This document shows positions 1 to 64,000 of a stretch of 64,000 nt of DNA, piece by piece (within the stretch, counting starts at the first letter, position 1; each line of letters starts with the position of its first letter). A model generated the notes under the pieces. The model was not told where the DNA came from. It worked only from the letters and a program-made list of their open reading frames with translations, and ran no database searches. Origin of the DNA: Sugiyamaella lignohabitans (lineage: Eukaryota; Ascomycota; Dipodascomycetes; Dipodascales; Trichomonascaceae); assembly GCF_001640025.1 (NCBI RefSeq), contig NC_031671.1, positions 2,108,001-2,172,000 on the forward strand, in the 5' to 3' direction. The position numbers and the translations under genes were made by a program.

Positions 1-921
1 AAGTTGCCTGACAACGAATCTTCAAATGGTCTTGATTCAGAAGGCGAAGGCGATGAGGCAGATAAAGACAATATCAATAGAAATGATATCTATGATGACG
101 ATGACGACGACGATGAAGATTATTTTACGGCTGATAGTGACAAAGGATCAGGTGATATGGCTGCTGGCTCCGATGGCGAACTCAGTAGTTCAGACGACAC
201 TTCCTTTATTGACGATAGTCCCATTGAGTTTCCTCCCATGGATAACCTAGCTAAGGCCCGCAGGATGTTGCTGTTCGAGATGAATGCAGTATTTCAGAAG
301 AGAATACAGAAGCAAATCATAGAGTCTGGTCTTCCTATCGAGCAGAATATCGATCCTGAACCAAGGCTTAACGATCAGGCATTTGCAAGTTTAATAAGCA
401 AATTAAACAAGAAATTAGATGATCTTGCTCATGTTAGGTATGCTCGAGCGATGTATAGGTCACGAACACGTCGATTAGAATGGTCAGATGTCGTATCGGA
501 AGATTTCCGAGCTGGGCAGACTTTTGACCGTTGTAAGAGACTGTTCATGTTACCATTGGATGGCCAGGGACAGTCAGTGCTTAATCAGGGACTACGACCA
601 GATGCGTTAGCAAGCCATGACAAGGCAAAACTTCGGGTCATTAATAAGCAGGATCGTATTGACGAAGACCAGCTTGCCAATGAGTATGATTATCTGGATT
701 CCATGGCTATAGACGATTATCCCATGTGGAAAGATTCGAAATATGTTGAGCTAGTAAGCCAGGAAATGAGTTCTGCGAGGTCTAAATCTTCCATCAGGAA
801 AAAGCGCAAGCTGGACACCAGCAACCACAGCAAAATACTTGTTGATTCAGATTCTGAAGATTACCCCATCGAGTCCAATTCTAATCCTTACGATTTCGAT
901 GATTTATTTTTTGACAAATAA
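1..921 (+). CDS. Acidic, probably nuclear protein, C-terminal part (start lies before the window)
   Basis: The frame is already open at base 1 and there is no credible ATG before it, so this is the 3' part of a longer gene; the stop is TAA at 919-921. About 306 residues are visible. The first 85 are very acidic, with an Asp run near residue 33-40 and many Ser/Glu/Asp. A basic helical stretch follows (around residues 85-180), with a segment reading RYARAMYRSRTRRLEWSD. A basic patch KKRKLD near residue 270 could be a nuclear localisation signal. The tail is again acidic. This composition is typical of chromatin or ribosome-biogenesis factors, but I do not recognise the family and assign no function. 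Confidence 0.6.
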   Translation, partial: KLPDNESSNGLDSEGEGDEADKDNINRNDIYDDDDDDDEDYFTADSDKGSGDMAAGSDGELSSSDDTSFIDDSPIEFPPMDNLAKARRMLLFEMNAVFQKRIQKQIIESGLPIEQNIDPEPRLNDQAFASLISKLNKKLDDLAHVRYARAMYRSRTRRLEWSDVVSEDFRAGQTFDRCKRLFMLPLDGQGQSVLNQGLRPDALASHDKAKLRVINKQDRIDEDQLANEYDYLDSMAIDDYPMWKDSKYVELVSQEMSSARSKSSIRKKRKLDTSNHSKILVDSDSEDYPIESNSNPYDFDDLFFDK

Positions 922-1153
922 TAGTTACGACAAACAACTGGAAAGTAGCATGCAACTATTCCATCGGCATAGGTATACACCCAGAATGGGATTCTGAACA
1001 GTACAAATTTTATATTATTTATTCGCCATATTTATCCATATTTATTGTATAATGCATCATTAAGATACAACATGGTAGCTGATGAGATTCTATTAATTCT
1101 ATCAATTTTGATATCTATATATATATAGATAGATGTAGATGGTTGTGAGAACA

Positions 1154-1843
1154 CTACTGCTTAAAGTCAGCAGTGTATCCACCCTCATTATTCTGTTTGA
1201 CATTGATATTGTCAAGACTGATACCGAAATTTTTCAAAAAATCGTTACCCATAGTTTTGAACTTAGAAATTAGTTCTTCAGCCTCCTCCTTTCTCTTCTG
1301 TTCAAGTTGAGGTTTAAGTCGTTGCAGCCTGATATTAATATCTTTGCGTCCATCTTCTCCTAGACTGACTTTTTTGTCGGTAGTCTCATCGTCTTTGAGA
1401 AGCAATTCCAAATCTTCAATTGCAGACTCTAATGAAGACCATGTATTGAGTTTCTCATTTGCGCTGGCCCTTCTTAGACGTGCTTTTGTATGCCAGCGGT
1501 CAAGATCTAGAGCCTTCGTACACGCTTCAACCGCCTCTTTGTAGTCACCAAGAAAAAAGTGGCACGCCGAGATATTACCATAATAAATTGCTATCTTATC
1601 AGACAGATAATTTGGACAGTTTTTCAATGCATTATTGTATTCAGTCAGAGCTGACTTGTAATCCCTGGCTTTAAAAAACTCATTACCGATAACTTTGAAT
1701 TGGTCAGCTTCCTTGACAAGCTTCTCTTCGATTTCTGGTGATAGCTTCTCGTCACTATCGACCGAATCATGCCACACGGTTTCCGAGTCTACATCTGACT
1801 CCGAATCTGATTTTGAACTTGATTCCGACTCCGGCCTTGCCAT
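1154..1843 (-). CDS. TPR protein of the TTC1 family
   Basis: 229 residues. The N-terminus (1-40) is Ser/Asp/Glu-rich and disordered-looking. From about residue 45 to 160 there are three tetratricopeptide units, with typical signatures such as KVIGNEFFKARDYKSALTEY and GDYKEAVEACTKALDLD. The C-terminus matches the TTC1 pattern: a charged helix, then FLKNFGISLDNI and a last segment ending in an aromatic-rich strand. TTC1-type proteins are co-chaperone-like adaptors that bind Hsp90/Hsp70 or small G proteins; that role comes from the family, not from this sequence. The ATG at 1843 begins the only plausible N-terminus. The next gene on the same strand, SCS7, lies about 370 bp away across a GC element. 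Confidence 0.85.
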   Translation of the reverse strand: MARPESESSSKSDSESDVDSETVWHDSVDSDEKLSPEIEEKLVKEADQFKVIGNEFFKARDYKSALTEYNNALKNCPNYLSDKIAIYYGNISACHFFLGDYKEAVEACTKALDLDRWHTKARLRRASANEKLNTWSSLESAIEDLELLLKDDETTDKKVSLGEDGRKDINIRLQRLKPQLEQKRKEEAEELISKFKTMGNDFLKNFGISLDNINVKQNNEGGYTADFKQ

Positions 1844-2209
1844 ACTTGTAAAAAAGCTGAGATCTATTGAACTGAATTATAACATGAACCGCTGTCAGCA
1901 GATAGCGTTCACTTACATACGACCTAACCGCTATCTCGAGCCCGATCTAGGAAATTCCACCGAAGATCAATTTCACTTAAATCTATACTTTGAAATGTCA
2001 TTTCTCTCCTAATAACCCCTATTTACTAGGAGAATATGGGATGGAGGTATTGCCTCCGGCGGCTGGGGCTCTGCCCCAGACCCCGTAGCTCCTCTCGCGT
2101 TGCTCAAGTCGAGCGTGGGGGTTTACACCATAGAATCCACATCTTTCCCAGTAACTCCTCTTGAAACAAGTATTACTTTTTATATACATTAACAGTCTAT
2201 ACGACGTTT
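1844..2209. other. Intergenic between the TTC1-like gene and SCS7
   Basis: Holds the TTC1-like promoter side, the 3' side of SCS7 and one GC hairpin element (2052-2111). No coding signal seen. Confidence 0.6.
2052..2111 (+). repeat. GC hairpin element, single, forward
   Basis: Starts GCCTCCGGCGGCTGGGGC, continues with the self-complementary GGGGCTCTGCCCC core and ends in a variant of the CTCGAGTCG tail. It lies 98 bp beyond the SCS7 stop, but in the opposite orientation to that gene. This is the main exception to the orientation rule seen elsewhere. Confidence 0.9.
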
Positions 2210-3316
2210 CTATAACTTTTTGTCGGTATCTACCATCTCAGTACCAAATACGCGGTCCCAGAACTTCGAAGTAACGCCAAAACCCAGCTCGTAGTTCTTA
2301 TAGTGATGGTCAAGATGGTTGGTCTTAATAGTCTTCATTACGCTGGGAAGCTTGGCGTGATGGAGAGAGTAGTGCGTGACATCATACAAAATATAACCCA
2401 TAAAAGCACCGGCAAATACACTCTTGGCGTAATATTCAGCGAATACAATGTGTGCTAGTTTGTAAAGAGGAGTAGTCAAAATCACGAGCAGTGCAGGTGG
2501 CATGACCAAACGGAGCCCATCCATTGGCAAATAGTGGTGAACACCGTGAAGAAGGAAATGAAGGGTGAATGCCACTTGGTTATCAGGGAGATAGTGGTCC
2601 AAGTGAAACAAGAATCGATGCAAAATGTACTCTAAAAGAGTCCAAATGCACAAACCAAGAGTGTAGAAAACTACTACAAGTAATGGATGGAGACCCTCTA
2701 AAGCAAGTGAAATGCAGTATATATCAGCGGGGATCCAAATAATTGGAATCACAAACCAGGGAGTCTTGGTGAGAGGTTCAAGGAAGTTTCCAAAGATAGG
2801 AGCTGACCCTTTACCATAGTGACGTGGTTTATGGACTTGCTCAAGATAAAACTCTTTGGTGAACTTCCCAAATAAAACTTGCCATAGTAGTGGTTTGTTG
2901 AGGTCCAAAAATTTGTGTGTATTATAATCATTTGAAAAGTCAGTAGTAACTGTAAGCTCAGCCTCTGCATCATCGTCACCTCCCGAACTTGAAAATACAA
3001 ATGATCTTCTATTGGAGTCAGTCAACAACTCGCGCTCTTCTTCCTCTGTAGCAAGGATAGCAACCAAATAATCATCATCCATCATCTCATAAGCGGACTC
3101 AGAGTGAGCGTGTGATTCGATATCAGCCATGATTTTTGTAATATCGTGATGAGGATAGTCTCTAATCAAGTCAGCACCACCGGGATGAGCTTCAACAAAG
3201 TCGGTAACATCATAGACCTTTCGATTATTTAGAGTTACCAGAACATGTGAAGAACTTTTTCGTTGAGCCTCGAGCTCGGCCTTGGTTATGAATGGAAGTG
3301 ATTTAGCAGTGGCCAT
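2210..3316 (-). CDS. SCS7: Sphingolipid/ceramide fatty acid alpha-hydroxylase (Scs7/FA2H)
   Basis: 368 residues. Residues 8-90 form a cytochrome b5 domain, with the heme-binding HPGG motif near residue 44 and a second conserved His further on. The C-terminal half is a fatty acid hydroxylase domain with membrane segments and the di-iron histidine clusters HRFLFHLDH, HFLLHGVHHY, HYSLHH and NHLDHHY. The family 2-hydroxylates the very-long-chain acyl group of ceramides in the endoplasmic reticulum using electrons from the fused b5 domain. The length is close to the yeast enzyme. The single ATG at 3316 precedes the b5 fold directly, so the start is secure. There is no intron. Confidence 0.96.
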   Translation of the reverse strand: MATAKSLPFITKAELEAQRKSSSHVLVTLNNRKVYDVTDFVEAHPGGADLIRDYPHHDITKIMADIESHAHSESAYEMMDDDYLVAILATEEEERELLTDSNRRSFVFSSSGGDDDAEAELTVTTDFSNDYNTHKFLDLNKPLLWQVLFGKFTKEFYLEQVHKPRHYGKGSAPIFGNFLEPLTKTPWFVIPIIWIPADIYCISLALEGLHPLLVVVFYTLGLCIWTLLEYILHRFLFHLDHYLPDNQVAFTLHFLLHGVHHYLPMDGLRLVMPPALLVILTTPLYKLAHIVFAEYYAKSVFAGAFMGYILYDVTHYSLHHAKLPSVMKTIKTNHLDHHYKNYELGFGVTSKFWDRVFGTEMVDTDKKL

Positions 3317-4282
3317 AGTGGATATTTGTTTGTTGAGTGTTTGAATTATTTTCTTTTCGTATTAAAAGGTTAAAAAAAAAAACTGATAGATCCAGTAAAG
3401 ACAAAACAGGTGACTTTGTTGCTTGTGGTCTGCCTGGTCAAGAGTGGTAATATCGGATCGCGTTGGGTGATAAGTTTGTTTATGCCGAGAATCCGATTTC
3501 GCGACAAAAATTAATTAACGGGAATAAACCGGTCTAAAAAACTGATCTGTGGATTGGCTGAGTTCAAAGCTTCAAAGCAGGCGTTTCCAGCAGTCTCGGA
3601 AACAATAAATAACAAAATAAATAATAAAAATCGGGAAAGCAAGATTTGTTTATGACGTGAGGTTTAAAACATGTGAGTTTATTTTTAAACCCGAGCTAAA
3701 CGATAGCCGCGATGAAATTTTCAGCCCCTTAATCAACGTATCTGCCGATAAGTCAACCCCAACCCTGTCAGAGAGCTCAGGGGTAATGTGCCTTAAAAGA
3801 CTGTCTTCTCGAGCTCGATTCAGAGAGCCAGTAACCTTGAATATGTTAAAATTGCTAGTAGTTGAAAATAAGTCGATGCAACTGAGTTTCACAGTCAATT
3901 TGTTCAGATTGATTTGCAATTTACGTTCAAAATGCCAGCCAAAGCACCAATAATTCGTCATTCCGAAGCTATGTAATAGCAAAGCCGTCGTATACCGTAT
4001 TAAGATATCAAAGAGAAGCCACTTTACTATTTATTGAGTTAGCAAACTTCTATGAAAAAGGGGGGACGAGGCGTACCTACTCGAGCGCAGCGAGAGGAGC
4101 CGCGGGGTCTGAGGCGGAGCCCCAGCCGCCGGAGGCAGGCTCTGTTATACCCAGAATCACGCCTTAGAAGGCTAGGCTCTTAGTTATGGATAAAATTATG
4201 GTCTAGGAGAAGTTATGTGCCAATATTCGAGAATTTAGAGCGTTGCGTGATAACAGAGCAGAACCACAACTCAACTAAAGTT
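3317..4282. other. Intergenic, SCS7 promoter side to tRNA-Tyr
   Basis: AT-rich SCS7 upstream region, then non-coding sequence up to the GC element at 4079-4136. Short open frames around 3650-3980 overlap on both strands and show no family features. Confidence 0.5.
4079..4136 (-). repeat. GC hairpin element, single, reverse
   Basis: Reverse copy: CTCGAGCG...GAGAGGAGC, then GGGGTCTGAGGCGGAGCCCC and GCCGCCGGAGGC. It lies about 150 bp upstream of the tRNA-Tyr gene. Confidence 0.9.
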
Positions 4283-4369
4283 CTCCCGGTAGCTTAGCTG
4301 GTTTAAAGCGCAAGACTGTAAAGTTTAAAAGTTATCTTGAGATCGGGCGTTCGACTCGCCCCCGGGAGA
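4283..4369 (+). tRNA. tRNA-Tyr (anticodon GTA) with a 12-base intron
   Basis: Acceptor arms CTCCCGG (4283-4289) and CCGGGAG (4362-4368) pair fully and A4369 is the discriminator base. The anticodon GTA is at 4318-4320, in the loop of the stem CAAGA/TCTTG. The T arm contains GGGCGTTCGACTCGCCC. Twelve bases (4322-4333) interrupt the anticodon loop just after position 37, the standard place for nuclear tRNA introns; tRNA-Tyr introns are usual in yeasts. A T run from 4370 is the RNA polymerase III terminator. Confidence 0.97.
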
Positions 4370-4376
4370 TTTTTTT
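4370..4376 (+). terminator. Pol III terminator of tRNA-Tyr
   Basis: Run of seven T directly after the discriminator base. Confidence 0.85.
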
Positions 4377-5233
4377 GAGAATTCTCTTTTTGCATTCGCT
4401 CGTCTGTCTAGACGAGTAAACACCTTTTTTTTTTTTTTTAATTTGACGTGTTCCCGTAAAACCTCCGTCGGTTAACTATTAATTTAGGATTTTGAGAAGT
4501 CCGTAGACGTTTCGACTCTATAATTAACCTTCAAGAGCCGGCCCATCCGCTCGTCCTAAATGCGGCTTCTGAACCTCGAACTTTTCAGAGAGATTTGACA
4601 AGAAGTATAACATCAGGATAGATTAAATAAATATTTTAATTGTTTAATTGAACTACAACGATTCTGGGTAAGATACTAGACGAGGTAGGAGACAATATAC
4701 ACTCCCATCGCCAAGAACACCAAACACTTGCAAAATTAAATTATATCAATGACTTCCTCTTCAACTCAAATCTCCCCTCGTCGTTATCGACTATACTCAT
4801 CGTAATATGATATCATCAGTATCCAGGTATCAAACTCAATTAATTACGTTAAGCTTTCCTGATCCACGGCTGGGTGCAGACATGCTTATCTTGCAATGTC
4901 GATCAAATATTACTATCAGTTAATTATTTTTGATCACCAAATCAGATCTCACCAGTCCCGGATCACAGATAGACATTTTTTGATGTTCTCGTAAATGTAT
5001 CATAAGAGGGTAATTAGAAGACCCGAAAAACCAAGAAATCAATAGAGATCAATAGAGTATACTCCCAGTAGTTGCTCAACTCATTGAAGTCACCAATAGC
5101 GACAGACCAATAGATCATAGACCAATATACAATACTTGACCAATAGACAAGAACAAACGCTTGAGAATTCAAGGATCCAAGCAAAAGCAAGAAAACAAAG
5201 AATATACCAGTGATCTGGACTGGAACAGATAAA
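4377..5233. other. Intergenic upstream of the mitochondrial carrier
   Basis: No gene seen. A T run at about 4424-4439 and imperfect short repeats of the type accaatag near 5090-5150. A minus-strand frame at 5014-5439 overlaps the carrier start and is treated as a shadow. Confidence 0.5.
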
Positions 5234-6780
5234 ATGGCGAGTGAAAACGTCCAAATCACCAACACGATCAAAGAGATCTCTCTGGGGAGCGATACCGAGC
5301 ACCGCAAGTTGGTGAAACTACCACAGGCATTAATACCGTACCGACTGGCGATATGTTCATATGGAGCAGCAATGATAGCAACTACAGTGGGGTTTCCATT
5401 AGATTCAGTTAAAACTCGGTTACAGACACATAAATTCAAAAGTGCATGGCAATGTATAGTAGATACAGAACGGCATGAAGGAATTCGAGGATTCTACAGA
5501 GGATTAACAGCTCCATTACTGTCGTCCAGCGCAGTGCGGTCAATTAGCATTACTATTTATTCTAAATGTGTTCCAATACTGTCCAACATGTGCTTCTCAC
5601 TATACTCAGCACCGAAATCCAAGGATACCATGGCAGCCACCATTGACTGGATGCTGCGAACAAGTCCCATTACATTCGGAGCCGGAGCTATTGCTGGATC
5701 AGTGTGTTCAATCATCTCCTGTCCCTTCGAATTCACGAAACTGGCTTCACAAATCGAAGTCCTCGTCCGACGCAACCAACTGGCCACACTGGCGACCTCC
5801 ACCACCACTTCACAAACCCAGCTACATACACCGGTCGAACCCGCCAAACTGAAACCAAAAGGGTCCTTCGAAGTAGCCAGCGAACTCATCAAAAAAGGCG
5901 GCGTCGCATCACTCTACGGAGGCTACCGCTACCATATCTGTAAGTAACTTTCCACCAGGGGAGAGGGAGGGAGGGGGGGACCAGCCTCCGGCGGCTGGGG
6001 CTACGCCCCAGACCCCGTTGCTCCTGCTTCGCAGGAGACTGCTGGGACCGTGTACACGCCCGACTCGAGCGTAGCGAGAGGAGCAGTGGGGTCTGGGGCG
6101 CAGCCCCAGCCGCCGGAGGCAGGCCCCACCCCCCTCACCTGGGGTGCCTGTCGATACCGGGAGATGCCAGGCACAGCGCGCGTATCAACTGCTCCCCACT
6201 GCGGGATGCAGGGCCCCACTACCCCGCCGCCTAGCGCCGGGACGTCAATGTACCCCATACTGTGATAAGGCACAGTACCCCTCTGTCGTCAGAACTGTGG
6301 CCTTAAGAGTAGTACTAGTACTGTTCAAGTCACTGGTGGTGTAGTGAGCCCTGCTACAGGAGTAGCCGGTCATTGAGTGCGGTGAGGAGGCCAGCGAGCG
6401 AGAAAACTAACCCCACTCTAGTCCGGGATATTATCGGGTCCGGACTATACTTCACCGTTTATGAGAACGCTAAAGTAGCGATTTCCAACCTACTGCAGTC
6501 GGATAAACCACACCCTGTATCAATAGCCATTGGCGGGGCCATGGCCGGAACCATCTGCTGGATCGCGGTGTACCCACTGGACACGTATAAAGGCATTGTC
6601 CAGCGCGACATATATGCTGCCAGTATCAATGCGTCGAGCGTGCGAACCAAAAAGCCCATCCGGTTCTCATCAATGTTTCACCGGCGCATGTATCGTGGAC
6701 TGGGGCTGTCGATAGCCCGCACCAGCATCATCGGCATGACGTTTTTCTCCTGCTACGAGCAGATGATCAAATGGATCTGA
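5234..6780 (+). CDS. Mitochondrial carrier family (SLC25) protein, two exons
   Basis: Exons 5234-5939 and 6422-6780, 354 residues. The intron starts GTAAGT at 5940; the branch CTAAC is at 6406-6410 and the AG at 6420-6421. Joining restores the carrier signature: HI, then F from the split codon, then RDIIGSGLYFTVYE. Repeat 1 has FPLDSVKTRLQ, repeat 2 SCPFEFTKLASQ and repeat 3 YPLDTYKGIVQ, the PX[DE]XX[KR] motifs of the three carrier repeats, each followed by the usual helix. I chose ATG 5234, with A at -3, over the in-frame ATG at 5210. Carriers exchange metabolites across the inner mitochondrial membrane; the substrate cannot be told from these motifs. The intron holds an inverted pair of GC elements. 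Confidence 0.9.
5984..6120. repeat. Inverted pair of GC hairpin elements inside the carrier intron
   Basis: Forward arm 5984-6037, ending in CCTGCTTCGCAGG in place of the CTCGAGTCG tail. A spacer contains GGGACCGTG. The reverse arm is 6061-6120. The pair makes up over a quarter of the 482-bp intron (5940-6421). Confidence 0.92.
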
Positions 6781-7569
6781 TCTGCCAGCACTCTCCGCAA
6801 TGATTCGCTCGACGTTGACGCCGATGCGTGGGGAAATTTAAACTCTGTAGCAATAGCCATTCACGCATTACCGCACCCGGAGAAGGGGGAAGGGGGTCGG
6901 CCTCCGGCGGCTGGGGCTGCGCCCCAGACCCCACTGCTCCTCTCGCTACGCTCGAGTCGGGCGTACACGGTCCCAAGAGGCCAGGCGACCCCCACCACGC
7001 TTGCTCGCTTCGCGAGCAACAACGGGTCCGGGCAGCGCCCGGCCGCCGGAGGCAGCACCCCCTCCAGCAGTAGCGTGGGGTGTCTGGGGTTCCCCCCGCC
7101 ATGGCCCCTAAACTGGTGTATGCAGATGTACCGTGCTTAGTTGCATTATCGGCTATTGCATGCCGGATTGGCAGCGATCGCTACAATGTGGTAGAGGGGT
7201 CACGCTTGATGAAAAGTGCGGGGACAGGCGGTTCCGCTATTTGACGGTAATGGAGATGATTCAAAGTGCTGATCTTTCGCTCAATGTCTCATTTCTGATT
7301 GATCTGACCTGATCTGACCTGATTTGTCGCTTGTTTGAATGGAAAAATAAATAAATCCCTGGCCCACCATGTCTCTCTTTCTGAAACCTATAAAACCATC
7401 GCAGGTTCTTCATCATCTTTGGCTTCTTTCTTTTTTTTTTCTTTCACTATCACATTTCACTGGTAAATTGATAACTTGAACTTCATCTTGGGTCGTGTGT
7501 ATCTTCTCTTGACAGACAGGATCCCAGATTGTCAACCAAGAATTAAGTTTTCAAAGTGATTGAAGTATA
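6781..7569. other. Intergenic between carrier and permease
   Basis: GC element pair at 6900-7053. A 10-base tandem repeat gatctgacct lies at 7301-7320. A pyrimidine-rich tract follows at about 7421-7446, upstream of the permease ATG. Confidence 0.6.
6900..7053. repeat. Inverted pair of GC hairpin elements after the carrier stop
   Basis: Forward arm 6900-6959 is canonical and lies 120 bp after the stop codon, in gene orientation. The reverse arm, about 7001-7053, has diverged: its core reads GGGCAGCGCCC and the cap is CTCGCTTCGCGAG. Confidence 0.88.
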
Positions 7570-9369
7570 ATGTCTACAATGAAACAGCAAGAATCATATG
7601 TCGAACGAGTTGACACCAACGATGTCATGGATATCGAAATGTCCAAGTCCATTGATATTCGTGGATTGGACGAGGCACAAAGAATCATTGGTCATGGCGA
7701 GCTACACGATCTCAATGTCACTGAAGAGGAAATGAGGAAAGTCGTTCGCAAGACCGATTGGGCCATTCTGCCCTACCTGGCGGTATGTTATATGTTCTAC
7801 TATATCGACAAGACCACCCTGTCATACTCGGCCATCTTCGGCATGAAAGAAGACCTGAATCTGGTGGGCACCGAGTACAGCTGGCTGTCCTCGGTCTTCT
7901 ATTTCGGGTACCTTTTCTGGGCCATTCCCACGAACTACTTTCTCCTTCGACTTCCTGTCGGCAAATACTTGGGTTTCAACATCATGCTATGGGGCGTCTT
8001 CCTCATGCTCCAAGCTGCTTGCAAGAGCTTTGCCAGTCTAACAGTTCTCCGAGTTCTCGGCGGAGCAGTCGAAGCCACTGCCGACCCTGCTTTCATGCTC
8101 ATTACTTCCATGTGGTAAGTACACTTCCCGGGTGACCCCTGCCTCCGGCGGCTGGGGCTGTGCCCCAGACCCCCAGGCTCCTCTCGCTTCGCTCGAGTCG
8201 TTCCGTATACAGACCCCACTCGCTCCGCGAAGCGGAGTATAACCAGGGTCTGGGGCGGATCCCCAGCCGCCGGAGACAGGTCTCCGGCCCCCCTGAGACC
8301 GATTAGGCAGGTGGGGCCGGGCCGCGCATAACCGTTATTTCCCAGGGGGATCAGCTTTCTAACTGTGGGGTTTAGGTATACTCGTAAGGAGCAGCCCGTG
8401 AGAATTGGTTTATGGTATACTGCTAATGGTTTGGGTATTGCCGCCGGTGGTTTGATTGGGTATGGTATTGGTCATATTCCGTCGACCCATGTGGCTTCTT
8501 GGAGGTATGAGTTTATTATTGTTGGAGCCTGTTCTTTCTTGTGGGGTCTGTTGATGTACTTTATGCTTCCCAATTCTCCCGTTGATAACAAAATCTTTAC
8601 TGAGAGAGAGAAGCAGATTATTATTTTCCGTCTTAAGGATAATCTAACCGGTATTGAAACTAAAGTGTTCAAATGGAGCCAAGTTAAGGAAGTGTTTTTC
8701 GATCCAAAGACGTATTTCTTCTTCCTCATTAGTTTCTTCGGTAACATTCCCAACGGCGGTCTTTCCAACTTCGGTACCCTGATTATTCAAGGTTTCGGTT
8801 TCTCTACTTTAGTCACTACTCTTATGCAGATTCCCAATGGTGCAGTCATTTCCGGATCTATTCTGTTAGCTGTGTTTTTGAATAACAGATTTAAGAACCG
8901 TCGTGTGCTGTTTGCTGTTCTGTTTATTATTCCCAACATAGTCGGTGCTTTTGGTCTGTACTTTATTCACGACAGTCACCGAATCGGCAGACTCATCTGT
9001 TACTACCTGACTGGTCCTTATAACGCAGCGTTTGTGCTACTGCTATCGGTGACCACTGCCAATACTGCCGGCCATACTAAGAAGGTCATGACCAATGCCA
9101 TTCTGTTCATGGGGGTCTGTGTAGGAAATATTGCTGGTCCATTTTTCTACAAGACCGACCAAGCTCCTAAATACCCTCTTGGCATGGGTTCTCTCATCTT
9201 CTCCAATATTTCTGAGGCCGTGCTCATTGCCGTGTTGGGTCTACATCTCTACAGACAAAACAAGAAACGCGACAGAGACTATCCTGCTCAGGAACTCGAC
9301 CATGATGGAACTGGTGCTTTCTTGGATCTGACTGATATCCAGAATAAGAACTTCAGATACATCTACTAG
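7570..9369 (+). CDS. Major facilitator permease, Dal5/allantoate (anion:cation symporter) family, two exons
   Basis: Exons 7570-8114 and 8376-9369, 512 residues. The donor GTAAGT is at 8115, branch CTAAC at 8359-8363 and AG at 8374-8375. The join gives MWYTRKEQPVRIGLWY, a hallmark of the Dal5 family. About 65 cytosolic residues precede twelve predicted membrane spans; the first span follows RKTDWAILPYLAVCY. Members import allantoate, ureidosuccinate, nicotinate, pantothenate or other organic anions with protons across the plasma membrane. The exact substrate is unknown. The intron contains an inverted pair of GC elements, and another element follows the stop codon. Confidence 0.93.
8141..8276. 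repeat. Inverted pair of GC hairpin elements inside the permease intron
   Basis: Forward arm 8141-8200 and reverse arm 8221-8276 (cap CGCTCCGCGAAGCGGAG). Together they fill about half of the 261-bp intron (8115-8375). Confidence 0.92.
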
Positions 9370-9458
9370 TTTGTGTATTATATTATATTATCTTTTTTTG
9401 TAATGACCTGTTTTCAATACATCTTCTGTTTCCACCGCATCTTCTTCTACGGGCACAT

Positions 9459-9516
9459 GCCTCCGGCGGCTGGGGCTGCGCCCCAGACCCCCGGCTCCTC
9501 TCGCTTCGCTCGAGTA
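9459..9516 (+). repeat. GC hairpin element, forward, 90 bp after the permease stop
   Basis: GCCTCCGGCGGCTGGGGC, GGGGCTGCGCCCC core and CTCTCGCTTCGCTCGAGTAG tail, in permease orientation. Confidence 0.9.
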
Positions 9517-9552
9517 GGGCTTCGGGAGAGGGGGGTGTTCAGGGTCGGTGGA

Positions 9553-9612
9553 TGCCTCCGGTAGCTGGGGCTACACCTTAGACCCCACTGCTCCTCTCGC
9601 TTCACTCGAGTT
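9553..9612 (+). repeat. GC hairpin element, forward, decayed
   Basis: Second tandem copy with several changes (GTAGCTGGGGCTACACCTTAG), which breaks the core hairpin. Confidence 0.8.
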
Positions 9613-10143
9613 GAGCTTCGGGAACCGGAATATCTTATTTCGATCCAGAAAAATCAATTGTGAGAGCTTCGTGCTGGCAAAAGCAGGTTACTTTACAAGT
9701 TTGACTGCTAGCTCCAGCTTCTGCTTCTCTGCTAGCTCCACTTCTACTTTCGATTCTACAGCAACAGAATATAGAATTAAAGAGCAATCTTTTTCGTCGA
9801 ACAACAGAATAAACCGACGAGAACCTCGCATTCTTCATTCCACCTGGTTTCTACTCAACCGAATACCAGCGAGTAGAGCGAGTCAACGAGCCAAACCATT
9901 CTACCGTGGAACGACGGAACCTGGTTTGTTTTCACAGCTGTTGACGTCTTCGACCAGATTACAGCATTGTGCACTTAGTTTTTGATAATCTCTGAAACAA
10001 ACTCATCTGATTTAAACAAATCTAGATCATGAAATAAATAATGATATCACGATGTCGGAATAAACCAATTATATAAATCCGAGCTTCACCGCACTCGTTT
10101 CCACCACAACCCAGTCTCTCAGCCGGTGTGGGGACCACACGCT

Positions 10144-10203
10144 CGACTCGAGCGAAGCGAGAGGAGCCGGGGGGTCTGGGGCGCAGCCCCAGCCGCCGGA
10201 GGC
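10144..10203 (-). repeat. GC hairpin element, reverse, single
   Basis: CGACTCGAGCGAAGCGAGAG tail, GGGGCGCAGCCCC core and GCCGCCGGAGGC end. Confidence 0.9.
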
Positions 10204-10942
10204 AAACCTACCCCCTGAAACTTGCACAGAACATTACCCCTGAGCACGGGTCCCGAGATGGCCCATGCCGCTAGCCCAAAGGGGCAAACAGTAAGCAAAC
10301 AAAGGGTTAGGGTTCTGTTTGGGAGGATTGGGTTAGCGAGGAGGTGCTATTATTAGGTTGGTCGGTCGCGGTGCAGCCGTATAGTTAAAAAATTGCTGAT
10401 CCTGGCTATGGTTGTTTGGGCGGGAGACGAATGCAGTATAATTCGCAATTGTTGAAAACAAGCTATTCCTGGTAGCGCCGGACGTGCTAGTACAAGAAGG
10501 TTTGGTGAACCGACAGTTTGTTTTTTAGTGTTTATTTTTGCGAGCAGACCTGCTGACACGGCATTTTAATTATTTTTTTGTGTACGATAGCTTATCTACG
10601 AGGTAGATACTGAGTGAGACCCATCCAACCGTTGATAGACGCCAGAACCCACTACCTGAGGGTCCTATTGATCGACTGATTTACACGAGGTTGGCTGCTT
10701 GACTGCTGCACAAACAAATTTGTTGCAACTTGGCTTGAGTGAAATTTAAATTTAGAGGTTCAGTTTATTAGAAACTGGGGTACTCTGAAGAAGTTACAGT
10801 AATAAGACGAGGGTTTCTCTAGTTTTGAGTAGAGAGTGGTAGTTCGATAAGAGTCTTATTGTAAAGTTTTCATTTGCAGTGTCGACCCTAGAGTTTGATT
10901 ACTTGAAGTTAAGCTGGAATATCTGGTGTAGAATCATTTGAC

Positions 10943-10974
10943 TATCTTTAGAATATCTTTAGAATATCTTTGGA
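10943..10974. repeat. Short tandem repeat, 11-base unit
   Basis: About three units of TATCTTTAGAA, the last one changed. Confidence 0.8.
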
Positions 10975-11113
10975 TTATCTGGATTACAGTATAGTAGACG
11001 ACTAGACGACGAGGCTTCTGAATATTGGAGATTGAATTACTAGTCGGCAACATACTACTAGACTAGACTACAGTACTACTAGATAGCTAGACTACAATAC
11101 TACAAGACAACTA

Positions 11114-11137
11114 GACTGCGACTGCGACTGCGACTGC
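11114..11137. repeat. Microsatellite (GACTGC)4
   Basis: Four exact hexamer units about 210 bp upstream of the next start codon. Confidence 0.9.
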
Positions 11138-11347
11138 TAGACTGTTTGGAAGACTACTTGAGTACAGGATAAAGTGCTTGAGAATAGTACTATAACTCTT
11201 CAACTCTACAATACTGCCACAACTCTGGAATAAGCAGTTTTGGAATTCTATTTTTGGATCTATTCAAAAATCGACACACTATCAGGGTTTCCAATTACAC
11301 ATAATTCACAAGACAGAAGTGTCATCATATTCAGTAAGAGCTAAAAA

Positions 11348-12598
11348 ATGACATCCTTCACTCATAGACCACACTCTGTCAAGACTGAAATGCTGATATC
11401 ATCACTGCTATTAGCGACGTATGCCACTGTAGGATGTGCAGCTGCTGAACTAATGGCTGGTGATGTCACCGCAGTGATCTCACTACCTACACAACATCAA
11501 ACAGGAGTACTCGACAGTTTAGCTATGCCTCTGGAGACCGGTGACAAAGCCCAGTTTGCCATTCAGATTCAAGACGTAAATAATCAAGTGCTGGATCAGG
11601 TCGACGACGCCATTAAAGTGGCAGTACCTTCAGTACTACCAACCAATATTCAAAAGAGAGCAGATACACCAGCTGTAGTAGCGTCGATTTCCGGCAATGG
11701 ACAATCGGATACAAATCCTGCCCCGACGGCTTCACAAACCAATTCTGGCCCACCAGCCATGCCTTCTCTGAAGTCTACTGGTGTGCCTACACCTACAGTC
11801 ACTGTTCCACCATTAGGAAATAATCCATTTATTAACGAGTCGAATCTTCCAGAAGGTACAGTATTTATTGCAGTTGGTGCTATTCTTGGAGGAATTGCTG
11901 CTGCTTTGGTTGCTTGGAGAATCGTAGCTGCTGTTGAACTGAGAAATTCTCTTAAACGAAGTGAAGCAGCTGCTTTGTTGGCTGAGCAAGCCGAGCACAA
12001 AGTTCCTATTTTCAGTGCTGTCAACGCTGGAAAACGAGCTGGCCGTGATTCTTTCAATCCCAACTTGTCTTCAGAAAATCTTGCATTTGGTCCTAGCAAC
12101 CGTAATACGATGATGTCGGGCCACAGTCTGTTCTTCTCTCCCACGACTGAGGTCATGAACATGGGTAAAGAGAGTGGTGGTACCAACAGTTTAGGCGGCT
12201 CCGTTGGCATTGGAGGTCTCAGTAGCTCCGGAACTGGTGGTGGTTCGATGACAAGTAACCTTGGAGTCATGCCTGCACCTACTACCCGTTCCAGTGTGTA
12301 TTTGCCATCCGGATACTATGGTGTTGGTAGTGCTCCAGGAGGAGGTGCAGGAAGTGCCGGTTCATTCACATCCCGTTCAGTCAGACCCACGTCCATGGCA
12401 CCACGAGAAAGCATGTACGGACCAGGGTCTGTGGCCATGGATCAAATGTCCGAACGCCATAGCACCTACGACCGACACAGTACTTACGACCGCCAGAGCA
12501 CCTACGGTCCTATCCAACCTCGTACCAACCCCAACAATCGTGCTCCTAGTGCGTATCTGGACGACTTGCTTGCCCAAGACGAAGATGACGATGAATAG
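11348..12598 (+). CDS. Single-pass cell-surface protein, Csi2/Prm5-like
   Basis: 416 residues, no intron. Residues 13-35 are hydrophobic and may be a signal peptide. A Ser/Thr/Pro-rich ectodomain runs to about 155. The conserved piece NPFINESNLPEGTVFIAVGA leads into a membrane helix (about 170-190), followed by a short basic juxtamembrane stretch. Fungal Csi2/Prm5/YNL058C-type proteins share this NPF...GTVFIAVG-helix block. The cytosolic tail (about 195-416) is Gly/Ser-rich, with an imperfect repeat HSTYDRHSTYDRQSTYG near 375 and an acidic end. Family members are linked to chitin synthesis or cell-wall and mating responses; that link is inferred here. The first ATG is taken. Confidence 0.72.
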   Translation: MTSFTHRPHSVKTEMLISSLLLATYATVGCAAAELMAGDVTAVISLPTQHQTGVLDSLAMPLETGDKAQFAIQIQDVNNQVLDQVDDAIKVAVPSVLPTNIQKRADTPAVVASISGNGQSDTNPAPTASQTNSGPPAMPSLKSTGVPTPTVTVPPLGNNPFINESNLPEGTVFIAVGAILGGIAAALVAWRIVAAVELRNSLKRSEAAALLAEQAEHKVPIFSAVNAGKRAGRDSFNPNLSSENLAFGPSNRNTMMSGHSLFFSPTTEVMNMGKESGGTNSLGGSVGIGGLSSSGTGGGSMTSNLGVMPAPTTRSSVYLPSGYYGVGSAPGGGAGSAGSFTSRSVRPTSMAPRESMYGPGSVAMDQMSERHSTYDRHSTYDRQSTYGPIQPRTNPNNRAPSAYLDDLLAQDEDDDE

Positions 12599-12643
12599 GT
12601 ACCCGTTATATATATTAATGCATAGATCCACCAGTGTCTAGTC

Positions 12644-12706
12644 TGCCTCCGGCTACTGGGGCTCTGCCCCAGACAAACCGTGGCTCCTCTCGCTGCGCTC
12701 GAGCCG
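12644..12706 (+). repeat. GC hairpin element, forward, 45 bp after the stop
   Basis: Slightly decayed start (GCCTCCGGCTACTGGGGC) but intact GGGGCTCTGCCCC core. Same orientation as the gene before it. Confidence 0.88.
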
Positions 12707-12835
12707 TTTGCTCGGGGTTCCAGTCAGCTTTTCGTCTCTCTACCAATCTTCCTATCTTGAGAACAAATAAAACGTATTCAAAGACAACGATCACCAACTC
12801 AGGATGCCAGAGTGAATGTGGCATTTCTCTTGTCT

Positions 12836-13576
12836 ACACTCGTCACACTGAGTTCTTTATACCTGATAAACACGGTAAGGAGAGACGACTGCCTCCAATC
12901 AACTTAAATATGCAAAAGCTGGAGCGGCAGGTTAGGCCAAAGCTTGATCTAGGGCGTTTCCAATTCCCAGTGAATGGGGATCAATTGATGATTAAAGCGA
13001 TGGAAAGTCAGTATCCTATCCTATCATAAGGAGTTCACCACAGTGAATGGAACTTTTGCCACGCTTCGATGTTACCCGAAGTGTGTGAGAAATCTTTTGT
13101 CTGCCGAAAAATTGGCATTTGAGAAGCCAACCGATGTTCAAGGAAGTACTACTCCCCATCTATACAAGGTATTAAATGAAGGTGAAATCAATATCATTAT
13201 AACCGAACGTATGAATAACTACATTCCTATCATCGATTTTATGGGAAGATTGGGAAGTGAGCTCAAACGTCCGGATATCTCAGTTGAAGAAGAGGTCAAG
13301 GTTCGTCGAGATCTACAGCTTTTGTATAAAACGGTCAAAGAGAACTACCAACACATACATGTGGGCGTATTCCACAAATATGGCAGAAAAGATGGTATTA
13401 TGGTTCGTGCTGCTGATGATGTTGTACTCACGAATTTCCAGTATAGTTTTACAAAAGTTGGTGAAAATGTTGACTTTTCAGTTGACTGGGAAAAATTGAA
13501 ATTGCTGTTTAAGACAGTTGAGAACCACCCGAAGGAAGAGCCTCGAAAAAGGAGAAAAAGAAGATGTTTTTATTAA
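12836..13576 (+). pseudogene. 3' half of the kinase-like array gene, broken
   Basis: Homologous to the last third of the plus-strand genes at 46262, 51820 and 56201, starting abruptly at CACTCGTCACACTG (the codons for RHT in the intact genes). It covers the KERRLPPINL linker and the degenerate kinase lobes. An indel near 13020 shifts the frame relative to the intact copies, and a codon is missing in the HELGVFH segment, which reads HVGVFH. The stop and the following 80 bp of 3' flank (AAGAGTGTTGG... ATTGGTGGGTCATTAATTTC) also match the array, so flank was carried along. Confidence 0.88.
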
Positions 13577-13654
13577 AGAGTGTTGGATCATTGTTATCAG
13601 TTTTTAATCAGTATATTGGTGGGTCATTAATTTCTGAGGAATGGCGACGAGCGT

Positions 13655-14593
13655 GAATGGACAAGACTGGAGGGGTGGTGGCTGGTCTTCACATGCCGTC
13701 AAAGTCTATCTTCAACTACATCTAGAAGATGTTATTCACAATTGGCACCGTAACGGCTTGGTTTGAATTGAGACGGTCGGTGGCTACGGATATAATGCAA
13801 GGGAAGTAAGGAGATATGAATCAAGAGCTCTCTTTATTGATAGTTTTAATGCCCGATTGAACAGCGTCAGGGAAGAAGTCTATCAGTATTATTTTAGCTC
13901 AGATTATGCCGAAAATGATCTGGCCCGGAGAAACTCCTCCGTTCCGTCAGAGTTCAAGTCTTATGACACAGATGAATTACTCCCAAGTATATTTTTGACC
14001 ATCTTTGTTTTAGGACCGTTGTTTACTTCTGAAGGTAGTAAATATGACATCAGTTATTATGAGTCGTACTTCGTGGACAAATTTACGCATCTCAACAAAA
14101 GGCTGTATTTTTTTTCGTGGATGTAATCTTGATTGATTCCATCCACTCAATGAAGGACATAGATTTATCGGATTATGAGGATGAGGATGATACAATAGTG
14201 GGATTAATTTATTTTCAATCTAGGTCTGATCTGAATTTATGCTATGGTAGTCCACATTGGTATCAGGTAGTGGATGAGCTTCGGTTTCTTCTATTAAATT
14301 CCAATCTTACTCATTGCATAGTATCCAGATTTTATGAAACACTCTTCATTGATATCATTGGATACAAGGATGGTCGGCTGAATTACGATATATTCCGGCT
14401 TAATCACGACTCTACGGAACCTACAGTCAGACGCGCGATAGCAGCTTGTTTAGCATACTGGTCAAATGAAGAAGATCCTGTCAAACGGGGTAAGTCCATT
14501 GTAATGGAGCTTAAGATGGAGCCGAATCCGTATTCAATTCTTCTTGCCGACCATGCCATGGAGGTTTCCGCGGTTAATATCATACGAAGTTAA
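13655..14593 (+). pseudogene. Middle part of the kinase-like array gene, broken
   Basis: Begins inside the gene at TGGACAAGACTGGAGG and runs to the codons for VNII, where homology stops. It therefore ends at the same gene position at which the fragment at 12836 begins. There is an in-frame TGA in the GLV-IETV segment near 13765 and a frameshift near 14105-14120 by a T run. The two fragments lie in inverted order (3' half first). See the finding on circular permutation. Confidence 0.88.
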
Positions 14594-15357
14594 AAAACAA
14601 TCAAGCGAGCTTATTTTTATAATCTAGAACATAAGAATGATTTTTACTTATCTACAGATGGATTGACCCTCATACATTAAGAGCGGAAGTTGCTGATATA
14701 CTTGTAGCTGGCTTTTCCTGTGTTTTGTACTTGAAAGTTTCCTGCCAGCGACTTGAGCATCATATTAATAATTGAAGTCCATGAATCCTTTCTAGCTCTC
14801 AAAGCGTCTTAACCTATTCCTAGTCATCAACCCAATCCTATTCCTTCAAAGCCATAATGACATTGATATCCCCTTTTTATTTATCGATGAGGAATAATTT
14901 CAAATAGTCCAGATGGTTAGGATAACATTTTGCAATCACGCATCTAGCAATCTCTTTAAAGGTAGCCACAGCCTTTTCTCTAATGATCAATTCATCTCTA
15001 TAGATGGGGATATACACTATAGTAGATTGAGCATTGGTTGTTTTTATTTTCGAGCTAACTTCAAGTTGACTTGGCGTGAAATTAGTTTACATAGCACGGT
15101 TATTAGAAATGAAGAAATTAGTGTGAGGGCTTTTTTTAAACTTCTTCGTTCGAACCCAGCTCGACCCAGATGGCTCCTGAATCCCCGTATAAAGAGGACT
15201 CCCGATTCTCGACTCGAACGAAGCGAGAGAAGCCGAGGGGGAGGGGGGGAGCTGGACTTGCGCCCCAGCCGCCGGAGGCATCCGACCCCGGGAAACAGAG
15301 TAGCATTGGGAGAGTAAAGTAAAAAGTGCGTTTAGATTATTACAGACATGTCTACAT
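14594..15357. other. Intergenic, right flank of the gene fragments to the 49-kDa subunit gene
   Basis: No further array homology recognised after 14593. GC element at 15210-15279. Confidence 0.5.
15210..15279 (-). repeat. GC hairpin element, reverse, downstream of the 49-kDa gene
   Basis: Decayed reverse copy with a G-rich insertion in the middle. It lies 79 bp beyond the stop of the minus-strand gene and in its orientation. Confidence 0.85.
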
Positions 15358-16776
15358 TTATCGGTCGACCTCTCCGAATACCAAGTCCATGGTACCAATG
15401 ATGGCAACAGCGTCTGGTAGGAAATGCTCGCGGGAGATGTGGTCGAATGCAGCCAAGTGGGCAAAACCGGGGGCTCTGATTTTGCATCTATAGGGGCGTT
15501 CAGAGCCGTCCGACACTACGTAGACACCCATTTCTCCCTTGGGGGCCTCGATGGCAGTGTATGTTTCGCCGGCAGGCACTGAGTAACCCTTGGTGAACAG
15601 TAAGAAGTGGTGAATCAGCGACTCCATATCTTCCTTCATTAAAGAACGAGGTGGAGGAGCGATCTTGTAATCCTCGACCTTGACAGGTCCAGCAGGCATC
15701 TGGTTGATACATTGCTCAATAATGCGCAAAGATTGACGGAACTCGGACATTCTGATTAAATAACGGTCGTAACAGTCACCATTAGTGCCTACAGGGACCT
15801 CGAAATCCACCAAGTCATATGCATCGTAGGGTTGGCTCTTACGGATATCCCATGGGATACCAGAACCTCTGAGCATGACTCCGGACAGCGAATAGTCAAG
15901 AGCGTCCTGAGCCGACACAACACCGACATTTTGTGTTCTCAGTTTCCACATTCTGTTGTCAGAAAGCAGTTCTTCAGTCTCATCGATCCTATCACCGAAT
16001 TGAGTAGCCCACATGTATATATCGTCCAACAAACCGGCGGGCAAGTCTTGAGACACACCACCGGGTCGGACATATGCAGCGTGCAAACGAGCTCCTGAAA
16101 CACGTTCATAGAACTCCATGAGCTTTTCTCTTTCTTCGAAACCCCACAAGAAAGGAGTCAGAGCTCCCACATCCATGGCGTGTGAAAGAATGGACATGAG
16201 ATGGTTCAAAATACGAGTGATTTCGCCAAACATTGTACGGATGTATTTAGCACGAATTGGCACCTCGACATTGAGCAATTTCTCGACTGCCAATGCGAAA
16301 ACTTGCTCATTGGTCATCATCGACACATAATCCAATCGATCGAAATATGGAAGCGCCTGAGTATATGTTTTGTATTCAATCAACTTTTCGGTACCACGGT
16401 GTAATAAACCAATGTGAGGGTCGGCACGGATGATTTCTTCACCCTTGAGTTCTAAAATTAATCGTAACACACCGTGAGCAGCTGGATGCTGGGGTCCAAA
16501 ATTGACTGTGAAATGACGGATCTTCTTTTCACCGGTACCGCCAGTGGCTTCAGCGACTTGTAAATCCTCGGTAATAATGGTCTTGCCAAAGTTGGGGTCC
16601 AAAGGAGCTCCAATGGGGTTACCATATTTACGAGCATTGGCTGCCAAATCTTGAACTGCTTTTTGACTTGCCAACGACGAGTGAATATGACGCTGAGCAA
16701 TGCCTGACGAAGTAGCGGCCTTGAACAGTCTCTTACCAGCAACTGGTCGCAGTGTAGACCACGAACTTCTCAGCAT
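15358..16776 (-). CDS. NADH:ubiquinone oxidoreductase 49-kDa subunit (complex I, NDUFS2/NUCM)
   Basis: 472 residues. An N-terminal basic/Ser-rich presequence of about 35-40 residues is consistent with matrix import. The mature part starts a well-conserved NuoD fold: [42 protein letters not shown], and at the end [17 protein letters not shown] and [12 protein letters not shown]. The subunit forms part of the quinone-binding site at the matrix arm/membrane interface. No intron. The presence of this gene shows that the organism keeps the multi-subunit proton-pumping complex I. Confidence 0.98.
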
Positions 16777-18848
16777 TTTATATTTTTTTTTCTTCCCTCT
16801 TGGACTGGTGGAATTATGGAGCTATCTCTTTTGCAAAGCTGAAGCTAGACAAAGTTGTGGTGCGGACAACTACAATAACAACGACAATTCAAAGGAATGG
16901 GTTCACTGTTCAAACTTTTGTCAAAATGCTACTCCCATCTGCCAAATCGTACTTTGACGCGGCCAAACTTCATCGAACCCTCTGCCAATCAGCGAGGAGA
17001 TATTTTTTATACATCTACCCTTGACCTTCCACCGTGTACTGAATAGTTATGCGTCTAACGGACGGTATTTGGGATGGGGGGAGTATGCCTCCGGCGGCTG
17101 AGGCTGCACCCCGCCCCGCGGCTCCTCTCGCTCCGGTCGAGTCGGGCCTCAAGACGGGTGTCTTGTATGGGTTCGGTGGCTATTTACCCGATTTCTGGCT
17201 CAAAAACTTACAATTGCTGAATTGTGGAGCAGAGTAGTTTGAAATGTTCTGACACATTTTTCAACTCAGTTATAATTCTTGTGTGCTCACATGACCATAA
17301 AAAATATCGACATCTCATTCGCATTGGATAAACTTATATACACCTATCACATCTATGCAATTGACTATTCAGCCCGGAGCCAGAACTGTCTGGGTCCAGT
17401 GTTTCAAAACTGTCAGCATGTCAATAACACTTATTGCAAACTATTTAGATAATTAGAGCTCCGATATTAAAACTGATTCTGAATGTTAAAATTAATGCGG
17501 TATCCAATCTACATTACTGTAGCACGAGACCGGCCTGAAACTAGTTAAAGTGATAATCCTGAGGCTGAAAACTATCGGGTAAGCAAGTGTTATCTAGGAG
17601 CTGAAAAAGAAATTGACGGTTGAATGGAGGCAGGACTATAATAACGATCATCAGATATGATCATCGAACTATTTAGTTCCCCGCACGATCGAGGCGGTCA
17701 CGGACTACGATATCAGACTTGACTTTGCTCGATTGAACGGGACTCCTATCAGCAGAGTCATATAATCCTCAAATTATCCATTATAGTTTAGCGACCGTCA
17801 GGTACACCACTGTTAGTCCTTGGCTGCCAAGCATGGGGATCGATATCATTATCAAGCAGTTGTCATTCTCAGGTACAGAAACAGATGTTAGCTACTTCTT
17901 TCAGTAGTAACGCATGTTAATCTGACAGCTAGCCACATTAAGCCATGTTTAAGTAAAGTAAGCAATATATCATACTGCATATTCAACGGCGGTAAGGCAG
18001 AAACCCGCTACCGGTTGTCATGTGTGATTGGCTGCATGCACATTTGTATTAAAAACCAGCTATCTTCAACCTTTCATAAATATCCCATCGTATCAAGATC
18101 TCATTCTCGGACTTGTTTTCTTTATATAATTTTTTGCTCCTAATACGTTTGAGCATGATTTGATTTGAATAATACCCCATAACGACTTTGTATGATGTCG
18201 TTTTACTGACCTCGTTTTTGTGGCATTTTATTTGTGACTTTGCATACCGGCATGATTCGCCGAAAAAGATAAGGGGTAGAGCTGTCAGGTCCAATACAAC
18301 TACAATCAGAAAACAACTTTGAACGATTGTTTGGTGATAACTTTACTGGACTGATAGTGTGCTGTGTTGAATAGAAAAAAACAAGGAGTGTGGATGTGAG
18401 ATGTGTGAGATGGTCGAAGTGCCTGAGGATGTGTGAGAAGTTGGAGGAGAATTGGATGTATGAAGCAGACATGGTCATCAATACCACGCTCATTTGATAC
18501 TAATTAGATGATCTCAATCAAATTATAGTATGGGATGAAGCATGTTCGTATACTGTTTTATTATGAACTTTCATTTACTATCTCATATATATTAACATTG
18601 GTTGCTATGAATGGTAAAAAAAAACAAATCGGGCTTATACCCCTATTGATACAAAAATGAGTTTCCAAAGCAAAAACAGAGAAAAAAAAAAGACAAAAAA
18701 TAACCAAAACGCCTTAGTAAAATACCGGAAAAGGCCAATAAGCAATAAAAATAAATAAATTCAACCACAATTAATACCATATCAACAGAACTGATCTTGG
18801 CAAGCTTTGCAAGCAAGTACTAGGTAACACCCCAAGCTCTTATACTTT
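16777..18848. other. Gene-free stretch of about 2 kb
   Basis: Promoter of the 49-kDa gene at the left, a GC element at 17087-17144, then AT-rich DNA. Open frames on the minus strand at 18049-18493 lack any family feature. The last 250 bp, A-rich, are probably the 3' UTR of the DUF8032-type gene. Confidence 0.5.
17087..17144 (+). repeat. GC hairpin element, forward, decayed
   Basis: GCCTCCGGCGGCTGAGGC start, core changed to GGCTGCACCCCGCCCC, CTCTCGCTCCGGTCGAGTCG tail. This is the last copy before a stretch of about 11.8 kb without any. Confidence 0.85.
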
Positions 18849-20852
18849 CTAGGATCCCAAAGACTTGATGGGTTTCTTATCTTCGTCGGCTGGGTCATCC
18901 TCCCTATTAGTCATTTTACGGACTCGACGAGATCGAAGAGTAGGATCGGAATTAGTATTCCTCCATGAATCAACTGCTCTTTGGATCAAACCACGTCGAT
19001 TAACCAATTCAGGATTCAAGTATGCTAAACACCAACCAATGCAGTTGCATTCAGACTCATACTTCTGACGGTTACCTCTGTACTCTTCAGGTGGCACTGC
19101 TGCCCGCGGATAGATACAGTTGTCAGCTTTAAATTGTGGGTCCAGTTTAGAAATATCTACCGACTCGACGTCACATCTGATACAATATGTTGATCTGACT
19201 CGCTTGCGTGAATACTGGAATGAAATCCAATCAGTACCAGACTCATCCTTTTTGACGAATGTTGGAATGGTAGCAGGAATAGGTCCTGGCAATGAAGCCC
19301 GAGGACGTCGGATGCTTGATGTTGATTTAGATTTTACGATAGTTGGTGGAAATTTTGATTGTGATAGCGAATCGTATGTCAGAGAAAGGCTTCTGTCGCC
19401 TTTAAGGGAGATTGGTGTTTTAGAATTCACCAGTTTACCCTTTGAATTAGTCTGGAGCCTGAACGATGATACAGTTGGGGATTTTGCTTTCGACATTGCC
19501 TTCATTACCGAGTTTGTTACATGTCCGGGGAGAGAAAAGGTAGAAAACTCTTGAATGTTCCTCTGACCACTTGCTAGGTAATCGCTATCATTATCATTTT
19601 TGTCGTACGAGTTACCAGTAAATGGAGATGGTGAAGATGACAAAGGTGAAGTCAGTTCTTGGTTCAACGGGAGAACAACTCCTGGTGTCAAAGGTGACAG
19701 CGGGGAAGGAACGTTCTGTAGGTCTATGATACCAAACGAAGTATCGGTAGGAGACAGAGGAATGTCAACTGCAAGGGCAACAGAAGCTGCAACCAATGTA
19801 GATTGTGCTCGAGACTCGGAGACAGGTTCAGTGGAAGAAAATGGTTTGATATGAGAAAACTCCATTGACTGAGGAGTGGAACAGGCTTCATCAACGTTAT
19901 GAGAAGATTCGTCAATATCAATCTCGTTACTAAAATTGTTATCCGAATTGTGAGCTGTTGTAACATCGTTATCACTCTCTTCCTCAAAAGGTGCTAACAA
20001 TTCTTGATTTCCAATTTGAGGTGAAGATAATGTAAAATACTGTTGTTGAGCAATGTCAAGAGTTTGTGAAATAGAAGCGCTTTGAAGTAGAAGTGAGCTT
20101 CGACGAGATGAAGGACTGCTAGCGGCATTAGCAATGGTATTTGGAATATCTTCAATAAAAATCTGTTCCTCACAAGGAGAGATTAAACCATCAGAAGCTG
20201 CACCAGTACAGGACAACAGTATCGTCTCATCTTCTTGTAATAAAGACTCGAAGTTCAAAGTGGATTCGCCAATTCCATCACGCGAAGGAGTGTAGTAAAA
20301 TGCGGAAGTACCGATGGAGGCATTAAATTGAAAACATGGTGACAAAGGTGACATGATACTTGAAGAAGCCGGGAGTGACGAAGGTAAAGAAGAAATCCCA
20401 ATTTCCCTCGCAAGTGAATGCAGCGAGTCGTCAGGAACAGTTGATAGAGATGCAGAAGATGACGATGAGGTGGAGATAGATGGCGAAGTTAAATCTGGAG
20501 GTTCGGGCCAGACTCGGTAAACTCTGACATCATTTTCCGGTCCCCTTTTCAATGCAGCATCTGAAGTTGAAGTTGTATCAGTGCTAGGAATTGAATTGTG
20601 AATAGAGGTAGGAATCCAATTACAGGGCATGCCAGGAATGATACCTTGATTAAGAGGAAATGATTGTGCTACCGCAGCAGTGGCAGCGGCAGCAGCTGCT
20701 GCTATAGAGGAGGTAGCATTGGTCGATTGTAAAAAGGTTGCAAGGTTGTGATTAGAGTGATTTACAGGAATAGCAAAGTAGTCGTTGACGACAATAGGCT
20801 GACCGCAGTACTGGTCTTGTGCAGATTGACTTGACCTTTTATAATCCGTCAT
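18849..20852 (-). CDS. DUF8032-type fungal regulator candidate
   Basis: 667 residues from the ATG at 20852. A further in-frame ATG at 21005 would add 51 mostly hydrophobic residues that do not fit the rest and are left out. Most of the protein is Ser/Thr/Pro-rich and disordered-looking, with an Ala run near residue 50. The conserved part is C-terminal (about 555-650): WISFQYSRKRVRSTYCIR, FKADNCIYPRAAVPPEEYRG, ECNCIGWCLAYLNPEL, RGLIQRAVDSWRN. This block matches what I recall as DUF8032, found at the end of large fungal proteins often annotated as transcription regulators. Basic RSRRVRK may be a nuclear signal. Function unknown. Confidence 0.75.
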   Translation of the reverse strand: MTDYKRSSQSAQDQYCGQPIVVNDYFAIPVNHSNHNLATFLQSTNATSSIAAAAAAATAAVAQSFPLNQGIIPGMPCNWIPTSIHNSIPSTDTTSTSDAALKRGPENDVRVYRVWPEPPDLTSPSISTSSSSSASLSTVPDDSLHSLAREIGISSLPSSLPASSSIMSPLSPCFQFNASIGTSAFYYTPSRDGIGESTLNFESLLQEDETILLSCTGAASDGLISPCEEQIFIEDIPNTIANAASSPSSRRSSLLLQSASISQTLDIAQQQYFTLSSPQIGNQELLAPFEEESDNDVTTAHNSDNNFSNEIDIDESSHNVDEACSTPQSMEFSHIKPFSSTEPVSESRAQSTLVAASVALAVDIPLSPTDTSFGIIDLQNVPSPLSPLTPGVVLPLNQELTSPLSSSPSPFTGNSYDKNDNDSDYLASGQRNIQEFSTFSLPGHVTNSVMKAMSKAKSPTVSSFRLQTNSKGKLVNSKTPISLKGDRSLSLTYDSLSQSKFPPTIVKSKSTSSIRRPRASLPGPIPATIPTFVKKDESGTDWISFQYSRKRVRSTYCIRCDVESVDISKLDPQFKADNCIYPRAAVPPEEYRGNRQKYESECNCIGWCLAYLNPELVNRRGLIQRAVDSWRNTNSDPTLRSRRVRKMTNREDDPADEDKKPIKSLGS

Positions 20853-23800
20853 GACTTGGAATTGTTCAACCCGAAAAAGAATTACAACGCGAATGACTGA
20901 AGTGAACGACAATAATAGTCTACAAAAAATTCCAAAAAATTCGTAGAATATTCGGACGATAGTATAAAAAAAGATAGAAGGTAGACGAAAGGATAAAAAT
21001 CTCAAAGTAAAAGAATAAAGTAATACAATGAGATGTAATGTGTTGCAATTCTTTTTACCAAAAAATAAAAAAGCAAATCACGAAAATTTATGAAAAAGCG
21101 ACAGGTAACTTTTACTTTATTGTTCTGCCTCACCATAAATAGCCAAGAGCAGCCAAGACATAAATAACCAGGATATGTTATACCGTTGCTAGCTTAATTA
21201 CCCCCAAAGAACAAGGCAAGATTACTCACTTGGATCATAGGTATACCAATACCAGGAAAGAGAGCAAGAATAAACTGAACTGAACAGTAAAGAGAGACAC
21301 AACAATGTAACTCGTAGTGTTGAGAAGAACAACAGCAACCAAAACCAAGGGTTAGCAATGTTGGTGGTAGGTGAATAATTAAAAGTCGCGTATCCAGCTA
21401 ACAGTTGTACAGAATTAGTATAAAGCAAAGGCTAATATATACTAAGAATCCTTAGGACAGAGCTGGCTGGTGATCTAGGTCAGAAGTTATAAAAAAAGTC
21501 GAGGTCTAATAAATTAATGAATGCGGGGCCGCATTTATTTTATAGAAAGGTCAGAAATATAGAACAATAGATACGGCCAAGCTCGAAGGCCCAAAAGCAT
21601 ACATATAATAGGAGCGACGGCCATAATTAGCATGCCGCAAAAAGTATATTACGGCCATCAATATAATTAATGATCCCTTATTCATGCAATTTCAATTAGT
21701 TTAGAGAGAAGCTCTACAGTTGAATCCCGGTGAATCTGCATTAGCGACATTACAACATTGCTTTTGACTTCATGTCAGAGCATTTACAGTGCATGCATGT
21801 TAAGTGGAGAACGTATAAAAAGCAAACATGGATCCTAGGTGAGATAAGCGTTAGATCAGATTGGATTTGCTTTTTACTGTTAAAAATGACACAGGAAACT
21901 GAAGCAGGTGGTGGGTAAGGGGTGAGTGGGGTTCTTAATAGGTGAAGTAAAGAGTGTGCACAGCTAAAACGACATGTCGGTGCGCCACACTAAACGCTGA
22001 AAGGGCTGGATATTGACAAACCAAATACGTTAGATTAGCGTATTCCTGATAGGGAGACCACGTTAAAGTCTATCGGGGTAGATTAAACGTGGTGGGGTTT
22101 TTGGGGATTCATTAAAAGTTTTTTATACTACAACTACCGGTCGAGGTAAACTGAAGCTACTCTTGAATAGAGAGACAATGTATCCTCTTAATATGACCAT
22201 GAAACTCCCAATCCAACATCATATTTCTATTATGGTAATGTAGTTATGAGCCCATTACAACTATTTTGTGGGCGATACATTACGCAGAAGTAAAAATAAA
22301 GATAACGGGCTAAGGCGTGTACAGTGGGCCGCTCAACGTAAATCAGGATGATCTCCTGTATGAATCTAATTTCCCGAAAGTCGGGTTTATATAAATCACC
22401 GGAGGTACTGACTAGAGTGTTTAAAGAAAAAATAAGAATGAAGACATTACTAGATTGGTAATTGCAGAACTGTCCCTTGACGCTCCTCATATGTCAGGGA
22501 TCAGTGGTGCTGCAAATGATATAGACCCTATTTCGAATTTGGCTAATATGCAATTTATTTTCAGTCTGGGGTTATTGATCAGATGCGATACGTGAGACAG
22601 AGGGAATCAGATGAATAAGACACAAAGAGCAGAATCAATTAATGATACAATGGAGTAGTGTCGATATATTAACGGGGGATGCACAGTTAAACAGTTTCTA
22701 GCAGCTTGCCTAACAGCTGATTACATTCCTGTTGGCCTCCTCTAGGAGACAAGTAGTCTGCCAAGAATGGTCACAAGCGTTTTATATCCTACCAATGGTC
22801 CAAGTTCTGTGGATGTAGGGAGGCCGAAACGGATAATTGTTTGCGACTAAGGCAATTGTTGGTTGTGCCATTCCCGCGGACAAAAGGGAACCGTAGGATT
22901 CCACTCGGGAGGAGGCCAATTCTAACTACGACCGAGTCAACTAGACAAAGAATCACCCTATGAACAGAAAATGTCGAAGAAAGAAAATTTACAACGGGGT
23001 CATACATACTGTTTTAAAAGGGCCACTCCATATTGGGTGATTTAATCAACTCTCAGGTATGTTTAGTTTATTCACATTCTTACTCGAAAGATTTAACTTA
23101 AAGACAACGGGACATAACAATTTGGAGAGTGACAATTAGTTGCTCTGAATATCTTTTATCATGAGTGGGCTAGATCGAATATGGTCGTATCTGTCTTAGC
23201 ATGTAACTTTCCTTAATTTCTGGGCCAAATGCTTATTACGCCATGACAATGCTGCGTCTTTGTGAGGACGGTTAGTGTCTCTCTACAAACCATAATTGAC
23301 AATTGAGTCCAACTAAATGCCAAAGTACAGCGCAATTTCATTTAAATGCTGGCCTTGGTTCGTTAATATAGAAACTAGCTGCACCGATTCAGTGTAGGGG
23401 AAATTGCATACTAAGAAGAGAAGAGATAGTTTTAATAACTAGTTATTACCCAAAGGAATGGAAGATGGACAGTCAGGACAAGCGAGGGCTAGAGAAAATT
23501 GTTAGTTGAGGCAATATCGTCTTTCAATTACTGAATTAGACGTTTATTTATAAAGTAGCAACTAAGATCTTTCCGAGTTAACAAATTGAGTTTGCAAAGA
23601 TATTCTAATTAATAGAGGTTCATAGTACGTCGAGACTCAGTTGATACTCCTGTTGAAAGAATAATTGAGTGTAAGCCACTGTCGCTGAATTGTGAATCAT
23701 TGAATGTTCTCAGCAAGCCCCTGAACATGCTTCATAATAAAAACAGACACTCACAGATGCTCAGCCCAGACAGACAGCTGGATGCTGCAACTGTCCAGTT

Positions 23801-26800
23801 GGGGATCCAAATTCAGAATTACTGACTAGGTAAGAGTACGAAAACGAAAGCTGTATAAGCATATAGTTAAAAAAAAAAACTCTTATTTAGCAAGATAATG
23901 TTTACCAGTGGATGTGTCAGTTACCCTGACGAATGTTTAGATTTTCTGCCATAGTACGGTTGGCCCATGCAGAACAGATCTGCTGATCTCCCAAGATTAA
24001 CTCACATAAATCTGCAGCCTTTAACCGGTTTGACTTTTCTCCTGCCACAAACAACGGCCCTCACAAAACCGCAGTCAAGCCACCCAAAAAATAAAAAAAT
24101 ATGAGAAAAACATACCACCTGATATTACAACTTGGACTATCCAAGGAAATTAAATGCATATTCGAGGTATGACGACCAACCAAGCTTGTCTGCAGCGGCC
24201 ACCTCGAAGCTGATTTTTAGGGGGTGGTGCAAGCGGCATGTTGGTGGGCTCAGATCCGCATGCATTTGCATCATACCCAACACTGATTAGGAACCAACGT
24301 GTCACTTTATAGCTTATGTTGGGTTTTGGCAGCACGATGCAGCGCACTTTATCCGGTACTCAGCAGATGTCTTACAGTAAGCCCATTAATCGGGTTTAAT
24401 AAGCGGGCGTATTATCCGACGTCATTATCCGAACTTTCTGACCCCTATTTCACATGATCAGTCTGCTATACTACACCCACAAGACTTCAGTCAAGATTCC
24501 AAATGCGTTTGCGTAAACTACGTGTACTTGGGCAGTTGAATACAGTCTGAACGACAGCTATAAAAGTTTCCTTGAGATAACTCCAACTGGCATATGTTAG
24601 CGTTGTCCGGTGTACACTAACCATAACAAGATTTACTAGCTGATTTAATACATGACTAAGAGAATAGGTGGAACGCGATAAAAAACAAACCAACCACCTT
24701 AACCAGTTGTCGCTGGGTTGTAACTTGTTTTGGTCTCATGAAGATGCATATTTTCAACATCCCTGACAAGGCCCTGCTTTGACCCTTTACACCGTCTCGG
24801 GCTACCAAGCCTAGCCTAGTGGTTTTTTGACTGTCTTTTTGTCCGCTATTTTGATGAATAATAGTACTCTACCGGGTATATGTGTCCCGTCGGCTTCATT
24901 GTTGTACAGTATTACTGTCGCTGATTCGACATGACCCGAATTTGTGGGCCCATATACAGCACAAATAACAGCGCTGTGGAGTGGTCTGGCCCTTTAAAGT
25001 GTGGGTCTTTGGGTGGACTGAAGTCATGCTATCTGAGTTCTCTTGTGTATGTGAGCCAAGAAGAGTGTATTCAGGAGGTGAAACATACTGTTTCCTTTAT
25101 GTTCTGTTTTATAAAAATAATAAGCTAAATAGCCAAGAGTACTAAGATACTCGTCACATGAGTAGTTGGGAGGTCTAGAATATGTGCATTGGCTAAGCTC
25201 TTGTTTAAGAGAGGTATCAGTAGAACAGAGGAATGTACTTAAAGCAGCAGTTTGAAGAGGCTGTGGAGGCATCCGAAGGCTACGTCCCAGCTTCTAACTT
25301 CCTGACATCTTCCAGTAGTCTTCTCTGGAAATTTTCTGGAAGGTCTCTGCTATTCTCAAAGAGTTGTATGTCTAGTTAACAGGATCACTACAAGCTTCTG
25401 TATCGCTCAAGGCTCATTCAGACTGACTAGCTGAAGTACCTACTGGCAGACTTTGCCTGCATTATCACTTTTCACCGTCCCCCTCTGTTCAGTTCAGTAA
25501 GAGCAGCCACCTTCTCCATGTCTTGCTGGTCCCTTACCACAGCCTCCCCATTTCTTCACTAGTCAGTCTACTTCCTGTGGGTCAAGGTGGCATGGACTAT
25601 CTCAGTTTAAACTCATTAACCAACTGTTTGTGCATACCAAGAGTTAATCTGAGACAGCATGTAGAACTGCATGGTGAAAATATTATTACATCTTCTGGTG
25701 ACAAAGAATAGGATAATTTAAGGAGGCTGTAAACATGGAGGACTATCAACGTTATTGAGACTTGATCTAATTTTAGGCTAGAGTCGAGAGCGGGGTGGAT
25801 CAGCCTGCAGGCAAATATCCGACTCCGTTAGTCTCAGACCAGATTATCAATCTCCATTCAATAAAATATAGGTTTTACTAGGTTTTTCTCAGGTGTAGTC
25901 AAGAGATCAAGTATCTTAAAACTCAACTCACGCAAGAGCCTAGATTCACCGGTCACCCCATATCATCATATCTTTACAGAAAGTCACTAAACAAATCCAT
26001 AGTCACACTGAATATCGTAACTGAGGCTGTTATCTAGCTTTTGAAAAAAGAAAATAACCGGGCTGTTCTTTACTCAAACTCTGTGCATGGCAGCTTAAAG
26101 CGGACTAACCACATAAACTGATCAGCGGACGTTGATCGACTATATGCGGGAAAAAGAAACTGACGACTATATAAAATATTACAGCGGGTGACTGAGCACA
26201 AATTTTTGCATCTGCAGCAGACCAGCGAGCAGCCAGTCGGCTGTCATACTGAAATCGGAATGCAGACTGGCCGTTGCGACAGCCAATTTACCCGCAAACG
26301 ACAATCACGCATACACTGCTGTCACCTTTTTTCTCCTATCAAATCAGGACCACGGCAGTATTGCGGTAGACGAACTTAATCATGATTGGAAGATTATTTT
26401 GCATTCAAAAATAAGTTGGAAGTTTCATGTGCTAAATTTATAAACCGTTATAAGCAGGAATTTTTTGCCATACAGTTCCTTTTCCCTCGGCCACTGGTAC
26501 CACTGGGTGGGTCAGATGTGATCACTCCTTACCCTCACAAAATAGCGACAATCGGTTAGTGAAGGAAAACATCGGGCCATTTATAAATGGACCGTGCATA
26601 TTAACCATCTCGAGGATGCGAAATAGGTGAAAGTTTAAAAATGAACATCGTAATTCTCGGGTTCTACTTCGAGCTAGCCATTTGTTCAACAGATCACCCA
26701 TCTCTCCGTTATATGGAATAGGGAGTCACATCGTTGTGCCAATATTAGATCGCCGGCCTTAACACGCATATCGGCTGATCTCAAGTAGATCCGTCCTGAC

Positions 26801-27386
26801 AAAACTATACGTTCGTATACTGATATTATTATCAATACTGATCAAAAGAAGTTCAAACTACTAAACATTTCTTTATTGCAGCCGTTTCGTCTCCTCCTTA
26901 TCTAAGAAGTACGTCGATATAGTTTCTTTTTTGGTGGAGCGGGAGTGCATTGCATATAGACACACACAACTGCGGTAAGGTTTTACCCCAGAGATTGTCG
27001 GTACCGCCTTAGCTGTTAGATTCCCGGTTTAGGCTAACATGGGCGAGGATATTCATGGAGATCAAAACTGATCTTAAAATATAACAGGACTTTGTTTGTT
27101 TGGTGGTCATTAGTGCCATAGATGCTGCCATAAAGCCTAGTTTTTTCATAGATCCCGCACCTGTGCGCCAGAACCGGTCTGGCTAGGATCTACTTTGTTT
27201 TTCGGTATTAATTAAAGTCGGGTATAGTACGAATGGTCGAGACGGGCCAACGGATAAGGCGGTAAAAGTGGAACAACTGGTGGTACTTATTTACTGGATC
27301 TAGCCAATATAGTCTTATCACCGGATTGCGAACCCGCATCATTGACAAGTACTAGCCAGGGCATACAGTTCTCAAGGCGTTTCAAA

Positions 27387-27391
27387 GGGGG

Positions 27392-27425
<34 letters not shown>
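27387..27425 (+). repeat. Poly-G tract (G7 A G31)
   Basis: Seven G, one A, then 31 G. It is the longest homopolymer in the window and could form a G-quadruplex. The true length is uncertain because such runs are hard to sequence. Confidence 0.9.
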
Positions 27426-27426
<1 letters not shown>

Positions 27427-28927
27427 TTCATCCCAAGCATCACGCCATTTTTTCTATTGAAAATATTGTATGCGATCGTAGGTAATGTAATTTTAAACCA
27501 ATCTTTATACTACAAGCCACAATGAGGCGTCATGGGCCGGTGGTATTTGTGGCGTTTTACATCGATTTCGTAGTGTAGTGAATATGCTGCTGGCGGTGAG
27601 ACATTTCCTGCTAATGGACATTCTCCTCCCCTGACACATTAGAGCACTCTTTGCTAGCCAAACACAAAGCTTTAAATTAGATTAAATTAAAATTCATTTT
27701 AAAGTAGGTTAAATGAAAAATTTCCCCGCAACTGTTTAAAATTGACGACTGCGAACAGGGATATTGTCACCTGTTTTCCGTATTATTAGCAGCCAGCGGA
27801 CATGAGCATATCTGCAGTGCACTGAATGTGCTTAGTTGGTAGTGGGAAATGGGCTAAAGCAGCACTGTAAGAATAAAGAGCTGAGAAACGAAATGCACAT
27901 GTCCGTCTATTAGGTATAAGCGGATTTAATCTAACTGTCATCAGAAGGGACACCAATCGACCGGCTGCATTCGCACTGGTGCTGCTGGAGGACCGACCTG
28001 GCGGATAATCTTGAACTGACAGTCTAGAACTGGCAATAATAGTTCTCGGCGATCCGGCAATCGGAGCCGCCTAGCCAGTACTTGTATTCCTGGGCATGAT
28101 GCACTAGGTAAAGGTACTTATACTGTATAACTTACTACACTACTGTTATACTTACTATGAGGTGTTAGTAGTAACCTGAAGAAGATAACTAGAAAAGATA
28201 ATAAGAGTAACCCGTAAGGTGAACAATAGTAGCCGTAATGAAGTAATAGTACTATGTATATATCGTAAGAGGCAAGTAATAACCCTATGAACCTAGAAAA
28301 AAAACTAACTGGAAACCCGGTTAGTATACCGCGATGAGAAATACTGGGGACACTGCAAAACATCAAAAGGAGCAGCTGCAATGAACTTTGTCTCGTCGTA
28401 TAAACGTACACGTGCTGTTTGGCAGTTTTTCTGGAGATGTGCTGTGGATATGGCATCTTCTTTTCTTCTATCTACGCTTCTTTGCAGCTGATTATCGGTA
28501 TAATTGCTTTTCAGCAGCTCCCGATAGGCTGAGATATGGGGAGATATGGGGGAAGTGTGGGTAAACGACCGATCGGCACTGTCGCAACCGGATTAATTTC
28601 GACGTCTCGACGGAAACGACCTATCGAGCGGACTACCTCCATTTGGCTAATCAGTCAATCGGCCAGTCACATAAGAAAACTGGGCATCCTGGGCATCCTA
28701 GGCTTTTGTCGGATCGCGAAACGAGTTATTGACGAACAAAGTGCTCGTTTTGCTCCTGTATGCACCCCCTAAACGACTCCTCCCAACAGAGACAATCCTG
28801 TCTTCAATCTGCCTATCCCGTTATCTGACCACCTGTATGCAAGATCCATGCAAGTTTTAATTAAATAATTTTTCAGACCAGCTGCAACTCCCTGCAACCC
28901 TTTTCTAATTAGCGGGTTTTGACCCGT

Positions 28928-29064
28928 GCCTCCTGCAGCTGGGGCTCTGACCCAGCCCCCTTGGCTCCTCTCGCTGCGCTCGAGTCGTTACGAGGGGGCC
29001 CCTAGCAGACTCCTGCGAAGCAGGAGCAGCCAGGGTCTGGGGCGGAGCCCCAGCCGCCGGAGGC
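28928..29064. repeat. Inverted pair of GC hairpin elements at the right edge of the desert
   Basis: Forward arm 28928-28987 (decayed: GCCTCCTGCAGCTGGGGC). Reverse arm 29010-29064 with the CTCCTGCGAAGCAGGAG cap. Confidence 0.9.
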
Positions 29065-29561
29065 AGGTCCGCCACCCCTAGCTTGTGGGAGATAGGGTTA
29101 CGTCCGATTATCGGGCTAACTTAAGTGTTTGTGATTGGCTACCGTTTAATTGTCACTCCCGATATCATGTCAGTCCACTGATCTTCGTGCTTCTTGTCCG
29201 GCGCTAGTACGTTTTTGTGGGTTTACATAATAAGAGGCTCGGGTTTTTCGTTCCAAATACCTTTTCAATTGACTGCGTCAGGATTCTCTGCTTCAAAAGT
29301 TTTCTATAGCATTTTTACACCACCGAATTCAATGCGCTGCGTTTGCATGATGCCGTCCTGCGAACTTCTCGACCTGTCACTGATCCCTGCTAATTCTTTG
29401 TTCCCTCTTTCGGTTATCTAATCTTAACGGACACTGTCCAATCACGCACAGCTGACCACTTCTAAATACTCTGCTCTCTCGAAACTACCCCGAAAACAGA
29501 GGGCTCTCTAGCACCGATTGGGGCCGATGCTGCACACTCGGGACCCTGGGGTCCTGGCTCT

Positions 29562-29621
29562 GCCTCCGGCGGCTGGGGCTCTGCCCCAGACCCCGTGGCT
29601 CCTCTCGCTGCGCTCGAGTCG
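29562..29621 (+). repeat. GC hairpin element, forward, single
   Basis: Canonical copy with GGGGCTCTGCCCC core and CTCTCGCTGCGCTCGAGTCG tail. Confidence 0.92.
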
Positions 29622-29796
29622 AATTTGGGGGGTTAAGGAGCTAGAACGAGGACGGTATTGAAATCCCAGACCAAGTACCACCTGGTTACAGCCCAGAGAT
29701 GCATCTCTGACCACACCGGCTCCACCATAAACTTCTCAATTCAATTACCACCCGCACTATCACTACCCACCAAATCCAGCCCGTCCCTCGACGCCC

Positions 29797-29855
29797 GACT
29801 CGAGCGAAGCGAGAGGAGCCACGGGGTCTGGGGCAGAGCCCCAGCCGCCGGAGGC
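29797..29855 (-). repeat. GC hairpin element, reverse, single
   Basis: Canonical reverse copy 175 bp from the forward copy before it. The two may be a pair pushed apart, or independent copies. Confidence 0.92.
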
Positions 29856-30044
29856 AGGGTCTTACCCCCTGAATACACCAGCCGCATATATGCGGTTAAA
29901 GGACATGCAGGCTCTACCAATCATGTACTTCACAATATTAGTTTTCAAAGTCGACGTGCGATAGAGATAGACATTTGTGCTGGTATTTCGAGGTTATTTA
30001 GAATTGCTTTGACCAGTAATCGGTAGAACACACAGACACAAACA

Positions 30045-30467
30045 ATGTCGTCATCGATTCTGAGAGTTGTGAGAAACCTTTTCCGCGTGGGACCACGCGA
30101 CTATTTCCGCCAGATGAACGGAATTGGCGACACCAAAGCCGGTACGTTGGTTGGCGTCGATTCCTATGGCAACAAATTCTTCGAGAACACAGAAGAAGAC
30201 GAAATTCACATGAGAACCCGCTGGGTGCAATACAAAGACTACTACGGCGACATGTCGCAAGTTGAGCCCGCCTGGCACTTCTGGCTCGGCTACGGAGTCG
30301 ACACCCCACCAAACAAAACCGCCGAAAAGTACCTGTCGACCCGGGCTTACCCAGCTCCTACCAAAAACTACCAGAACTTCACTGGCACCCCCGGCGCCTA
30401 TGTGCCATACAGCACCGTCCGTCCCAAAGTCAGCTCCTGGGACCCAAAAGTCGCTGCTAGAGCCTAG
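30045..30467 (+). CDS. Complex I accessory subunit B17.2 / NDUFA12
   Basis: 140 residues. The family's core is intact: GTLVGVDSYGNKFFEN, RTRWVQYKDYY, VEPAWHFWLGYGVDTPP and a Pro/Tyr-rich tail (NFTGTPGAYVPYSTVRPK). The subunit sits on the matrix arm of complex I and is needed for late assembly or stability. The N-terminus (ILRVVRNLFRVGPRDYFRQ) is basic and amphipathic. No intron. The gene converges on deoxyhypusine synthase with only 244 bp between the stops. Confidence 0.95.
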   Translation: MSSSILRVVRNLFRVGPRDYFRQMNGIGDTKAGTLVGVDSYGNKFFENTEEDEIHMRTRWVQYKDYYGDMSQVEPAWHFWLGYGVDTPPNKTAEKYLSTRAYPAPTKNYQNFTGTPGAYVPYSTVRPKVSSWDPKVAARA

Positions 30468-30519
30468 ATCTAACTAATATATTTGCATGTCCATTTTCTG
30501 ATTCTAGGGGTTTGTGAAT

Positions 30520-30684
30520 GCCTCCGGCGGCTGGGGCTCCGCCCCAGACCCCGCTGCTCCTCTCGCTTCGCTCGAGTCGGGCTTTGGGAGGGTCCAGAAC
30601 CAGCTCTGCTGTGGCATACACGCCCGACTCGAGCGGAGCGAGAGGAGCAGTGGGGTCTGGGGCGAAGCCCCAGTCGCCGGAGGC
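30520..30684. repeat. Inverted pair of GC hairpin elements between convergent genes
   Basis: Forward arm 30520-30579 begins 53 bp after the NDUFA12 stop. Reverse arm 30626-30684 ends 28 bp before the DYS1 stop. Each arm is in the orientation of the gene it follows. The pair fills about two thirds of the intergenic space. Confidence 0.95.
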
Positions 30685-30711
30685 ATGTGTGAAATACAAA
30701 AATCTATTATT

Positions 30712-31812
30712 CTAGAGATTGTCGCCGCTGGCAAAGGTGGCGCCGACAACGAGAGGGAACACGAGGGTAGCGTCGGCGTAGACTTTGACGTGCTTGGCGT
30801 CGGCCTTGATTTTACCCCAGGAGATGGCCTCGTCGGGACGGGCACCGGCATCGCTGCCGTCGAATTCCTGGCCGGTGTTGATGTAGACGGCGTAGTCAGC
30901 TCCGTTTCTCATGAGACAGGCGTTGGCGATGTGGTGTTTGATGACACCTCCACCGAGAATGATCATGCCGGCTTGAGGAGCTGCCATGGCGAGCGAGTTG
31001 ATGCGTCGGATGTCGGATACAAGGTCGATTCGGAGTTGGTTGGGTGAGGCCTTGAACGTGTGGAAGAATAACATGTCTCCTAATGAACCGTCAGTAAGAG
31101 CAGGACAGAACACGGGGATCTGGTTCTTGTGACACCAGTAAAGAACCGACTCTTCGTCATTGATCTCTTTACCAAGTCGGTCAATGACTTTAGATGGAGT
31201 CCACCAGGGTACCTCGCCAGAATCGGCGACCTTGTCAGAGAACTTTTTAAAGTTCTCTTCTTGCTCTTCGAGCATCTTGTCCAAAATGGGCACAATCCAT
31301 TCTTCAAATCGACAGTAGTTGTCATTGGGTACAAGCAGGTTGCCAATACGGTTGAGACCCTGGTCACGCAGCTTCGATCCCTTGAGACTGAACTCGCCGA
31401 GGTAAGTGTCAGCCAAACACTTGATCAAATCCTCTTCAATACCACCGGCAGTAGTGACAACGGCAGAAACAAGCTTATTCTTGACCAGGTATTTGAGAGT
31501 GCTTCTCATTCCAGACGAGATCATGTTGGAGGTGAAGCCAAGGAAGATAGTACACTTCTGTTCCTCACCTGTCTCCTCATCTTTTCCTCTCCAAGCACGC
31601 ATCTCGTTAATGATATCACAAGCTTGTCCGAGTGAGCTGGCTTGGAATCCCATGTGTTTCATGCCATCTATCAGCTCCTTGGCACCAATATTGGTGTTCT
31701 TGGCCTCGTCAAAGTCAATACCAGATACCTTGACAGAGCCAGCAGGCATATCAACAGACTGCTTGAGCACAGCATCGGCTGCAAGAGTCGGTTTAGTGCT
31801 GTTTCCAGACAT
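30712..31812 (-). CDS. DYS1: Deoxyhypusine synthase
   Basis: 366 residues. NAD-dependent enzyme that moves the aminobutyl group of spermidine onto one lysine of eIF5A, the first step of hypusine formation, in the cytosol. Visible family landmarks: the first-domain segment [91 protein letters not shown], and [10 protein letters not shown], which contains the catalytic lysine. The length is close to the family. ATG 31812 is the only sensible start. No intron. Confidence 0.98.
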
Positions 31813-33421
<1,609 letters not shown>

Positions 33422-33472
33422 GTCTCTGTAATATAATAATCTGTTCCTCGTGTCCGTGTATGGGGTGGTTGT

Positions 33473-33610
33473 GGCTCCGGCGGCTGGGGCTCTGCCCCAG
33501 ACCCCGTTGCTCCTCTCGCTTCGCTTGAGTCGTTTATGTCCACGGTCCCCATTCTCTCCTGCGAAGCAGGAGCAACCAGGGTCTGGGGCGGAGCCCCAGC
33601 CGCCGGAGGC
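33473..33610. repeat. Inverted pair of GC hairpin elements between ADK1 and PCF11
   Basis: Forward arm 33473-33532 begins 52 bp after the ADK1 stop. Reverse arm 33556-33610, with CTCCTGCGAAGCAGGAG cap, ends 88 bp before the PCF11 stop. The genes converge, and each arm follows its gene's orientation. Confidence 0.95.
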
Positions 33611-33697
33611 AGCGAAGGGGCCAGTATAAGATGTGTGAAATGCAAATGTCATGTTATTATTATATAGTTTTGGGTTCGGTTGTTGAGGTGGCGGTGG

Positions 33698-36047
33698 TTA
33701 GACCTTTTCTCGTTTGATGCGGTGGTCGTCGGGGCCAAGGTCGTTGTCGTTTTCTTCTGCTTTGCGTTTGACGCTGGCGATGATGCTGGCCAGGTCGATG
33801 GGTGCAGGGGCTGCTGCCGGTGGTGGAGTCGGTCTGCTGGATGCTGGTGTGGTTCCAAGGATTCGTTGGAGCAGGTCACCACCTGAACGTTCGGCTTCCG
33901 CATAGCACGTGGCGTGGAAAATGCGGTTTTGCACTCTCATGGCGTTTTTCCACACCCATTCTTCTTCGTCGTCGTCCCATACCGAGTTGAACTTCTCTTG
34001 ACAGATAGGACAGGGGAGTGCAGCCAGCCGTTTGTCTGACGGAGCAATCACTTTGCGGTTCCTTAGCTCCTCGAGATCCAATTCCTTCAATTCGGATTTC
34101 GACTTGCCAGAACCTCCTTTCTTGTCTCCATCATCATCGTCAGGTGCGATACCCAAGATCTCCTCCTCGTCCTTGTATTCTATCCACTGCTCGGCAGTCA
34201 AGTACCAGCATCGGCTTTGTGACCTGTTCTCGTCTAAAAGCCGTTTGTTGACTCGGAAATGCCAGTCCAAATGGGCTGATTTTAAATGCTGTTGGTCGTT
34301 GCGGAATCTCTTACCGCAATTACTACACTGGTTGGGAATGTCACTATATAGTTTCTCAATCAGAGACGGTCGTGGTTTCTGCAGCGATATGCTATTCAAG
34401 TCGACGACTTCTGTAAGAGGAGTGCCTGATCTAGATCCTGGCTCGGTAGATGACGCTCTACTGGATCCGTTCAGATTCAGTAATCCTGCTGATGTGAGTG
34501 AACTAATTAATGATGCTGGTAATGCAGCAGCTCCCGGACCTTTGGTTCCACTAGCTCCACCACCAGGACCGGTGGGAATTGGTTGTTGCTGTGCTCGTGG
34601 TCCCGTTGGTAAACCAACAGGAAGACCACCGGGACGAGCATTGGCAATAGGAGCAGCATTGGATCCAGTCAGGAAATTAGGACCTGGAGAGTTACGATGG
34701 TCTCCGCGTCTCGATCCGTGGTTCGGGCCAGGTCCGTGACCTGGGCCAAATCCGGGTCCACCGGGCCCGTAATTCCTGTCATTGTAACCATATGGACCTC
34801 CATTGGGTCCGTTGTTATATGGAGGATATTGATCGTATCCTGGACCGCCCATAGGGCCACCTGGTCCTCCTGGTCCTCCCGGTCCGTTTGGTCCACCAGG
34901 ACCACCTGGTCCCATTCTTTGACCGAGTCTCTCCATTTCCTTTTGTGAAAATACAACCAGCTGTTTCTGAATGGACGGTAACATAGTGGTGGGTAAAGGT
35001 TGTGTCGAAATGACTTTTCGAAGTTGAGATAAAATAGCAAGCTGTTTCTCGGCATCGACATCATTGGAATCGTAAGCCTTACGCTGGCCAGTCAAATCAA
35101 TTAACCGATCGATTTCTACTAACAAGGCCGGTTGGCTCAATGGATTCTGGTTGTCACTAAATGCCTGGAGATTGTTGTATTGCTGTTGTTGCTGTTGTTG
35201 GGCTTGATGCATTTGTTGCATTTGCAACTGTTGTTGTTCTTGTTGGTATCTACGTCGTAATTGTTCTTCCATCGTCGCTTTGGCATGTGCCAGAAACTTT
35301 TCAATCTTACTCATTTGGCTGGATGGAAACAGCGTAGTACCTGTAAGAGGCGACACCTCTTTCCAAGTATCGAATAGCTGGCCCAGTTTGACCCGAATAC
35401 TTTCTTGGACCGATGTGAAAGCTTCTGTAAACGTCTTGAACAGATTGGTACCGAAGTACGTATTATAAGGAGGGCCAACATTTTTACAGATGGAATCTAA
35501 CAGATATAGAGCTGGTAATTTATAACCAGGCGGGCACTGATAATTTTGTTAGTATGGAGGTCAACCGTACACAAGCTATACAAACAGACTACAGAACCGA
35601 ATGACACGCTCTAGATGCCATAGCAAACACTATAGATAATAGACTAGTATGTAACTGGATCAGTGCAAACAAGCATGTCCAAATATTATCAACTATTGTG
35701 ACAAAATATAGCTACTTTGCTCAGCTTGCTAGCTTGCTCGCTTGTCTTCTGGCGTGTCGGTCGGGTGCTATTGCAACAACCACAACGACAATCATCTGTT
35801 TAATATAGTTTCTCACTACTACGCTTGCAGTGAAAAAAAGTTCAGATGGTCTGTCTCTTCTGCCAGTATCAATATTACTTACCTTATGAATATGCTCCTC
35901 AATGGCCTTTGCTATAATCTGAGCATGCTGAATGTTCTCCTGAGCTATCACCGTCAGGTTGGTGATAATAGGACGTGAGTTGAACGTCAGTTCCTGAAGC
36001 GAATCTAAATAGTCCAAACGAATCTGTTCGTCGTCCTGCTCAGCCAT
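33698..36047 (-). CDS. PCF11: Cleavage/polyadenylation factor IA subunit Pcf11, two exons
   Basis: Exon 1 36047-35883 (55 codons), intron 35882-35537 (GTAAGT ... CTAAC ... CAG) and exon 2 35536-33698; 667 residues. The join rebuilds a CTD-interaction domain: EEHIHK then CPPGYKLPALYLLDSICKN, residues 1-125. This domain binds phospho-Ser2 of the RNA polymerase II tail. A Gln-rich stretch (about 165-190) and a Gly/Pro/Asn-rich region (about 270-370) follow. Near the end are two zinc-binding parts, CSNCGKRF...H...H and CPICQEKF, flanking the Clp1-binding region as in Pcf11. Pcf11 couples 3' cleavage and transcription termination. Its 3' end abuts a GC element pair. Confidence 0.93.
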
Positions 36048-36688
36048 TGTTGACAGTTTTTTTTTAAAACCCAATATTTGACAAAAAAAATTATCAGTAA
36101 TCAAAATAATCAAACCGATTTCCGACAAAAAATGATTCCAAAAACCAGTACAAGTGAAAATAAAACCTGAAAGACTATTGCAAACTATGAACAGTCTGTG
36201 TCGATGCTAGAGTTTCACCAGATACCTTAGTTCAGGCTCTTTCTCGCAATCTCTTTTCCCCTTGTTCACTTATAACTGGCTAGAACCCGCACAGAAATAA
36301 ATCTACAAAACAAGGATGTTTCACAATCTATTTCTTTATATATATAATATTTAACTGTGCTTGTTTGTTTTACTCGCTTACTAAACTGTCAGCAATGTAT
36401 CCTCCACCAGACTCAACAGCTCGGCAAACCAAAACTATTCCGGTCCTTTCCTGGTCAAACCACCTTCTCTTTTGCACTTGACTGCAAATACACAAAAGGC
36501 ACGATCGAACCTGTACAAAAAACCAAAAAAAAACTTGTAGTCACAAACTGATGCTGATGCTGTTGTTGGCAAGAACGAGAAATTGCTTTATGTACGAACA
36601 TCCTATATAACCCTGCCAGCCACCTGCTTATCAAACCGCTGTCACAGTTATGCCGTTATCACGTGATGGTGTTCGAGGAGTGGGACCG

Positions 36689-36748
36689 GCCTCCGGCGGC
36701 TGGGGCGGAGCCCCAGACCCCGTGGCTCCTCTCGCTTCGCTCGAGTCG
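36689..36748 (+). repeat. GC hairpin element, forward
   Basis: Canonical copy with GGGGCGGAGCCCC core. Partner of the reverse copy 150 bp to the right. Confidence 0.93.
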
Positions 36749-36898
36749 GGCATGGGGTGTCCAGATTCGTGTTGGCTGATGTTTGGAGCAAGTTTGAGAC
36801 CGGGTAGTGACGTATTCAAGATGCAGGGACCCTTCTTGCTTTGACCCTGCGCCAACCATCTACCCTCCCCCAAACTCAGCGAGGGTCCCCAAAACATC

Positions 36899-36959
36899 CG
36901 ACTCGAGCGAAGCGAGAGGAGCAACGGGGTCTGGGGCGGAGCCCCAGCCGCCGGAGGCA
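36899..36959 (-). repeat. GC hairpin element, reverse
   Basis: Canonical reverse copy (CGACTCGAGCGAAGCGAGAG ... GCCGCCGGAGGC). Confidence 0.93.
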
Positions 36960-37512
36960 AGGGCACCGTTCCCCCAGAGTAAAGTGAAACGCGAGGAACC
37001 CGACGTGGCGAGCGCCGATACCGCTCCGAGCCCGAGAAGCGCCCGCAGGAGGGAAATGACTTCCCCACTATCGGCGAGGCTGTTGGGACTTCGCTATTTA
37101 AAGCGGAGCCAACGCTCGAATGAAAATGCAGCCAAATTGAGAAATTATTTCACGGTGGTGGGTAGCCGTGCGTTCTGAGTCAATCTGAAAAATCTCAGGG
37201 ACATCGGATTTGGGTTATCTATCAGCAGCAGGAGCAGCGAGCAGTACAGTAATTTTTTTTATAGGACAATTGTATCCGTCGATCTTTCAGGTCAACAATA
37301 GAGAGAGGAAGTTTTACATTGTGCAAAAAGTTTTTTTTTTCTTTTTTTTTCTAAATATTGTTCAATTCTGGTGTGTTTCTTTACATATCGAGACGTAGAA
37401 ATCAGGATAATAATCAATAGAATCATTATTAGAATTGTGCCTCATATCATTGGTCACAAATAAGAGCAGAAAAATCATTGACTCTTCATCTATCGCATCT
37501 TAAAAATATACA

Positions 37513-38872
37513 ATGTCTCCACACTCGACTACTGACAAGAAGCAGTCTGGATCTGCTCGTGTCCTCGGCTCTGGTAAGTAACTGTGTCTGTTGATAAAGG
37601 AGATAAATGGCACATTGCGTGGTTATCGAGCTAGTTTGGTTGTTATCAGTCCATGAGTATCGTGCTTCACTGCCTCAATTTTGTGAAATTTGGTGGTACA
37701 CTTTGTTGACCGGCTCTCTGTTCTGATATATTGGTTTTCGACACATCCAAGCATACGGCCTATAAATGGTTTCTATAGCCAAGAAATAACCAATGGAATA
37801 ACCAATGGTGTTTCCCTGTTCAAAAATTCTGGTACGCTATACAGTACGCTATACACACGAACGACTGGCAGGTGAACCAATCCTCTATCATGACTCGATC
37901 CTATACGATCCAAGCAACTCGTGCGAAGCAGGAGCCAAGGGGTCTGGTGCGTAGCCCCAGCTGCGGGAGGCAAGACCCCACCCCCTAGTGTAACCGAAGT
38001 TCTAACACAGTTTAGCCACTGCCGGTATCTGCGAGCTGGCGGTGTTCCACCCTGTGGACACTATTGCCAAGCGTCTTATGAGTAACCATGGTCGAGTGAC
38101 CAGTTTGAGCCAGTTGAACGCTGTTATTTTCAAGGATAAGGCCGACGCCAGTGTGGGTCGTCGTGCCGTGTCGCTTTTCCCTGGTTTGGGATATGCTGCC
38201 TGTTACAAGATTCTGCAAAGAGTTTATAAGTACGGAGGTCAGCCCGTTGCCAATGAGTTTTTGGGTGCTAACTACAAACAACAATTCGAGAATGCGTTTG
38301 GCCCTAAGACTGGTAAGGCTATTATGTCAGCCACTGCTGGTAGTTTGATCGGTATTGGAGAGATTGTTCTATTGCCTTTGGACGTTTTGAAGATCAAACG
38401 TCAGACTAACCCCGAGTCGTTCCGTGGTAGAGGTTTCCTCAAGGTGATTGCTGACGAAGGATTCGGGTTGTACCGTGGCTGGGGCTGGACCGCCGCCCGT
38501 AATGCCCCTGGATCGTTTGCTCTTTTCGGAGGTTCTGCATTTGCTAAGGAGTTTATTTTCAAGCTGCAAGATTACTCTTCTGCCACCTGGACCCAGAACT
38601 TTGTTGCCTCTATCTTCGGTGCTTCGGCCAGTTTGATTGTCTCAGCTCCTTTGGACGTCATCAAGACCCGTATTCAGAACAGAAACTTCGATAACCCAGA
38701 GTCCGGTTTCAACATTCTCAAGAACATGGCCAAGAACGAGGGTTTCTCGGCCTTTTTCAAGGGTCTTGTTCCTAAGTTGCTCACCACTGGTCCCAAGCTC
38801 GTGTTCTCGTTCGCTCTTGCTCAAACCCTCATCCCTGCCTTTGACAAGATCCTCTCACCCCCCAAGCTCTAA
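37513..38872 (+). CDS. GGC1: Mitochondrial GTP/GDP carrier, two exons
   Basis: Exons 37513-37573 and 38016-38872, 305 residues. The intron has GTAAGT at 37574, CTAAC at 38002-38006 and TTTAG at 38011-38015. Exon 1 codes only about 20 residues, and the join gives VLGSATAGICELAVFHPVDTI. The three carrier motifs read HPVDTIAKR, LPLDVLKIKR and APLDVIKTRI, and the intervening stretches (LMSNHG, KIKRQTNPESFRGRGF, RGWGWTAARNAPGSFALFGG) are those of Ggc1/Yhm1. It imports GTP and exports GDP across the inner membrane and affects mitochondrial iron balance. The intron carries one reverse GC element. Confidence 0.95.
37917..37972 (-). repeat. GC hairpin element, reverse, inside the GGC1 intron
   Basis: Decayed copy (GGTCTGGTGCGTAGCCCC core, CTGCGGGAGGC end) about 30 bp before the branch point. 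It is the only intronic copy whose single arm is opposite to the gene. Confidence 0.85.
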
Positions 38873-39348
38873 ACATAGACTCTCTAATGTAATTTCTCCT
38901 CTCGCTCCTCAAGTGTAGTCTTCTCTGCCACCGGCGGCTGGGGCGGAGCCCCAGACCCCGTAGCTCCTCTCGCTGCGCTCGAGTCGTTGCCTCGACGGTC
39001 CCACTGGATTTATACAGGGTCAATGTTAAGGATTTTAGGGATTGAGGATAATTTTTGCTCATTGGGAATGAGCTTTTGTGTCGTTTGGACCCTGTTGCTT
39101 ACCCCTTAACCCTTACCCGCAATGATCGTCTGTATGATAGTTAACTAAGGTGCATATATATAATAAATGATGTTCGTCTTCTCCACATTTCTGAACTTGA
39201 ATGTAAACAAAAGAAGAGGCAAAGTTCGCAAATTGCGGTTATTTTCCTACGAAAGTGTAGTTTTCAAGTCAATATAGCGTGTTTGCTATTGTTCATATCG
39301 TGGATAAGAATCTGTTGATTGTTTGTGTTCTGCCTGTTGTTTGTCGAG
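38873..39348. other. Intergenic between GGC1 and the PUF gene
   Basis: GC element at 38927-38987, then the PUF gene's upstream region. Confidence 0.55.
38927..38987 (+). repeat. GC hairpin element, forward, 55 bp after the GGC1 stop
   Basis: GCCACCGGCGGCTGGGGC start, GGGGCGGAGCCCC core, intact tail, followed by GACGGTCCC. GGC1 orientation. Confidence 0.92.
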
Positions 39349-42300
39349 ATGGATCTGGGGCAGCATCGCTCGCTGTCGCCATCTCCGGCTTTGTCTCAGA
39401 CATCTTTCAAACACCATCTGTTGTCAAATCATTTCGCTGAGAGCATTGTAAATGGCCTTTATGACACAGACTCAAATTCATTGGACAAGAGTGCTACCAG
39501 TTCACAACCGGATTTGGTTGCTGACAGCACTCTAATTGCAGACCCTAAACTGGCTCTTCTATCATATGACGATGACAATTCTGCTCTTAGTCCTGCTAGT
39601 TCTGTTGATAGTGGTAATTCCAAATCTATTCATGCTACAGTTCCATCTATTAGTCAGACAGCTAGAGCTGATAGTTCAGCAAGTGCTAGCAAGACCCAGG
39701 GTGTTACTCCTTATTCTACTTCCTTCTGGGGATCCATTACTTGCTTGTATCCCTCTGTCACAGGTCAGAATTCATTTACAAGCCAATCCAGTATATCTTC
39801 TATCTTGTTACCGAAAGAGAAGGAATTTAATCATTTGTCATCGGAATCTAGAACTTCTACTAATGCTCTTTCTGGCATGGACGAAGCTCTGGCTCACTCT
39901 CCGGCTTCATCATACGCATCTATTTCTTCATCCAAATCTCAAGCTGATAATGGATTCCAGAATTATATCACTAACTCAATTCCTAACTCTAACCAGACAA
40001 ATAATTGTCCCGTCGGCCCCATGTCGCAACCACTTTCTATTGGGGCCACCCCCAGAACATCTGATCCTGGCAAGGAAGATAATATGGCTATAATTTCTCC
40101 ACGCCTAAAATCTACTGCTTTGCTCTCTTCCTCTGATCAAGGCAGTGTATTTGGGTTTCCAGGAAGAGCTGTTCCGAGCAGACCCAGAGCTGGCACCTTT
40201 GGTACCGCTGGTAATAGCGACGACCGAGATAATGGTATTAACAGCATTGGTAGTATACTCAATGGACCAGGAATGGCCTCTATTTCTCATAGAGAGTCTC
40301 TTTTTCAATCAAACAACCCCATATTAGGAAAAAGTCAGAAGGAAGCTGAAGTTCTAGCAGCTGTTGCAGCTCCCAAAATCTCATCAGCCTCTGCTACTAG
40401 TACTTCTGCTGTTAACCCTTCAGTTCAGCTTCAAGGATGGCTTCCACATGGTCTTTACCAAACATCTCTCCTCCAGCCAGTTTCAAATATGTTAGATTCG
40501 ACGAATATGGGAGGACCTACCATCAATCAGAGTTCGAAAGCGGCCCCAAATCATATTAATGGCAACGCGTTTGATGAGCTGCAAAGAGTGCAATTTGAAT
40601 TATCGCTGGCTAATATGGAAGTAGAACGTCTTCGAAATGAGCTCAGCCAGCTACAAATCGCTGAATCCAGCAAAGCTTATCAAGCCCAAGACGGTATTTC
40701 GGGGACTGGGATTTTGAACAACGATAACCTTCGTGTTCCGTTTGATATAAACAGACCCATGACCACACGATCACCTGCCCCACCACTATTTGCCGGATCT
40801 CAAGTTCCATTGAATTGCCCTACTCCTGGTCCACTGTTGGTTCCTACCCCAGGACAAGCTCCTCCTACTTGGTACAACCCGCCAATGGATAGACAAGTTC
40901 TTCGTAATACAAATGCTGATAGTGGTCAGACAACTGATTCTCGTACGAATTTCAATTTTAATCTCCAAATGGGTCAAACTGCCGTTTTGTCTCCAAACCT
41001 AAGTGCAGATTCAAACAACCCCCATCTTCTGTACTATCCACCCACCACTTCGCCTATTGCCACTTCTCCTTTACTTACGAATCCATACGAAGATTACTTG
41101 TATAATCAGTACGAACCACAGCAATCTAATAAGATGGTTCCACCTGGAGTAGTCGACAGTGCCAGTGCAGCGGTCGCCGCAGGGCTTATAGAATCGACCG
41201 ATACGTTCTATCCCATTAACTTTCAAAACGAGCCTTTGAACTACCGGAAATTGCTGGAACGGAGTGTGGGCTGTGATTGGAAGCTAATTATAGATCGAAT
41301 TATTATGGACAACGACCAACAGGCGTCAATATTCTTACAACAAAAGCTCAAATCCGCTACAAAAGTACATAAAGCGGCTATCATTTCGGCCATTATCGAC
41401 CAAGCATATCTTCTAATGGTCAATAGATTTGGCAACTTTTTAATTCAAAGGTGTTTTGAATATGGCTCTCCAGAAGAGATTGCTGGTATCACTCGCAGCA
41501 TGCATGGCCATGTTGTGATGCTAGCTATGGACCCCTTCGGGTGTCATGTAATACAGAAAACCCTTGATTGTGTTGATAGAGATACCAAGTTACTTATTAT
41601 AGATGAAATGCTCACTAATGTCAAAGAGACAATGGTACACCACTATGCTTGTCATGTATGGCAGAAGTTGTTTGAGCTTCGCTGGAATGGCTCCATTCCT
41701 CCTCGCTTCATGCAGCAAGTCAATTCTGAGCTGACTGGTTCTTGGGTCGAGGTAGCCCTTGGCGAGACTGGATCTTTGGTTGTCCAAAATATATTTGAAA
41801 ATTGTGCGCCTGAAGATAAGAAACCCTGCATTGACGAGATTGTGAACAATCTCGACACAGTTATTCGTGGCCAATGGGGTAATTGGGTGATCCAGCATAT
41901 GGTTGAACATGCTTCTGAACCATACCGACAAACAGTCATTGATTTAATTGTTGACTCAGCAGCCATTTATAGTGTCGACCAATTCGCTTCTAAAACTGTC
42001 GAAAAAATGTTGAAAATGGGCGACAAGGAAATCATACAAGCCTTCCTAAACAAAGTGATTCAAAAGCATCCTGATCGTCCCCGTATTCCCCTCATTGACA
42101 GTATGGTGAATGGTATCCTTCTATGGATTGGTAATGCTTCAGTTCCTGGCTCTGCCAGTAAAGCTAGACTTGCAATCCTTGCTAGCTCGGTTGTTTATCA
42201 AGCGTTTTTTCCGATTCTGTTAACGTTATCTGAATTGTTTCTAACTCTTTTTAGTTGCTTCTGATGCCCATGGAAATTATCTCATTCAATATATTCTGAA

Positions 42301-42478
42301 CTCAGGGACCTCTCAACAGAAAGAAACTGTCGCCAATCATCTCAGAAAACACATGGTATCATTGAGAGGGTCAAAATGGGGTAGCAAATGTGCGTCCTTA
42401 ATTGATCGAAATAGGAGCACATCTTCGACCATTGCTTTGCGAACCCTCACTAGGGAATCCAGACTAGCTCCAAAATAG
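39349..42478 (+). CDS. PUF-domain RNA-binding protein (Jsn1/Puf2-like), two exons
   Basis: Exons 39349-42100 and 42255-42478, 991 residues. The donor is GTATGG; the acceptor TTTTTAG follows CTAAC at 42241-42245 (preceded by TT). The join gives PRIPLIDIASDAHGNYLIQY, restoring a Puf repeat. The N-terminal half is Ser/Thr/Asn-rich and disordered; a coiled coil is likely at about 410-445 (FDELQRVQFELSLANMEVER). Puf repeats run from about 640 to 960, with FGNFLIQRCFE, FGCHVIQKTLD, YACHVWQKLFE, TGSLVVQNIFE, WGNWVIQHMVE and FASKTVEKMLK. Such proteins bind 3' UTRs and repress or localise mRNAs. I see no clear RRM. The order and the PRIPLID linker resemble Jsn1/Puf2 more than Puf3. Confidence 0.88.
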
Positions 42479-43075
42479 CTCTAACTCAATGGTCCCATAG
42501 TCTCACTGTTATGTATCTGCTTGCTTATCTGGAAGAAAAATCATCTGACAACCATATCAAGAAAATTTAAACAACTATTCTCCCAGTTCGTGGATTTACC
42601 TACTATTATCATACTGCTTGCGTTACGACTTTCTATTAGCATATTTTTTATTTTTCATATTCACTTATCATTCAGAATTAACCCTCTTCGTATAATGAAC
42701 CGACATGTTTTACTCCTGTGTGTTATTCCTTTTTCATACCCCTGATTTTATTGTGTTATTCGTTGCTGATAATAGACGACAATTGACTAATCCATTATTT
42801 CAATTCCTTGGCGGCCAGGGCTCTGCCCCGCACCCCAAGTATCCTGCTTTAAAGAAACCCTCCGGGACCAGAAATCATTAGGAGCCGGCAAAAATCACAA
42901 GGTTAATGGAATAATATCAACCGACCCTGCATCCGCAAATTATTATTCTATCTAAAAACAAACTAACCTATTAACAAACCAAAGAGAAGCAAAATTATTT
43001 GACTGAACTCTCAAAATTCTGGAAGAACCAAGATATCAAACTATATAGATCAAGAGATCGTGAGATACATATGAA
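42479..43075. other. Left flank of the tandem array
   Basis: 3' UTR of the PUF gene and AT-rich DNA with a remnant GC element at 42807-42840. No gene. Confidence 0.55.
42807..42840 (+). repeat. GC hairpin element remnant, forward
   Basis: Only the core half is left (GGCGGCCAGGGCTCTGCCCC, then GCACCCC). About 330 bp after the PUF stop. Confidence 0.7.
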
Positions 43076-43105
43076 GCCTCCGGTGGTCTGCGACGTTGCA
43101 CCATA

Positions 43106-43732
43106 TGCCAGATGTGGTTTCCGAAGATGTATAGATGTTTCAGGTCTGAGATATTCGGAATACTTTTTATCCAAGTAGTTTGCGAAACCATTATCTAGAG
43201 ATAAGAATTATGAGAATAACTAGTTAACCTTCAAGATTCATGTAGTCTTACCCTAGAATAAAGTTATATGAAAGTAGGTTAAGTACTGGGAGTAATCGCA
43301 ATTGAAGGAAGCTTTTGTAAGGATAACAGATGTTTTAATATCTAAAAAATTAAAATAATTGAAAGAGCATAATATACTACCTTTATATAATACTTGAGAA
43401 CAAGAGGAAAAAATAGAAAAGAATCTTTGAAAAGAAAATGAGGCGAAATTATTAGATGAAACAAAACGTGGGTCAAATGATCAAGGAGAAGCGAGTGTGA
43501 AACGAGCTAAGGCAAACTGGAAACAAAGGAAGTGGAGCACACGACATTAGCTTCAACATGAAACTAATCAAGGACAAGTTATAGAGAGAGAAGTCGGCGA
43601 AGTCGACATGAGATGCAGAAGTATGCATTTGGAGTGATGTCGGAGAGCGGCAGGAAGACGGCTGACATGCGGAGCAGTCGGTAGACGTCGGGAGATAACG
43701 GAAAAAGCTATCGGGAAGCGGGAATCGTGACA
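43106..43732. mobile_element. Solo LTR, unit 1
   Basis: 627 bp beginning TGCCAGATGTGG and ending AATCGTGACA (TG...CA), flanked on both sides by the 5-base direct repeat CCATA (43101-43105 and 43733-43737). Unit 3 has the uninterrupted target: its GC element remnant aligns across the insertion point. A TATATAATA stretch inside is a possible promoter box. No retrotransposon coding sequence is present in the window, so the family is unknown. Frames inside (43473-43736) are not genes. Confidence 0.85.
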
Positions 43733-43737
43733 CCATA

Positions 43738-44148
43738 CCCCCTGGACCTTCACCCTTCGTTCCAGTCCAGAGTGGGAAGTAAAAATTCTAACCCCATTTC
43801 CATTTTGTATATAGATATTTCAGCTAGAGTTAGGATAAATACTGGGCGATGCAGATTATTATTTGTCACGTGATCGAAAATTTGGCATTTAGGACTGGAA
43901 TGTAGGTACTTTGTGAGTGTGAATATTTCATAGCAAGCCTGGAACGATAAGTTTGATGTATGTCGGACAGGTATTGAACTGGCTGGCCGACCCTGATAGG
44001 GGAGACTGAGATGTTTCCGTATTTACTCTGGTTGCTCTCCATGGGTTGATTCTTACGACATCTCAGTCCATAGTTGAATAAGATATTATTGAGGTGGACT
44101 TGCTTGCCGATAATTCTAAAAGCCAATAATTCTGGACATAGATTGGAG
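43738..44148. other. 3' flank of nuclease gene copy 1
   Basis: Right half of the split GC element (to about 43770), then the presumed 3' UTR of the minus-strand gene. An 86-codon frame at 43866-44126 is not conserved in unit 3. Confidence 0.5.
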
Positions 44149-45587
44149 TCATGACATGTCTACGTCGAAAATGTTGGTCAAGCGTCCCATCTTATGTTGA
44201 TCGCGAGCAACTTCGTGCATCTCACGTATTCTCCTTATCATATCGGGGTCTTCAGCCGCCATTGAATAGAGATACCTAATAAACTTCCGCCGAAGTGTAT
44301 GCTCACCTTCCACTTCAATGCTGCCGAAATGGGCGTTGATGGCGACATTATAATCATCGTCCACTTGATAATTGATGAAACCCCATTCTCCCAGTGTGGT
44401 CAAGACTGTGTGTCCCGTTGCATAGCAATAGGAGTACTTGGACAGCTGGGAGAGTAGGCGACGGGAATTTGCTGTGTTGCTCTCAATTATGCTTTGAAGG
44501 CTACTGACCGACCGCTTTTTACACTCCACAACCATGACAGTTTCGCCCTTACTGATGTAAATATCGGCCCTGGGTTCACGATTAGTGGGTGCCCGGTCCA
44601 AAGGGAGTGAGTAGTCGGCATTTTGACGCCCAATTGTATAAGGTCCTGGGGAATCACAATTAATAAGATGACTGGGTATATCTCCGAGATCACTGAGTAG
44701 TTTCTCAAAAGAGGAAATGAAAAGTGTGGTTCGACTGACTACGGGATGGTCGCTAACCAGGCTAACCAGTCTAGTTTGATCACTTTGAATGGCCTCATAG
44801 ACAAAAGACAAATATGCCGTGTAGGCCTCCTTTATTTTTCTGATATTTTTTTTGAGTAGCTTTGACGCATAATTGAAGTCTTCGCTACTGCTTATTATGT
44901 CTGTAGATGCAGCAATTAGAGCAGATTTGTATGTCACGGTCAAACTTTCCAGGCTCTTATCAAATATTTCTTTGTGATCTTCCATACCAGACTGTAGTTG
45001 CACTTTGTTTAACAATTTCGGGAATGAGTTGATTGTGTTTTTTAAATAATTCAACATTTCTTTGCACTCGTCTTGGAACGTATCAATCGCTTGCTTGAGC
45101 TGTGACTTTAGTTCTTTCTTGGCAGGGTCATAGTCATCATCGAGAAGTGGATTTATCAGCCCGGATATTAGATTTTCGAGAATGGCGTAAACCCACTCCT
45201 CGACTTCTGATTCGCTCGTGAAGGTCTTGGGGAGCGTTCTACCAGTAAAAGATTTCCCGCTTTTCAGCTTGTGGAATCTTGAAGGATTATCACTATTGAC
45301 AAGTTCCGTTAAAAAGTTGTCCAGGCCGAAGTTGTTATCAAATTCCTCATTGTCGTTGAAGACGATATTTCCATTGTACTCATAAAAGGGATTGATGGTG
45401 CTGCTGCGTGTGGAAATTGCAGTACGTGCTCTTTTAGGGGCAGGTGGTTCAATTGACTCACCGAGTCGGCTTATGATGTAACGGGTTGTTACCGGGGGCA
45501 GGTGAGCAATGATATCTGCTGAGCTCTGTTAGATCACTCCTCCAGTTTGCTGTACTGTCTCTACTTACGAGATTCACTGGTACTCAT
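44149..45587 (-). CDS. PD-(D/E)XK nuclease-like protein, array copy 1, two exons
   Basis: Exon 1 45587-45569 (19 nt), intron 45568-45519 (50 nt; GTAAGT, CTAAC, CAG) and exon 2 45518-44149; 462 residues. The small first exon was found from the splice signals and extends the visible 302-residue frame by 160. The N-terminus has a Pro-rich linker and basic PAPKRAR; the middle (about 165-270) is helical, with coiled-coil-like stretches. The C-terminal part has EPRADIYI (D325) and VMVVECKK (E338, K340), the D...ExK pattern of PD-(D/E)XK nucleases, followed by a helix with Gln. It is predicted to cut nucleic acid, by motif only. Head to head with the kinase-like gene. Confidence 0.78.
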
Positions 45588-46261
45588 CGTCACGAGAGGG
45601 AATATCAGCTTGAATGTAGACAAGAGTGTTGCAGGTAACTTCCTTGTAGCAGCAGGGAGACGAGAAAAACAATGTTGTGCATGTAACTTTCCGGGGTATG
45701 CAGGGATGTGATACTTGCATGTTCACGTCGCTAGATCATGCAACATTAAAGTCGTGGCAAAGCCGTCCAAGGTCCAAGGGTCCTCGTAGCCCTTGAAGCA
45801 CCTTACTTTTGAAGGTTTAAAGAGCTACGACCCGCTTAAGAATAACAGGCCCTTGGGCCTCGCAATCTTCTCTATGATAGCATTCTCTGTGCTACACTTA
45901 ATATTTGTTTGGTGGGTTCGAGACGGGCTTATGTCTTGTTTAGAGGATTAAGGCTATGGCTATAAGTAACTCATTTTGGAAGCGTACTCAATGGTATATG
46001 TTTAACTCGGTCTACGGTCTTTAGTTCCTGATCAATGTTCAATGCTCAAACCTTCGGTTTATTAGAAGGAACATTACATGATCCAGGGACGAAAAGGAAT
46101 ATAATTTAAAGGTGCGCGATATGGCGAAAATGACCTGTCAAGCGGGCAGTACCTTATTTTAACTGTTATAAGCATAAACCACCCTTCGCCGCGTGTTATG
46201 TATATCAGGAATTTCCATAAAAAAACAGGGATTTGACACTAATGAACCTTTCCACAATCTA
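45588..46261. promoter_or_regulatory. Divergent promoter of the unit 1 gene pair
   Basis: 674 bp between the two start codons and nearly identical in unit 2. Contains the dyad AGGCCC-TT-GGGCCT at 45847-45860. Unit 3 has lost about 420 bp of this region, including the dyad. Confidence 0.6.
45847..45860. promoter_or_regulatory. Palindromic site in the divergent promoter, unit 1
   Basis: Perfect 6-base arms AGGCCC/GGGCCT around TT; could bind a dimeric regulator. Kept in unit 2, missing in unit 3. Confidence 0.35.
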
Positions 46262-48493
46262 ATGACTGACAAAAATCCCTCTCATCCCCCGGTTACACAC
46301 CGAATATATGATTGTATTGACGATGAGTACAAAGATGTGCAGATTCTCAGCGAAGCCTTCTTGACTCCCTTCCAGCTTGAGTATCAATATGATTTGCAGC
46401 TTTACGAAGTGAAAGCTGATGATAACAGTCCTTTGGCTCAATCTGGGCGCATCCAGGCCGAACTCAAGTCTGATCTTCGTACTCTGCAATTTACACCTTA
46501 TCCATGGAAGCCATCAACCGAAGAATTCATTGACGGCTCACTTTATCCTCAATTGGATAATTGTATTCGCCCTTTAGCGGTTTGGGAGGAGGAACAGGAG
46601 GAGGGTAAAAAAGAGATTATAGGTCAAATCATTGACAGTAACCCAGTTTTACAGCAATTAAGACGTGACTTTCACACTCAGTGGGCTACTGCTAAGCATG
46701 TCTATGATGTAAAGTACGCGAGAATGGGAGAGCGATATCTGCTTGAGAGTCGTGCTGCTTCGGACTATCAAAAGTTCATAAATCAGGGCCCATACAAAGA
46801 CTTTGACCGACTCCTAACCTCAGAGAGATTGCTACGTAGTGGACAAGACTGGAGGGGTGGTCCCTGGTCTTCACATGCAGTCAAAGTCTATCTTCAATTA
46901 CCTCTAGAAGATGTTATTCACAATTGGCACCGTAACGACTTGGTTCGAATTGAGACGGTCGGTGGCTACAGATATAATGCAAGGGAAGTAAGCAGAGATG
47001 AATTTAAGAGCTTTTTTATTGATAGTTTTAATGTCAGATTGGCGGCAGTCAGTGAAGAAATCTACAGCAATTTTGTGTCGGGCGATCGCGAAAGTGTTCT
47101 GAAATACAGAGCCTCCTCAGTTCCGTCAGAGTTCAAGTCTTATGATACAGATGAATTACTCCCAAGTATATTTTTGACCATCTGCCGCTTTGTTTTAAGA
47201 CCATTGTTTTTTGCTGAAGGTTGTAAATTTAGCTTCCATTATCTTAAGTCGTACCACGTCGACAAATATCGGCATCTCAACAAAGGGCCTAAATATACTT
47301 TCGTGAATGTGAATTTGATCGATTCCATTCACGCAATGAATAAGAAGAACTGCTTCACTGATCGGATGGACATGACTGTGGGATTGATTTATTTTCAGTC
47401 TAGCTCTGATTTGAATTTATGTTATGGCAGTCCACATTGGTATTTAGTAATGGATGAGCTTCGGTTCCATCTATTAAAATCCAAGCTTACTCATTTCATA
47501 GTATCCAGCTTTTATGAAACATTCTTCATTGATATCACTGGCTACAGGGATGGTCGGCTGAATTACGATATATTCCGGCTTAATCACGACTCTACAGAGC
47601 CCACTGTGAGACATGCGATAGCTGCTTATTTGACACACTGGTCGAGCGAAGATCCAATCGAACGGGGTAAGTCCATTGCAATGGAAATAAAGATGGAGCC
47701 GAATCCGTATTCAATTCTTCCGAGTCCCGATGCCATGGAGTTTTCGCCGGTTAACATCATTCGTCACACTAAGTTCTTTAGATCTGATAGACACACTAAA
47801 CGTGAACGGTTGCCTCCAATCAACTTAGATGTACGTAGGCTGGAGCGGGTGGTTAGGCCAAAACCCGATCTAGGACGCTTTCGATCCCCCGCTGATTGGG
47901 ATAAATTGATGATTCAGGCGATGAGAAGTTATAAACCTATCATTAAGGAGCTCACCACAGTGGATGGAATTGTTGCCACGATTCGATGTTACCCAAAATG
48001 TGTGGAACATAATTTCACTGCCGAAAAACGGGCATTTGAAAAGCTAACCAGCGTTCAAGGAAGTATTATTCCACATTTATACGAGGTATTAAAAGAAGGC
48101 GAAATCAATATTATTGTAACCGAACGTATGAATGAGTACATTCCTATCGTCGATTTTATGGAAAGATTGGCAACTGAGCTCAATCGTGAAGGTATCTCAG
48201 TGGAAGAAGAGGTCAAGGTTCGTCGAGATCTACAGCTTTTGTATAAAACGGTCAAAGAGAACTACCAACAAATACATGAACTGGGCGTATTTCATAAGTA
48301 TGGTAGAAAGGATGGCATTATGGTTCGTGCTGCTAATGATGTTGTACTCGCGAATTTCCAGTATAGTTTTACAGAAGTTAGTAAAGATGTTGATTTTTCA
48401 GTTGACTGGAAAAAGTTGAAAGTGCTGTTTAAGAAATTTGAGACCGGCCCGAAGGAAAAGCCTCGGAAAAGGAGAAGAAGATATTTTTATTAA
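46262..48493 (+). CDS. Kinase-like protein of the array, copy 1
   Basis: 743 residues from ATG 46262; the frame is open further back but without an upstream ATG. Residues 1-350 are unrecognised, mostly charged. The middle (about 375-450) has DLNLCYGSPHWYLVMDELRF and a hydrophobic strand pair, possibly a remnant nuclease-like or Crinkler/FunK1-type domain. From about 560 the pattern follows a protein kinase: ATIRCYPK at the VAIK site, a helix with Glu, a hinge-like IIVTERMN, then HELGVFHKYGRKDGIMV and VVLANFQYSF where HxD..N and DFG would be. The catalytic Asp, Asn and the DFG Asp are all replaced, so it looks like a pseudokinase. The basic tail RKRRRRYFY may be a nuclear signal. Differs from copy 2 mainly at residues 520-680. 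Confidence 0.8.
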   Translation: MTDKNPSHPPVTHRIYDCIDDEYKDVQILSEAFLTPFQLEYQYDLQLYEVKADDNSPLAQSGRIQAELKSDLRTLQFTPYPWKPSTEEFIDGSLYPQLDNCIRPLAVWEEEQEEGKKEIIGQIIDSNPVLQQLRRDFHTQWATAKHVYDVKYARMGERYLLESRAASDYQKFINQGPYKDFDRLLTSERLLRSGQDWRGGPWSSHAVKVYLQLPLEDVIHNWHRNDLVRIETVGGYRYNAREVSRDEFKSFFIDSFNVRLAAVSEEIYSNFVSGDRESVLKYRASSVPSEFKSYDTDELLPSIFLTICRFVLRPLFFAEGCKFSFHYLKSYHVDKYRHLNKGPKYTFVNVNLIDSIHAMNKKNCFTDRMDMTVGLIYFQSSSDLNLCYGSPHWYLVMDELRFHLLKSKLTHFIVSSFYETFFIDITGYRDGRLNYDIFRLNHDSTEPTVRHAIAAYLTHWSSEDPIERGKSIAMEIKMEPNPYSILPSPDAMEFSPVNIIRHTKFFRSDRHTKRERLPPINLDVRRLERVVRPKPDLGRFRSPADWDKLMIQAMRSYKPIIKELTTVDGIVATIRCYPKCVEHNFTAEKRAFEKLTSVQGSIIPHLYEVLKEGEINIIVTERMNEYIPIVDFMERLATELNREGISVEEEVKVRRDLQLLYKTVKENYQQIHELGVFHKYGRKDGIMVRAANDVVLANFQYSFTEVSKDVDFSVDWKKLKVLFKKFETGPKEKPRKRRRRYFY

Positions 48494-48663
48494 AGAGTGT
48501 TGGATTATTATTATTATTATAATTATTATTTTCAGTTTCAAAATCATTATATTGGTGGGTCATTAATTTCTGAGGAATGGCGACGAACTTGAATCGAGTT
48601 GTTAAATCAATCTGAGCTGGTTAGACAGATATATGAAGCGGTGGTCTGCGGCGTTGCACCATA

Positions 48664-49288
48664 TGCCAGATGTGGTTTCCGAAGATGTTTAGATGTTTCA
48701 TGTCTGAGATATTCGGAATACTTTATCCAAGTAGTTTGCGAAACCATTATCTAGAGATAAGAATTATGAGAATAACTAGTTAACCTTCAAGATTCATTTA
48801 GTCTTACCCTAGAATAAAGTTATATGAAAGTAGGTTAAGTACTGGGAGTAATCGCAATTGAAGGAAGCTTTTGTAAGGATAACAGATGTTTTAATATCTA
48901 AAAAATTAAAATAATTGAAAGAGCAAAATATACTACCTTTATATAATACTTGAGAACAAGAGGAAAAAATAGAAAAGAATCTTTGAAAAGAAAATGAGGC
49001 GAAATTATTAGATGAAACAAAACGTGGGTCAAATGATCAAGGAGAAGCGAGTGTGAAACAAGCTAAGGCAAACTGGAAACAAAGGAAGTGGAGCACACGA
49101 CATTAGCTTCAACATGAAACTAATCAAGGACAAGTTATAGAGAGAGAAGTCGGCGAAGTCGACATGAGATGCAGAAGTATGCATTTGGAGTGATGTCGGA
49201 GAGCGGCAGGAAGACGGCTGACATGCGGAGCAGTCGGTAGACGTCGGGAGATAACGGAAAAAGCTATCGGGAAGCGGGAATCGTGACA
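48664..49288. mobile_element. Solo LTR, unit 2
   Basis: 625 bp, TG...CA, flanked by CCATA at 48659-48663 and 49289-49293. It has the same insertion point as in unit 1, so the insertion came before the unit 1/2 duplication. Confidence 0.85.
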
Positions 49289-49704
49289 CCATACCCCCTG
49301 GACCTTCACCCTTCGTTCCAGTCCAGAGTGGGAAGTAAAAATTCTAACCCCATTTCCATTTTGTATATAGATATTTCAGCTAGAGTTAGGATAAATACTG
49401 GGCGATGCAGATTATTATTTGTCACGTGATCGAAAATTTGGCATTTAGGACTGGAATGTAGGTACTTTGTGAGTGTGAATATTTCATAGCAAGCCTGGAA
49501 CGATAAGTTTGATGTATGTCGGACAGGTATTGAACTGGCTGGCCGACCCTGATAGGGGAGACTGAGATGTTTCCGTATTTACTCTGGTTGCTCTCCATGG
49601 GTTGATTCTTACGACATCTCAGTCCATAGTTGAATAAGATATTATTGAGGTGGACTTGCTTGCCGATAATTCTAAAAGCCAATAATTCTGGACATAGATT
49701 GGAG

Positions 49705-51142
49705 TCATGACATGTCTACGTCGAAAATGTTGGTCAAGCGTCCCATCTTATGTTGATCGCGAGCAACTTCGTGCATCTCACGTATTCTCCTTATCATATC
49801 GGGGTCTTCAGCCGCCATTGAATAGAGATACCTAATAAACTTCCGCCGAAGTGTATGCTCACCTTCCACTTCAATGCTGCCGAAATGGGCGTTGATGGCG
49901 ACATTATAATCATCGTCCACTTGATAATTGATGAAACCCCATTCTCCCAGTGTGGTCAAGACTGTGTGTCCCGTTGCATAGCAATAGGAGTACTTGGACA
50001 GCTGGGAGAGTAGGCGACGGGAATTTGCTGTGTTGCTCTCAATTATGCTTTGAAGGCTACTGACCGACCGCTTTTTACACTCCACAACCATGACAGTTTC
50101 GCCCTTACTGATGTAAATATCGGCCCTGGGTTCACGATTAGTGGGTGCCCGGTCCAAAGGGAGTGAGTAGTCGGCATTTTGACGCCCAATTGTATAAGGT
50201 CCTGGGGAATCACAATTAATAAGATGACTGGGTATATCTCCGAGATCACTGAGTAGTTTCTCAAAAGAGGAAATGAAAAGTGTGGTTCGACTGACTACGG
50301 GATGGTCGCTAACCAGGCTAACCAGTCTAGTTTGATCACTTTGAATGGCCTCATAGACAAAAGACAAATATGCCGTGTAGGCCTCCTTTATTTTTCTGAT
50401 ATTTTTTTTGAGTAGCTTTGACGCATAATTGAAGTCTTCGCTACTGCTTATTATGTCTGTAGATGCAGCAATTAGAGCAGATTTGTATGTCACGGTCAAA
50501 CTTTCCAGGCTCTTATCAAATATTTCTTTGTGATCTTCCATACCAGACTGTAGTTGCACTTTGTTTAACAATTTCGGGAATGAGTTGATTGTGTTTTTTA
50601 AATAATTCAACATTTCTTTGCACTCGTCTTGGAACGTATCAATCGCTTGCTTGAGCTGTGACTTTAGTTCTTTCTTGGCAGGGTCATAGTCATCATCGAG
50701 AAGTGGATTTATCAGCCCGGATATTAGATTTTCGAGAATGGCGTAAACCCACTCCTCGACTTCTGATTCGCTCGTGAAGGTCTTGGGGAGCGTTCTACCA
50801 GTAAAAGATTTCCCGCTTTTCAGCTTGTGGAATCTTGAAGGATTATCACTATTGACAAGTTCCGTTAAAAAGTTGTCCAGGCCGAAGTTGTTATCAAATT
50901 CCTCATTGTCGTTGAAGACGATATTTCCATTGTACTCATAAAAGGGATTGATGATGCTGCTGCGTGTGGAAATTGCAGTACGTGCTCTTTTAGGGGCAGG
51001 TGGTTCAATTGACTCACCGAGTCGGCTTATGATGTGACGGGTTTTTACTGGGGGCAGGTGAGCAATGATATCTGCTGAGCTCTGTTAGATCACTCCTCCA
51101 TTTGCTGTACTGTCTCTACTTACGAGATTCACTGGTACTCAT
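49705..51142 (-). CDS. PD-(D/E)XK nuclease-like protein, array copy 2, two exons
   Basis: Exon 1 51142-51124, intron 51123-51075 (49 nt) and exon 2 51074-49705; 462 residues. The last 302 residues are identical to copy 1. Three changes are visible near the N-terminus: VTTRY becomes VKTRH, and SSTINPF becomes SSIINPF. The D...ExK motif is intact. One base is missing inside the intron relative to copy 1, which leaves the splice signals unharmed. Both copies could therefore be active. Confidence 0.78.
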
Positions 51143-51819
51143 CGTCACGAGAGGGAATATCAGCTTGAATGTAGAAGACAAGAGTGTTGCAGGTAACTTC
51201 CTTGTAGCAGCAGGGAGACGAGATAAACAATGTTGTGCATGTAACTTTCCGGGGTATGCAGGGATGTGATACTTGCATGTGCACGTCGCTAGATCATGCA
51301 ACATTAAAGTCGTGGCAAAGCCGTCCAAGGTCCAAGGGTCCTCGTAGCCCTTGAAGCACCTTACTTTTGAAGGTTTAAAGAGCTACGACCCGCTTAAGAA
51401 TAACAGGCCCTTGGGCCTCGCAATCTTCTCTATGATAGCATTCTCTGTGCTACACTTAATATTTGTTTGGTGGGTTCGAGACGGGCTTATGTCTTGTTTA
51501 GAGGATTAAGGCTATGGCTATAAGTAACTCATTTTGGAAGCGTACTCAATGGTATATGTTTAACTCGGTCTACGGTCTTTAGTTCCTGATCAATGTTCAA
51601 TGCTCAAACCTTCGGTTTATTAGAAGGAACATTACATGATCCAAGGACGAAAAGGAATATAATTTAAAGGTGCGCGATATGGCGAAAATGACCTGTCAAG
51701 CGGGCAGTACCTTATTTTAACTGTTATAAGCATAAACCACCCTTCGCCGCGTGTTATGTATATCAGGAATTTCCATAAAAAAACAGGGATTTGACACTAA
51801 TGAACCTTTCCACAATCTA
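51143..51819. promoter_or_regulatory. Divergent promoter of the unit 2 gene pair
   Basis: 677 bp, near-identical to unit 1, with the AGGCCC-TT-GGGCCT dyad at 51405-51418. Confidence 0.6.
51405..51418. promoter_or_regulatory. Palindromic site in the divergent promoter, unit 2
   Basis: Same dyad as at 45847-45860. Confidence 0.35.
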
Positions 51820-54054
51820 ATGACTGACAAAAATCCCTCTCATCCCCCGGTTACACACCGAATATATGATTGTATTGACGATGAGTACAAAGATGTGCAG
51901 ATTCTCAGCGAAGCCTTTTTGACTCCCTTCCAGCTTGAGTATCAATATGATTTGCAGCTTTACGAAGTGAAAGCTGATGATGACAGTCCTTTGGCTCAAT
52001 CTGGGCGCATCCAGGCCGAACTCAAGTCTGATCTTCGTACTCTGCAATTTACACCTTATCCATGGAAGCCATCAACCGAAGAATTCATTGACGGCTCACT
52101 TTATCCTCAATTGGATAATTGTATTCGCCCTTTAGCGGTTTGGGAGGAGGAACAGGAGGAGGGTAAAAAAGAGGTTATAAGTCAAATCATTGATGACAGG
52201 AACCCAGTTTTACAGCAATTAAGACGTGACTTTCACACCCAGTGGGCTACTGCTAAGCATGTGTATGATGTAAAGTACGCGAGAATGGGAGAGCGATATC
52301 TGCTTGAGAGTCGTGCTGCTTCGGACTATCAAAAGTTCATCAATCAGGGCCCATACAAAGACTTTGACCGACTCCTAACCTCAGAGAGATTGCTACGTAG
52401 TGGACAAGACTGGAGGGGTGGTCCCTGGTCTTCACATGCAGTCAAAGTCTATCTTCAATTACCTCTAGAAGATGTTATTCACAATTGGCACCGTAACGAC
52501 TTGGTTCGAATTGAGACGGTCGGTGGCTACAGATATAATGCAAGGGAAGTAAGCAGAGATGAATTTAAGAGCTTTTTTATTGATAGTTTTAATGTCAGAT
52601 TGGCGGCAGTCAGTGAAGAAATCTACAGCAATTTTGTGTCGGGCGATCGCGAAAGTGTTCTGAAATACAGAGCCTCCTCAGTTCCGTCAGAGTTCAAGTC
52701 TTATGATACAGATGAATTACTCCCAAGTATATTTTTGACCATCTGCCGCTTTGTTTTAAGACCATTGTTTTTTGCTGAAGGTTGTAAATTTAGCTTCCAT
52801 TATCTTAAGTCGTACCACGTCGACAAATATCGGCATCTCAACAAAGGGCCTAAATATACTTTCGTGAATGTGAATTTGATCGATTCCATTCACGCAATGA
52901 ATAAGAAGAACTGCTTCACTGATCGGATGGACATGACTGTGGGATTGATTTATTTTCAGTCTAGCTCTGATTTGAATTTATGTTATGGCAGTCCACATTG
53001 GTATTTAGTAATGGATGAGCTTCGGTTCCATCTATTAAAATCCAAGCTTACTCATTACATAGTATCCAGCTTTTATGAAACATTCTTCATTGATATCACT
53101 GGCTACAGGGATGGTCGGCTGAATTACGATATATTCCGGCTTAATCACGACTCTACAGAGCCCACTGTGAGACATGCGATAGCTGCTTATTTGACACACT
53201 GGTCGAGCGAAGATCCAATTGAACGGGGTAAGTCCATTGCAATGGAAATAAAGATGGAGCCGAATCCGTATTCAATTCTTCCGAGTCCTGATGCCATGGA
53301 ATTTTCGCCGGTTAACATCATTCGTCACACTAAGTTCTTTAGATCTGATAGACACACTAAACGTGAACGGTTGCCTCCAATCAACTTAGTTATACGTAGG
53401 CTGGAGCGGGTGGATAGGCCAAAACCCGATCTAGGACGCTTTCGATCCCCCGCTGATTGGGATAAATTGATGATTCAGGCGATGAGAAGTTATAAACCTA
53501 TCATTAAGGAGCTCACCACAGTGGATGGAACTGTTGCCACGATTCGATGTTACCCAAAATGTGTGGAAAATCTTTTCTCTGCCGAAAAGTTGGCATTTGA
53601 GAAGCTAAACGATGTTCAAGGAAGTATTATTCCGCATCTATACGAGGTATTAAAAGAAGGCGAAATCAATATCATTATAACCGAACGTATGGATGACTAC
53701 ATTCCTATCATCGATTTTATGGAAAGATTGGCAAGTGAGCTCAATCGTGAAGATATCTCAGTGGAAGAAGAGGTCAAGGTTCGTCGAGATCTACAGCTTT
53801 TGTATAAGACGGTCAAAGAGAACTACCAACAAATACATGAACTGGGCGTATTCCACGACTATGGCAGAAAAGATGGTATTATGGTTCGTGCTGCTAATGA
53901 TGTCGTACTCGCGAATTTCCAGTATAGTTTTACAAAAGTTAGTAAAGATGTTGACTTTTCAGTTGACTGGAAAAAGTTGAAAGTGCTGTTTAAGAAATTT
54001 GAGAATCGCCCGAAGGAAAAGTCTCGGAAAAGGAGAAGAAGATATTTTTATTAA
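51820..54054 (+). CDS. Kinase-like protein of the array, copy 2
   Basis: 744 residues from ATG 51820. The first 520 residues differ from copy 1 by only a handful of changes, including one extra codon near residue 141 (IIDDRNP against IIDSNP). The kinase-like lobes are clearly different: CVENLFSAEKLAFEKLNDV where copy 1 has CVEHNFTAEKRAFEKLTSV, and ITERMDDYIPIIDFMERLAS. The catalytic-loop position reads HDYGRKDGIMV and the DFG position NFQ, so the pseudokinase reading also holds here. This version of the lobe is closer to unit 3 and to the fragment at 12.8 kb than to copy 1. Confidence 0.8.
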   Translation: MTDKNPSHPPVTHRIYDCIDDEYKDVQILSEAFLTPFQLEYQYDLQLYEVKADDDSPLAQSGRIQAELKSDLRTLQFTPYPWKPSTEEFIDGSLYPQLDNCIRPLAVWEEEQEEGKKEVISQIIDDRNPVLQQLRRDFHTQWATAKHVYDVKYARMGERYLLESRAASDYQKFINQGPYKDFDRLLTSERLLRSGQDWRGGPWSSHAVKVYLQLPLEDVIHNWHRNDLVRIETVGGYRYNAREVSRDEFKSFFIDSFNVRLAAVSEEIYSNFVSGDRESVLKYRASSVPSEFKSYDTDELLPSIFLTICRFVLRPLFFAEGCKFSFHYLKSYHVDKYRHLNKGPKYTFVNVNLIDSIHAMNKKNCFTDRMDMTVGLIYFQSSSDLNLCYGSPHWYLVMDELRFHLLKSKLTHYIVSSFYETFFIDITGYRDGRLNYDIFRLNHDSTEPTVRHAIAAYLTHWSSEDPIERGKSIAMEIKMEPNPYSILPSPDAMEFSPVNIIRHTKFFRSDRHTKRERLPPINLVIRRLERVDRPKPDLGRFRSPADWDKLMIQAMRSYKPIIKELTTVDGTVATIRCYPKCVENLFSAEKLAFEKLNDVQGSIIPHLYEVLKEGEINIIITERMDDYIPIIDFMERLASELNREDISVEEEVKVRRDLQLLYKTVKENYQQIHELGVFHDYGRKDGIMVRAANDVVLANFQYSFTKVSKDVDFSVDWKKLKVLFKKFENRPKEKSRKRRRRYFY

Positions 54055-54188
54055 AGAGTGTTGGATTATTATTATTATTATTATCAGTTTTCAGAATCAG
54101 TATATTGGTGGGTCATTAATTTCTGAGGAATGGCCAGGAACGTGAATTGAGCTGTTAAATGGATCTGATCTAGTTAGATACATAGGAA

Positions 54189-54242
54189 GCCTCTGGCGGT
54201 CTGCGGCTTTGCCCCAGACCCCGTGGTCCCTCGCGGTTCGCC
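54189..54242 (+). repeat. GC hairpin element, decayed, at the unit 2/3 boundary
   Basis: GCCTCTGGCGGTCTGCGGC then TTTGCCCCAGACCCCGTGG. This is the uninterrupted form of the element that carries the solo LTR in units 1 and 2. Confidence 0.8.
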
Positions 54243-54606
54243 AGAGTGGGATGAAGGTTAAGTTCTAACCCCATCGTATGCATATATTTCAGATCTGTAG
54301 TGTGGATTAATATCAAGGGGAGATTGTTTGTCACGTGATGGAGGTCTCAATATTCAGGGCTGTAATGCGTAATGCAGGTAGGTACTTCGTGAGTATTTCT
54401 TAGGAACATTAGAAGGATAAGTTCGATGGATTGTTTCTTACGAAATATCATCCTAAGTTCAAACATCAGAGGTTCGCCGAGAATCATTAAAGGTGGAATT
54501 GCCAATAATTCTAAAAACCAATTTTTCACATATTTTCCGTTATAAAACCGATCAATCCATTCAGCTGTACACTCCCACAGACAAATTGTTTCCAATGATA
54601 CCGGAG

Positions 54607-55822
54607 TCATGACATTTCCACGTCGCTCAAGCGTCTCTTCATACTTTATCACGTACAATATGGATCATCCTGCATATTCTCCATATCATCAAGATCCTGT
54701 GATATCATAATTGAAATAACAGGCTATTATTTTTCTACTTAGATGATACGCACACATCGGCTCTTCAAGTTCAGCAAATGTGTGTTGATGGAAACTTCGA
54801 AAGGTCGTCCACTTTATATGACATGAAAACCCATTCTCCCAGAGTAGTCTGGATTGTTTGACTAGTCTCGTATCCAATATGGATAGCTGACATAGTATTC
54901 AACGGGCGTTGGCTGTGTCTTTCGCAATAATTGCTAACAGGCTGAACGAAGTCCGCCTTTTTACACTCCACAACCAAGGCAATCCTGCCCTTGCTGAAGT
55001 AATCATCAGCCTTATGTTCACTAGTAGTGGGTGTCGGGCCCAGTGCTTTGTTAATGTCTGCATCTTGCCTTTTAATATGGATTAGCCTGGGAATTATTTC
55101 CCAGTTGACTGGGTGTATCTTCGACATTGTTGGGGAGTTATGTAAGAGACAGTCACTAAACTGTCTTTTCCTTCGAATTATGTCCTTGTAAAACTCCACT
55201 ATGGTTGAGAGTCTTCCCTCATTTCTCTGACAGATTCTTTAGTAGATGTATGACATTGTAAATGGTCTGACGCAGCAGTTAGAGGCACGGTATATTCCAC
55301 ATCAAAGAGCCTCGGGGTCAGTCTTGAATTATCTTTGCACATATTGGAGACATTCTGTGTTTCCACTTTTAGTGTTGTCGGGAGGGACTCGATCGTAAAT
55401 TTTTTTTTTAATATTTTGGCGTTTCTTTGTTTTCGTCTTGAAGTTTATCGATCAAGATGTTCACCTTTTAGTAACCTTTTGGAGGTTTCATATTTATTAT
55501 CGAAAGGTGGGTTCATTAGCCCAGTTATTAAGGTTGTCAATATGGCTTGAGCCCATTTCTTCACATCTGCTTGTGAGGGTTTGAAAGAGCAATGTATCAT
55601 GAGTCACAACCTGGCCCATTTTTTAATGAAACCTGTGGAATTTGACGGATGGCGACTTCTGGCACGTTCTCTTACTTCTTTCAAGTGGAATATAGTGAAA
55701 AATCGTCCATTGCTAGTGACAACGATATTTACATTGTATTGGTAAGAGGAATTCACTTTTAGCTAATTTAATTGCTCTCTAGCTATATTATGGATGGGTT
55801 GTTACAGGGGGCAGGTGAGAAA
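54607..55822 (-). pseudogene. Nuclease-like gene of unit 3, broken
   Basis: Homology to copies 1 and 2 runs from the stop region (54607) to the start of exon 2 (about 55822). The frame is interrupted repeatedly; the longest open piece is 54771-55199. Exon 1 with the ATG and the donor site are gone, removed together with part of the promoter. The motif block survives: EHKADDYF and LVVECKK, then TTLGEW. So the gene decayed after its nuclease motif had been maintained, and it cannot make a full-length protein. Confidence 0.85.
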
Positions 55823-56200
55823 CGACCTCCACTAGAGTCGTAATCGCTGGTAATACGTTTTCAACTCAGCCTATGGTCTATCGTTCCTTATCAATATTCA
55901 AAGTTCGATCATTAGACTTATTAGGAAGGTAGAGGGTGTAGGCAAGACTCAGAAACGAAACAACTTAGAAATTAAAGTTGTTGGACATCATGGTATTTAC
56001 CTGCCATGTAGGAGTCTCATTTCGAAAGTTATATGCATAACAAACATCTCGCCGTGTACCTAAAAAAGAGCAGTTAGTACTTCAGAATTATAACGCGTTC
56101 AACAATCTAGTGACTGACAAAAATCCCTCTCTTCCCCCGGTTACACGCCGATTATTTGATTGTGTTGACGGCGAGTACAAAGATATGCCGATTTTCTGCC

Positions 56201-58318
56201 ATGCGCTATCTACGTGAATGGCAGCTTTACAAAGTGAAAGCTGATGATGACAGTCCTTCGGCTCAATTTGGGCGCATCCAGGCCGGACTCAAGTCTGATC
56301 TTCTTACTCTGCAGTTTGGACCTTATCCATCTATGCGATCGACCAAAGAATTCATTGACGGCTCACTTTATCCTCAATTATATAATTGTATTCGCCCTTT
56401 AGCGGTATGGGAGGAGGAGCAGGAGAAGGGTAAAAAAAAGGTTATAAGTCAAATCATTGACAGTAACCCAGTTTTACAGCAATTGAGACGTGACTTTCAC
56501 ACTCAGTGGGCTACTGCTAAGCATGTCTATGATGTAAAGTACGCGAGAATGGGAGAGCGATATCTGCTTGAGAGTCGTGCTGCTTCGGACTATCAAAAGT
56601 TCATCAATCAGGGTCCATACAAAGACTTTGAGCGACTTCTTATCCAAGAGAGATTGCTACGTAGTGGACAAGACTGGAGGGGTGATCGTTGGTCTTCACA
56701 TGCAGTCAAAGTCTATCTTCAATTACCTCTAGAAGATGTTATTCACAATTGGCACCGTAATGATCTGGTTCAAATTGAGACGGTCGGTGGCTACGGATAT
56801 AATGCAAGGGAAGTAAGCAGAGATGAATTTAAGAGCTTCTTTATTGATAGTTTTAATGTCAGATTGGCGGCAGTCAGCAAAGAAATTTACAACTATGATT
56901 TTGGGTCGGGCGATCGCGAAAGTGTTCTGAAATACAGAGCCTCCTCAGTTCCGTCAGAGTTCAAGTCTTATGATACAGATGAATTACTCCGAAGTGTATT
57001 TCTGACCATCTGCGACTTTGTTTTAAGACCGTTGCTCTTTTCTGAAAATAGTAAATTTAAATTCACTTATTTCGAGTTGTACCGCGTCAGCAAATGTCGG
57101 CATCACAACAAAGGGCATGGCTGTGTTTTAGTGACTTTGGATTGGATCGATTCCATTCACGCAGTGAATATGAAGAAATATTCTACTGATGGGATAAACC
57201 CGATTGTGGCATTAATTTATTTTCAGTCTAGCTCTGATTTGAATCTATGTTATGGCAGTCCCCATTGGTATTTAGTAATGGATGAGCTTCGGTTCCATCT
57301 ATTAAAATCCAAGCTTACTCATTACATAGTATCCAGTTTTTATGAAACATTCTTCATTGATATCACTGGCTACAAGGATGGACGGCTGAATTACGATATA
57401 TTCCGTCTTGATCACGACTCTACGGAACCTGCTGTCAGACGCGCGATAGCTGCTTATTTAGCATATTGGTCAAACGAAGAAGATCCCTTCAAACGGGGTA
57501 AGGCCATTGTAATGGAATTTGAGATGGAGCCGAATCCGTATTCAATTCTTCCAGCCGCCAATGCCATGGAGTTTTCCCCGGTTAATATCACTCGTCACAC
57601 TGAGTTCTTTATACCTGATAAACACGATAAGGAGAGACGACTGCCCCCAATCAACTTAAATATACAAAGGCTGGAGCGGGTTGTTAGACCAAAGCCTGAT
57701 CAAGGGCGCTTTCAATTCGACGCTGATTGGGATCAGTTGATGATTACAGTTATGAGAAGTTATAAACCTATTATTCAGGAGTTTGCCACAGTGAATGGAA
57801 CTTTTGCCACGCTTAGATGTTACCCGAAGCGTGTGAAACGTCTTTTCTCTGCCGAAATATTGGCATTTGAGAAACTGACTAGTGTTCAAGGAAGTATTAT
57901 TCCCCATATTTACGAGGTATTAAAAGAAGGCGAAATCAATATCATTATAACCGAAAGTATGAATGACTACATTCCTATCATCGATTTTATGAAAAGATTG
58001 GCAAGTGAGCTCAATCGTGAAGATATCTCAGTGGAAGAAGAGGTCAAGGTTCGTCGAGATCTACAGCTTTTGTATAAAACGGTCAAAGAGAATTACCAAC
58101 AAATACATGAACTGGGCGTGTTCCACAAATATGGCAGAAAGGATGGTATTATGGTTCGTGCTGCTAATGATGTTGTTCTCGCGAATTTCCAGTATAGTTT
58201 TACAGAAGTTAGTAAAGATGTTGACTTTTCAGTTGATTGGAGAAATCTGAAGGTGCTCTTTAAGGAAGTTGATAAACACCTGAAGGGAATTCCTCTAAAG
58301 AAGAGGGAAAGATGTTGA
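56201..58318 (+). CDS. Kinase-like protein of the array, copy 3 (shortened N-terminus)
   Basis: 705 residues if started at ATG 56201. The position matching the ATG of copies 1 and 2 reads GTG (56110-56112), and a deletion plus frameshift follows, with a TGA at 56215-56217 in the old frame. From WQLYKVKADD onward the frame is open to the end and clearly homologous. Residues about 260-330 (matching 47190-47370) have diverged strongly. The kinase-like end keeps HELGVFHKYGRKDGIMV and NFQYSF. The tail is shorter and differs (KKRERC). It may be a functional shortened protein or a young pseudogene whose frame is still open. Confidence 0.65.
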   Translation: MRYLREWQLYKVKADDDSPSAQFGRIQAGLKSDLLTLQFGPYPSMRSTKEFIDGSLYPQLYNCIRPLAVWEEEQEKGKKKVISQIIDSNPVLQQLRRDFHTQWATAKHVYDVKYARMGERYLLESRAASDYQKFINQGPYKDFERLLIQERLLRSGQDWRGDRWSSHAVKVYLQLPLEDVIHNWHRNDLVQIETVGGYGYNAREVSRDEFKSFFIDSFNVRLAAVSKEIYNYDFGSGDRESVLKYRASSVPSEFKSYDTDELLRSVFLTICDFVLRPLLFSENSKFKFTYFELYRVSKCRHHNKGHGCVLVTLDWIDSIHAVNMKKYSTDGINPIVALIYFQSSSDLNLCYGSPHWYLVMDELRFHLLKSKLTHYIVSSFYETFFIDITGYKDGRLNYDIFRLDHDSTEPAVRRAIAAYLAYWSNEEDPFKRGKAIVMEFEMEPNPYSILPAANAMEFSPVNITRHTEFFIPDKHDKERRLPPINLNIQRLERVVRPKPDQGRFQFDADWDQLMITVMRSYKPIIQEFATVNGTFATLRCYPKRVKRLFSAEILAFEKLTSVQGSIIPHIYEVLKEGEINIIITESMNDYIPIIDFMKRLASELNREDISVEEEVKVRRDLQLLYKTVKENYQQIHELGVFHKYGRKDGIMVRAANDVVLANFQYSFTEVSKDVDFSVDWRNLKVLFKEVDKHLKGIPLKKRERC

Positions 58319-58940
58319 TGGGTTATGGCTATTATTGTTTTTTAGAATAGGTTTATTATGGTTGGTTATTTATTTCGGTTTTATTACCGGTATTGTTAGT
58401 AGTATGTAATAGTTTTCATAGTTGAGCCTAGACTGTGAATGCTGATGTATTCTCGGAGAGAAACGGTATCCACTGAAGCTGTGGGATATCTAGGATCGCA
58501 CTTTGATCTATTTACTCCAAATGGGGGTCCTGCCTTCGGCGGCTGGGATTCTGCCCTAGACCCCGTCGTTCTCGCTTCGCTGGAGGTGTTAGGTGTGGTG
58601 AACCGACCACGCGAGAAATTACTTTTATCCCACGCTCGACTCGAGCGAAGCGAGAGGAGCCACGGGGTCTGGGGCAGAGCCCCAGCCGCCAGAGGCATAT
58701 CCCTCTGCAGCTGTTAAAGGGGAGCAGATCTGCAATCTTGCTGCTTATCTTATCTTTTGGCGTCAACCCCACCTGATCTCCATTGCAGTCGAAGCAACTT
58801 ATTTAGTACCTACCAGACGGGAGCAAATAAATCCCCGTCACATTAGTTTCGACGAACTTAGTCAACGTTTTTTTTTCGTGAGACAAACTTGAGAATATAT
58901 ACTATCTCTGCTGTTTAACGATTTTAATAGGACAGTCAAA
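58319..58940. other. Right flank of the array to the HMCES gene
   Basis: 3' flank of copy 3, an inverted pair of GC elements (58532-58696) and the promoter of the SRAP gene. Confidence 0.55.
58532..58696. repeat. Inverted pair of GC hairpin elements at the right edge of the array
   Basis: Forward arm 58532-58585 is decayed (GCCTTCGGCGGCTGGGATTC). Reverse arm 58637-58696 is nearly canonical. Confidence 0.88.
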
Positions 58941-60505
58941 ATGTGCGGAAGATTCTCCATGTCCATTGTAAGTCAATCGTGCTTGTTTGTTTGTGGTAGT
59001 TTTCTTCCGTTTGTGTATACTTTTCTGAATTGGTTGTTGAGCCAGTACTAGAGATCACAGCAAAGGGTACTAACAGCACATCAGCGACCCGAGGACTTGC
59101 AATCGTACGTGCAGAATCTCAATCTCGCTCTGGACGATATTCGAAATGGTCGCCAGGCCACAATCTCGTAAGTTCTGAATAATTCTGCTGGTATCAATAA
59201 GCACTGTTCTTCGGCCCAATTTAATTGTAATGTGGAATACATGAACTGGACGAGCATTGGGCTAGATGCTGAAGCGCTGCTCTCGATGACTAAGACTAAC
59301 AGCTCAGTCATAACATTGGCCCTACTAAATATGGTGCTATCTACCGAACAGATGTAAACCCCCATGAAGGCGATGCTGATGAAGCGAATACTGAGCACAG
59401 GGATGAGGAACGCCGAAACCCAGCAGTTCGACCCCGCATTGTTCAATATATGAAATGGGGATTAGTACCGTCGTATTTCAAAGACGTGGCTCAGGGAGGA
59501 AAAATGTTCAATTGTCGAGCAGAAAGCCTTTCAGAGGGTAGAGCGGTATGGTCGGGTCCGAAGAAACATAATCGATGTCTGGTATTCATGGAAGGCTACT
59601 ACGAATGGCAGAAGGAAGGATCCAAAAACAGCTATCCTCACTATGTGAAGAGAAAGGATGGAAAACTTATGTGTATGGCTGGACTTTGGGATCACAACAC
59701 CCAAGGAGGGGAAGATCTATATTCATTTACAATTATAACCACTGCTGCACACAAGGACATTGCTTGGTTACATGAAAGGATGCCGGTCATTGTTGATCCA
59801 GAAGATAAGTTGCTCGATGAATGGTTGGATCCGCATCTAATCTGGAAACAGAACACACGAGATTTTCAGAATATGATCAAACCCATTCCAAGTTCCGAGC
59901 TCGAGATTTATGAGGTATCTACTGAAGTAAACAAAATTGGCCGGGACTCTCCAAAAATGAACCAACCAATTAAGGTGTCTAACAAGCCCGGTCCGGCCAA
60001 TGCGTTCTTCCAACGGAAAAAGGGAGCTTCTAGTCCTGTAAAGGGAGGTGACAAAAGCGTTAAGCGAGAAGACTCTACACCAACCAAGAAATCAGAGTCA
60101 GAGACGGCCAGTGATGACGACAAAGAGGGGTTCAAGAACTACAAGGAAGAACCCGAAAAGGATGATGCCGACGCGGATGTTAAGGCCGAATCCGAGCATG
60201 CAAAGCGTTCTGACGAGAAAGCCACCAAAAAAGCAAAATCACAGTCAGAGCTAGATCCAGAGCCAGACAAAGAACCAAGAGAAGGATCAAAAGATGTGAA
60301 TGGAGAGGATAAGAATGGCCAACAGGAGGAGACGAAAGAAAATGGGCACCATTCGAAGAAAGAGGAGTCTGCAAGACCAGAAAAACACGATACTGAAAAG
60401 AACGAGACGTCTCCATCATCCAAGAAGCAGAAGTTGCACGATGGCGCAGCCTCAAAGGTGCCGAGCGAGGCACCGAGTCGTCATACCCGTAGCCACGACA
60501 AGTAG
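58941..60505 (+). CDS. SRAP/HMCES-type DNA-repair protein, three exons
   Basis: Exons 58941-58967, 59085-59167 and 59308-60505; 435 residues. Introns: GTAAGT 58968 to CAG 59084, and GTAAGT 59168 to CAG 59307, each with TAACA/CTAAC near the end. Joining gives MCGRFSMSI-RPEDLQSYV and ATI-SHNIGPTKY. Cys2 of MCGRF is the residue that crosslinks to abasic sites. WGLVPSYF, NCRAESL, FMEGYYEW (Glu) and HERMPVI (His) complete the SRAP active site. The family shields abasic sites in single-stranded DNA by forming a thiazolidine crosslink. After about residue 235 comes a long Lys/Glu/Asp/Ser-rich tail with KKQK/RHTRSH, probably nuclear. Corresponds to yeast YMR114C. Confidence 0.92.
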
Positions 60506-60588
60506 CGGTCTCTATGCTGGTCGGTGAATTTTAAATAGGTGTTATTTATAACTTATATGAGTATATGAGACAAATGAGATTTGGTGCT

Positions 60589-60644
60589 GCCTACGGCGGC
60601 TGGGACTCGGCCCCAGACCCCGTGGCTCGCTTCGCTCAAACGAG
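60589..60644 (+). repeat. GC hairpin element, forward, between convergent genes
   Basis: GCCTACGGCGGCTGGGAC start, GGACTCGGCCCC core and shortened tail. It lies 84 bp after the HMCES stop in its orientation and 14 bp before the stop of the next, minus-strand gene. Confidence 0.87.
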
Positions 60645-60657
60645 GGAACAGACGTTT

Positions 60658-61659
60658 TTACAACTTCTCGTAGCGAGGTTTGCTCTTTGAAAAGGCAGCC
60701 ATGATGCCATTGACGAAATCCTCACCCAGGCCATGACCGTTAAATTCGGCAATCTGATCGAGTCCGCTTTCAATGCTGTGTTCCTTGGCATAATTGAGAG
60801 ATCTCTTAGAACCGTAAACAGCTATTGGCGATTTCTCAGCAATATCCTTGGCGAGAGCCAGAGCGCCTTCCAAAGCCTGTTCCTTGGTATCAAAGACCTT
60901 TGAGATCAAACCCTGCTCTTTGCCCTCATCAGCAGAGAAATCCCGGCCAGTATACGTCGCTTCTTTCAACCAGCTAGTGTTTCCGACAATACGAGGGAGT
61001 CTCTGTAAACTGCCGATATCAGCAGCCATGCCAATAACAACTTCACGAACTGACAGAATGGCATCTCGCGAAGCATATCTGATATCGACTGCAGATATAA
61101 TATCGATTCCCAGGCCAACACAAGCACCATGGGCCACGGCAATGACAGCTGCATCTGTTAGATCTGGTCCTGGGCCTTTGCCTCCGGCGGCTGGGGCTCC
61201 GCCCCAGACCCCGTAGCTCCTGCTTCGCAGGAGATGCTGGGACCGTAGACGTCCCGACTCGAGCGAAGCGAGAGGAGCAGCGGGGTCTGGGGCGGCGCCC
61301 CAGCCACCGGAGGCAAAAAGACACCTACGTTTACTCAGTTTGTATGGGGCATGAATGGCGTTCTGGAATTCTTTGATGTGTCGATAAATCTGAATGCCCT
61401 TGCGGGAAGTTTCGTCGGTCTCGGAGGGGAATTGGGACGATTTGACGTCCAGGCCAGCACAGAATGCACTGCCGACTCCAGACAGAAGCACTACTCGTAC
61501 ATCAGGGTCGATATCTGCTTTCTGGAAGATGTTGTGGTACTCGAGGTATGAATCTCGGTGAACTGCGTTTCTGACCTTGGGTCGGTTGAACTCGACGTGA
61601 AGCACGAATTCAGCGGGTTTGGTCACTCGGTAGTATTTATACGAAGAGTAGTCGGTCAT
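60658..61659 (-). CDS. Dienoyl-CoA isomerase (ECH1/Dci1-type, crotonase family), two exons
   Basis: Exon 1 61659-61329, intron 61328-61149 (GTAGGT ... CTAAC ... GCAG) and exon 2 61148-60658; 273 residues. The join gives APYKLSKPVIAVAHGACVGL. Crotonase landmarks: SAFCAGLDVKS (oxyanion hole), GACVGLGIDI, and CoA-isomerase residues in AVDIRYASRDAILSVREV and GMAADIGSLQRLPRIVG, which fit delta3,5-delta2,4-dienoyl-CoA isomerases. It shifts double bonds during beta-oxidation of unsaturated fatty acids. The C-terminus ...RYEKL is only a weak PTS1-like signal, so peroxisomal targeting is uncertain. Without splicing, the 180-bp intron stays in frame with no stop. Confidence 0.9.
   Translation of the reverse strand: MTDYSSYKYYRVTKPAEFVLHVEFNRPKVRNAVHRDSYLEYHNIFQKADIDPDVRVVLLSGVGSAFCAGLDVKSSQFPSETDETSRKGIQIYRHIKEFQNAIHAPYKLSKRRCLFASGGWGAAPDPAAPLASLESGRLRSQHLLRSRSYGVWGGAPAAGGKGPGPDLTDAAVIAVAHGACVGLGIDIISAVDIRYASRDAILSVREVVIGMAADIGSLQRLPRIVGNTSWLKEATYTGRDFSADEGKEQGLISKVFDTKEQALEGALALAKDIAEKSPIAVYGSKRSLNYAKEHSIESGLDQIAEFNGHGLGEDFVNGIMAAFSKSKPRYEKL
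61180..61314. repeat. Inverted pair of GC hairpin elements inside the ECH1-type intron
   Basis: Forward arm 61180-61233 (cap CTCCTGCTTCGCAGGAG), spacer with GGGACCGTAG and reverse arm 61257-61314. The pair makes up 135 of the 180 intron bases, leaving little more than the splice signals. Confidence 0.95.
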
Positions 61660-62378
61660 TGTCGGTCTGGAATAAGCTGTTGGTTTCAAGCCAGTCGTGT
61701 TTTTTTTGTACTTAGATCCGTCTTCAAGAAATCAATTCAACTTTTCAATGCGATTGATCTCATACTAAATACTATCGCTCGCTTATTGTGGGGTAAGTAA
61801 AGTACCGAGGTGGATATGCACTTAACCTGCATTTGGTCCCGATATCACTGTCAGATCCGCGGACTTCTCATCATGCATTTGTGGCAGGCTCTCTGACAGG
61901 GGATAAAATGAATTGACATGGCATCCGGCCCTATAAACGGGATACCGATAGTCAATTAGAGATCCTGATCCTCGTCCGAGAATAGTGCAGAAAATCTGCG
62001 TATTGCGTGGACTGAAGTAAAGTTAGGGTCCTAGTCGGAGTGATTCAGTTCCAGGGATTTATGCGAACCAAGAACAGAAAATGGCAGGACAATGGACCGG
62101 AGTGTAACTAGTCCATATTCCATCAATTTGGAAATTCAGCACCGGTAAACCCAACTGGAAGATGGACGGACTTTGGTCCGCGTTCACGTGATAAGTGATC
62201 AAGCGAGCGGATAAACCCATTGCCATGAAAACAGCCGGTGGAAACGAGCCGGGGTCAAAAAGTGCCCCCTATGCAGCAGTTCCCCCGCATTCACCGCACC
62301 TGGTGAAGCCATTCACTTATCATATAAAGGTTACCATTGTAGTCAAATGCGACCGTGATAGGCATTGTCAACAAAGCA
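61660..62378. promoter_or_regulatory. Divergent promoter of two crotonase-family genes
   Basis: 719 bp between the two start codons. A shared control region would suit two genes of one pathway. CATATAAAGG at about 62320-62329 is a TATA candidate for the right-hand gene. Confidence 0.5.
61805..61810. promoter_or_regulatory. CCGAGG site, candidate fatty-acid-response element
   Basis: CCGAGG/CCTCGG is the core bound by FarA/FarB and Por1-type zinc-cluster activators of fatty acid catabolism genes in filamentous fungi and Yarrowia. One copy lies about 145 bp upstream of the isomerase start. A six-base match is expected by chance now and then. Confidence 0.35.
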
Positions 62379-63428
62379 ATGAGCATTGATTACTCTAAGT
62401 ACTCGGAAGATATCTATAAAGTCAAAGTTGTGGACAACCGGTTCTTGCTGGTGACACTGGATCGGCCGAAACACGCCAACTCCATTCCCACCAAGTACCA
62501 TGCCAAGCTCGACGCCCTCTGGACACAATTTGAGAACGATCCTCAGCTCCGTGTGGCCATTATTACTGGCAAGGGTAAATTCTTTTGTGCTGGAGCTGAC
62601 TTGAAAGGTGAGTTTAGGGGGATTGGTGATATGCCTCTGGCGGCTGGGGCTCTGCCCCAGGCTCCGTGAATTCTGCTTCGCAGCAGATGGCTGGGACCAT
62701 GGTTTTGAACTGTCTCGATTAATGGAGTTCAGGAATAAGTTCCTGGTTCTGGGGAGGAGGGTTTGTTGGTGTTGGGATTTGGTTTCGGTTTTATTTGTTA
62801 CTGACTGAAGACAGAGTGGTTGGAGACAAAGAAAGCTGGCAATTCTCCGTTAGAGAAGTCTGTTCCTAATGAAAGTCTTATCAAATATGGCGGCTTTTTA
62901 GGTCTGTCGAATAGAGAGACTGTCAAGCCTATTATTGCCGCTGTCAATGGGTCGTCTTATGGAGGTGGCACTGAGGCTCTGATTAATTGTGACTTGGCAG
63001 TGGCAGTCTCGTCGGCTACGATCTCGCTACCGGAGTCTCGTCGCGGTGTTATTGCACTTGCTGGAGCCCTTCCTCGCATTGGTAGACAGTTAGGTCTCAA
63101 ACGGGCTGCTGAATTAGCTATCGTGTCCGAACCTATTTCGGCCCATACTGCATATAAATGGGGTCTTTTGAATCGAGTGGTAAGCACTCGGTCTGATCTT
63201 TTACCTGCAGCATTTGATTTGGCTCATAAAATAGCTCTGGGCTCTCCTGAAGCTATTTTGGCTTCATTGCGAGGCATTCGACGTGGTTATGGTGATTCTA
63301 AGGACACCCTTGCCGAGGCTACTGGTGTTGCTTCGCAAGAAGAGGGTAAACTTGTTCAGGAGTCTGAGAACATCAAAGAGGGACTCGCTGCATTTACAGA
63401 CAAGCGAGATCCTACATGGCGTCTGTAG
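62379..63428 (+). CDS. Enoyl-CoA hydratase/isomerase (crotonase family), two exons
   Basis: Exons 62379-62607 and 62815-63428, 280 residues. Donor GTGAGT at 62608, acceptor ACAG at 62811-62814, with CTGAC (not CTAAC) as the nearest branch candidate. The join gives CAGADLKEWLE, a standard crotonase segment. The oxyanion-hole turns are FCAGADLK and NGSSYGGGTEAL. Both glutamates used by hydratases are present, in GGGTEAL and LPESRRG, so hydratase activity is likely; the acyl-chain preference is unknown. The C-terminus DPTWRL is not a clear PTS1. The intron carries one GC element. It may act in beta-oxidation or in branched-chain amino acid breakdown. Confidence 0.9.
62633..62686 (+). repeat. GC hairpin element, forward, inside the hydratase intron
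   Basis: GCCTCTGGCGGCTGGGGC, GGGGCTCTGCCCC core, CTGCTTCGCAGCAG cap, then GGGACCATGG. 25 bp after the donor. Confidence 0.9.
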
Positions 63429-64000
63429 GGCTTAGCTTTTATGCCATAAATGATCAATCTATATTCATAGCTAATATCTGTTCTTGATCTCTCCCTGACA
63501 ATGCCAATACAAGTAATGATCGACATTACCCCTGAATATTCCTCTTACGATTGCGATCGCTAGCTCGCACAAGAAATTCGTAACATACTTCTCGTGTTTG
63601 TCCTCCTAATTTCTTATTAGTGTTATCAGATTTATCAGAAATTTGTTGACTGTATTGACAATCGTAATTACAGTCATAATCATATCCATAATAAATTATC
63701 ATTATCTTGATACAAACAAGCTATATGCTGTTCGATCAACCCCGGCTTCTGTCTACCTCTGTTCTACGAACAGTATTTGTCACTTAAAATAGCTAACTCA
63801 GGATTAATAACCATCCATGTTTTCCACGAGGAAAGGATATGATATGTCCTTGGCTACTTGTGCTGCTGCTAACCTGGGACAGATGCTAGCATGCTCGCAT
63901 TGTTACGTGCTTTTGCTTCTATCATCTGCACAATGTCCAAGCCACAAATTAAACTCACAAAACTAAAAACATTAATCTCAAAACTGACAAATGACTTCCG
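63429..64000. other. Right end of the window, no gene seen
   Basis: 3' flank of the hydratase gene and AT-rich DNA. No GC element after the stop codon, unlike most genes here, but the window ends 570 bp on. Confidence 0.5.

Follow-up and report, generated by a model that had tools for sequence, protein, structure and literature searches.

A candidate two-gene toxin-antidote element with a putative nuclease gene facing a kinase-like gene, arranged in a tandem array in the yeast Sugiyamaella lignohabitans

The 64-kb window, by which the whole analyzed stretch of Sugiyamaella lignohabitans DNA is meant, contained at ~43.08–58.32 kb three head-to-tail units, each composed of two genes facing each other, N on the minus strand and K on the plus strand, in agreement with the original prediction made for this region. 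Units 1 and 2 were intact, while unit 3 was represented by an N relic and a K frame without its start, so that the three units are in fact two intact and one decayed (Table 1). The locus is tentatively interpreted as a two-gene toxin-antidote element repeated in tandem, with N as the toxin and K as the antidote acting by binding, a reading to which we assign slightly less than an even chance. According to this scheme, N would be a PD-(D/E)XK DNA nuclease harming the cells, and K, with its kinase-derived and catalytically dead C-terminus, would neutralize its own N by binding. Cells inheriting the pair would keep producing K and survive, those losing it after exposure to N would die, and the pair could thereby spread and duplicate even without any benefit. 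Once the antidote is present, N would be free to decay while K would have to stay, and new N/K variants may come from changes in a variable block of K and in N. We infer this toxicity, antidote action, binding mechanism and drive, and consider a selfish nature of the pair plausible.

Table 1. Position and structure of the N/K units and associated features in the window
Feature	Position	Strand	Structure and remarks
Unit 1 N	44149..45587	-	462-aa model from open frame and splice signals: exon 1 45569-45587, intron 45519-45568, exon 2 44149-45518
Unit 1 intergenic region	45588..46261	.	674 bp separating the N and K start codons; may serve as a bidirectional promoter
Unit 1 K	46262..48493	+	743 aa, kinase-like C-terminus
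Unit 2 N	49705..51142	-	exon 1 51124-51142, exon 2 49705-51074
Unit 2 K	51820..54054	+	744 aa
Unit 3 N relic	54804..55832	-	stops and frame changes; separate N lineage; D-x12-ECK still visible
Unit 3 K frame	56201..58318	+	705 codons; shared start and first ~38 residues out of frame
Solo-LTR-like insertion	43106..43732	+	627 bp, TG...CA ends, 5-bp duplication CCATA; 3' of unit 1 N
LTR-like insertion copy in unit 2	48664..49288	+	site identical to unit 1
Rearranged K relic	12841..14587	+	C-terminal half before middle half; elsewhere in the window

The repeat spacing between the units was ~5.56 and ~4.27 kb. Genome-wide, ten long K open frames were found (U1, U2 and U3, corresponding to the units in the window, and A1, A2, D1, D2, E1, F1 and F2), located in five clusters on two contigs and in both orientations, which is a repetition far beyond chance; three further K relics were present as well. 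The shared start was retained in nine of the ten K copies, and upstream of every one of them N or its relic was located as a separate divergent frame. Unit 2 was very close to unit 1 (99% identity in N and 96.5% in K), and both formed a near-identical trio with D1, all of them with the same LTR-like insertion, which was copied along with the unit. F1 is a copy on another contig, with N being 56% identical to the unit 1 N. The unit 1 intergenic region was 86–98% identical to the F1 copy per 100-column step, with 60–80% identity in the adjoining N exon 2; the promoter and terminator scans used a bacterial consensus and were hence uninformative for this yeast. A dispersed GC-rich repeat was also considered as a unit boundary and rejected as uninformative because of its abundance, with 32 near-matches in the 64-kb window and 974 exact 20-mer hits across the genome.

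The unit 1 N frame included 459 open codons on the minus strand, and its model was completed by hand from the sequence with a 19-nt first exon encoding MSTSES, followed by an intron of 50 nt (GTAAGT...CTAAC...AG). A matching first exon (MSSSES) and a matching intron were present in the F1 N. The model exactly reproduced the numbering previously given for the nuclease motif, i.e., D325-x12-E338-x-K340, and also included QxxxY (Q364, Y368). The D-x12-ExK part was unchanged in all four open N copies, representing two distinct lineages, and QxxxY was kept in the F1 N; among the relics, D-x12-ECK persisted in U3 and A2, and ECH in D2. HSDR_N_2 weakly matched three of the four open members (E 0.0024–0.0082, below the Pfam cut-off), the exception being the F1 N with Sec8_N as the best match (E 0.003). 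The same stretch of N was covered by a weak match to the Hjc resolvase 1ob8 (E 0.89, behind keratin at 0.57). The motif conservation together with the weak HSDR_N_2 and Hjc matches supports the predicted identity of N as a PD-(D/E)XK nuclease. The dN/dS of N between U1 and F1 was ~0.5 (0.33/0.65). The AlphaFold2 models of both proteins, built from window-only alignments, were unusable for fold assignment (mean pLDDT of 34.0 for N and 27.7 for K). The PADLOC matches obtained with one of the four Ns, from F1 (AbiTi at 0.0066 and PDC-M23B at 0.022), were taken as chance.

The kinase aspartates were absent from all ten K copies: the HxD position was occupied by HKY in nine of them and by HDY in U2, and the DFG position by NFQ in all ten (Tyr680 and Asn698, respectively, in the unit 1 numbering), the register of both motifs being read from the sequence by eye. 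The loss of these residues noted previously is confirmed for all ten copies; K does not look like an active protein kinase, and binding is favored as its mechanism. A consensus fragment of the K C-terminus gave weak matches to MAD6 (E 0.0024) and three PD-T4-6 models (E 0.004–0.018). Kinase models matched the K C-terminus in two libraries, with a best E of 0.0024, while non-kinase models scored about equally (JetA at 0.0042 with the same fragment and CPFASyn at 0.0024 elsewhere in K). The control with one reversed and nine shuffled fragments, limited to PADLOC, which comprises defense families only, produced no matches in any of the ten cases. The K of unit 1, U2 and D2 searched singly in PADLOC gave no match, and no kinase was found in K by Pfam and PDB sequence searches. 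The proposed kinase likeness of K is favored by the weak model matches with silent controls and disfavored by the comparable non-kinase scores and the Pfam and PDB results, and a degenerate kinase at its C-terminus is weakly supported. For the middle region of K no match was found among the PDB sequences, and the N-versus-K profile comparison was null, leaving the idea of a dead nuclease in this region unsupported.

The two genes decayed in a one-sided manner. The K frame was open at all ten paired loci and N at four; in this one genome an open N always had an open K opposite (four of four), while six Ks faced a dead N. This is the pattern expected from a toxin-antidote pair, where no toxin gene stands without its antidote gene and the antidote may persist alone. 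Since K is longer than N, neutral decay should have struck K first. Among the pairs with both N partners dead, the chance of a stop-free K under neutral substitution was 0.02 for A1-A2, 0.002 for D2-F2 (141 substitutions) and 0.18 for F2-E1, with 0 of 2000 simulations for U3-A2, although some of the counted substitutions may predate the N death; the same 0 of 2000 was obtained for U1-F1 with 263 substitutions. The absence of stops was unsurprising for U1-D1 (0.39) and U1-U2 (0.08), as well as for F2-E1. The F2 and E1 N relics had the same stops in common, so that the asymmetry (6 to 0 at most) does not consist of independent events. The K of unit 3 is itself damaged, which, like the three further K relics, counts against a clean one-sided decay.

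The dN/dS of the whole K ranged from 0.32 to 0.63 and was below 1 in all 45 pairs. An exception within the gene was a variable block (alignment columns 262–385, ~residues 261–382 of the unit 1 K), where dN/dS was raised compared to the rest of the gene, with Fisher p < 0.01 in seven of the 12 pairs compared (for example, 2.97 versus 0.32 and 1.93 versus 0.38). The block dN nominally exceeded dS in a single pair out of 12 (U1-A2, p 0.013), so that relaxed constraint is possible. The poison-antidote logic of the original prediction gained support from the one-sided decay, the K dN/dS values, the variable block and the copy turnover, and its overall interpretation as a split nuclease/kinase system is partly supported. 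In a more specific and more doubtful version, the locus might represent a killer meiotic driver of a new design in yeast: the nuclease toxin and the pseudokinase antidote would be split between two genes sharing a bidirectional promoter, with the antidote binding through the variable block, each pair forming its own compatibility type and the antidote-only copies serving as resistance genes.

A host-beneficial module for defense or allorecognition directed, for instance, against mobile or non-self DNA, in an arms race with outside targets instead of drive, is an unlikely alternative in view of the fate of N: such an effector is expected to be kept, yet it was lost at six of the ten loci while K stayed. 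The variable block and the multi-copy family would also fit a defense role, and the kinase models matching K (MAD6, PD-T4-6) originate from bacterial defense proteins, with PADLOC restricted to such families. Neither a sensor nor an NTPase family in Pfam was matched, which is weak evidence because no family passed its Pfam cut-off. Even less probable is a rapidly evolving family comparable to FunK1, the Crinklers or effectors, in which K would have its own cellular role and the neighboring N would have become redundant. It could explain why K was kept in all ten pairs and N lost in six, and FunK1 (PF17667), a fungal kinase family, is indeed present in this genome with 18 matches at E <= 0.001 (12 over the cut-off), some of which are general kinases judging from the PF17667 matches in four of the 14 control genomes. 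However, the PF17667 profile matched none of the ten K nor the consensus fragment, the K loci were not among the matches listed in the genome-wide PF17667 search, and the hhalign profile alignment of K was null with each of the genome's four top PF17667 proteins, which speaks against the FunK1-like expansion considered originally. This scenario is also disfavored by the lack of any open N without an open K, and the first exon, intron and motif of N conserved across two lineages indicate that N was in use. The nuclease/kinase conflict proteins, Crinkler-type effectors included, are known as fusions or secreted effectors; since no Pfam family was over its own cut-off in N or K, a header may be present.

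The scatter of the copies over two contigs, in five clusters and with either orientation, and the near-identity of units 1, 2 and D1 with the same LTR-like insertion, might suggest a mobile-element-like behavior, with N as an endonuclease copying itself by breakage and repair and K as an accessory or regulatory gene. Copies of the dispersed repeat near some unit borders point in the same direction, but with its density in the window their presence there says little. We consider this explanation very unlikely: no element ends or target duplications were recognized for the units in an unsystematic look, and K is preserved beside a dead N, which would not be expected of an accessory gene whose element had died. 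Least probable of all is a decaying duplicated pair without present function, whose open frames would simply be young unbroken copies. Relics of both genes do exist, U1, U2 and D1 are recent copies, and their intact K frames, as well as those of F2-E1, are no surprise; U1-F1 and D2-F2, however, remained stop-free despite the numerous substitutions, and the K dN/dS was below 1 in every pair.

Homologues outside the genome were not found in the protein collections, prokaryotic genomes (searched with N) or viral sets, all presumed to include few or no fungi, so that this result says nothing on the spread of the family. PF20516 had no match in the genome, and its control was likewise silent. A partial look at the literature, covering titles and the openings of abstracts and being no proof of absence, recognized no nuclease-kinase killers in budding yeasts. 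The resistance mechanism of the Spok killers is described as unsolved (PMC9972908, PMC12693581). If the toxin-antidote reading is true, this split pair with its inactive kinase would demonstrate that binding is sufficient for an antidote of the kinase type, its two separate genes would allow the toxin and the antidote to be tested apart, and nuclease-kinase killers would be placed in the budding yeasts.

Several known systems resemble the N/K pair in part. The antidote of CinA/CinB is not known to be kinase-derived, and the wtf killers are not known to have a nuclease domain. The pairing of nuclease and kinase domains is described as widespread in conflict systems (PMC12693581, citing Zhang et al. 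2016, as excerpted). The wtf family of fission yeast, according to the consulted sections, is multi-copy with antidote-only and broken members (PMC12693581, PMC6660238), similarly to the family described here, albeit both wtf parts come from one gene through separate isoforms (PMC12693581) instead of two genes. The Spok proteins of Podospora and Fusarium, as far as the same sections go, combine in a single protein a kinase domain and a PD-(D/E)XK nuclease with QxxxY, the latter having HsdR of a type-I restriction enzyme as its best match; the family is multi-copy and patchy, and Spok2 of strain A lost killing and kept resistance (PMC6660238, PMC12693581). The N/K family shares with it a putative nuclease with QxxxY next to a kinase-like part, the multi-copy state and a comparable loss of the putative killing part with the putative resistance part kept. 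Unlike the Spok fusion, N and K are encoded apart at all ten loci, as a divergent pair of genes, and while the kinase aspartate D667 is important for Spok resistance, the expected aspartates are missing in all ten K. Of the split-Spok idea, the putative nuclease and kinase-like parts as separate genes stood, and descent from Spok was unsupported. CinA/CinB of Wolbachia, in the portion of the report consulted, is a tested two-gene nuclease-antidote pair having a PD-(D/E)XK toxin with QxxxY, whose partner rescues and binds in a cognate-specific manner with the active site left unblocked (PMC8787490). The two linked genes and the predicted type of nuclease are in common with N/K; CinB, however, has two nuclease domains, and its genes are co-directional and 5–51 bp apart (PMC8787490), whereas N and K stand head to head, 674 bp apart in unit 1. 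The likeness is one of design, and the N/K system is best read as one that may work like CinA/CinB or like a split Spok.

The array consisted of three head-to-tail units (U1-U3), each with a minus-strand gene carrying a nuclease signature (N) opposite a plus-strand gene with a kinase-like C-terminus (K). The N gene of U1 was modeled as a 19-nt exon 1 (MSTSES), a 50-nt intron with the signals GTAAGT and CTAAC, and an exon 2 uninterrupted until the stop, giving a protein of 462 aa. This model was supported by a matching exon 1 (MSSSES) and intron in the 56% identical N of F1, a further locus on contig C1, and it returned the same numbers for the motif residues D325, E338 and K340 that the original prediction had claimed for copy 1. 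The start of K was a common ATG (at 46262 in unit 1), with a length of 743–747 codons among the nine copies retaining it, while 674 bp separated the start codons of N and K in U1.

Features flanking and within the array, and long open K frames in the genome
Feature	Position	Remarks
PUF-like gene	about 39.3-42.4 kb	flanks array on one side; named from sequence
SRAP-like gene	about 58.9-60.5 kb	flanks array on other side; named from sequence
LTR-like insertion, U1	43106-43732	627 bp, TG...CA ends, CCATA duplication
LTR-like insertion, U2	48664-49288	start, end and flanks as in U1
K of U1, U2, U3	inside window	long open frames
K of D1, D2	C3:2180-2189 kb	long open frames
K of E1	C3:2334 kb	long open frame
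K of A1, A2	C3:588-594 kb	long open frames
K of F1, F2	C1:979-986 kb	long open frames

The search of the genome (15.93-Mb assembly in four contigs, the window being C3:2108001-2172000) with K as the query resulted in 20 matches, 10 of which were long open frames; the same 10 were recovered with the divergent K of D2 as a second query. The remaining 10 were relic fragments, including the out-of-frame start of U3 and window positions 12841-14587. The latter relic, distant from the array, was rearranged, with its C-terminal half ahead of the middle half, and a search with N found no N match next to it. An N gene or its relic preceded K at all 10 loci, that of A1 being a short piece (E 3e-5). At these paired loci K was open in 10/10 cases (with a normal start in 9/10) and N in 4/10, namely in U1, U2 and D1 (99–100% identical) and in F1, all four facing an open K; the N genes of U3, D2, F2, E1, A1 and A2 were broken. 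Another three relics of K (one of them inside the window, the other two in the A cluster) had no open N alongside. Because the N genes of F2 and E1 had identical stop positions, the six losses represent fewer independent events, which we judge to be between three and five in number. N loss outnumbered K loss by 6 vs 0 (p 0.03, hand-calculated sign test), or by 5 vs 0 without U3 (p 0.06), both with common ancestry disregarded.

The dN/dS values of K ranged from 0.32 to 0.63 across 45 pairs. In neutral simulations of substitutions, with indels excluded, the chance of acquiring no stop was 0.02 for A1-A2 (93 substitutions), 0.002 for D2-F2 (141), 0.18 for F2-E1 (38), 0.08 for U1-U2 and 0.39 for U1-D1, while for U1-F1 and U3-A2 (263 substitutions each) 0/2000 simulations were stop-free. 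By these simulations, K looks to have been retained where N is dead, unless the substitutions are older than the death of N. A block of K (columns 262-385), picked from the U1-F1 scan and then tested in 12 of the 45 pairs with overlapping members, had a non-synonymous/synonymous ratio above that of the rest of K in 7/12 pairs (p < 0.01); a raised ratio was not seen in D2-F2, F2-E1 and F1-E1, and the block contained zero changes in U1-U2 and U2-D1. The top 80-codon window was within or overlapping the block in U1-F1, U1-A2, U1-A1, U3-A2 and D2-A1 (0/500 permutations) and in A1-A2 (18/500 as high), and outside it in six pairs (permutations out of 500: U1-U3, 2; U1-U2, 4; U2-D1, 23; D2-F2, 58; F1-E1, 216; F2-E1, 274). 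Because dN > dS in the block was nominally significant in U1-A2 only (p 0.013), it is either diversifying or under weaker constraint.

Identity between U1 and F1, computed per 100-column step, was 86–98% in the intergenic region, 87–98% in the 5' part of K and 60–80% in exon 2 of N, followed beyond N by about 360 bp at 68%, with the similarity stopping at the LTR-like insertion of U1. The dS was 0.65 for N vs 0.23 for K, and the dN of 0.33 for N therefore indicates that N was under purifying selection. Both gene conversion homogenizing the promoter and K, and constraint on a common promoter, would fit this uneven divergence. The LTR-like insertion was present 3' of N in U1, U2 and D1 (its ends were compared in the first two), so those units were copied after the insertion; similar sequences elsewhere included three pairs spaced 5.5–6.2 kb, as expected of an LTR retroelement. 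Exact 20-mer matches to a dispersed, GC-rich repeat whose ends are inverted numbered 974 in the genome; the window contained 32 near-matches (e.g., 61193-61301 and 58545-58683), and one copy of the repeat was located within an apparent intron (GTAAAC...CTAACAG) of gene 60658-61689, read as enoyl-CoA-hydratase-like.

The D325-x12-E338-C-K340 and Q364-x3-Y368 motifs were unchanged in all four open N copies; among the relics, D-x12-ECK was present in U3 and A2, and ECH in D2. The motif stretch had a weak match to Pfam HSDR_N_2 (E 0.0024 with a 302-aa ORF; 0.0082 with the longer frame, in 3/4 members, F1 not matching) and, in a profile search of PDB sequences, to the Holliday-junction resolvase Hjc (E 0.89), which ranked second after a keratin match located in the helical part of N (E 0.57). 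Numerous helical and coiled-coil families matched the middle of N at comparable E-values, up to Sec8_N (0.003) in F1. The structure models of N and K (mean pLDDT 34.0 and 27.7, respectively) were unusable.

No kinase family was found in Pfam with full-length K. In NCBIfam, the MAD6 defence kinase matched 7/10 copies with a best E of 0.025, covering residues 618-708 of the unit 1 protein; the unrelated CPFASyn model scored better in another region of K (10/10 copies matched, best E 0.0024). Three PADLOC models of PD-T4-6, for which an N-terminal Ser/Thr kinase fold is reported (PMC11514479), matched 5/10, 3/10 and 1/10 copies (best E 0.0056), with no match for K of U1, U2 and D2. With a consensus fragment of K (161 residues of the C-terminus), MAD6 was the top NCBIfam match (E 0.0024), and the matches in PADLOC included both PD-T4-6 (E 0.0042, 0.0058 and 0.018) and the non-kinase JetA (E 0.0042); a control in PADLOC only, with one reversed and nine shuffled K fragments, gave 0/10 matches. 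The positions of the expected HxD and DFG aspartates were occupied by Tyr680 and Asn698 in all 10 copies, and K of U2 had an Asp at the position directly preceding the Tyr (HDY). Judging from the sequence, K is likely a pseudokinase. Its relatedness to the four strongest PF17667 (FunK1-type) matches in the genome (C1:2676189, C1:4154409, C2:2879764 and C1:3221039) was not detected.

The best single account of the N/K pair is a two-gene toxin-antidote system with putative toxicity, rescue and drive, in which N would cut DNA and K would neutralize N, possibly by binding, as the kinase residues are missing. No relatives outside this genome were found in the collections searched, which are taken to hold few or no fungi. 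The nearest working precedent for a two-gene nuclease and partner is CinA/CinB of Wolbachia, where a PD-(D/E)XK nuclease with QxxxY has a separate partner that provides cognate-specific rescue and binding (PMC8787490). The nearest fungal precedent is Spok, with the same domain pairing but within one protein, whose killing acts via DNA damage (PMC9972908) and whose resistance depends on the kinase domain and its Asp (PMC6660238). Since that Asp is absent here and the nuclease and kinase-like parts are separate genes, the N/K pair is not a Spok by the features tested, although it may work like one.
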